Of a stretch of 36,786 bases of DNA, positions 1 through 36,786 are shown piece after piece. Where the stretch lies: the NCBI GenBank assembly GCA_947166655.1, contig CAMVFC010000022.1, forward strand, positions 1-36,786. The letters are read 5' to 3'. The position numbers and the translations under genes are program-made. The notes beneath the pieces are model-generated. The model worked only from the letters and a program-made list of their open reading frames with translations. It had not been told where the DNA came from and did not search any database. Numbering within the stretch: position 1 is the stretch's first letter; each line of letters starts with the position of its first letter. The stretch comes from an uncultured Prevotellaceae bacterium (lineage in GTDB: Bacteria; Bacteroidota; Bacteroidia; Bacteroidales; Bacteroidaceae).

Positions 1-2
1 GC

Positions 3-383
3 TCACAGCATCCCCATTTCCAGCTTGGCTTCCTCGCTCATCATGTCCTGTGTCCATTCGGGCTCGAAGACGAGGTTCACGCGGACGGCCTGGAGGGTGT
101 CGATGGTCTCCAGCTTCTGGCGGACGTCCTCGACGAGGAAGTCGGCCATGGGACACGAGGGCGCGGTGAGGGTCATGTCGACGTCGAGCTGCGTGAGGTC
201 GTCGCTGAGCTCAATGCGGTAGATGAGTCCGAGGTCGTAGAGGTTGACGGGTATCTCGGGGTCGTAGACCGTCTTGAGCAGTTCGACGATGCGGTCGTAG
301 ATGGCGGCCGCGGCGTCGGTGCCCTTCCCGTCCGGGGAGGTGGCGGTGGGGATGGAGGTCTGGGTATTTGTCTTTTCTTCCAT
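3..383 (-). CDS. MIP18/DUF59 family (SufT-like) iron-sulfur assembly protein
   Basis: Translation from MEEKTNTQ; VYDPEIPVNLYDLGLIY and TLTAPSCPM motifs typical of DUF59. ORF track start at 446 extends upstream of the likely start. Confidence 0.85.
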   Translation of the reverse strand: MEEKTNTQTSIPTATSPDGKGTDAAAAIYDRIVELLKTVYDPEIPVNLYDLGLIYRIELSDDLTQLDVDMTLTAPSCPMADFLVEDVRQKLETIDTLQAVRVNLVFEPEWTQDMMSEEAKLEMGML

Positions 384-455
384 AGATAAAGTTGAATGTA
401 GGGATGTCTGTACCGTCGTTCGCCCTCTCTGTCGCAGGCGAGGCAAGGCGGAGTG

Positions 456-1142
456 TCAGCTCAGTTTTCCCTGTTCGCGGTAGCTGTAGTAATTGCCGTC
501 GGCCACGATGACGTGGTCCAGCAGTCGGAGGTCCATGATTCGGCAGGCCTGGGCGATGCGGTCGGTGAGGCGGTCGTCCTCGCGGCTGGGGCGTATGCTG
601 CCGGAGGGGTGGTTGTGCACGAAGACGACGACGGGCGTCTGGCGGATAAGGGCCTCGCGCACCACAAGCCGCAGGTCCACCTGCGTGCCCGCGATTCCCC
701 CCTTGCTGATGAGGAAGGGTGTGCCCTCGAGGCTGTAGTCGCTGCGCAGATAGAGGGCATAGCTCTCTTCGTGTGTCAGGTCCCTCACGCGCGGGTACAT
801 TATATTATATATGTCTGTCGAGCTCTGGATGCGGCGTTTCTCGTCGGCAGCCTCCAGCAAGCGCCGCTTGCCCAGCTCGCAAGCCGCCAGGATGGTGACG
901 GCCTTGGCCGGTCCGAGGCCCTTGTAGCGCCTGGCGAGGTCAGCCACGGAGAGTCGGCTGAGCGCCTTCAGGCTCCCCCCACAGTCGGCGAGCACGCGCT
1001 GCATCAGCTGCACCGCGCTCTCCTCGGTATTGCCGCTGCCGATGAGTATGGCCAGCAACTCGGCCGGCGAGAGAGCCTCAGCCCCCTGTTCCATCATGCG
1101 CTCGCGCGGCCGTTCGTCGGTGGGAAGGTCCTTGATGTTCAT
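456..1142 (-). CDS. radC: RadC family JAB-domain protein
   Basis: MNIKDLPTDERPRERM start and FVHNHPSG(S)xxPSxxD JAB motif. Confidence 0.92.
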   Translation of the reverse strand: MNIKDLPTDERPRERMMEQGAEALSPAELLAILIGSGNTEESAVQLMQRVLADCGGSLKALSRLSVADLARRYKGLGPAKAVTILAACELGKRRLLEAADEKRRIQSSTDIYNIMYPRVRDLTHEESYALYLRSDYSLEGTPFLISKGGIAGTQVDLRLVVREALIRQTPVVVFVHNHPSGSIRPSREDDRLTDRIAQACRIMDLRLLDHVIVADGNYYSYREQGKLS

Positions 1143-2347
1143 GCTTTCTTCGTGTGTTCGTTTTCTCCGTAGAGCGTCTGGTTGGTGTCGAAGCCCTCGT
1201 CCTCGCGTCTCAGCACGAGGCGTTGCCATGCAGCGCTGAGGAAACCTGTGCCGTAGCCGGTGAGCTGTATGAAGGCTGCGGGCACTGCCAGCAGGCCCAC
1301 GCGCAGGCTACGGTTGCGCACGGAGGCATCGGCGAAGATGAGCAGGGCGTAGAGCAGCAGGGGCAGCAGCGCCACAGCCATCAGCGCGCAGCCGAAATAG
1401 GCCAGGACGAGCACCATGTTGCAGCCCTCGCGGGGACAGGCGACGAAGCCGGTGACGGCCATCACCAGCCCCACCAGGAAGACCAGGGCCAGCAGCCAGC
1501 AGCCGACGGTGAAGGCGGCAGGCAGCATGTGCACCAGCTTCATCGAGCCGGGATGCAGCAGGTGGAGGTTGATGCGTGCCGCGCCGGAATTGCGCACCTG
1601 CCGGAAGAAACGGCGGAAGTCGGTGCGGCGCTTGTGCCACACCCATGCCTCGGGGAAGAGACGGCAACGGGCACCGGCCTTGAAGATGCGGATGCTGAAG
1701 TCGATGTCCTCGCCGAAACGCATGGCACGGAAGCCACCGAGCTGCTGCCATAGCTGTCGGCTGACGCCCATGTTGAAGGAGCGTGGATAGAACTTGTCGA
1801 GTTTCTTGCGGCCGCCACGGATGCCTCCGGTGGTGAAGAAGGAGGTCATGGCGTAGCTGATGGCCTTCTGCACGGGCGTGAAGTCGGGATGTGCGCTGTC
1901 GGGTCCGCCGAAGGCGTCGGCCGGCTCGCGCTGCAGTTCCTCGTCGATGGCCGCGATGTATCCGGGCGGCAGCACGACGTCGCTGTCCAGGACGATGAAG
2001 TAATCGCCCTCGGCACGCTCAGCGCCGTAGTTGCGCGCCGCGCCGGGGCCGCCGTTCTCCTTCACGAAGTAACGGAGGGGGAAGGGGGCTGCAGGGGCCG
2101 AAGCGGGGGCGGAAGCGGGGGCGACGGCGGGGGAGGGAGAGGCGGAGGAGGGGGCGGAGGGGGCGACGGCGGGAAAACCGCCGTCCACTGTGCGGAAGCG
2201 GTCGCAGACGGATTTGCAGGGGATGTCGGAGCCGTCCTCGACCACGACGACCTCGAAGTCGCCGGCCGTCTGCCTGCACAGGCTGGCCAGCAACTCCGCG
2301 ACCTCGTCGGGACGATTATAAACGGGTATGATGAGGCTGTATCTCAT
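1139..2347 (-). CDS. Glycosyltransferase family 2 with C-terminal transmembrane segments
   Basis: SLIIPVYNRPDEV, ENGGPGAARNYG, DSDVVLPPGY motifs; hydrophobic C-terminal helices. Contains an Ala/Pro-rich insert. Confidence 0.9.
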   Translation of the reverse strand: MRYSLIIPVYNRPDEVAELLASLCRQTAGDFEVVVVEDGSDIPCKSVCDRFRTVDGGFPAVAPSAPSSASPSPAVAPASAPASAPAAPFPLRYFVKENGGPGAARNYGAERAEGDYFIVLDSDVVLPPGYIAAIDEELQREPADAFGGPDSAHPDFTPVQKAISYAMTSFFTTGGIRGGRKKLDKFYPRSFNMGVSRQLWQQLGGFRAMRFGEDIDFSIRIFKAGARCRLFPEAWVWHKRRTDFRRFFRQVRNSGAARINLHLLHPGSMKLVHMLPAAFTVGCWLLALVFLVGLVMAVTGFVACPREGCNMVLVLAYFGCALMAVALLPLLLYALLIFADASVRNRSLRVGLLAVPAAFIQLTGYGTGFLSAAWQRLVLRREDEGFDTNQTLYGENEHTKKA

Positions 2348-2351
2348 CCTT

Positions 2352-3551
2352 TCACTTTCCTTCCACCAGGGCCAGGGTGTCGAGGGCGATCATCAGCTCT
2401 TCGTCGGTGGGGATGACGCAGACCTTGACGCGTGAGGAGTCCTTGCTGATGACGGCCTCAGTGGCACGGCATGCGCGGTTCTTCTGGTCGTCGAGTTCCA
2501 CGCCGAGGAACTCGAGTCCTCGGGTAGCGCCTTCGCGCACTTCCCACTGGTTCTCTCCGGCTCCTGCGGTGAAGAGGATGACATCGACGCCCCCCATGGC
2601 GGCGGCGTAGCTGCCGATGTATTTCTTGATTCGGTAGGTGTACATCTCCTTGGCCAGCCGCGCGAGGTCGTTGCCTTCGGCGATGCCTGCGAGGATGTCG
2701 CGGAAGTCACTGCGCCCCTCACTGACGCCGAGCAGTCCCGACTGCTTGTTGAGCAGGTTGGAGATGCCCTTGGTGTCGAGGCCGAGTTTGTCCATGAGGA
2801 AGGTGACGGCGCCGGCATCGATGTCGCCGGAGCGTGTACCCATCATCAGTCCTTCCAGGGGCGTGAGGCCCATGGAGGTGTCGACCACCTTGCCGTCCTT
2901 CACGGCAGCGATGCTGGCACCGCCTCCGATGTGGCAGGTGATGATCTTGGAGCCTTCCCTGGGCAGGCCGAGGTATTCGAGCACTCGCTGCGAGACATAC
3001 CGGTGGGAGGTGCCGTGGAAGCCATAGCGGCGCACGCCGTGCTTCTTGTACAGCTCATAGGGAAGGGCGTACATGTAGGCATAGTCGGGCATGGTCTGGT
3101 GGAAGGCTGTATCGAAGACGCCTACCTGTGGCAGGTCGGGCAGCAGGGCCTTGACGGCATTGACGCCCTTGATGTTGGCGGGGTTGTGCAGGGGGGCCAG
3201 GTCGTTGCAGGCAGCGAACTGCTCCATGACTTCGGGGGTGAGGAGGACGCTCTGCTGGAACTTCTCGCCTCCGTGCACCATGCGGTGACCGACGGCGCCG
3301 AGCTCGTGGAGGTCGCGCAGCACGGCGTGCTCGCCTTCGGTGAGGACCTTGAAGATGAGCTGCACGCCTGCGGTGTGCTCGGGCACGGGGGCTTCGAACT
3401 GGAACTTCTGGCCCTCGGCCTTGTATTTGATAAAGGAATCGGGCAGACCGATCTTCTCGATGCCGCCACTGGTGATGACCGAGCGGTCATCCATGTTGTA
3501 AAGTGCGTATTTGATGCTGCTGCTTCCGCAGTTGAGGACAAGTATTTTCAT
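2352..3551 (-). CDS. ackA: Acetate kinase
   Basis: MKILVLNCGSSSIKYALY, GHRMVHGGEKF, HIGGGAS motifs; adjacent to pta. Confidence 0.97.
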   Translation of the reverse strand: MKILVLNCGSSSIKYALYNMDDRSVITSGGIEKIGLPDSFIKYKAEGQKFQFEAPVPEHTAGVQLIFKVLTEGEHAVLRDLHELGAVGHRMVHGGEKFQQSVLLTPEVMEQFAACNDLAPLHNPANIKGVNAVKALLPDLPQVGVFDTAFHQTMPDYAYMYALPYELYKKHGVRRYGFHGTSHRYVSQRVLEYLGLPREGSKIITCHIGGGASIAAVKDGKVVDTSMGLTPLEGLMMGTRSGDIDAGAVTFLMDKLGLDTKGISNLLNKQSGLLGVSEGRSDFRDILAGIAEGNDLARLAKEMYTYRIKKYIGSYAAAMGGVDVILFTAGAGENQWEVREGATRGLEFLGVELDDQKNRACRATEAVISKDSSRVKVCVIPTDEELMIALDTLALVEGK

Positions 3552-3569
3552 TTCTTTTTCTTTGGTTCT

Positions 3570-4577
3570 TTATTTAGCATCCATCGCCTGACAGGCAGTG
3601 ATGGCGATGAGGTAGTAGATGTCGTCGACGGAGCATCCGCGGCTGAGGTCGTTGACAGGACGTGCGATGCCCTGGAGGATGGGGCCGATGGCGATGGCTC
3701 CTCCGAGTCGCTGCACGAGCTTGTAGCTGATGTTGCCCACTTCGAGGTTCGGGTAGACGAGGACGTTGGCGTGTCCTGCGATGGCGCTTCCGGGTGCTTT
3801 CTTCTCGCCTACGGAGGGCACGAGTGCGGCGTCGGCCTGCAGCTCGCCGTCGACTTTCAGTTCGGGACAGCGCTCCTTGGCCAGACGTGTAGCCTCGACG
3901 ACCTTGTCGACGACCTCGTGTTTGGCCGAACCCTTGGTGCTGAAGCTGAGCATGGCCACGCGGGGATCGTCGAAGCCAGCGACGCTCTTGGCTGTCTGTG
4001 CGGTGCAGACGGCGATCTGCGCGAGCTGGTCGGCGTCGGGCATCGGGGTGACGGCGACGTCGCCGACCACGAGGACCCCGTCCTCGCCATACTCAGGACG
4101 GTCGGTGATGAGGAGCATGGCGCCGCTGACGCAGGTGATGCCGGGCGTACACTTGATGATCTGCAGGGCGGGCCGCAGGGTGTCGCCGGTGGTGCTGAGG
4201 GCTCCGGAGATCTGCCCGTCGGCGCCTTCTGTCTTGATGATCATGCATCCCAGGTAGAGAGGGTTGCGGACGAGTCGGCGTGCCTCCTCGATGGTCATGC
4301 CTTTCTTCTTGCGCAGTTCGCAGAGCAGCTGTGCGAGTTCCTCGCTGCGTTCATAGTTGTCGGGGTCGATGAGGGTGGCCTCGTCGATGTGTGTGAGGCC
4401 GTTCTTGCGGGCCAAGGCGTGCACCTCGTCGGGGTTGCCGATGAGGATGATGTCGGCCAGCTTGTCGGCCAACGCCCGGTCTGCCGCGATGAGCGTGCGC
4501 TCCTCCGTGGCCTCGGGCAGCACGATGCGCTGGCGGTTGGCCTGCGCACGCGCGATGATTTTTTCAATGAGTGACAT
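3570..4577 (-). CDS. pta: Phosphate acetyltransferase
   Basis: IVLPEATEERTL, YPNLEVGNISYKL, GPILQGIARPVNDLSRG motifs. Confidence 0.97.
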   Translation of the reverse strand: MSLIEKIIARAQANRQRIVLPEATEERTLIAADRALADKLADIILIGNPDEVHALARKNGLTHIDEATLIDPDNYERSEELAQLLCELRKKKGMTIEEARRLVRNPLYLGCMIIKTEGADGQISGALSTTGDTLRPALQIIKCTPGITCVSGAMLLITDRPEYGEDGVLVVGDVAVTPMPDADQLAQIAVCTAQTAKSVAGFDDPRVAMLSFSTKGSAKHEVVDKVVEATRLAKERCPELKVDGELQADAALVPSVGEKKAPGSAIAGHANVLVYPNLEVGNISYKLVQRLGGAIAIGPILQGIARPVNDLSRGCSVDDIYYLIAITACQAMDAK

Positions 4578-4645
4578 GTTGTTTATTGGATGATAGTATG
4601 ATTAATGTATATTTGATGTCAGTGTGTTGACGGCGGCGCCGGGGT

Positions 4646-6607
4646 TCAGTCTTTCTTCGCCTGCAGGCTGGCCCGGACGACGTAGGCGATCAGGAGGAGA
4701 TAAGCTACGATGGAGAGCACCTCGGAGAGCGGATTGGCGAGCCACGCCTCGTTGATGGGGTTGTAGCCGAGGAAGCGCAGCAGCGCGGAGACGACGCCCA
4801 TGAGGGCTCCGCCAGCGATGAAGCCGCTGGCGAGCAGGGTGCCTCGCTCGCCACGGGCTTTGTTCAGGGCGGCATCGGCACTGCGGGTGGTGACGAACCA
4901 GTTGATGGCACCGCCCACGACGAGGGGGACATTCAGCTCCAGGGGGATGAACATGCCGAGGGCGAAGGCCAGCACGGGCACGCCGAGCACATTGAGCAGC
5001 AGTGCCAGCACGGCGCCGACGCCGTAGAGTGTCCAGGGTGCGCCCTGCCCCATCATGAGGGGTTCGATGACAGCGGCCATGGCATTGGCCTGGGGTGCCA
5101 CGAGGGCGTGCTCGCCGGTGAAGCCGTAGGTCTTGTTCAGGATGATGATGACGCCTCCGACGGTGGCGGCGGAGACGAGGGTCCCGAGGAACTTCCACGT
5201 CTCTTGCTTGGCGGGTGTGGTGCCGAGCCAGTAGCCGATCTTCAGGTCGGTGACGAAACCGCCGGCCATGGACAGGGCCGTGCAGACGACACCGCCGATG
5301 ACCATGCTGGCCACCATGCCGCTGGTGCCCTTGAGGCCCACGGCGACGAGGACGATGGAGGCGATGATGAGGGTCATCAGCGTCATGCCCGAGACGGGGT
5401 TGCTGCCGACGATGGCGATGGCATTGGCGGCCACGGTGGTGAAGAGGAAGGCGATGACGGTGACGACGAGCCAGGCGACGAGGGCCTGCGCCAGGTGGTG
5501 GATGACACCTGCATAGAAGAAGATGAAGACGACGACCAGCGCTGCGATGACGGCGATGGCGAGGAAGCGCATGGAGAGGTCGCGCTGCGTGCGCACGGTG
5601 GCCGCGGCGACGGCGGCGCTCTTACCGCGCAGCTCGCGTCCGGCCAGGCCCACGGCGCCCTTGATGACTCCCCAGCTCTTGACGATGCCGATGACGCCGG
5701 CCATGGCGATGGCGCCGATGCCGATGTAGCGGGCGTAGCTGGAGAAGATGTACTGCGGGTCCATCTGGCTGAGCATCGCGGAGTCGGCGGCGGTCATGCC
5801 CAGCAGGGGGATGAGGAACCACCAGACGAAGAGGCTGCCGGCGCAGATGATGGCGGCGTACTTCAGGCCTACGATGTATCCGAGTCCGAGGACGGCGGCG
5901 CCGGTGTTGATGGAGAAGGTGAGCTTGGCTTTCTGCGCCACGGCCTCGCCCCAGGCCATCATGCGGGTGGTGAGGGTCTCGTGCCAGAGGCCGAAAGTGG
6001 AGACGAGGAAGTCGTAGAGGCCTCCGATGGCGGCAGCCCAGATGAGGGGTCGCGCCTGCGAGCCTCCTTGCTGTCCGCTCACGAGGACTTGCGTGGTGGC
6101 CGTGGCCTCGGGGAAGGGATAGCGGCCGTGCATGTCCTTGACGAAGTAACGGCGGAAGGGGATGAGGAAAAGGATGCCGAGGCAGCCGCCAAGCAGAGAG
6201 GCCAGGAAGACTTGCATGAAGCTGACGGTGATCTCGGGGTAGCGGGCCTGCAGGATGTAGAGCGCGGGCAGGGTGAAGATGGCCCCGGCCACGATGACGC
6301 CCGACGAAGCGCCGATGCTCTGTATGATGACGTTCTCGCCGAGGGCTCCCTTGCGATGGGCGGCCGTGCTGAGGCCGACGGCGATGATGGCGATGGGGAT
6401 GGCGGCCTCGAAGACCTGCCCCACCTTGAGTCCGAGGTAGGCGGCCGCAGCGGAGAAGACGACGGCCATCACGATGCCCCATGAGACGCTCCAGGCGTTG
6501 ACCTCTGGGTATTCACGGTCGGCCCGCATCAGGGGCTCGTAGTGTTCGCCTTCGCGCAGCTCGCGGAAGGCGTTTTCGGGAAGGGTGTTGTTCTGTTGTT
6601 GTTCCAT
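4646..6607 (-). CDS. OPT family oligopeptide transporter
   Basis: Polytopic protein, REYPEVNAWSVSWGIVMAVVFSAAAAYLGLKVGQVFEA; start chosen at MEQQQNN. Confidence 0.9.
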   Translation of the reverse strand: MEQQQNNTLPENAFRELREGEHYEPLMRADREYPEVNAWSVSWGIVMAVVFSAAAAYLGLKVGQVFEAAIPIAIIAVGLSTAAHRKGALGENVIIQSIGASSGVIVAGAIFTLPALYILQARYPEITVSFMQVFLASLLGGCLGILFLIPFRRYFVKDMHGRYPFPEATATTQVLVSGQQGGSQARPLIWAAAIGGLYDFLVSTFGLWHETLTTRMMAWGEAVAQKAKLTFSINTGAAVLGLGYIVGLKYAAIICAGSLFVWWFLIPLLGMTAADSAMLSQMDPQYIFSSYARYIGIGAIAMAGVIGIVKSWGVIKGAVGLAGRELRGKSAAVAAATVRTQRDLSMRFLAIAVIAALVVVFIFFYAGVIHHLAQALVAWLVVTVIAFLFTTVAANAIAIVGSNPVSGMTLMTLIIASIVLVAVGLKGTSGMVASMVIGGVVCTALSMAGGFVTDLKIGYWLGTTPAKQETWKFLGTLVSAATVGGVIIILNKTYGFTGEHALVAPQANAMAAVIEPLMMGQGAPWTLYGVGAVLALLLNVLGVPVLAFALGMFIPLELNVPLVVGGAINWFVTTRSADAALNKARGERGTLLASGFIAGGALMGVVSALLRFLGYNPINEAWLANPLSEVLSIVAYLLLIAYVVRASLQAKKD

Positions 6608-6856
6608 GCTTGTATGGGGGACGGTTGGGGATTCGAGGGGGAGGGAGGGGCCTCGCGACAAAATCGCTCGGCGCTATCGCAGGGCGGGAGGGAAATCTTC
6701 GGGGCGGCAGGGCGCGGGTGAAGAGGCGGCGGGGCTGGCATTTTCGGGAGCGGCGGGGCGCGGGTGAAGGGGCGGCGGGGCGAGGGTGAAGGGGCGGGGG
6801 CGGCGGGGGCAAAGCGGCAGACAGCGGGGGCGAGGCGGCGGGCGGCGGGTGAAGGG

Positions 6857-7624
6857 TTAGAAGGCGTCTTCGGTGAGGATGCGTTCGAGGTCCTCGGCGG
6901 AGATGCGCAGCTGGAAGTCGCCGCGGTGGGCGATGGAGATGTTGCCGGTTTCTTCGCTGACGACGATGGCCAGGGCGTCGGTCTCCTGCGAGATGCCGAG
7001 GGCGGCGCGGTGGCGCAGGCCGAGTTCCTTGGGGATATTCATGTCGTGGGCCACGGGCAGGATGCACCCTGCGGCGGCGATGCGCTTGTGGGCGATGATC
7101 ATGCCGCCGTCGTGCAGGGGGGAGTTCTTGAAGAAGATGTTCTCGATGAGGCGCTGGTTGATGCGGGCGTCGATGAGTTCGCCCGAGCGCACGAAGTCAT
7201 TCAGGGGCAGCGAGCGCTGCATGACGATGAGGGCGCCCACCTTCTGCTTGGACAGCGAGAGGCAGGCCATGACGATGGGGATGATGTCGTCGCGCGTATG
7301 CTTCTGCTTCTTCTCGCCGCTGAACAGGCGAACGATGGAGCGCACGCGCTCGTGCGTACCTATGGTGAAAAAGAACTTGCGGATCTCTTCCTGGAACAGG
7401 ATGAGCAGGGCGATGGCGCCGACGCTGACGATGCGGTCGAGCAGGGTGCCCATCATGCGCATCTCCAGGATCTGGGAGACGAACAGCCAGAAGACGATGA
7501 AGATGAGCACGCCGAAGAAGATGTTCAGCGAGCGCGACTCCTTCATGACGCGGTAGCTGTAGTAGAGCAGCAACGCCACCATGAGGATGTCTAAGATATC
7601 TTTTATGCCGAAGGTGAGGAACAC
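6857..7624 (-). CDS. cdaA: Diadenylate cyclase (CdaA/DisA_N)
   Basis: N-terminal membrane helices, SPLHDGGMII and LGLRHRAALGISQETDALAIVVSEETG motifs. Confidence 0.95.
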   Translation of the reverse strand: MFLTFGIKDILDILMVALLLYYSYRVMKESRSLNIFFGVLIFIVFWLFVSQILEMRMMGTLLDRIVSVGAIALLILFQEEIRKFFFTIGTHERVRSIVRLFSGEKKQKHTRDDIIPIVMACLSLSKQKVGALIVMQRSLPLNDFVRSGELIDARINQRLIENIFFKNSPLHDGGMIIAHKRIAAAGCILPVAHDMNIPKELGLRHRAALGISQETDALAIVVSEETGNISIAHRGDFQLRISAEDLERILTEDAF

Positions 7625-7640
7625 GGGTCAGGAGGGGTTT

Positions 7641-7756
7641 TGAGTGACGAATGACGAGTGATGAATGACGAATGATGAGTGATGAATGATGAATGATGAG
7701 TGACGAATGATGAATGACGAATTTTCAATTTTTCAATTTTTCAATTTTTCAATTTC
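7641..7756. repeat. Heptamer TGAYGAR repeats followed by CAATTTTT octamer repeats
   Basis: TGACGAATGATGAGTGATGAATG... about 11 units, then 3-4 CAATTTTT units. Confidence 0.85.
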
Positions 7757-8583
7757 CCAACGGCCTGATGGATGCGCACGGCTTCGACGGCGGCGCGGAC
7801 GTCATGTACGCGCAGGATGCGGGCGCCGGCCTGCAGGGCCAGGGTGTTCAGGACGGTGGTGCCGTTGAGGGCCTCTTCGGGCGATGTGCCGAGCAGGCGG
7901 TAGACCATGCTCTTGCGTGATACGCCCACGAGCACGGCGTTGTCCTGGAACAGGCGGCAGAGGTCGGGCAGGCGGGCCATCAGTTCGTAGTTCTGCTGCA
8001 GCGTCTTCGAGAAGCCGAAGCCTGGGTCGAGGATGACGTCGGCCACGCCCCTGTCGTAGAGTTGCTGCAGGCGGAAGGCGAAGAACTGCGCCACGCTGAC
8101 GGCCAGGTCGTCGTAGTGCACGGTCTGGTGCATGGTCTGCGGCGTGCCGCAGACGTGCATCATCACGTAGGGCACGCGGAGGTCGGCCACCGTGTCGAAC
8201 ATGGCCGTGTCCCACTGTCCGCCGCTGATGTCGTTGACCATCTGTACGCCGAAGTCGCGCACGCAGCGGCGGGCGACGTCGGCGCGGAAGGTGTCCACGC
8301 TGACGAGGGCTTCGGGATGCTCGCGGCGGATGGCGCTCAGGACGAGGTCCAGCCGGCGCATCTCCTCGTCGGCCGACACGTCGTCGGCGCCGGGGCGCGT
8401 GCTGTAGGCCCCCACGTCGAGCAGGGCGGCTCCCTCGGCCAGCATCTCGGCCGCGCGCTGCCCGGCACCGGAGGCCTCGGGCGTGCGGCTGGAAGCGTAG
8501 AAAGAGTCGGGCGTGGCGTTGACGATGCCCATCACCACGGGCTCGGACAAATCGAGCAGTCGACCAGACAGATTGAGGGTCAT
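7741..8583 (-). CDS. folP: Dihydropteroate synthase
   Basis: VMGIVNATPDSFY, DVGAYSTRPGA, ILDPGFGFSKT motifs. Confidence 0.96.
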   Translation of the reverse strand: MTLNLSGRLLDLSEPVVMGIVNATPDSFYASSRTPEASGAGQRAAEMLAEGAALLDVGAYSTRPGADDVSADEEMRRLDLVLSAIRREHPEALVSVDTFRADVARRCVRDFGVQMVNDISGGQWDTAMFDTVADLRVPYVMMHVCGTPQTMHQTVHYDDLAVSVAQFFAFRLQQLYDRGVADVILDPGFGFSKTLQQNYELMARLPDLCRLFQDNAVLVGVSRKSMVYRLLGTSPEEALNGTTVLNTLALQAGARILRVHDVRAAVEAVRIHQAVGKLKN

Positions 8584-8781
8584 AGAGGCTATTTATGCGT
8601 CTTTTGGCTGCAAAGATAATGAAAAGTTGGCACTTGACGCATCAATAATGGCCTTTTTTCATTACCTTTGCCCCGAAAATCTGAGGCAACGCCGCCTAAG
8701 CGCCCTGCCCTCTGGGATAAAACCTGCGGGAGACGCGGTAAAAAGCTGTCGAAATTCGGCCGAAAGTCCCAAGACTTTCAT

Positions 8782-8871
8782 GCAAAACTCAAGGCACTTT
8801 CGGCAAAATCTTACGGCACTTTCTGCAAAAACTCAAGGCACTTTCGGGCAAAACTCAAGGCACTTTCGGGC
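8782..8871 (+). repeat. Four ~22-bp direct repeats in the murF leader
   Basis: GCAAAACTCAAGGCACTTTCGG-type units. Confidence 0.85.
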
Positions 8872-8896
8872 AGAAGCCTCTGCACATCTCACGACC

Positions 8897-10243
8897 ATGG
8901 ACATCGAAAAGCTATACGACCTCTTTCTGAAGCACCCCGACGTGACCACCGACAGCCGCCGCTGCACGCCGGGCAGTCTGTTCTTTGCGCTGAAGGGCGC
9001 TTCGTTCGACGGCAACCGCTTCGCCGCTCAGGCGCTGGCCGACGGCTGTGCCGCCGCCGTGGTGGACGACGCGTCGGCCGTCGTGGCCGGCGACAGCCGC
9101 TATGTGCTGGTGGACGACGTGCTCGCCGCCCTGCAGGCGCTGGCCGCCCACCACCGGCAGCACTTCCGCGCCCCCGTGGTGCAGGTGACCGGCACCAACG
9201 GCAAGACGACCACCAAGGAACTGCTGGCGGCCGTGCTCAGCCGGAAATACAACGTGCTGTACACCCAGGGCAACCTGAACAACCACATCGGCGTGCCCCT
9301 GACGCTGCTGCGACTGCGCACCGGCGAGCACACCATGGCCATCATAGAGACGGGCGCCAACCACCCGGGCGAGATCGACTTCCTGGCACGCATCGTCGAC
9401 CCCGACTGCGGCCTCATCACCAACGTGGGCCGGGCACACATCGAGGGCTTCGGCTCGTTCGAGGGCGTGAAGCGCACCAAGGGCGAGCTCTACGACTATC
9501 TGGCGGCGCGCCCCGGGGGACGCATCTTCCTGAACGGCAGCAGCGACGACCTCACGGCGATGGCGCGCCAACGCGGCTTCACGCCCGACCGCATGTGCGT
9601 CTACGGACATCCCGACGCGCCGCAGACGACGGCCGTGACGGGGCAGGTGGCCGCCTGCACACCCACCGTGCGCCTGCAGTGGCACGCCGGCGAGGGGCCG
9701 CTGCACGAGGTGCAGACGCAGCTCATCGGCGACTACAACCTGGACAACCTGCTGGCGGCCGTGGCCGTGGGAACGTACTTCGGCGTGCCACCCACGGACA
9801 TCGACGCCGCACTCGCGGACTACCACCCCACGCTGGGACGGTCGGAGTTCCGCCGGACTGCGGACAACGAGCTCGTCGTGGACGCCTACAACGCCAACCC
9901 GAGCTCGATGCAGGCGGCCCTGAACAACTTCGCACGCTTCAGCCATCCGCACAAGATGGTCATCCTGGGCGACATGCGCGAGCTGGGCACCGAGAGCCGG
10001 ACGGCCCACCTGCAGGTGGTACGCGCCCTGGCCTCGTGCGGCATCGAGCGGGCATGGCTGGTGGGCGAGCTGCTGGCACAGGCCGTGGACGAGGCCGGAA
10101 AACCCGAAGGCATCGACGTGCAGACGTTCGCCGACGCCGACGCGGTCAAAGACGCACTGAAGCAGCAGAAGCCCACAGGATGCTGCATACTCATCAAAGG
10201 CTCCAACAGCACACGCCTGCACCAACTGCCGGAACTGCTGTAA
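8897..10243 (+). CDS. murF: UDP-N-acetylmuramoyl-tripeptide--D-alanyl-D-alanine ligase
   Basis: VTGTNGKTTTKELLAAVL, IIETGANHPGEI, VDAYNANPSSM motifs; start placed at MDIEKLYD. Confidence 0.95.
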   Translation: MDIEKLYDLFLKHPDVTTDSRRCTPGSLFFALKGASFDGNRFAAQALADGCAAAVVDDASAVVAGDSRYVLVDDVLAALQALAAHHRQHFRAPVVQVTGTNGKTTTKELLAAVLSRKYNVLYTQGNLNNHIGVPLTLLRLRTGEHTMAIIETGANHPGEIDFLARIVDPDCGLITNVGRAHIEGFGSFEGVKRTKGELYDYLAARPGGRIFLNGSSDDLTAMARQRGFTPDRMCVYGHPDAPQTTAVTGQVAACTPTVRLQWHAGEGPLHEVQTQLIGDYNLDNLLAAVAVGTYFGVPPTDIDAALADYHPTLGRSEFRRTADNELVVDAYNANPSSMQAALNNFARFSHPHKMVILGDMRELGTESRTAHLQVVRALASCGIERAWLVGELLAQAVDEAGKPEGIDVQTFADADAVKDALKQQKPTGCCILIKGSNSTRLHQLPELL

Positions 10244-10355
10244 AAAATTGAAAAATTGAAATATTGGAATATTGAAAAATTAAAAACGTTGAGGCGCCGA
10301 GACGTCGAGAGACAGAGGCCGAGCGCCGAGACCTGCAGACGAAACTGCTGCAAGC

Positions 10356-11393
10356 ATGAAGATAGTCGTTGACGATAAAATACCCTTCATCCGCCCGGCA
10401 CTGGACGTGCTGGCCGACGAGGTGGTGGCCAAGAGCGGACGAGACATCACGCCGGACGACGTGCGCGACGCGGACATCCTGCTGGTGCGCACGCGCACAC
10501 GCTGCGACCGCCAGCTGCTGCAGGGCAGCCGCGTGAAGCTCATCGTCACCGCCACCATCGGCTTCGACCACCTCGACACGGCCTACCTCCACGACGCCGG
10601 CATACAATGGTTCAACTGCCCCGGCTGCAACGCCGACAGCGTGGCGCAGTACGTGCACGCGTGTCTCATCTTATTAAAGCGCGAACGCGGGCTGGACATC
10701 GCACACACCACGCTGGGCATCGTCGGCGTGGGCCACGTGGGACGCGCCGTACTCAAGGCCGTCCGCGGCATGGGCTTCCGCGAGATACTGCTGAACGACC
10801 CGCCCCTGGCCGAGGCCGGCACGGCGGCGCCCGAAGGCTTCGCCTGGAGTACGCTCGACGAGCTCACGGACCGCTGCCAGGTCATCACCCTGCACACACC
10901 CCTCACCGCCGCGCCACCCCACCCCACCCTGCATCTCTTCGACCGCCGACGCCTGGCCGCGATGCGCCCGGGAGCCGTGCTCATCAACGCCGGACGCGGA
11001 GAGGTGTTGGACAACGAGGCGCTGGAAGCAGCACTCGAAGACGGCACACCCGCCACCGCCATCATCGACACCTGGGAGGGCGAGCCCGACGTGCGCCGCA
11101 CACTGCTCAGGAAAGTCTTCATAGGCACACCGCACGTGGCAGGATACAGCACCGACGGCAAGGCCAACGCCACACGCATGACGCTCGAACAGGTGTGCCG
11201 CTTCCTGGGACGACCCATGACGTTCGACATACAGCCGCCCGCACTGCCCCCCACACTACGGCCTGCCGACGACCCCGACGAGCGCGCACTGCAGCTCTAC
11301 GACCCGCGGCGCGACAGCGAACGTCTGAAGGCGGCGCCGCAGGATTTCGAAGCCATACGCGGACATTATCCCCTGCGCCGCGAACACTTCTGA
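10356..11393 (+). CDS. pdxB: Erythronate-4-phosphate dehydrogenase family protein
   Basis: MKIVVDDKIPFI, CPGCNADSVAQYV, GIVGVGHVG, TPHVAGYSTDGK motifs. Confidence 0.92.
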   Translation: MKIVVDDKIPFIRPALDVLADEVVAKSGRDITPDDVRDADILLVRTRTRCDRQLLQGSRVKLIVTATIGFDHLDTAYLHDAGIQWFNCPGCNADSVAQYVHACLILLKRERGLDIAHTTLGIVGVGHVGRAVLKAVRGMGFREILLNDPPLAEAGTAAPEGFAWSTLDELTDRCQVITLHTPLTAAPPHPTLHLFDRRRLAAMRPGAVLINAGRGEVLDNEALEAALEDGTPATAIIDTWEGEPDVRRTLLRKVFIGTPHVAGYSTDGKANATRMTLEQVCRFLGRPMTFDIQPPALPPTLRPADDPDERALQLYDPRRDSERLKAAPQDFEAIRGHYPLRREHF

Positions 11394-11590
11394 GCGCACA
11401 CGCCGGCGCCCTTTTTAGGCATCTTTTCCACAAACACGGCACCGCTACAACCTTATTTTACAGGCCAAAACACGGGCAGAAAGGCACTTTTTTCCGTATT
11501 TGTTTGGTAATCTGAATAAAAATGCCGACCTTTGCCACCCGAATCCAACGAGAATATTCAAAAACAAACCAAATTAACATTTTTACTACT

Positions 11591-11824
11591 ATGTCTGAAA
11601 TTGTAGAACAAGTAAAAGAAATCATCGCTGACAAGCTCGGCGTTGATGCAGCAGAAGTGACCGAAGAAAAGAAGTTCACCGACGACCTGGGCGCTGACTC
11701 CCTGGACACCGTTGAACTCATCATGGCTCTCGAAGAGAAGTTCGATGTGAAGATTCCCGATGACGAGGCTGAAAAGATCCAGACCGTCGGCGACGCTATC
11801 TCCTACATCGAGGCCCATAAGTAA
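11591..11824 (+). CDS. acpP: Acyl carrier protein
   Basis: [19 protein letters not shown] phosphopantetheine site. Confidence 0.98.
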
Positions 11825-11839
11825 ACAAAAACTATCACA

Positions 11840-11908
11840 TTGACGAGCAGACGAGTAAGCAAGTAGAACAGTCACGACTGTCTACTCGTCTACTCGTTTG
11901 CTCGTCAA
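11840..11908. repeat. Long hairpin between acpP and fabF
   Basis: TTGACGAGCAGACGAGTAAGCAAGTAGAACAGT / ACTGTCTACTCGTCTACTCGTTTGCTCGTCAA. Confidence 0.85.
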
Positions 11909-11926
11909 TCTTATATCCCTTAACGA

Positions 11927-13195
11927 ATGAAATTGAAAAGAGTTGTCGTGACAGGCTTAGGCGCCATCACCCCCCTGGGAAACTCGGCTGACGAGACGTG
12001 GAAAAACATGCTCGACGGCGTGAGCGGCGCCTCCCCCATCACATCGTTCGACACGGAGAAGTTCAAGACTAAGTTCGCCTGTCAGGTGAAGAACTTCAAC
12101 AGCGAGGACTACGGCATCAACCGCAAGGAAGCACGCAAGATGGACCCCTACTGCCAGTTCGCCATCGCTGCCGCCAAGCAGGCAGTGGACGACTGCGGCA
12201 TCGACCTGGAACAAGTCGACAAGAACCGCGTCGGCGTGGTCTTCGGCGTCGGCATCGGAGGCATCAAGACCTTCCAGGAAGAAATCGAAGCCTACGGACG
12301 TACAGGCGCCGAGCAAGGGCCCCGCTTCAACCCCTTCTTCATCCCGAAGATGATCGCCGACATCGCTGCCGGACACATCTCCATCATGTACGGCTTCCAC
12401 GGCCCCAACTACGTGACCACCTCCGCCTGCGCCTCCAGCACACACGCCCTGGCCGATGCCTTCAACCTCATCCGCCTGGGCAAGGCTGACATGATCCTCA
12501 GCGGCGGCGCAGAAGCCGCAGTGACCGAAGGCGGCGTGGGAGGATTCAACGCCATGCACGCCCTCTCCACCCGCAACGACGACCCCGAACACGCCAGCCG
12601 TCCCTTCAGCGCCAGCCGCGACGGGTTCGTCATGGCCGAAGGCGCAGGATGCCTCGTCCTCGAGGAACTGGAGCACGCCAAGGCACGCGGGGCAAAGATC
12701 TACGCCGAGATGGTGGGAGAAGGCATGAGCGCCGATGCACACCACATCACGGCCTCGCACCCCGAAGGCCTCGGAGCCATCCTCGTCATGAAGAACGCCC
12801 TCGAGGATGCCGGACTCAACCCCGACGAAATCGACTACATCAACGTACACGGCACGTCCACGCACGTGGGTGACATCTCGGAAGTGAAGGCCATCAAAGC
12901 CGTCTTCGGAGAACATGCCTACAAACTCAATATCTCCTCCACCAAATCCATGACGGGCCACATGCTCGGAGCCGCAGGAGCCGTGGAGGCACTGGCCAGC
13001 GTGCTGGCCGTGAAGAACGATATCGTGCCGCCCACCATCAACCACGCCGACGACGACCGCGACGAGGAGATCGACTACGACCTCAACTTCACTTTCGGAC
13101 AGGCACAGCACCGCACCGTGCGCGCGGCACTGAGCAACACGTTCGGCTTCGGCGGACATAACGCGTGCGTAATCTTCAAGAAATACGCCGAATAA
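11927..13195 (+). CDS. fabF: Beta-ketoacyl-ACP synthase II
   Basis: RVVVTGLGAITPLGN, TTSACASSTHA, NTFGFGGHNA motifs. Confidence 0.97.
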   Translation: MKLKRVVVTGLGAITPLGNSADETWKNMLDGVSGASPITSFDTEKFKTKFACQVKNFNSEDYGINRKEARKMDPYCQFAIAAAKQAVDDCGIDLEQVDKNRVGVVFGVGIGGIKTFQEEIEAYGRTGAEQGPRFNPFFIPKMIADIAAGHISIMYGFHGPNYVTTSACASSTHALADAFNLIRLGKADMILSGGAEAAVTEGGVGGFNAMHALSTRNDDPEHASRPFSASRDGFVMAEGAGCLVLEELEHAKARGAKIYAEMVGEGMSADAHHITASHPEGLGAILVMKNALEDAGLNPDEIDYINVHGTSTHVGDISEVKAIKAVFGEHAYKLNISSTKSMTGHMLGAAGAVEALASVLAVKNDIVPPTINHADDDRDEEIDYDLNFTFGQAQHRTVRAALSNTFGFGGHNACVIFKKYAE

Positions 13196-13208
13196 CACCC
13201 CTCGAACC

Positions 13209-14030
13209 GTGTTCCTGAAGACGCAGATTTACGATCGTATAAGGCTCCCTTTCCGCAAGGACAGGGAGCTTTATACATCACTCCAAGAGATGCTCGGCTT
13301 CTACCCCCGGCACATTCAATACTACAAGCAAGCCCTGATGCACAAGTCGAGCGCCACGCCCGGACGACGCGGCACGACAGAGCACAACGAGCGCCTGGAG
13401 TTCCTCGGAGACGCCGTGCTGGAATCCATCACGAGCGACATCCTCTACCACCACTTCCGGACACAGCGCGAGGGCTTCCTGACCAACACGCGCAGCAAAA
13501 TCGTGCAGCGAGACACGCTCAACCAGCTGGCACGCGAGATCGGACTGGAGGGACTGCTGCACTCCAACGCCCACTCCAACGCGCACAACAGCTATCTCGG
13601 AGGCAACGCCTTCGAGGCACTCGTGGGCGCCATCTACCTCGACCGGGGCTACGATGCCTGCATGCACTTCATGCGCAACCGCATCCTCAAACACCTCATC
13701 AACGTGGACACCATGGCCACCAAGGAGGTCAATTTCAAGTCCAAACTCATCGAGTGGTGCCAGAAACAGCACATACAGCTCGAATTCAGACTCATCAGTG
13801 AGCAGCGCGACGAGCACGCTTCGCCCGTCTTCATCACGCGCATCATCCTCGAAGGGCTCGACGGAGAGACCGGAAAAGGATACTCCAAAAAGGAGAGCCA
13901 CCAGCAGGCCGCCAAGGCCACCCTCAGGGCCCTACGGGCAGACAAGGCTTTCGCAAGGAGCGTCTTCGACGCCAAAGAACGCCGCACAGCACAGGAAGAA
14001 ATGCCTGTCGCACTCGTCCCCGAGGCTTAA
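13209..14030 (+). CDS. rnc: Ribonuclease III
   Basis: ERLEFLGDAVLES signature and C-terminal dsRBD; follows acpP-fabF. Start codon is uncertain. Confidence 0.94.
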   Translation: MFLKTQIYDRIRLPFRKDRELYTSLQEMLGFYPRHIQYYKQALMHKSSATPGRRGTTEHNERLEFLGDAVLESITSDILYHHFRTQREGFLTNTRSKIVQRDTLNQLAREIGLEGLLHSNAHSNAHNSYLGGNAFEALVGAIYLDRGYDACMHFMRNRILKHLINVDTMATKEVNFKSKLIEWCQKQHIQLEFRLISEQRDEHASPVFITRIILEGLDGETGKGYSKKESHQQAAKATLRALRADKAFARSVFDAKERRTAQEEMPVALVPEA

Positions 14031-14052
14031 CCCTACACTTCCACTGGAAAAC

Positions 14053-15564
14053 ATGAACAGAACCAGCATCATACGCGCCTGCTTCACCCACCGCTTCCAA
14101 CAGCTGAACGACTATGCTGCCAACGCGCGCGGCATACAGCAGAAAGTGCTCTTGCACCTCCTGGCCAAGGCCAAGAACACGGAGTGGGGCGTGCAGCATC
14201 ACTTCGCCGACATTCGCTCCTACGAGGAATTCGCAGCCGCCTGCCCCGTCAGCAGCTACGACGACCTGAAACAGCACATCGACCGAATGCGCCATGGCGA
14301 GCGCGACATCCTCTGGCCCGGACGCGTGAAATGGTTTGCCAAGTCGAGCGGAACCACCAGCGACAAGAGCAAATTCATCCCCGTCTCACCCGACGGACTC
14401 GACGACACCCACTATCAGGGAGGCACCGACGCCGTCGTCTTCTACCTGCACAACCATCCCGAAAGCCGTCTCTTCCAGGGACGCGCACTCATCCTCGGAG
14501 GCTCACACGCCCCCAACTATAACCTGCCAGGCTCGCTGGTGGGAGACCTCAGCGCCATCCTCATCGAGAATATCAACCCGCTGGTGAACATGTTACGCGT
14601 GCCCAAGAAGAGCACCGCGCTGCTCGCCGACTTCGAAGAGAAGCGCGACCGCATCGCCCGGGAAGCCATCGGCAAGGACGTCACCAACCTCTCCGGCGTG
14701 CCCTCATGGATGCTCTCCGTGCTCAACCGCGTGCTGGAGCTCTCCGGAAAGGACAACATCAGCCAGGTGTGGCCCAACCTGGAGGTATTCTTCCACGGCG
14801 GAGTGGCCTTCACGCCCTACCGCGAGCAGTACCGCCGCCTCATCCCAAGCCCTAAGATGAACTACATGGAGACCTACAATGCCTCCGAGGGCTTCTTCGG
14901 CTTACAGAACGATCCGGCTGACGCGGCGATGCTGCTGATGATCGATTACGGCGTATTCTTCGAGTTCATCCCCATGGACGAGCTGGAGAAAGAGCAGCCC
15001 ACCGTCGTCCCGCTCTGGGAAGTGCAGACGGGGAAGAACTACGCCATGGTCATCTCCACCAGCAGCGGCCTTTGGCGTTATCTCATCGGAGACACCGTGC
15101 GTTTCACCTCGACAGAGCCGTACAAGTTCATCATCACAGGCCGTACCAAGTTCTTCATCAATGCCTTCGGCGAGGAACTCATCGTGGACAACGCCGAGAA
15201 GGGCCTGGCAGAAGCCTGCCGACAGACGGGGGCGCACGTGCTGGAGTACACGGCGGCACCCATCTTCATGGACGACGAAGGGCACTGCCGCCATCAGTGG
15301 CTCGTGGAATTCGCCACGCCGCCCGCCGACATAGAGGCCTTTGCCGATGCGCTGGACCGAGCCTTGCAGACCATCAACTCTGACTACGAGGCCAAGCGCT
15401 TCAAGGACATCACCCTGCAGCGCCTGGAGCTCATCGTAGCACGCCCCGGGCTCTTCAACGACTGGCTCAAGGCGAAAGGCAAACTCGGAGGGCAGCACAA
15501 GGTGCCCCGACTGAGCAACAACCGCGATTTCATAGAGGAGATGCTGGCCATCAACGGGGAATGA
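14053..15564 (+). CDS. GH3 auxin-responsive promoter family acyl-adenylate-forming protein
   Basis: AKSSGTTSDKSKFIPVS, YNASEGFFG, RYLIGDTVRFTS motifs; start at MNRTSIIRA. Confidence 0.9.
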   Translation: MNRTSIIRACFTHRFQQLNDYAANARGIQQKVLLHLLAKAKNTEWGVQHHFADIRSYEEFAAACPVSSYDDLKQHIDRMRHGERDILWPGRVKWFAKSSGTTSDKSKFIPVSPDGLDDTHYQGGTDAVVFYLHNHPESRLFQGRALILGGSHAPNYNLPGSLVGDLSAILIENINPLVNMLRVPKKSTALLADFEEKRDRIAREAIGKDVTNLSGVPSWMLSVLNRVLELSGKDNISQVWPNLEVFFHGGVAFTPYREQYRRLIPSPKMNYMETYNASEGFFGLQNDPADAAMLLMIDYGVFFEFIPMDELEKEQPTVVPLWEVQTGKNYAMVISTSSGLWRYLIGDTVRFTSTEPYKFIITGRTKFFINAFGEELIVDNAEKGLAEACRQTGAHVLEYTAAPIFMDDEGHCRHQWLVEFATPPADIEAFADALDRALQTINSDYEAKRFKDITLQRLELIVARPGLFNDWLKAKGKLGGQHKVPRLSNNRDFIEEMLAINGE

Positions 15565-15660
15565 CGAATGATGAATGACGAGTGACGAATGATGAATGTC
15601 GGGTGACGAATGATGAATGTCGAGCGACAAACGACGAATAAGAAATGATCGAATAACAAA

Positions 15661-17790
15661 ATGACAATGAAGAGTTTCTTTATACGTTTATGGAAAGAAG
15701 GTCCTTTGTCTGTCTTTTCGGCAAAAACCGAAGAGCGCAAAGGCGATTCTCATTCGTCATTCATCACTCGTCACTCTTCATTCACGTCCCTTCATTCGTC
15801 ATTCGTCACTCGTCATTCATCATTCGTCATTCTCCTCCCCTTCACGCTCTTTCTTCTGCTTTCGGCCTGCGCCAGCATCGGCTCGCCCGACGGAGGGCCC
15901 TATGATGACACGCCGCCGCGCGTGCTTTCGGCATCGCCGGAGAACCAGGCTGTGGGCAACAAGAAGAGAGACATCAACATCTATTTCGACGAATACATCA
16001 AGCTGGAGAACGCCAGCGAGAAGGTCATCGTGTCGCCACTGCAGAAGGAAATGCCCAACATCCGCGCCGTAGGCAAGCGGGTGCGCATCACCCTTCACGA
16101 CTCGCTGCTGGCCAACACCACCTACACCGTGGACTTCGCCGACGCCATCGTGGACAACAACGAGGGCAACCCCATGGGCCACTACACCTACTCCTTCTCC
16201 ACGGGCAACGAGATCGACAGCATGGAAGTCTCGGGATACGTGCTGAACGCGGCCGACATGGAGCCCGTGAAAGGCATCCTCGTAGGCCTCTATGCCGAAC
16301 CTGCCGACTCGGTGCTGCCCGACTCGGTGCTGCGCACACGCCCCTTCGAACGCGTGGGACGCACCAACGGCGCGGGACGCTTCATCATCAAGGGCGTCGC
16401 TGCCGGACAGCGCTACAGAGCCTTCGCCTTGAAAGATGCCGACGGCGATTTCGTCTTCTCGCAGAAAAGCGAGCTCATCGCCTGGGACACCCTGCGCTTC
16501 TCGCCCTCATGCCGACCGGACATCCGCCTGGACACCATCTGGGCCGACTCCACACACTACGACAGCATCCAGCCCGTGCGCTACACCCACTTCTTCCCCG
16601 ACGACATCGTGCTGCGGGCCTTCCTCGAAGAGGGGCAAGACCGTCACCTGCTGAAGCATGAGCGACTCGTGCCCGAGAAGTTCTCCTTCTACTTCACCGC
16701 GCCTGCCGACACGCTGCCCATCATCCGGGGCATCAACTTCGAGGGCGACGGAGGATTCGTCATCGAGCCGTCGATGGGCGGCGACACCGTCACGTACTGG
16801 ATTCCCGACACCACCATCGCCTACGCCGACACGCTATCGATGTACTTCTCCTATCAGGAGACCGACACCACCGGCGTGCTCGCCTGGCGGACAGACACGC
16901 TCGACCTCGTCCCGAAAGAGACCCGCGCACAGCAGCTGAAGGAGCTGCAGAAGAAGACGGAGGAATGGGAGAAGGAGCAGAAAAAGAAACAGCGACGCAA
17001 CAAAAACCTGCCGCCCGAAGAGAACCCACACCTGACGACGTACCTCAACATCGACTGCAAGCCTGCTGGCACCATCGACCCCTTCCACCGGCCGACGCTG
17101 ACGTTCTCCGAGCCGCTGGCAGCCATGGACACCGCAGGCGTTCACTTCACGATAAAGGTGGACTCGCTGTGGCTGGACACGGCCTATGCCATCACGCCCT
17201 CCGACCTCAACCCGCGACTGCTGCAGTTCAGCGCAGAATGGGAACTGGGACAGCAGTACCAGCTCGTCATCGACAGCGCGGCCTTCACCAGCATCTTCGG
17301 ACATGTCAACAGACCCATGAAGCTGGACTTCAGAGTACATAAGGAAGAAGACTACGGAGCCCTCTTCATACAGGTGCAGCTGCCAGACACCGTGCCCGTC
17401 GTCGTGCAACTCATGAACGCCTCCGACAAGCCCGTGCGAACCGAGACCGCCGGCCCCGACGGACGCGCCGACTTCTTCTACCTGAAGCCCGGCGAATACT
17501 ACCTGCGCTGCTTCGAAGACAGAAATGCCGACGGCCTCTGGACCACCGGCGAATTCGACCTTCGCCGACAGCCAGAACAACTCTACTACTTCCCCCGACC
17601 GCTCAACGTCAAGGCGCAGTGGGAGGTGGAGCAGAAATGGGACTGCCGCGGCATACCCGCCTACCGGCAGAAGCCCGCCAAGATCACCAAACAGAAGCCC
17701 GACAAGCAAAAGAAAGTGCACGACCGCAACCGCGAGCGCGAAGAAAGAAAGCGCAACTCGGGCTCGCGCTCTTCGCGCAGCAGACGCTGA
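15661..17790 (+). CDS. Ig-like domain lipoprotein (Bacteroidetes Big_5-type)
   Basis: Lipobox-like LFLLLSACASIGSPDGGPYDDTPPRV; NxxIYFDEYIKLENASEKVIVSPL. N-terminus contains heptamer repeats, so the start is uncertain. Confidence 0.82.
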   Translation: MTMKSFFIRLWKEGPLSVFSAKTEERKGDSHSSFITRHSSFTSLHSSFVTRHSSFVILLPFTLFLLLSACASIGSPDGGPYDDTPPRVLSASPENQAVGNKKRDINIYFDEYIKLENASEKVIVSPLQKEMPNIRAVGKRVRITLHDSLLANTTYTVDFADAIVDNNEGNPMGHYTYSFSTGNEIDSMEVSGYVLNAADMEPVKGILVGLYAEPADSVLPDSVLRTRPFERVGRTNGAGRFIIKGVAAGQRYRAFALKDADGDFVFSQKSELIAWDTLRFSPSCRPDIRLDTIWADSTHYDSIQPVRYTHFFPDDIVLRAFLEEGQDRHLLKHERLVPEKFSFYFTAPADTLPIIRGINFEGDGGFVIEPSMGGDTVTYWIPDTTIAYADTLSMYFSYQETDTTGVLAWRTDTLDLVPKETRAQQLKELQKKTEEWEKEQKKKQRRNKNLPPEENPHLTTYLNIDCKPAGTIDPFHRPTLTFSEPLAAMDTAGVHFTIKVDSLWLDTAYAITPSDLNPRLLQFSAEWELGQQYQLVIDSAAFTSIFGHVNRPMKLDFRVHKEEDYGALFIQVQLPDTVPVVVQLMNASDKPVRTETAGPDGRADFFYLKPGEYYLRCFEDRNADGLWTTGEFDLRRQPEQLYYFPRPLNVKAQWEVEQKWDCRGIPAYRQKPAKITKQKPDKQKKVHDRNREREERKRNSGSRSSRSRR
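15750..15833 (+). repeat. Twelve degenerate heptamers TCAYTCR inside the N-terminal coding region of the lipoprotein ORF
   Basis: TCATTCG TCATTCA TCACTCG TCACTCT TCATTCA CGTCCCT TCATTCG TCATTCG TCACTCG TCATTCA TCATTCG TCATTCT. Confidence 0.88.
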
Positions 17791-17827
17791 CACGCATCGA
17801 CGCCCTCACAACCCAAACCCGAACGCT

Positions 17828-18637
17828 ATGAAACGTCTACTGACCGCCATCCTATGGGCCTGCCTCGCACTGACGGCAGCCGCACAGTGCCCGCTCAAGA
17901 ACACGGCCTTCTCTGCCGGAGAAGACCTCAAGTACCAGCTTTACTTCAACTGGAAGTTCATCTGGATCAAAGCCGGAACGGCCAACCTCAACATCTCCTC
18001 TGCCACCTACAAGGGAAAGAGCGCCTTCCGATGCCATCTCATCACTAAGGGAAGCCGAAGGACGGACAAGTTCTTCGTCATGCGCGACACGCTGCTGAGC
18101 TACATCACCCCCGACCTCATCCCCCTCTACTACCGCAAAGGGGCCTTCGAGGGAAAGCGTTACAACGTCGACGAGCTCTGGTACACCTACCCCGCCAACG
18201 GCACACACCTGGAACAGCGCTTCCTCAACCACCGCGGCGAAGAAACACGACAGCAGCGCGACCTCACCGAATGCGCCTTCGACATGGTGTCCATGCTGCT
18301 GCGCGCGCGGTCCTTCGACCCCTCGGCCTTCCAGGAAGGACAGCACATCAAATTCCAGATGGCCGACGGACACAAGGTCTCCGAGGAAACCCTCATCTAC
18401 CGAGGCAAGAAGAAGTTCAAGATGGAGGACGAGGACATCACCTACCGCTGCCTCGTCTTCTCCTTCGTAGAGTACGACGGCAAGAAAGAGAAAGACATCG
18501 TCACCTTCTACGTCACCGACGACGCCAACCACCTTCCCGTGCGACTCGACCTCTATTTACGCTTCGGAACGGCAAAAGCTTATCTCCAAAAGGCCGCAGG
18601 AATCAGAAACCCTCAAACATCAATCATAAGAAAATAA
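17828..18637 (+). CDS. DUF3108 domain-containing protein
   Basis: Signal peptide; FSAGEDLKYQLYFNWKFIWIKAGTANL; C-terminal PVRLDLYLRFGTAKAYL. Confidence 0.82.
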   Translation: MKRLLTAILWACLALTAAAQCPLKNTAFSAGEDLKYQLYFNWKFIWIKAGTANLNISSATYKGKSAFRCHLITKGSRRTDKFFVMRDTLLSYITPDLIPLYYRKGAFEGKRYNVDELWYTYPANGTHLEQRFLNHRGEETRQQRDLTECAFDMVSMLLRARSFDPSAFQEGQHIKFQMADGHKVSEETLIYRGKKKFKMEDEDITYRCLVFSFVEYDGKKEKDIVTFYVTDDANHLPVRLDLYLRFGTAKAYLQKAAGIRNPQTSIIRK

Positions 18638-18732
18638 TTCTTAACAAGTCTGCCCTCAACACCTAAACTTAGTTAATATTTGTCCTGTGAAGTTCATTTT
18701 TTTGGTGAAACAATGAAACTTTAACCAAAGAA

Positions 18733-18755
18733 ATGTATAAATTTGCAATCGACAA
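18733..18755 (+). promoter_or_regulatory. Putative Bacteroidetes promoter upstream of blaI
   Basis: TATAAATTTGCAATC contains a TAnnTTTG -7-like element; coordinates approximate. Confidence 0.45.
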
Positions 18756-18786
18756 TAAAAGCTAATAGAACATCCAACCAACAACT

Positions 18787-19152
18787 ATGAGGGAAACTAA
18801 ACAATTAACACGTTCTGAGTTTCAGGTAATGCAGATTCTGTGGACGCTGCCCGAAGAGGGTGGATTCACGGGAGACATCCTGGAGCGCTTCGCTGATCCA
18901 AAGCCTGCCTATACCACACTGGCCACATTCCTGAAAATCTTACACCGCAAGGGATTTGTCAAGTATCGCAAGAGAGGCAACAAACTCTACTACACGCCTG
19001 CCGTCGACAAGAAAACCTATGCCGAAATCTACTTCGCACCCGTACGCAACACTTTCTTCAACGGATCCATCGTTGACGAGGTGCGATACATTCTCGAGCG
19101 CGAGCAGCTGACCGACGACGAGCGTCAGGCACTGCGCGAACTCATCGGATAA
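18787..19152 (+). CDS. BlaI/MecI/CopY family transcriptional regulator
   Basis: LTRSEFQVMQILWTLPEEGGFTGDIL...TLATFLKILHRKGFV winged-helix pattern. Confidence 0.92.
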   Translation: MRETKQLTRSEFQVMQILWTLPEEGGFTGDILERFADPKPAYTTLATFLKILHRKGFVKYRKRGNKLYYTPAVDKKTYAEIYFAPVRNTFFNGSIVDEVRYILEREQLTDDERQALRELIG

Positions 19153-19211
19153 AAACCTCTCCATACAGAAAAACAGCCACTGCAGGCTGAGGATTACAGA
19201 CAGAACGACAA

Positions 19212-19250
19212 CGGACCACCCACCGAGCCATCGGAGGGGAGTCCGTTTTT
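19212..19250 (+). terminator. Rho-independent terminator after blaI
   Basis: CGGACcacCCaCCGA-GCCA-TCGGaGGggaGTCCG followed by TTTTT. Confidence 0.7.
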
Positions 19251-19492
19251 CGGTCTTATAGACGGCACCGGTGCCGCTGCCCTCCTGCAGCATTCGCCCG
19301 CCAGACGGGCGATGCCCGCCGCGCTCTCCGGCCCGCCGCTCTCCCGTCTGCAAACAAAAATACGTGACAGCTGATTGAGTGGCAATCTGCTATCACGTAC
19401 CCTGTCGGAAAGAGGCGATGACATAAGTGTGCAATCTCGTGAGAGCAAGTATTGATTATTAGGCAGTTAAGTTGTTGGGAAATGTTGTTTTT

Positions 19493-19963
19493 TCAAATTT
19501 TTGTCCCCAATTCGGCACGAGACAAGGGGGATATGCCTGCCTTTAGGCAGGCAGCTTGTAGTAATGAGTACTCTTCCAACAGCTGATTGTTCGTGTCAAC
19601 CAGTCGGAAATAGGCCTCACGCAGCCGACGGATCTCATCACGGGCATCTGCAAGGTCCTGACGGTAAGCCATACACAGCTCTTTATAGTCATCCCCTTTT
19701 GGACGAAAGAAACTATGCCCTAAAGTGTCGACATCGTCACGCAACGGAGAACCCTCACCCGTAAGAAGGTAGTCTTTATTAACTGTCGGATACATTTCAA
19801 TTATTTTGGACACGTCTTCTGATGAGATCCCGTCGCTTTTTATTTTGCCAAGCGAATTGACCCATCCAGCAGAACGTCCAATGCTCAAAGACAACTGCCG
19901 CATGGATATTCCCAGTGCTTCGCCGACGGCCATTAGGCGCAGCTGTATCATCTTTTTTGCCAT
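19493..19963 (-). CDS. XRE/CI-like repressor of the phage-like element
   Basis: AVGEALGISMRQLSLSIGRSAGWVNSLGK...YPTVNKDYLLTGEGSPL typical of Bacteroidales phage repressors; divergent from early genes. Start at MAKKMIQ. Confidence 0.75.
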   Translation of the reverse strand: MAKKMIQLRLMAVGEALGISMRQLSLSIGRSAGWVNSLGKIKSDGISSEDVSKIIEMYPTVNKDYLLTGEGSPLRDDVDTLGHSFFRPKGDDYKELCMAYRQDLADARDEIRRLREAYFRLVDTNNQLLEEYSLLQAACLKAGISPLSRAELGTKI

Positions 19964-19989
19964 AGATATATAAAATTTTGGATAAATAT

Positions 19990-20020
19990 TTTGATGTATC
20001 GAATATATTATATACTTTTG
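19990..20020 (+). promoter_or_regulatory. Early promoter with palindromic operator candidate
   Basis: TTTG (19990-19993) - N19 - TACTTTTG (20013-20020) matches the Bacteroides -33 TTTG / -7 TAnnTTTG pattern; imperfect dyad GTATcgAATATATTatATAC at 19996-20015. Confidence 0.7.
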
Positions 20021-20069
20021 CCAAAGTTTTCTATGTTTCTGCCACAAATATACAATTTATTTCAATTAT

Positions 20070-20336
20070 ATGGTGCAACATAAAATTTATTTTTTCGACA
20101 AAGCTTACGGCAAGGTGCCTGTGTCTGAGGTGAAGAATGTGCGAGAGGAACTGATCGCAGTCATTTCCCCTGGTAGGATCTCGACATTTTACAAGTACCT
20201 TAGCTGCGGTTGCCGAGACATCCGGCTTCCTTTGTTCGAGGCAATCACAGAGGTCTTCGTACGCCATGGCATCCCTGCCAAAAAAGTATGGCGTACCGAA
20301 CTTATCGAAGGATCCCTTAAACAAGAATCAGTATGA
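20070..20336 (+). CDS. Small HTH-like early protein
   Basis: 88-aa ORF directly downstream of the early promoter; overlaps the next ORF start; helical HTH-like pattern. Confidence 0.6.
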   Translation: MVQHKIYFFDKAYGKVPVSEVKNVREELIAVISPGRISTFYKYLSCGCRDIRLPLFEAITEVFVRHGIPAKKVWRTELIEGSLKQESV

Positions 20337-20758
20337 ACCGTGTCAAAGGCTCCCGCAGCTGGAGTGCTGAAGAAGATGAGATCGTACGGCAAAACGCCGG
20401 GATGATGTCGTTTGCCGACCTCGCTGACCTGCTGCCTGGACGTTCGGCCCTGGCCGTCCAGCTTTATATATACAGACGGAAATATCCTATCCGGCGTGTG
20501 CTGAAACGTCCCATAGTCAAGCTGATGCTTCGCACTAAATTTGGCGACGAAACGCTTTTCACGCCCAACAAGGCGTTCTACGCAAGAGCAGGCATGAGCA
20601 GCGTGCGATTCAACCGACTGGCACAGGGCTACACGCAACCGACGCAGGACGAGATCATCAAGTTGTCTCGGGCACTCAATATGCAGCCGGAAGAGATGCT
20701 GCAGCTGCAGGATGCGACGCAACTGGACTTGTTCGAACAGATGAAGGAAGGAAAATGA
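20333..20758 (+). CDS. Putative SANT/Myb-like plus XRE-like DNA-binding protein
   Basis: N-terminal SRSWSAEEDEIVRQNAG..SFADLADLLPGRSALAVQLY; C-terminal YARAGMSSVRFNRLAQGYTQPTQDEIIKLSRALNMQPEEML. Confidence 0.65.
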   Translation: MNRVKGSRSWSAEEDEIVRQNAGMMSFADLADLLPGRSALAVQLYIYRRKYPIRRVLKRPIVKLMLRTKFGDETLFTPNKAFYARAGMSSVRFNRLAQGYTQPTQDEIIKLSRALNMQPEEMLQLQDATQLDLFEQMKEGK

Positions 20759-20776
20759 AAACAAAAAACTTAAAAT

Positions 20777-20998
20777 ATGAGGACAGACTATAGCATACAT
20801 CCACCACATAACAACTACGTGGCAACTCTCACTATCAGAGGCACAAAAAATGACTTCGTTGCCATAGGGCTAATGCTCCAGAAATGTTTGGAGGATCCAT
20901 CAACGAGCAAGGAAGACCTCGAAGAGCATAAGATAATCTCGGAGATACTGGAAGAAGTTGATGCAGTTGTCAACTATTTTAACGATATAAACATATAA
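20777..20998 (+). CDS. Hypothetical small protein
   Basis: 73-aa ORF in the co-directional early cluster. Confidence 0.5.
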   Translation: MRTDYSIHPPHNNYVATLTIRGTKNDFVAIGLMLQKCLEDPSTSKEDLEEHKIISEILEEVDAVVNYFNDINI

Positions 20999-21010
20999 TA
21001 GATAAAGAAA

Positions 21011-21238
21011 ATGGAAGGATATAGGATTGCAGACTTCGAACAGGCTCTACCGGCTGGAGCTGTAATTGACGAAGTCGTCTACAAAAGCAAGGCCGGACTG
21101 CACGTGAAATATGTACATGGGCAGGTGCAGGATGTCTCGACGATACGGGTCACCTGGGATGACGACGGCAAATGCTACAAGAGGACCAACTGGCAGCGAC
21201 TACGGCAGTTTGATTTGAAGCTGAAGCCTGGTGCTTGA
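21011..21238 (+). CDS. Hypothetical small protein
   Basis: 75-aa ORF, overlaps the start of the primase ORF. Confidence 0.5.
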   Translation: MEGYRIADFEQALPAGAVIDEVVYKSKAGLHVKYVHGQVQDVSTIRVTWDDDGKCYKRTNWQRLRQFDLKLKPGA

Positions 21239-24203
21239 TTCCCTGATTTCAAAAATCACCCCCCCCGATATGATCAAGAAAGAAAATGTCCTGAACAGGA
21301 CCGACGGAGGATTGAAGATCCTCCTGGACTACTACCCTCAGGCCGAGCAGGTGGTGGGGACGAAAAATAAGTTCCGGATGCGCCGCGACGAGAGGACACC
21401 CAGTGCCACCATCCGGCAGAAGCAGGACGGAACGTGGGTGGTTACAGACTTCGGCGACGACGGGCACGAGATGAATGCCATCGACGTGGCCATGAAGGAG
21501 GACCGGCTGTCCTTCCGCGAGGCGGTGCTGCGCCTGGCAGCGAGATATGGGGTGTCGGACGAGCTGAAACGAGAGGTGAACCGCCCTCGAGTAGAGGAAC
21601 GCGCTGCCAAGCCGGACGAGAAGGAGGGCGCGGAGTTCTACGAGCTGAACGAGGAGATGACAGACGAGGAACTGCGCCTGCTGGGGCCGCTGGTGACGCA
21701 GGAGCACGTCGACACGCTGCACTGGCACTCGGTGAAGTGGTGGGCGCGGGTAAAGGACCGGCGGGTGAAGGTGAAATACTCGACGCCGACGTTTCCCATC
21801 TTTCTACGCGAATGTGTCGTCAAGGAAGGGAACGAAGGCGCACAGACAGAACGGTTTTTCAAGATCTACGAGCCGCTGAACTACGACAAGGGGTTCCGCT
21901 TCAAGTACTACCCGGCAGGCGCTAAGCCCCGACGATACGTGAATGGGCTGTATGAGCTGCGACAGGCATACCGGAAATACAATGCAGAGGAGGAAGCGGC
22001 GTTCAAGAACGATCCGCGGAACGAGGACAAGCCCTACAAGGAGAAGAAACTGCCCGAGGCCTTCATCTGCTCGGGCGAGAGGGACGCGCTGTGCGTGCGC
22101 TCGCTGGGCTACTGGCCGCTGTGGTTCAACTCGGAGACGTACAACGTCGACGAGAGAGAGATGAAGGAGATCATGAAATACGTCGAGGTATTGTACAATA
22201 TCCCGGACATCGACGAGACAGGCATCCGTCGGGGCACACAGCTGGCCCTGCAGTACATCGACATCCACACGATATGGCTGCCACAAAAGTACATGGCGGG
22301 GTTCACGGACATGCGCGGCAAGGGGTACAAGGACTTCCGCGACTGGATGGAGGCCAAGGACAACCAGGGGCCGAAGGCATTCCGGCAGCTGCTGAACATG
22401 GCCATGCCGGCGAAATTCTGGTGGTCGAAGCTGAACACTCGAACGAATCAATGGGACCACCAGATCGATACGGCGTGCCTGCATGAGTTCCTTCGCCTAA
22501 ACGGCTTCCAGACGCTGCATGACGACGATGTCGCGGCACCACAATACATACACATCAACGGCAATACGGTCAGACGCATCAACGCGAAGGATATCCGGGA
22601 GTTCATCATCAGCTGGGCGTCCAGCCACTACCTGCCCCGCGACATACGCAACCTCATCCTCAACAGCCCTAAGATACAGGGTCAGGCCCTGGAGAGCCTG
22701 GAAGAGGTGACGCTGGACTTCAGTAACTCAACGGCCTGCAGCCAGCTGTTCTTCTTCGAGAACACGACGGTGAAGGTAACGGCAGCCGGCATCGAGGACG
22801 GTGCAGCCGGACACTACGTCTGGGAGAAGGACGTCCAGCCGCACCGCCTGACGCTGATGGACGACATGTTCCGCATCGCCCGCGAGAAGGACGCCGAGGG
22901 CCGGGACGTCTGGGATATCGAGGTCTTCAGCCCGTCGGGGAAACCGGTGGGCACCGTGGCGTCGAAGTTCCTGGGCTACGTGATCAACTCTAGCCGGATA
23001 TACTGGCGCAAGGAGCTGGAGGAGAACCTGGCAGGAATGGACCCGAGTGCTGCAGAGGCTTACCGCCAGGCACATCACTTCGACATCGCCGGAGAAGGGC
23101 TGACGGCGGAGGAGGTGCGCATCCAGAAGCAGAACCTCATCTCCAAGATCTTCGCCATCGGCTACCTGCTGCACCGCTACAAGGAGGCGTCGAAGACGTG
23201 GGCGCCGTACTGCATGGACAACAAGGTGGGGCAGGACGGCGAATGCAACGGGCGCTCAGGCAAGAGTTTCCTCATCAAGAGCATCTCGACGCTGATGAAG
23301 ACGGTGAAGCTGAGCGGCCGCAACCCTCGCCTGATGGACAACCCTCACGTATTCGACCAGGTGACGCGCCACACAGACCTGCTACTGGTGGACGACTGCT
23401 CGCAGTACTTCGACACCGGCCTGCTGTACGACGTGATCACGGGCGACATGACCGTCAACCCGAAGAACAACCAGAGCTACACCATCCCCTATGCCGAGAG
23501 CCCTAAGATCGCCTTCACCACGAACTACGTTCCGATGAATTTCGCGCCCTCCACGGAGGCACGCCTGCTGTTCGTCGTGTTCTCGGACTATTACCACGAG
23601 AAGAGCCAGGAGAACGACTACCTGGAGAGCCGGAGCATCTACAACGACTTCGGAAAGGAACTCTACGGCCGCGACTACAGCGAGGCCGAGTGGAACGCCG
23701 ACTATAATTTCATGATGCAGTGCTGCCGCTTCTACCTCTCCCTGGCGCCGGAGAACCTGAAGCTGCAGCCGCCGATGGGCGACATCATGCTGCGCAAGTA
23801 CCGGGCGGACATGGGATCGAACTTCGAAGACTGGGCAGAGGTGTACTTCTCTCCGGAGAGCGGCAACCTGGACCGCTTCATCCCACGGTCGGAGGTCTTC
23901 GAGTGCTTCCGCCTGCAGACAGGCCTGCACAAATGGACACCTAACCGGTTCAAACGTGCACTTCAGGGCTTCGCACAGTTCCACCGCGACCGTCTTGAGC
24001 TGGACCCCGAAGAACTGCGCAACAGCAGCGGACGAATCATCAGAAAAGGCGCCGACGGCCGAACGACAGAGATGTACTTCATGCGCACACGCTCCGGACA
24101 GTTCGGTGACGCCGGATCCGAGACTCCGACTCAACAGTCACTACCCTTCTCCGCCCCAGAGGACGGAGAGATTGACTGGGATGCGATGCAATCAGATAAA
24201 TGA
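21231..24203 (+). CDS. Primase-helicase: CHC2-like N-terminus, TOPRIM, SF3 helicase
   Basis: CHC2-like RRDERTPSATIRQKQDGTWVVTDFGDDGHEMNAIDVAM (no Cys), TOPRIM-like FICSGERDALCVRSLGYWPLW...DIDETG, Walker A NGRSGKSFLI, Walker B DLLLVDDC, SF3 motif C KIAFTTNYVP. Confidence 0.88.
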   Translation: MLDSLISKITPPDMIKKENVLNRTDGGLKILLDYYPQAEQVVGTKNKFRMRRDERTPSATIRQKQDGTWVVTDFGDDGHEMNAIDVAMKEDRLSFREAVLRLAARYGVSDELKREVNRPRVEERAAKPDEKEGAEFYELNEEMTDEELRLLGPLVTQEHVDTLHWHSVKWWARVKDRRVKVKYSTPTFPIFLRECVVKEGNEGAQTERFFKIYEPLNYDKGFRFKYYPAGAKPRRYVNGLYELRQAYRKYNAEEEAAFKNDPRNEDKPYKEKKLPEAFICSGERDALCVRSLGYWPLWFNSETYNVDEREMKEIMKYVEVLYNIPDIDETGIRRGTQLALQYIDIHTIWLPQKYMAGFTDMRGKGYKDFRDWMEAKDNQGPKAFRQLLNMAMPAKFWWSKLNTRTNQWDHQIDTACLHEFLRLNGFQTLHDDDVAAPQYIHINGNTVRRINAKDIREFIISWASSHYLPRDIRNLILNSPKIQGQALESLEEVTLDFSNSTACSQLFFFENTTVKVTAAGIEDGAAGHYVWEKDVQPHRLTLMDDMFRIAREKDAEGRDVWDIEVFSPSGKPVGTVASKFLGYVINSSRIYWRKELEENLAGMDPSAAEAYRQAHHFDIAGEGLTAEEVRIQKQNLISKIFAIGYLLHRYKEASKTWAPYCMDNKVGQDGECNGRSGKSFLIKSISTLMKTVKLSGRNPRLMDNPHVFDQVTRHTDLLLVDDCSQYFDTGLLYDVITGDMTVNPKNNQSYTIPYAESPKIAFTTNYVPMNFAPSTEARLLFVVFSDYYHEKSQENDYLESRSIYNDFGKELYGRDYSEAEWNADYNFMMQCCRFYLSLAPENLKLQPPMGDIMLRKYRADMGSNFEDWAEVYFSPESGNLDRFIPRSEVFECFRLQTGLHKWTPNRFKRALQGFAQFHRDRLELDPEELRNSSGRIIRKGADGRTTEMYFMRTRSGQFGDAGSETPTQQSLPFSAPEDGEIDWDAMQSDK

Positions 24204-24336
24204 TTTTGTAATCCTTTCTTTAATTAGGCAATGGCCCTGGCTGGCACGTGAGTGTAGGCCGGGGCCTCTCGTATTCTTTCAGGGCGGGCGGCCACCGCCT
24301 CCGACCTCTCACACTCTTCCCTATTTTCACTCAAAA

Positions 24337-24590
24337 TTTTTGTAACTTTGTAACCAAGAGGGAAGGAAAAGCATAATCTTTTGAAAAAGAGTAAGAAAAG
24401 AGGGTTACAAATTCGGTTACAAATTCGGTTACAAATTCGGGGCGATTTGTAACCACACCCCGAAGGCTACAGCCGGACAATCCGGTTACAACTCCGTCAG
24501 GACCCGAAAAAAATGTAACCCCATATTTGTAACCTATCAGAAGCGCATAAGAATCAATATTTTACACGCATTTTTTCAAAAGGTTACAAA
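24337..24590. repeat. GTTACAA/TTGTAAC iteron cluster, candidate replication origin
   Basis: Three exact tandem 12-mers GGTTACAAATTC at 24403-24414, 24415-24426, 24427-24438; inverted ATTTGTAACC at 24445-24454 and 24525-24534; further copies near 24337-24355, 24484, 24513 and 24582. Confidence 0.85.
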
Positions 24591-24652
24591 ATTACAGTTT
24601 TTTTGCGTGATTTTATATCACCTCACGCACAAGTGCAGAATCTTTTTACTAT

Positions 24653-24660
24653 CTTTGCAC
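24653..24660 (+). promoter_or_regulatory. Promoter-like -7 element (TATCTTTG)
   Basis: TAnnTTTG within ttttttactatctttgcacgg, about 20-25 bp upstream of the ATG; coordinates approximate. Confidence 0.5.
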
Positions 24661-24678
24661 GGAAAACGAGATGGAATA

Positions 24679-25272
24679 ATGAAGAAAAACCGCTATATCG
24701 TCTGGATCCACGTGGCACCTTACGTCTGCCGATACCTGGTGGACAATTTCGGCGTATCTGACCCTGAGGTCAGGAACCTGGTGGACATTCGGGCCGATGC
24801 CCAGCTGATGGCCTTCTTCTCGCCACGCCTTGTTAAGGCTTCCCACCGGTACGACAGAAAAAAGAACGGTGCTCCATCGCGACACTATCGCACGGTTAAG
24901 GTGGGTCTCCTGATCTCAGCTGACCAATTCACACGCAGCGGATGGGCATTATCTCCGACAGACGAGGACGCGCTTGCCAAGCTATTGGAAAAAAGATGCC
25001 ACGGAATACTGATGGCATTCCTCGCCGGGTACTACATGCTCACAGGCGACCTGGCGGCCAGCATCAGGGCGTTCTACCGACGCTTCCACCAGACAGAGGA
25101 CACATGGCCTTACGACTCCATACGGAAAATATGGAACCGAACGTTCACACCTGCAGAGAAAATGTCGCTCAAAGATGACAAAATAGAACATTTCGTGGAA
25201 AAATTTTTGGTGAAGTTGTCCCAATTTGGGACAATATCAAAAAAAGGACTCTCATTATATGAAGAAGATTGA
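24679..25272 (+). CDS. Hypothetical protein adjacent to the iteron cluster
   Basis: Start at atgaagaaaaaccgc, preceded by TATCTTTGC promoter-like element; no family recognised. Confidence 0.65.
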   Translation: MKKNRYIVWIHVAPYVCRYLVDNFGVSDPEVRNLVDIRADAQLMAFFSPRLVKASHRYDRKKNGAPSRHYRTVKVGLLISADQFTRSGWALSPTDEDALAKLLEKRCHGILMAFLAGYYMLTGDLAASIRAFYRRFHQTEDTWPYDSIRKIWNRTFTPAEKMSLKDDKIEHFVEKFLVKLSQFGTISKKGLSLYEED

Positions 25273-25738
25273 TTTTGATTTCGACAACGTCGGCGGTCTC
25301 GCACACCTCTATCTCATTGATGCCTCCGGCCTGCTCAGGTGTGACGTGAATGTCAAGAATGGGCATGTGCGACCGGTCATCGCATCTGAGAATATGATTT
25401 ATGACATCGCAGTCTATGCGGGCGACAACTTCGCTTTCACCGAAAATCTCCTCGAAGAGGACACCGGCGAGGTGTATGACGTCGCGATCAGCGGCTTCAT
25501 ACCCAAAATGGACAACATTATGACCGTGGCCGAGATGGAGAGGAAGGAATGGATTGCCGTGCATCAGGATGCCAACGGCAACTTACTCATCTCCGGAACT
25601 AAAGAGATGCCGTTGCGCTTCATCAGCAATAAAACGACGGGGACCGCACCTACCCGAAATGCAACAGCGTTTACCCTCGTGGGGAAGCTGACATGCCCAA
25701 GCAAGGCGTGTGACAGCTGGGTTCTTAGCTCTAACTGA
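25259..25738 (+). CDS. Putative structural protein, divergent member of the DNVGG family
   Basis: DFDNVGGLAHLYLIDASGLLR..., C-terminal TTGTAPTRNATAFTLVGKLTCPSKA resembles TTGTAVTDKNNVPLRFQYSCPRK of the 28091 ORF. Confidence 0.55.
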   Translation: MKKIDFDFDNVGGLAHLYLIDASGLLRCDVNVKNGHVRPVIASENMIYDIAVYAGDNFAFTENLLEEDTGEVYDVAISGFIPKMDNIMTVAEMERKEWIAVHQDANGNLLISGTKEMPLRFISNKTTGTAPTRNATAFTLVGKLTCPSKACDSWVLSSN

Positions 25739-25770
25739 CGTTAAAAGAAGCTGTTTGCGTCTCAAAGATT

Positions 25771-25799
25771 ACGCTGCAGAGGTATTACCTTTGCAGCGT
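25771..25799 (+). promoter_or_regulatory. Putative late promoter -7 element inside a 29-bp near-palindrome
   Basis: ACGCTGCAGAGGTA-T-TACCTTTGCAGCGT, one mismatched pair; contains TACCTTTG (25786-25793), immediately upstream of the capsid cassette. Confidence 0.6.
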
Positions 25800-25821
25800 A
25801 TTATTATATATATATATATGT

Positions 25822-26934
25822 ATGAAACAAGCAGTCTTAAAGATCTACGGACCCATCGACAGCTACGGATGGCAACTGTACCGCGTGCGATCATTCCTCG
25901 CCGAACACGCCAAGGATGACGTCATCATCGATGTCAACAGCCTGGGAGGTGCTGTCAACGACGCCATGATGATATCAAAGGAAATTCAGGAACACGGCAA
26001 CGTGACAGTGCGCCTGCTGGCGTTCTGCGCCAGTGCCGTGACATGGATGGCCTATGGCGCCAAACGCGTGGAGATTGCCGACGACGCCCTGTGGCTCTGT
26101 CATCAGGCTTCCGTCCGCGTGGATATCTATACCTCGATGAACGCTGATGAACTGGAGCAGGCCATCTCGGACCTGCAAAAATCGAAGAAAATGGCGGAAG
26201 CCATGGATCTCATCATCGCACGCAAGTACCTGAACAAGGCTACTGCCAACGGCAAGGAAACCAACCTGGCGAAGGTACTCGACCTCATGAAGGAGGAAAA
26301 ATACCTCACCGCTCAGGAGGTCCTGGATCTGGGCTTCGTAGACGCGATCATCACTGGTGCCAAGAGCATGACGCAGGAAGTGCGGCAGTTCGTGGTCGAG
26401 AACCACGCTGAACTGCAGATGCCTGACGTGCCTGCCCCTGCAGCACAACAGGAAGAGGAGGGACTGGTGACACGCGTGCGCAACATCGTGGCGGAACTCT
26501 TCGGTACTCGACAGCCGGAGAAACCTATAGAGAACAAAGAACCCGACAAACAACCCCAAAACCAAAGTGAAATGAAGAAACAGTTTATTCTCATCAACGC
26601 GCTGCTCGCCGTAGCCACGCTGGAGGCAGGCGAGGACGGCAAGGTCACGATCACACAAGACCAGCTGCAGACCATCGAAGATGCACTGGCACAGAAGAAG
26701 ATCGCAGACCAGGCTGTCAAGGAGGCCACAGAGGCTCTCGACGCCATCAGCGATAACGTGAAGTCCATCGAGGGACTGAAGAACAAGGTCATGGCTGTGA
26801 AGACCGTGCTCGACCGCACACCTCTCATGGCTCCTGTCACTACCACTCCCCAGCAGACAGAGGAGCAGAAGAAAGCAAAAGAGCTGGAAGAGTCCGCAAA
26901 GGACGAAGTTAACCAGTATGTCCGCAATCTCTAA
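25822..26934 (+). CDS. ClpP-like prohead protease fused to scaffold-like C-terminal domain
   Basis: YGPIDSYGW..DVIIDVNSLGGAVNDAMMI..LAFCASAVTWMAYGAK..LCHQAS (S49/ClpP-like) followed by a charged coiled-coil region; directly upstream of the MCP. Confidence 0.85.
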   Translation: MKQAVLKIYGPIDSYGWQLYRVRSFLAEHAKDDVIIDVNSLGGAVNDAMMISKEIQEHGNVTVRLLAFCASAVTWMAYGAKRVEIADDALWLCHQASVRVDIYTSMNADELEQAISDLQKSKKMAEAMDLIIARKYLNKATANGKETNLAKVLDLMKEEKYLTAQEVLDLGFVDAIITGAKSMTQEVRQFVVENHAELQMPDVPAPAAQQEEEGLVTRVRNIVAELFGTRQPEKPIENKEPDKQPQNQSEMKKQFILINALLAVATLEAGEDGKVTITQDQLQTIEDALAQKKIADQAVKEATEALDAISDNVKSIEGLKNKVMAVKTVLDRTPLMAPVTTTPQQTEEQKKAKELEESAKDEVNQYVRNL

Positions 26935-26956
26935 CGCTAAATAAATAATTATCAAA

Positions 26957-28072
26957 ATGGATCCAACTAAACCTATCGACATTACAGGGGTCATTGGAGC
27001 TGTAAAAAAGCACCAAGACCTGCTGGTTTCTGTCCGCGACAAGGATGCTGCAGCCCTGCTTAGTCTTTTCGCGTCGATCCCCGGTGTTAAAGACAGCATC
27101 GTCATTGGACGTACCGAGCTGGGCAGCGTGAGCCGTGGCTACACCGGCGAGTTTTTGGGACAACTGAAGAGCGGTGCCATCAAGCCTCGCACTCTTAAAG
27201 TATACCGAGTCGTCATGGAACTTGAGGACGAGCCAGAACGCCTCCGTCGCACGTATATTGCTGAAGTGTATGGACATATCGTTCCGAACACACACCCCTT
27301 CGAGGTCTGGCTGAACAACTACGGCATCCAGTGCGCCTCTGAGGACCTGGCAGCCGGACTGCTCTGTGCCATGCGCAACGAGGCGAAGCTGAAGGATGGC
27401 GTACAGTACGCCTTCGACGGACCACTCACCATCGTCGAAAAGGAAATCGCCGCCGGAGAAATCTCCGTGGCCAAGGGCAATATGTACACCACGGGCATTC
27501 TGACACGTGCCAACGTGGGCGACAAGTTGCTGGCTATGTGGCGCAGCCGACCCAAGAGTTTCCGCGACAAGCCCTCAGAGATGTGGATCAGCTCCGATGT
27601 CATGGACTTGTACACCGACTGGCTCGAGGATCAGGGCGTGCATGTCTCCGGTACCACGGGCGAGGCTACTGATGAGACTACCTATCTGCGTAATACGGGC
27701 AAGAAGGTAAAACTCGTCGAGGTGCCCTACATGCCTGAAGGATGTCAGTTCGTGCAGCTGATGGAGCCACGTACCATCTTCTATGGTTTCGACAAGAGCT
27801 CCGACATGAAGCAGCTGCTCCCCTTCGCCAGTGGCAACCCCTACCACTACACGGCGACGGGATCCTACCTCATCGGATTCCAGCTGGTGAGCATCAACAA
27901 GCTCATCTACTGCTGCAACGACCAACCCATCGTGACCTACACCGCCGCAACGGACACCGCCGGCAAGAAACCCATCGAAGAGGGGTGGTTTGTCAAGAAT
28001 GGTGACAAGTACGAGCTCTCAACGGACGAGAGCGTGCAGCAGGGCACCGACTACTATGTCCGTAATGTCTAA
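26957..28072 (+). CDS. Major capsid protein (HK97-type)
   Basis: 371 aa following the protease/scaffold; GILTRANVGDKLLAMWRSRPKSFRDKPSEMWISSDVMDLYTDWL and C-terminal FIGFQ-like region consistent with HK97-fold MCPs. Confidence 0.72.
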   Translation: MDPTKPIDITGVIGAVKKHQDLLVSVRDKDAAALLSLFASIPGVKDSIVIGRTELGSVSRGYTGEFLGQLKSGAIKPRTLKVYRVVMELEDEPERLRRTYIAEVYGHIVPNTHPFEVWLNNYGIQCASEDLAAGLLCAMRNEAKLKDGVQYAFDGPLTIVEKEIAAGEISVAKGNMYTTGILTRANVGDKLLAMWRSRPKSFRDKPSEMWISSDVMDLYTDWLEDQGVHVSGTTGEATDETTYLRNTGKKVKLVEVPYMPEGCQFVQLMEPRTIFYGFDKSSDMKQLLPFASGNPYHYTATGSYLIGFQLVSINKLIYCCNDQPIVTYTAATDTAGKKPIEEGWFVKNGDKYELSTDESVQQGTDYYVRNV

Positions 28073-28090
28073 CATCTAACAGATACAACT

Positions 28091-28636
28091 ATGTCAGAAT
28101 GTATACAACTGGCCGACCTGGAAGAGGCCATCGGATGCGCGGACATTGACAATGTTGGCGGTATCAAGATGAAGTTTCAGGTCGGATTCGCCGACGATGT
28201 GATCGCGTGGCCGAGCCTTCCCGGTCCTTCCGGCGGCTCCTTGTTGTCCTTGCTGCAGGCAGGCCAATGGGAGGGCGCACTGCAGATGAAGGCTGGTGCC
28301 TCACTGAAAACCGTGTATTTCACCGACGAGACCGGCGTTTTTACCATCACCATGCAAGGAGAGTCTGGCTGCGAGAGCTACCTCTATCAGCTGGATGTAT
28401 CGCGCGCCAAGATGGAGGCTGCCGTGTTCGGCCTTGAGAACGCCTTACGCGGACGAAAACTCGTCATCATCGTCGAAGACAAGAACGGTACGAAGTACCT
28501 CATGGGCGACGAGAAGTGCCCAGCACGCATGGTCGCTGCTGATGCCTCTACCACCGGAACTGCCGTCACAGACAAGAATAACGTGCCGCTGCGCTTCCAG
28601 TACAGCTGCCCGCGCAAACTTGTCTATGTTGGTTAA
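28091..28636 (+). CDS. Putative structural protein (paralog 1)
   Basis: DLEEAIGCADIDNVGGIKMKFQVGFADDV..FTDETGVFTITMQGESGCESYLYQLDVSRAKM; strongly similar to the downstream ORF. Confidence 0.7.
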   Translation: MSECIQLADLEEAIGCADIDNVGGIKMKFQVGFADDVIAWPSLPGPSGGSLLSLLQAGQWEGALQMKAGASLKTVYFTDETGVFTITMQGESGCESYLYQLDVSRAKMEAAVFGLENALRGRKLVIIVEDKNGTKYLMGDEKCPARMVAADASTTGTAVTDKNNVPLRFQYSCPRKLVYVG

Positions 28637-28648
28637 GTCTTCTCTATT

Positions 28649-28681
28649 CTGCAGTGCCCGTCTAATACGCGGGCACTGCAG
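28649..28681 (+). promoter_or_regulatory. Perfect 12-bp-stem hairpin between the paralogs
   Basis: CTGCAGTGCCCG-tctaatacg-CGGGCACTGCAG, no strong U-tract after it. Confidence 0.7.
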
Positions 28682-28707
28682 CCCTATAACTGTTATATAC
28701 CATAACT

Positions 28708-29622
28708 ATGACAAAAGACAACACCTGCTCGGCACTCGCCGACCTGGAGCCTGCCATCGGATGCGCTGAGCTCGACAACAGAGGTGGTATCGTCTCCGAG
28801 ATGCTCGTCGGATTTATGGATGACATGCTGGCGTGCGGAGGTATGCCCTATTCGCCTGTACGTTCCCTGTCACTTAAGGACAATGGAACCTTAGCCTCGC
28901 CGCCAATATGGAAAGCGGGAACACGCCCTTACCGGCTCTCTTTCACGGATGAGACAGGCACTTTCTCCATCACACCACAAGGAGAAGCAGGCGGTGAGAG
29001 CTACCTCTACCAGCTGGACATCATAAGGGCTAAAATGGGAGCCGAAATATTCGGCTTCGAGAACGCCTTACGCGGACGCGACCTCGTCATCATCGTCAAA
29101 GATAAGAACGGCACACGCTATCTCATGGGCGATAGCAGGACACCAGCACGCATGGTCTCCACGGACGCCAGCACCACAGGAACTGCCGTCACAGACCGAA
29201 ATCAATCAGTACTTCGATTCCAGTTTTCTTCGCCGCGCAAACTGGTCATCGGAGATGATCCTATTTACGAGGACCTCGAGGTCCATACAGAAGAATACAT
29301 CGATGATGGCATCCTTTATATGGAGGCAAACGGCGAGTGCAGAGTCTACTGTAAAAGTGCTCAACGGGGTGCCTATACATTCAGTTCTAGCGATTCCGAT
29401 GTCGCTACAATTGCAGATACCGCCAACTACGGTTCTTCCAGCGAGGCTGCAGCTGCTACCTCAGCAGAGGCTGTCATCACGTCTGTGGCTGCAGGCACTT
29501 GCACCATCACTATCAAGAAAGAATATGCTAACCTGGAATCGTCAACAACCAAAACCATTCAAGTCAACGTGTCGAGTGGAGATATCAAACCGCCCATCGA
29601 CATTCCTGGCGGCGGATGGTAA
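28708..29622 (+). CDS. Putative structural protein (paralog 2) with C-terminal BIG2/Ig-like domain
   Basis: DLEPAIGCAELDNRGGIVSEMLVGFMDDM...; C-terminal FSSSDSDVATIAD...VITSVAAGTCTITIKKEYANLESSTTKTIQVNV resembles BIG_2. Confidence 0.72.
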   Translation: MTKDNTCSALADLEPAIGCAELDNRGGIVSEMLVGFMDDMLACGGMPYSPVRSLSLKDNGTLASPPIWKAGTRPYRLSFTDETGTFSITPQGEAGGESYLYQLDIIRAKMGAEIFGFENALRGRDLVIIVKDKNGTRYLMGDSRTPARMVSTDASTTGTAVTDRNQSVLRFQFSSPRKLVIGDDPIYEDLEVHTEEYIDDGILYMEANGECRVYCKSAQRGAYTFSSSDSDVATIADTANYGSSSEAAAATSAEAVITSVAAGTCTITIKKEYANLESSTTKTIQVNVSSGDIKPPIDIPGGGW

Positions 29623-29632
29623 TTTTTGAGAT

Positions 29633-30514
29633 ATGATTACACAGAAAAACCTGCAGGATGCCATCGATTGGCTCCACACAACAAACAAGGATTTTGCCAC
29701 CGGTGTCGAAATACTCAGTCAGGCTGGATTCCGGCCGGCTGTCACACGGAAACTGAAACGCGATGGAGAAGGTGGACCTGATGCCTTCGAACGACTGACA
29801 TGGAACCTGAGGTCACTCGTCGCGGCGTATGGACGTGACGTCAACATAGAGGACACAGATCCCGTCCTCTCCGTCTTCGACGGGAAAGAGGCTCCGAAAG
29901 AACACGATGAAAGCCATCAGCTGGGCATCATGACACTCGCCTGCCAGATCGAAAAGGATGAAGTGCTCATCGAGGGCGAAAACCCAAGGAAGGTCATTAG
30001 TGAGTATGCCAACGCCTACCGAAGCCGCGAGAAAGCGATACGCCTCATGGGAGAGGTTGGCGAGCAGAATGACGAAGAGTCCATGACACGACGCAAACAG
30101 CTCTCTGACGAGATCGAGAGCCACACCGCCCTCATGGAAAGGCTCTATCCTCTCTATGAGAAATTTGAGAGTGGCGCAGACATTTCAGACGAAGACGTCG
30201 AGAAGGCTCTGGAGATGAACTCCCAAACCATTCCCGACACTACTTCTGAAAACTCTGTTGCCAACGACAGTTCTGCTGCTCACACCTCCGAGGACCTCGA
30301 AGGCAAGAGCCGAGACGAACTGCTGAAGCTGAAGAAGAACGCACAGGTGCGCCTCCTTCGCACAGAGAACAAACTGCTCTACCAGAGCGAGAAAAAGCTG
30401 GAGGTTGAGAATCCGATGCCGCCAGGACCTGAACGGGTGAAGCTGGAGACACGGGTCGAGAATATCAAAAAGGATATCGAGGCTATCGACATGGCTATCG
30501 CCAAGTTCGGATGA
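29633..30514 (+). CDS. Hypothetical coiled-coil protein of the structural cluster
   Basis: 293 aa, charged coiled-coil C-terminus; overlaps the next ORF. Confidence 0.6.
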   Translation: MITQKNLQDAIDWLHTTNKDFATGVEILSQAGFRPAVTRKLKRDGEGGPDAFERLTWNLRSLVAAYGRDVNIEDTDPVLSVFDGKEAPKEHDESHQLGIMTLACQIEKDEVLIEGENPRKVISEYANAYRSREKAIRLMGEVGEQNDEESMTRRKQLSDEIESHTALMERLYPLYEKFESGADISDEDVEKALEMNSQTIPDTTSENSVANDSSAAHTSEDLEGKSRDELLKLKKNAQVRLLRTENKLLYQSEKKLEVENPMPPGPERVKLETRVENIKKDIEAIDMAIAKFG

Positions 30515-31101
30515 TCTACAGCATATCAACCCCAGAACCCACGCCGCCCGCACCTGCTTTAACTCCGACAACGGGCAGGATCTGCTCCAGCGACTTCGCT
30601 GACCGCAGTGATATGGTAGCTACCATGCTGCTCTCACCAGAAGGGCTTGGACAGATCCAGACTGGGCTGGAGAAACATTTCTACTCTAAAGGGGCTTTCA
30701 ACCTGGTGCAGCTCGTGCTCTACCTGCTTAAGCAGACAGGCCCGGCTCATGTGCTCCTCTCTTCCTACTCTATCGCCGAGGACAGCCTGGCAGCCCTCAA
30801 ACGAAGAGAAGAAAAGGGAGAGCTTCTATCGATCAGATTCCTCATCGACAACCGCGTGCGCAGCATCAGTCCTAAGCCATTCGCATACCTCGCAGAGGCA
30901 TTCGAAGGCAAGTACAGGTGCTGCGCACTCCACGCCAAGGTGGCGCTACTTTGGAATAGTGAGTGGCACGTCTCCGTGGTCACATCAATGAACGCGACTC
31001 ACAACCCCAAGCTGGAACGGGGCATCATCTATACCTCAAAGGATGTTTTCGACTTCGACCTCAAGATACTGAACGATGAATTTGAACAAGGAACAACTTG
31101 A
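30511..31101 (+). CDS. PLD-like (single HKD-type) domain protein
   Basis: CCALHAKVALLWNSEWHVSVVTSMNATHNPKLERG resembles HxK(x)n-N..E PLD half-motif. Confidence 0.6.
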   Translation: MIYSISTPEPTPPAPALTPTTGRICSSDFADRSDMVATMLLSPEGLGQIQTGLEKHFYSKGAFNLVQLVLYLLKQTGPAHVLLSSYSIAEDSLAALKRREEKGELLSIRFLIDNRVRSISPKPFAYLAEAFEGKYRCCALHAKVALLWNSEWHVSVVTSMNATHNPKLERGIIYTSKDVFDFDLKILNDEFEQGTT

Positions 31102-31360
31102 ACAGCTGGAACAGATGGGCTACACGCTTATCCCTCCTCAGCTGGCGGCCATCAACCTGGAGGTGAATGAGCTGGAGTTCCTGACGGAGCTGAAGACAGC
31201 CGGATCCGGAGTGCGGCAGGCTTATTATAGCGGATACCTACGCCAGCTCGTGGAGACGCGGCAGGCCATCGTCAAGGCGGCTCACAACGGAAGCAACCCA
31301 GCACAGGTGGAACTGCTGAAACTTATCAACAGAATGCAACAAGCCATCGACCATGCATAA
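31076..31360 (+). CDS. Hypothetical small protein
   Basis: 94-aa ORF overlapping both neighbours. Confidence 0.55.
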   Translation: MNLNKEQLEQLEQMGYTLIPPQLAAINLEVNELEFLTELKTAGSGVRQAYYSGYLRQLVETRQAIVKAAHNGSNPAQVELLKLINRMQQAIDHA

Positions 31361-31955
31361 AGGTGCTTTAGTTAAGAGAGGTGCACGCGCCATCGACGAG
31401 GAACGATTCGAGACTATACGGAACCATATTCTGGATCCCGAACAATTTCCTCTGCAGACAGTAGAGGAGGAACGGCAACTGAAGCGGGTGCAGCAGGCGG
31501 CAATGCTCATGCAGGAGTACCCTAATGAAGCACACGTCATCACACTCATGCTGCAGAGCCACCGCGTCAGCCGAACGCAGATCCGACGGGATATCGCCAT
31601 GGCTAAGGAACTCTTCAAGACGGACTTCACTTTCGACTGGGACTTCTGGCGCAGCTGGCAGATCAAGGACCAGCTGGAACTCATACGAGAGGCTAAAATG
31701 CGTGGCGACCTCCGCGAATGGAACAACGCCAAGAAGCTGCTCCACGAGATAATCGGCGAGAAACCGGAGGGAGGAGAGGATCCGCGCCGCATGGAACGCA
31801 ACATCTTCATGTTCCAGGTCATCAATGCCGACGGCCGCACCGTACAGATACCCATCGACCGACTGCGATATTCCGCAGAAGATGTGGCAACGCTCATAGA
31901 GTCTATGAACAACCCTATCACGGAAACACAGGCCGAAGAAATAATGAATAGCTAG
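31353..31955 (+). CDS. Putative terminase small subunit-like protein
   Basis: Position directly upstream of terL; HTH-like HVITLMLQSHRVSRTQIRRDIAMAKELF. Confidence 0.5.
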   Translation: MHKGALVKRGARAIDEERFETIRNHILDPEQFPLQTVEEERQLKRVQQAAMLMQEYPNEAHVITLMLQSHRVSRTQIRRDIAMAKELFKTDFTFDWDFWRSWQIKDQLELIREAKMRGDLREWNNAKKLLHEIIGEKPEGGEDPRRMERNIFMFQVINADGRTVQIPIDRLRYSAEDVATLIESMNNPITETQAEEIMNS

Positions 31956-31956
31956 C

Positions 31957-33690
31957 ATGAAAGAAGAGAACGTATGGGAAGAGGATATCCACGTCAACCC
32001 TGCACAGATGGCTTTCATGATGATGCCGGCACGGAACAAGTACCTCGTCTGGAGCCGTGGTACCGGCAAATCGTTCATTGTCGGAGCAGAGGTGGACGAG
32101 AACGTGCGCCTGATGCCACGAGGCATCACCACGCTGGCTCAGGCTACCTACGGACAGGCACTGACGAAGACGCTTCCGTCAACCTTCAAGATGCTGGAGA
32201 TGCTGGGCTACCGCAAATACGACCCAAAGACGGGCATCGGCGACTATGTGGTTTGCCGGCAGCCACCTGCAGGATGGTACCTGCCATACGAACACCTGCT
32301 CAGCTTCGAGCACTGTATCTCCTTCGCGAACGGACATGCCCTCTACATCCTCACTCAGGACGGCAACAGCCGAGGACCTAACGCCGACTACAACATCACA
32401 GATGAAGCCCTGACGCTGGACAAGGAGCAGTTCGACCAGGAGGTAGCGCCGACGAACCGTGGCAATGAACACGTCTTCGGACGGCTGTCACCCCACCCGC
32501 TGATGAAGCATCATGGCAATACGTTCCTCTCATCAATGCCCTATGAGCCGAAACAGAAATGGCTGCTGGAACCGGCCAAATATTACGAGGAGGAACGTGG
32601 CGTGCAGCTCTTCGACGTCTGGAACCGCATCGTCCGGCTGCAGATGACACTCGTGGATGCACGCCTGACAAATGATGCAGCACAGTTCCGCGAGGTGTGG
32701 AACGAGGTGCTGCGACTCCGACGACAGATACAACCCTTCGTCAGCCGCGACGGAACGCTGTTCATGCTGGCCAGCATCTTCGACAACATCGCTAACGTGG
32801 GCATGTCGTACATCATCAACCAATATAAGGTGATGGCAAAGCTGCAGTTCATGATCGAGATCCTGAACTATGTGGTCGACAAGATTGACCACTGCTACTA
32901 CCAGCTCTCTGATCAGCACAAATACTACCACGCCGACAACGATGCCTTCATCCGTGATTTCGCCGATGATACGAACTTCGCCTGGCAGAAACTCGCAGAA
33001 CGCGACAGTCGCATGGATGCCGACTGCAACCCATCGGAACCGCTCGAAGTATGCTTCGACTGGGGTTCTTCGGCATCGTTCATGGAGGTGGCACAGCCCT
33101 CGCATTTCGACTGGACGACGAAGATGCTGATGCCTGACCGCATCGTTGACAACACGATCAACGAGTTCTTCGTCAAGCGCGAGGAGGAACAGGACACCGA
33201 GGTCAATGCTCTCGTGGACCGCTTCGCAGAATACTACCGCTACCATACCAACAAACTCGTCATCTTCTACCGCGACCGCTATGGCGATGCACACCGGGCC
33301 AACAGCCGACGCACGTACAACGAACTGGCCATCGCACGACTGCAGAAGTACGGATGGAGGGTGGAGACACGTGCACACCGGGGCATGGAACCGCCACAAC
33401 ATGACAAGTATCTCCTGTGGTCATACATCCTCGCAGAGACCGACACACGCTTCCCCATCAAGCGCTTTAACGCTGTCCACTGCAAGTACATCCTCATCTC
33501 CATGAACAATACACGTGTCCGGCAGTCGCCCTCCACGGGCCGCTTCGAGAAGGACAAACGCTCGGAGCGCAACGACAGCATCCTGCCCGAGGAAGCTACA
33601 CACTTCGGCGACGTCGTGGACAAACGCATCTGGACCAAGTACGGCGACCTGCTGCAGAAACAGTACTCGTTCGTCGACGTGCGCCTGTGA
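31957..33690 (+). CDS. Phage terminase large subunit-like ATPase/nuclease
   Basis: KYLVWSRGTGKSFIVGAEVDENVRLMPRG Walker A; YNITDEA Walker-B-like; VCFDWGSSASF and VIFYRDRYGD nuclease-like acidic motifs. Confidence 0.8.
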   Translation: MKEENVWEEDIHVNPAQMAFMMMPARNKYLVWSRGTGKSFIVGAEVDENVRLMPRGITTLAQATYGQALTKTLPSTFKMLEMLGYRKYDPKTGIGDYVVCRQPPAGWYLPYEHLLSFEHCISFANGHALYILTQDGNSRGPNADYNITDEALTLDKEQFDQEVAPTNRGNEHVFGRLSPHPLMKHHGNTFLSSMPYEPKQKWLLEPAKYYEEERGVQLFDVWNRIVRLQMTLVDARLTNDAAQFREVWNEVLRLRRQIQPFVSRDGTLFMLASIFDNIANVGMSYIINQYKVMAKLQFMIEILNYVVDKIDHCYYQLSDQHKYYHADNDAFIRDFADDTNFAWQKLAERDSRMDADCNPSEPLEVCFDWGSSASFMEVAQPSHFDWTTKMLMPDRIVDNTINEFFVKREEEQDTEVNALVDRFAEYYRYHTNKLVIFYRDRYGDAHRANSRRTYNELAIARLQKYGWRVETRAHRGMEPPQHDKYLLWSYILAETDTRFPIKRFNAVHCKYILISMNNTRVRQSPSTGRFEKDKRSERNDSILPEEATHFGDVVDKRIWTKYGDLLQKQYSFVDVRL

Positions 33691-33739
33691 GGTGAACGAA
33701 CCGCACTTGGCTGCTGCTCTTGATGGAACCATAGCACAT
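33596..33739 (-). pseudogene. Truncated mirror copy of the 34454 ORF, running antisense into the terL 3' end
   Basis: MCYGSIKSSSQVRFVHLTGA versus MVQSIKSSNQVWHVHVTGI of 34454..34798. Confidence 0.6.
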
Positions 33740-33747
33740 ACATTCTT

Positions 33748-33774
33748 CCCCGTGACGTGAGTTGCGGGGTTTTT
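33748..33774 (+). terminator. Rho-independent terminator after terL
   Basis: CCCCG-tgacgtgagttg-CGGGG followed by TTTTTCG. Confidence 0.65.
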
Positions 33775-33870
33775 CGTTTCTATAGCCTGATGCCGGTTGC
33801 CGTCGCCGCCCTGTGTGATTCTCGGGCGGCTGCGCTGTGAGATCCACCACAGGCCTCGTGCTCCGCTCTC

Positions 33871-33948
33871 CTAACCCTGAATCTCTCTGTTTCTGGCCCT
33901 GAGGAGGCAGCGGCGGTGGCTGCAGGCACGGGAGCCGGAGGTCATGGA
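33871..33948 (-). pseudogene. Truncated mirror copy of the 34215 ORF
   Basis: SMTSGSRACSHRRCLLRARNREIQG* versus YMTSSFRTRSHRRCLLSNQFTVEIQD; approximate start. Confidence 0.6.
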
Positions 33949-34116
33949 GTTGTCGTCGTGAGTTTTTGGTGTGAATGAACAAACGACTTTTTCCGCTGCA
34001 AAGGTAATTCGCCGTCTTCCGCTGCAAGGATGTCCGGAGGACTTGGCTTCAATAATTATTTTCACACAAATAAGCCGTGCCCAGGGGCTGACTGATTTCT
34101 GCTGGCGCCCTGAAGG

Positions 34117-34545
34117 GTGAAAATAATTCTCTGCGTCCTTGCACCGATGCACCTGGCTTACCTTGGCAAAGCAACGTAAAAAATCTATTCATCCACCCTA
34201 AAAACTTCATCACAATGACAACTCCTTACATGACTTCCAGCTTCCGCACCCGCAGCCACCGCCGCTGCCTCCTCAGCAACCAGTTCACCGTCGAGATCCA
34301 GGACTTCGACGGAGATCAGATCACCTACGAGGTCTGCGCCGAATCTCACCACGAAGCTGCACGAGAAGCACACGAACTGGCCTATGCCGATGGCATACAA
34401 ATCAACATCATGACTATCTACGAATTCTAATAACCCTCTAAACATCTCACATCATGGAAAAGAATGTTATCATCGCAGAAATGGTTCAATCCATCAAGAG
34501 CAGCAACCAAGTGTGGCACGTACACGTCACCGGCATCGACAACCC
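34117..34545 (+). repeat. Right arm of the large inverted duplication (intact genes)
   Basis: See left arm; innermost exact inverted pair AATTATTTTCAC (34054-34065) / GTGAAAATAATT (34117-34128). Confidence 0.85.
34215..34430 (+). CDS. Hypothetical small protein (mirror-duplicated gene A)
   Basis: 71-aa ORF; 5' part and upstream region duplicated in inverted orientation at 33871-34065. Confidence 0.6.
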   Translation: MTTPYMTSSFRTRSHRRCLLSNQFTVEIQDFDGDQITYEVCAESHHEAAREAHELAYADGIQINIMTIYEF

Positions 34546-34798
34546 TGAGCTGCAGGGATACTGCAAGCAACCACTCGCCGCCATACGCCTGGCGTTTATC
34601 CTCAAACAACGTTCCGGCTATATGATCTCGGGCACATCCCTGCAGACACTCCAGCAGCTGTACAAGGCGTCGAAGCAGCCCGCAGAGGTCAAGCAGCCGG
34701 CAGAGCCTGAGGCCACTGTGCCCGCAGGTTCTCCCGAAGGGGATTCCACCCCGGCCAAGAAGACACGCCGCACAAAGCGAGAGAAGGCAGCCCAATGA
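34454..34798 (+). CDS. Hypothetical protein with basic Lys/Arg-rich tail (mirror-duplicated gene B)
   Basis: 114-aa ORF; C-terminal AKKTRRTKREKAAQ. Confidence 0.65.
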   Translation: MEKNVIIAEMVQSIKSSNQVWHVHVTGIDNPELQGYCKQPLAAIRLAFILKQRSGYMISGTSLQTLQQLYKASKQPAEVKQPAEPEATVPAGSPEGDSTPAKKTRRTKREKAAQ

Positions 34799-34815
34799 GG
34801 CTGCTTTCTCCGTAA

Positions 34816-35364
34816 ATGTATGACCAGCTAAAAGGAGATACGGCCATGCTGAAGTACGCACTCTATGATTACATCCCCCGCCGGCAACAACGCCGGGCCA
34901 CCTTCGAGCAGCAGGAGACGTGCCGCCGGATCCTCGACTTCAAGGACGGCCGCAACTACGCCAAGCAGTGGGCGGCCACGGAGATAGGACGAGCACTACA
35001 CGCGGCGAAGCTCAGCGAAGTGGTCATCGTGTGCGTGCCGGCAAGCTGCCAGCACACATACGTGCGACGCTACAAGAAGTTCTCGCAGATGCTGTGTGCC
35101 ATCCTCGGGACGGCCAACGGCTTCGATTGCATTGAAGTCATCGGCCATCGCAAGAAGGCACACCATGGAGCACCCAGGGACGAGCGCCTGGTCCAAAACG
35201 TCGCCATCAGCAGCAGCCTGCGCGGACGCAAGGTGCTGGTCATCGACGACATCTACACCACAGGCGCGACATCGGATGCCTTCATCCGACGGCTCTGCGC
35301 CGTGGGCGCAACGGTCTGCGGTGCTGTGTTCCTGGGCAAGACCCGCCAACACAGGACCGCATGA
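34816..35364 (+). CDS. Phosphoribosyltransferase (ComF-like type I PRTase)
   Basis: VLVIDDIYTTGATSDAF PRPP-binding loop; IVCVPAS; alternative start at 34846 preceded by aaaggagat. Confidence 0.8.
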   Translation: MYDQLKGDTAMLKYALYDYIPRRQQRRATFEQQETCRRILDFKDGRNYAKQWAATEIGRALHAAKLSEVVIVCVPASCQHTYVRRYKKFSQMLCAILGTANGFDCIEVIGHRKKAHHGAPRDERLVQNVAISSSLRGRKVLVIDDIYTTGATSDAFIRRLCAVGATVCGAVFLGKTRQHRTA

Positions 35365-35400
35365 CCAATAAGCTGCCGCAACCCCAAGGGGATACAGAGA

Positions 35401-35486
35401 GTGTCGCGCCTACCGTTCCCGCCCACCCTGAGCCGTTCGCAGTGGCCAGGGTCATTGCTCATGCCCGGGGACGGTAGGCGCGACAC
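35401..35486. repeat. 86-nt nested inverted repeat / structured element
   Basis: Outer arms GTGTCGCGCCTACCGTTCCCG (35401-35421) and CGGGGACGGTAGGCGCGACAC (35466-35486), 20/21 complementary; inner stem ACCCTG-a-GCC / GGC-CAGGGT (35425-35452). Confidence 0.85.
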
Positions 35487-35832
35487 CACAGCGCACAAAC
35501 GCCACGCTCCCGCAGACACATCGCCGTACAGGTCACGCTCACACTGCTTCTGACTGTCCACGCCTGCGCCGCGCATGAAGCTGGTGCCCGTGACTTGCAC
35601 GGTGAAGAGTCTGCTGGGACTGGCTATCGAGAGCATAGGACTATGCACTCGACTCCGCACCGCAGCCACAGGACTGCGCCCGCGCTGCGGTGTAGGACAA
35701 GGCTTGCTGCACTGCGCTCTGATGCGGTGCCCGCAGTTGTACCGAGGGGGAGGGTGCCCGTCATATTTCCTATATGACTGCGGAAGGGGCTGCGGCGCGG
35801 CTTAGGGCGCGTCGGACTTCACTGTGAAAAAA

Positions 35833-35860
35833 AGGCCTCATTTCTCAAAAATGGAGGCCT
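35833..35860. terminator. Bidirectional terminator-like hairpin
   Basis: AGGCCTCATTT...AAATGGAGGCCT flanked by A-run and TTTT. Confidence 0.6.
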
Positions 35861-36001
35861 GTTTTCCGCATACTCAGTGGGTTCTCCGTTTCTTTTAACG
35901 TTCATTAGCTTTTAGCCATCCGAGGCAGTTTCTGCAGTGTCGCCGGCCCCAAAGCACCCTGCGCCGCTCCCAGGGCGTTGGAAGCGGCGCAGAAAGAAAA
36001 A

Positions 36002-36029
36002 ACGCCCTCAGCTTCACAGCCAAGGGCGT
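36002..36029 (-). terminator. Terminator downstream of hicB (also usable on + strand)
   Basis: ACGCCCT-tggctgtgaagctg-AGGGCGT followed on the minus strand by TTTTTTCTTTC. Confidence 0.65.
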
Positions 36030-36095
36030 CCAAAAGTTCTTTTTTTATGAAATACAACGAACCGGAAAGCCACAGGGTGGCAGGTCACGGAATCG

Positions 36096-36524
36096 TTATG
36101 CGTATGTCAGGACCGGGCGCTCAATAAGCGGCACAGTTCCAATGTCTGCAAGGAATTTCTTCATACCAGCATGAATCTTGTTGAGGGTCGCCTGACGGGG
36201 TTCCTTGACGGCACTGGCATATTGTCGCAGTTGTGCGGCGTTCATGCCGATGTACTTGGCAAAGGCGGAGATGTTAAGGGGATAGTAGTCGAAGAAGGCA
36301 CCGACATCAAATTTGAATGTGAATTCCAATTCCGGCATCGTCTCACCCCTTTCCGCCAGAATCTCGCGTGTTTCTTCCTGTGCGACATAGAGGTCATCCA
36401 TGGCCTCTTGCGCCGTCCGTCCGTACCCCGCAAGGCCGAAACCGGGAAGCTCGTCAGCCACAAAACAGGAGAAATTCATATCCCCTTTTCCCTTCTCTAC
36501 GATAACTGTCACTTTCTGTGCCAT
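36096..36524 (-). CDS. hicB: HicB family antitoxin with C-terminal HTH-like region
   Basis: VTVIVEKGKGDMNFSCFVADELPGFGLAGYGRTAQEAMDDL pattern; start at MAQKVTV. Confidence 0.8.
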   Translation of the reverse strand: MAQKVTVIVEKGKGDMNFSCFVADELPGFGLAGYGRTAQEAMDDLYVAQEETREILAERGETMPELEFTFKFDVGAFFDYYPLNISAFAKYIGMNAAQLRQYASAVKEPRQATLNKIHAGMKKFLADIGTVPLIERPVLTYA

Positions 36525-36605
36525 ATATTGAATTTTAAGTGGGTTTCTCAAAAAAGTTCTTCTCCAGCAATCTGTCATGAACTTGGGCGGAAAGGTTGCC
36601 CGGGG

Positions 36606-36785
36606 TTATCCCCCGAGCAACGTTTTCATGATGTCACGGAGGATGCCGACAGGCACCTCCTCGTTACCATGCCGACTGAAGATGTGGGTCTTTCCCGTGG
36701 CTGGGCTGTACCAAATCTCATGTCGGCCACCTTGTCGAAGCCGAAAGCATCCTGCTTTCTTCAGCTTCCGTTCAAGTTCATTGTA
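36606..36785 (-). CDS. hicA: HicA family mRNA interferase toxin, cut by the window edge (not in ORF track)
   Basis: Manual reverse translation: YNELERKLKKAGCFRLRQGGRHEIWYSPATGKTHIFSRHGNEEVPVGILRDIMKTLLGG*. Confidence 0.88.
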   Translation of the reverse strand, partial: YNELERKLKKAGCFRLRQGGRHEIWYSPATGKTHIFSRHGNEEVPVGILRDIMKTLLGG

Positions 36786-36786
36786 C

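Follow-up and report, generated by a model that had tools for sequence, protein, structure and literature searches.

An apparently tailless phage element in an uncultured Prevotellaceae genome is very probably part of a temperate siphovirus prophage cut by a contig end

Introduction

Among described phages, the element analysed here compares best with a group of isolates in which the head genes are followed by the terminase and only then by the portal and tail genes. Leef and Ingeline are integrase-bearing phages shown by electron microscopy to be siphoviruses (PMC8776804). Polaribacter phage Leef_1 (Helgolandviridae, MT732473) has the circular gene order integrase, DNA-binding regulator, primase/TOPRIM, ClpP protease/major capsid protein (MCP), a homologue of the structural paralogues described below, terminase large subunit (TerL), portal, adaptor, tape measure and tail-end proteins. 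Flavobacterium phage 6H and Cellulophaga phage Ingeline_1 (Duneviridae) share the order from protease through TerL, portal, adaptor and tape measure to integrase. Because the head and terminase module precedes the portal in phages of this type, a contig that ends after TerL looks tailless. Here we describe such a contig, on which a reading of the sequence alone had noted replication, capsid and terminase modules but no recognizable portal, tail, integrase or lysis genes, and had offered three explanations: a capsid-encoding satellite, a decayed prophage, or a prophage with its remaining genes outside the analysed DNA.

Results

The window, that is, the whole stretch of DNA that was analysed, is 36,786 bp long and constitutes an entire contig of the assembly (G000:C22, hereafter C22), so that no bases follow position 36,786. 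C22 stops inside phage sequence, as DNA homology to the phage contigs G152 and G157 reaches its last base. Within it, the genes proposed from the sequence (repressor, primase, short repeats, ClpP-type protease, MCP, paralogues and TerL) were borne out by family and profile searches (Table 1). The proposed left edge of the element, 19493, lies close to the attachment core described below, whereas the proposed right edge, 35364, is no edge at all, since homology to G152 and G157 continues to the contig end. Searches for a portal, tape measure, integrase or lysin inside the 36,786-bp window found none, and an Rfam search of 19000-36786 gave no match. The apparent lack of tail, integrase and lysis genes is correct for the window and does not hold as biology: these genes look missing because C22 ends inside the phage, and the remainder lies on a second contig or in relatives. 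We conclude, with a probability of about 0.96, that these 17.4 kb form the left part of a prophage, a temperate siphovirus of a Bacteroidales host, cut by the contig end.

Table 1 Features of the element in the window.
Feature	Position	Strand	Evidence or remark
attL region	19357..19418	.	core 19398-19418 TACCCTGTCGGAAAGAGGCGA, duplicate of tRNA-Pro(CGG) 3' end at C71:8138-8211
Repressor-like regulator	19493..20047	-	phrog_8 transcriptional regulator, E 0.0011; profile match to Ingeline HTH regulator ORF, 4.6e-13
Small early gene, opposite repressor	20070..20336	+	ORF; no family match
Myb/HTH-type early regulator	20333..20758	+	phrog_323, 2.1e-5; Pfam HTH/Myb below cut-off
Primase-helicase	21231..24203	+	phrog_28855, 2.9e-23; profile match to Leef_1 DNA primase/TOPRIM, 1.3e-189
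Short direct repeats (iteron-like)	24398..24496	.	just after primase
Small structural-type gene upstream of protease	25259..25738	+	gene call; type by position only
ClpP-type head maturation protease/scaffold	25822..26934	+	phrog_94, 2e-22; Pfam CLP_protease, 2.3e-8
MCP	26957..28072	+	profile match to annotated MCP of Microcystis phage Mea-Yong924-1, 8.8e-12
Structural paralogue 1	28091..28636	+	62% identical to paralogue 2; Leef_1 homologue, 4.7e-15
Structural paralogue 2, extra C-terminal domain	28708..29622	+	phrog_476 major tail protein, residues 230-288 only, E 0.0026
Conserved gene, not portal	29633..30514	+	kept in relatives, whose portal gene is separate, elsewhere
Endonuclease-like protein, packaging cluster	30511..31101	+	phrog_16945 endonuclease, 1.4e-15
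Small gene	31076..31360	+	profile match to Ingeline ORF, 1.1e-5; same-position gene in Mea-Yong924-1 annotated terminase small subunit
TerS-like gene before TerL	31353..31955	+	position only; no family match
TerL	31957..33690	+	tblastn: annotated TerL of Mea-Yong924-1/2 (4e-58); also Leef_1, 6H, Ingeline_1
Phosphoribosyltransferase-fold accessory gene	34816..35364	+	Pfam Pribosyltran, 4.2e-7; kept in closest relatives
HicB-like antitoxin, by neighbourhood	36096..36524	-	HTH below cut-off; beside HicA
HicA toxin gene, one base short of contig end	36606..36785	-	Pfam HicA_toxin, 1.4e-12

In the early region, the primase-helicase probably starts at 21270. The repeats that follow it have an 18-nt unit: at 24398-24439 three copies are spaced 12 bp apart, and a fourth copy lies at 24479. 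This array is a possible replication origin. Among the head genes, the MCP profile also matched the Leef_1 ORF next after the protease of that phage (5.8e-6). The structure model of the MCP was of low quality (pLDDT 55.6). Phage capsids and encapsulins made up most of its PDB matches, which all lie above E 0.001 and lend weak support to a predicted capsid identity. By eye, the product of the small gene upstream of the protease resembles those of the two paralogues. The gene at 29633-30514 was considered as a portal and rejected, since relatives have a homologue of it plus a distinct portal gene. The product of the endonuclease-like gene appears phospholipase-D-like by eye; in most relatives the gene precedes the terminase genes, and 6H and Mea-Yong924-1 have homologues of it. 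After TerL, a long imperfect inverted repeat occupies 33683-34534, with 70-88% similarity between arms of up to ~200 bp and no Rfam match, and a HicAB-like toxin-antitoxin pair (36096-36785, minus strand) sits between TerL and the contig end, with a HicB-like counterpart in G152.

The other end of the prophage was found in the same genome on contig C71 (17,374 bp), which encodes, from its phage end, a protein of 192 aa, a tape measure of 1,256 aa (phrog_28, 3e-33), a 607-aa protein and a tyrosine integrase (phrog_1, 6e-31, and Pfam Phage_integrase); these products are homologous to those of the right end of the phage and include a tail-end protein. Positions 19357-19418 of the window match C71:8197-8258 over 62 bp at 87% identity, the last 21 bases exactly. 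In the window this 21-base core lies just left of the repressor, and the C71 copy lies ~55 bp beyond the integrase, overlapping the 3' end of a tRNA-Pro(CGG) gene (8138-8211, ARAGORN). The exact core common to both contigs, located on C71 in tRNA-Pro, indicates that C22 carries attL and C71 attR. Three same-genus loci (L067, L071 and L073) have the unoccupied site: a homologue of the host gene at 17525-18637, then tRNA-Pro(CGG) on the minus and tRNA-Phe on the plus strand, and no phage. The orientations of these tRNA genes are those on C71 and match the arrangement predicted for an unoccupied site. L071 also keeps, between the host-gene homologue and the tRNAs, a BlaI-like gene that in the window lies left of attL. 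A further same-genus locus, L065, has both tRNAs in the opposite orientation and was left out of this count. Given the att duplication and the unoccupied site in relatives, C22 and C71 are best read as two flanks of one integration, and the locus has the hallmarks of an integrated prophage: a tyrosine integrase, direct-repeat att sites, one of them within a tRNA gene, and an unoccupied site in relatives.

These data bear on the proposal of a capsid-encoding satellite (capsid-forming PICI-like or P4-like), which would form its own heads and take tails from a helper. The window alone fits such an element, having head and packaging genes without a portal or tail. However, a satellite of this kind has no tail genes of its own, whereas a tape measure, a tail protein, an integrase and the second att site are present on C71 in the same genome, and all relatives that are long enough carry portal and tail genes in unchanged orientation. 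The tail genes on C71 together with the portals and tails of the relatives refute the proposal for this lineage, and we regard a satellite as scarcely credible.

Comparison with uncultivated relatives indicates what lies past the break. A nearly identical element is present on three viral contigs, with a TerL 93-94% identical to that of the window, and the TerL of a fourth is 88% identical. Past the homologous break point, G151, G152 and G153 carry, in the same orientation, portal, adaptor, tail genes, amidase, tape measure and integrase, with family matches for the adaptor (Pfam DUF6712), the amidase (Amidase_2, 1.7e-18), the tape measure (phrog_28, 1.4e-33) and the integrase (phrog_1, 1.9e-31). 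Portal and tail genes thus follow in relatives whose TerL is 88-94% identical, which disposes of a tailless element and bears out the third of the original explanations, a prophage that continues beyond the window; its right end is on C71, and in relatives the other genes follow directly. In G151 no host DNA separates the integrase from the adjacent repressor, the arrangement that an excised circle would have. The IMG/VR contigs G151, G152, G153 and G157 and the prophages of ruminant-gut Bacteroidaceae MAGs (JAFXTO010000004.1 and JAFSNB010000043.1) are alike in TerL (88-94% identical) and gene order; all are uncultivated, and their tail-fibre-type and integrase genes diverge more in sequence. 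Further TerL relatives, at 71-91% identity, occur in MAGs of ruminant and other gut Bacteroidaceae, Prevotella and Paraprevotella. One of them, the Paraprevotella MAG contig G198:C5 (126 kb), a more distant relative than G151-G153, has protease, MCP, TerL, portal, adaptor, tape measure, tail protein and integrase collinear on a single contig at 57.9-88.1 kb, where a tRNA-Met flanks the integrase on its outer side and is followed by host-type genes. G152 (L045:7663-12736), and in part G157 (L055), also contains a diversity-generating retroelement (DGR) with a reverse transcriptase (phrog_1423, 4e-15); in G152 its 109-base template repeat and the 3' end of a gene encoding 1,069 aa mismatch at 14 positions, each of them an adenine in the template.

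The portals of the relatives are putative, named from homology to annotated portals (VirFam-named in the records) and from position: the portal homologue matches the annotated portals of Leef_1 (2e-30) and Mae-Yong924-2. A search of the portal profile against PDB sequences gave no match, Pfam gave no meaningful match on the tested portals, including those of 6H and Mea-Yong924-1, and an AlphaFold model of the portal (pLDDT 31) was set aside as evidence. As Pfam misses even the portals of these two phages, the absence of a motif in this lineage says nothing about the absence of the gene.

By comparison with G152, ~20 kb is missing between C22 and C71, and this segment is expected to hold the portal and lysin. 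No portal match was obtained in any of the 140 contigs of the window's own genome, although the identical query does find the portal in relatives. The same genome contains a second, distant TerL-like match (G000:C134:1411-2022), possibly from another prophage. The failure to find a portal in the assembly would fit a decayed or internally deleted prophage, in which this copy lost the ~20 kb that separate HicAB from the tape measure region. Yet the break falls at two contig ends, both in phage sequence, and not at a sequenced deletion joint; the bin is 82% complete; the main phage genes of C22 and C71 are full-length open frames; and in a close relative the missing part holds the DGR with its repeats, a type of region that may break assemblies. 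Decay or deletion is therefore very unlikely. More improbable still is an internal deletion that removed the portal and lysis genes and left this copy to persist as a head-making remnant, mobilized by an intact relative. The prophage cut by the contig end is thus the reading that we retain, and we infer that the middle ~20 kb of this copy is intact.

Isolated phages place this prophage in a known type. Profiles of the integrase, regulator, primase (1e-189), protease, MCP, paralogue, TerL, portal and adaptor match Leef_1 genes in the same circular order, although the Leef_1 TerL is only ~31% identical to that of the window. A LuxR regulator and a pectin lyase set Leef apart (PMC8776804), whereas an amidase and HicAB-like genes, joined in some by a DGR, occur in the relatives described here. 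6H and Ingeline_1 have homologous TerL, portal and adaptor, and 6H also a homologous tape measure and amidase, but their TerL proteins are 22-24% identical and the window MCP profile has no match in either. Leef_1, 6H and Ingeline_1 are annotated complete tailed phages with the same gene order, a further finding against a tailless element. The Microcystis phages Mea-Yong924-1 and Mae-Yong924-2 have homologous TerL, MCP, endonuclease-like gene, paralogues, portal and adaptor; in contrast, their portal and adaptor stand before the protease and not after TerL. The Leef_1/6H/Ingeline order (protease-MCP-TerL, then portal-adaptor-tail-tape measure-integrase, closing on repressor-primase) was found here mostly on close relatives, the portal-to-lysin segment being unassembled in the window's own genome. 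TerL identities of 22-31% to the Helgolandviridae and Duneviridae phages suggest that these prophages may form a separate group.

Discussion

We propose that a tyrosine integrase inserted the prophage into the 3' end of tRNA-Pro(CGG). The integrated element would read attL, repressor, early genes, primase, protease, MCP, TerS/TerL and HicAB up to the contig break, and thereafter portal, adaptor, tail, amidase, tape measure, tail-end protein, integrase and attR. The whole prophage is estimated, by comparison with relatives, at about 45-50 kb. By analogy with the isolated relatives, it may make siphovirus particles.

The element is very probably an ordinary temperate siphovirus prophage of known type, truncated by assembly. 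Its identification takes away a spurious candidate for a novel class of capsid-encoding satellites. A contig ending within a prophage imitates a tailless element wherever the head and terminase genes precede the portal and tail genes. The comparison also connects prophages of ruminant-gut Bacteroidales with an isolated flavophage of marine origin, Leef_1, and the annotation of its proteins can serve to name theirs.

Follow-up and report, generated by a model that had tools for sequence, protein, structure and literature searches.

Among described elements, those that most closely resemble the locus analysed here are the Frpo/ssi elements of the conjugative plasmids F and ColIb-P9, in which a stem-loop located 5' of anti-restriction genes rebuilds a promoter and one folded strand serves as the template. 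The Frpo stem-loop restores the -10/-35 boxes and directs the expression of early leading genes in vivo (PMC9849209; survey PMC11541004), and ArdC has to be present in the recipient when conjugation takes place (PMC7213743). The Frpo elements described so far are non-coding and span about 300 nt. Template switching during replication homogenises the arms of imperfect inverted repeats and makes or maintains hairpins (PMC8604942, PMC8794818, PMC7202029); the known quasipalindromes of this type are mostly short. Long inverted repeats overlapping coding sequence have been described in the mitochondria of Nematomorpha (PMC6649704), where both arms are protein-coding within one gene.

The mirror described below would share with Frpo/ssi a putative promoter-rebuilding stem-loop 5' of anti-restriction-type genes, with one folded strand as the candidate template. 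Unlike Frpo/ssi, its arms are operon-length, overlap coding sequence and track their own gene; moreover, the promoter is of the Bacteroidota type and the setting is a prophage. Frpo/ssi lie in the conjugative leading region, whereas the analysed DNA and its close relatives are prophages; a similar layout occurs in the conjugative plasmid p5482, in a leading region that, like the oriT and the transferred strand, was inferred from gene order only. Frpo/ssi precede early anti-defence genes, while the mirrors precede ArdA or ArdC at some loci and genes lacking database matches (p71 and p114) elsewhere. In contrast to the Nematomorpha palindromes, one arm of the mirror is non-coding, and the structure spans a promoter and an operon.

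Inverted duplication 3' of the terL-like gene

The window, i.e., the whole stretch of 36,786 nucleotides that was analysed, corresponds to an entire contig of a metagenome-assembled genome and comprises a prophage and the end of a Bacteroidaceae chromosome. Its initial 18.7 kb contains host genes (e.g., acetate kinase, phosphotransacetylase, an OPT transporter and GH3), and the remainder is prophage, with genes for a primase-like protein, a head maturation protease, tail proteins and an endonuclease, followed by a terL-like gene and then a phosphoribosyltransferase. The head protease, portal-like and terL-like genes of this prophage and its relatives indicate that they are presumably tailed dsDNA phages. 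The terL-like gene (31957–33690, plus strand, 577 aa) owes its name to the preliminary description of this DNA; its product gave no match over threshold in Pfam or PHROGs and is 67–94% identical across the 20 viral contigs found.

Gapped self-comparison of the window yielded one collinear inverted pair, minus strand 33669–34030 with plus strand 34136–34543, so that the previously reported inverted duplication is real. The non-coding left arm (33669–34065, minus strand) reaches the end of terL, and the right arm (34117–34545, plus strand) holds a leader, complete p71 and the beginning of p114. The perfect 12-nt inner arms, AATTATTTTCAC at 34054–34065 and GTGAAAATAATT at 34117–34128, are separated by a 51-nt centre (34066–34116) that is partly conserved in relatives, and outer blocks pair at 33899–33946/34229–34276 (88%) and 33683–33727/34490–34534 (84%). 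The alignment score of the mirror was 333, against no more than 111 for shuffles and no more than 127 for other parts of the window. When the whole window was scanned for mirrors, the terL-adjacent structure came first (326), the next score (185) belonging to a host simple repeat. Several details noted earlier were also borne out, namely an exact 25-mer common to both arms, the absence of any visible transposase at the mirror site and the internal shortening of the left arm. In our alignments, which are partly uncertain where arms are gapped, this shortening consists of many small gaps, mostly of 3–6 nt. Separately, an inverted pair of host simple repeats (units like GACGAATGATGAATG) lies at 15556–15835, between the GH3 gene and a gene for a Big_5 protein.

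The mirrored genes are p71 (34215–34430, plus strand), encoding a 71-aa protein of a beta-alpha-beta family that was modelled at moderate confidence only, and p114 (34454–34798, plus strand), whose 114-aa product has a folded N-terminal domain and a disordered basic tail. Both genes are coding and under purifying selection (dN/dS 0.01–0.38), and their reading frames are not kept in the left arm. Searches of Pfam, PHROGs, NCBIfam and PADLOC with the two proteins returned nothing meaningful, a search for PDB folds gave no match for p114, and neither protein showed a sequence or fold relation to ArdA or ArdC. The p114 gene was not found in the phage collection or the plasmid collection and, in an order-wide sample, occurred only in the window's own genome. 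An anti-defence role is proposed for p71 and p114.

The left arm also contains a terminator-like hairpin with a T-run (33748–33779, plus strand), read from the sequence and apparently serving terL. The mirror core is lacking in L008, yet a similar hairpin is retained there 3' of terL, where a HicA/HicB-like pair (likewise read from the sequence) stands in place of the p71/p114 cassette. In L009, a truncated phosphoribosyltransferase gene lies directly 3' of terL, as though the mirror and operon had been deleted. Downstream of p114 in the window, a domain match identifies the phosphoribosyltransferase-domain protein (34816–35364, plus strand). It is followed, at 35401–35486 and 35575–35805, by an inverted repeat of 21 nt (95%) and by a GC-rich stretch with a 76-aa ORF, the GC-rich stretch having more than one match in L006 and L007 and being present in L009 as well.

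Recurrence of the mirror and its gene association

Three close relatives among those found by terL keep the mirror clearly. The p71/p114 core is present in same-genus genomes, and a profile search with p114 added 14 genomes of the family; at most of these loci, a mirror lies 5' of the p71/p114 operon with a score of 72–429 vs a background median of about 28, L106 being an example of a weak or ambiguous one. The p71/p114 mirrors span several genera within one bacterial family, and each copies its own operon. Mirrors occupy the same place in L017–L019 and, in shorter form, in L010, L013, L014, L020, L021 and L057, with quite different right-arm sequences; no mirror was detectable in L008, L016, L055 and L058. 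Across loci, the arms measure about 80–790 nt. The mirror of L101 spans the operon as far as a terminator-like hairpin 3' of p114, and that of L063–L065 spans both p71 and p114 under very permissive scoring, which runs into random sequence and was superseded by a stricter one.

A scan of 837 kb of fetched sequence located hardly any strong mirror away from p71/p114, ArdC or ArdA; the only ones elsewhere were in a GC-rich region of L007/L023, at one site in L069 and at the host repeat of the window. ArdC (PF08401, E 2e-25) is mirrored in L102 and L125, and ArdA (PF07275, E 2e-34) in L075. The ArdA mirror (L075:18199–19589) is the second of its contig, about 11 kb from a p71/p114 mirror. An inverted pair with arms of about 230 nt and a score of 90 was observed at L069:9270–9740. 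In the conjugative plasmid p5482, the single clear mirror in 33 kb lies 5' of ArdC, with arms of about 130 nt, and inspection located ACCTTTGC in its left arm but not in its right arm. The mirror of L122 is weaker than that of p5482, and no clear mirror was found at the majority of the other ArdC loci inspected in plasmids and phage contigs. A long conserved motif of the left arm was absent from the plasmids searched and was present in 1 of 399 genomes.

These data bear on the earlier suggestion that the structure is a packaging or replication palindrome. Such a palindrome would agree with the position of the mirror beside the terL-like gene in the window. However, the mirror goes with p71/p114, ArdC or ArdA and not with terL: L063–L065 are prophage-end copies with host DNA to the left of the mirror, and the second copy of L075 is found at ArdA. 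An assembly artefact is hardly compatible with arms that are so diverged (about 82% alike in the window) and with the same layout, made of other sequences, in independent assemblies. We therefore regard both a packaging palindrome and an artefact as highly improbable.

Evolution of the two arms

The left arm had been described as a decayed mirror copy of a promoter and two small genes. The mirroring of the promoter and both genes, with divergent promoters, is upheld by our analysis, but a merely decayed copy does not account for the data, since in many relatives the left arm tracks its own right arm and retains a consensus promoter that is usually missing from the latter. In a matrix of 12 genomes, nine left arms matched their own right arm best, and the other three matched the right arm of a very close relative slightly better. 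Left arms of different lineages resemble their own right arms more than they resemble each other. At sites where right arms differ, the left arm agreed with its own right arm in 127 cases, and the reverse was found in 23; as independent decay would give equal counts, this ratio signals tracking, although it carries no formal probability because the pairs have some genomes in common. The tracking was weak in some close pairs (4:8 in L097/L099 and 1:0 in L006/L053). Simple re-duplication, independent in every lineage, was weighed as a complete account and is countered by deletions common to the left arms of L063 and L064, between which each arm tracks its own right arm, and by shared derived features of the window and L006. 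The alignments gave the impression that the gaps are regularly spaced; the spacings averaged about 28 with a standard deviation of about 18, and due to this wide spread no periodicity is claimed.

Two explanations suit the tracking, namely selection for pairing of the arms or template switching in patches. According to the latter, an ancient inverted duplication that surrounds a pair of divergent promoters persists as a neutral quasipalindrome, with short patches of the selected right arm being recopied into a functionless left arm during replication. The homogenisation of arms known from template-switch quasipalindromes has its counterpart here in the own-arm matching of imperfect repeats, the tracking is episodic (strong between lineages and weak in some close pairs), and left arms lose sequence: across 13 independent loci, they miss 1391 nt in 553 events, compared with 454 nt in 232 events for right arms. 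On the other hand, patch copying should repair the small deletions and the difference in the -7 region described below, but both persist between tracked sites and across lineages. The near confinement of the mirrors to anti-restriction-type operons and the comparable layout in p5482 also speak against neutral recopying; furthermore, the mirrors differ from known cases in their arms of hundreds of nucleotides, their fixed promoter asymmetry and their association with gene families. We consider a purely neutral origin of the tracking, which is the chief competitor of the interpretation favoured below, possible but somewhat doubtful.

Promoter asymmetry and a candidate single-strand promoter

The Bacteroidota -33/-7 consensus was scored as TTG-N16-21-TAnnTTTG. 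The left arm of the window contains a candidate promoter, TTG-N18-TACCTTTG (33999–34027, minus strand); the minus strand of the window holds one further full match. At the aligned position of the right arm (34139–34166, plus strand), the -7 region reads TACCTTGG and is non-consensus. Of 24 prophage loci, 20 have the full consensus in the left arm and none has it in the right arm, against a background of 23 in 1004 windows of 350 nt. A GTAAAA-type stretch is conserved at the corresponding position of the right arm in most loci. The ArdA locus of L075 is an exception: the full consensus is in its right arm, and its left arm has the -7 part only.

The arms also differ in a strand-specific manner. 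Right-to-left changes that keep G-T/G-U wobble pairing favoured the minus over the plus strand by 239:97 and in 13 of 13 loci; a transversion control for this excess gave 273:229 (p 1e-6). When folded as DNA, the mirror core reached a z of -4.7 on the minus strand (0 of 100 shuffles as good) and of -3.2 on the plus strand, and the minus-strand RNA folded better than the plus-strand RNA in 9 of 9 loci tested. In a comparison of compensatory wobbles, with left arms agreeing and right arms differing, the two kinds were nearly equal (58:50). Since the wobble signal may thus be mutational, we treat the minus-strand signal of wobble and folding as tentative.

The preliminary description had also raised a divergent regulatory hub and a source of mimic RNA, both of which are possible readings. 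In the RNA-based version, a non-coding RNA from the strong left promoter would mimic the p71/p114 mRNA and thereby titrate either a regulator or antisense RNA; alternatively, the operon would be regulated by an extended minus-strand transcript folded into a rod. The leftward consensus promoter, the better folding of the minus RNA and the wobble excess on that strand are consistent with such a device. However, a search of Rfam gave only a chance-level match, far under the gathering score, and the left transcript and the mRNA, having the same sense, would not be expected to pair; to our knowledge, no mimic RNA copies a whole operon. An RNA device is accordingly unlikely.

Hairpins at the ends of insertion sequences guard the transposase from read-through, as an inverted repeat 5' of the gene forms a hairpin in the read-through mRNA. 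By analogy, a plus-strand transcript from terL or host genes could fold the left arm onto the right arm and stop translation of p71/p114. The layout is compatible with such a read-through hairpin. Nevertheless, such a guard would act on the plus strand, whereas it is the minus strand that shows the wobble bias and folds better, and the left arm already holds a terminator-like hairpin; moreover, unlike the ends of insertion sequences, the mirror arms include whole genes. A read-through guard is consequently very unlikely.

We favour the interpretation that the two arms form a functional pair and that the minus strand, once folded, provides anti-restriction genes with a single-strand promoter of the Frpo type, to which we assign a probability of about 0.38. 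If the minus strand became single-stranded, its left arm would pair with its right arm; in this hairpin, the minus strand of the right arm would be the template for p71/p114 (ArdC or ArdA in relatives), and the left arm would replace the absent non-template strand and provide the consensus -33/-7 promoter. This might enable the RNA polymerase of the host to transcribe the anti-restriction operon ahead of complementary-strand synthesis, or in its absence, as at the Frpo/ssi promoters of conjugative plasmids; with a mirror of gene length, the arms might also re-anneal behind the polymerase and free the mRNA. The layout suits such a promoter because the stem-loop strand is the gene template and the consensus boxes are on the opposite arm. 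Promoter asymmetry, tracking, the anti-restriction association, minus-strand wobble and folding, and the layout of p5482 all argue in favour of the hairpin promoter, whereas the nearly equal counts of the second wobble comparison, the right-arm consensus at ArdA, the weak tracking in some close pairs, the lack of clear mirrors at most other ArdC loci checked and the shorter, non-coding nature of known Frpo elements weaken it. The probability was set at this level since the phages apparently have dsDNA genomes and we know of no single-stranded stage at their entry. It is a tentative, rather speculative extension that, in Bacteroidota, operon-length, self-tracking mirrors form a class of elements by which invading dsDNA prophages as well as conjugative plasmids express anti-restriction genes from a single DNA strand, the mirror arm serving as an internal non-template strand.

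In conclusion, many prophages carry, mainly at anti-restriction-type operons, a non-coding arm whose sequence keeps pace with that of the adjacent genes for hundreds of bases, and no earlier description of such an arrangement was found in the literature. If template switching is responsible, the mirrors would represent an unusually long natural case of arm homogenisation. If the mirror is a single-strand promoter, the Frpo concept would apply in Bacteroidota and in phages as well; one would then have to ask at what point phage DNA becomes single-stranded, and the mirror would provide a sequence signature for new anti-defence genes such as p71 and p114.
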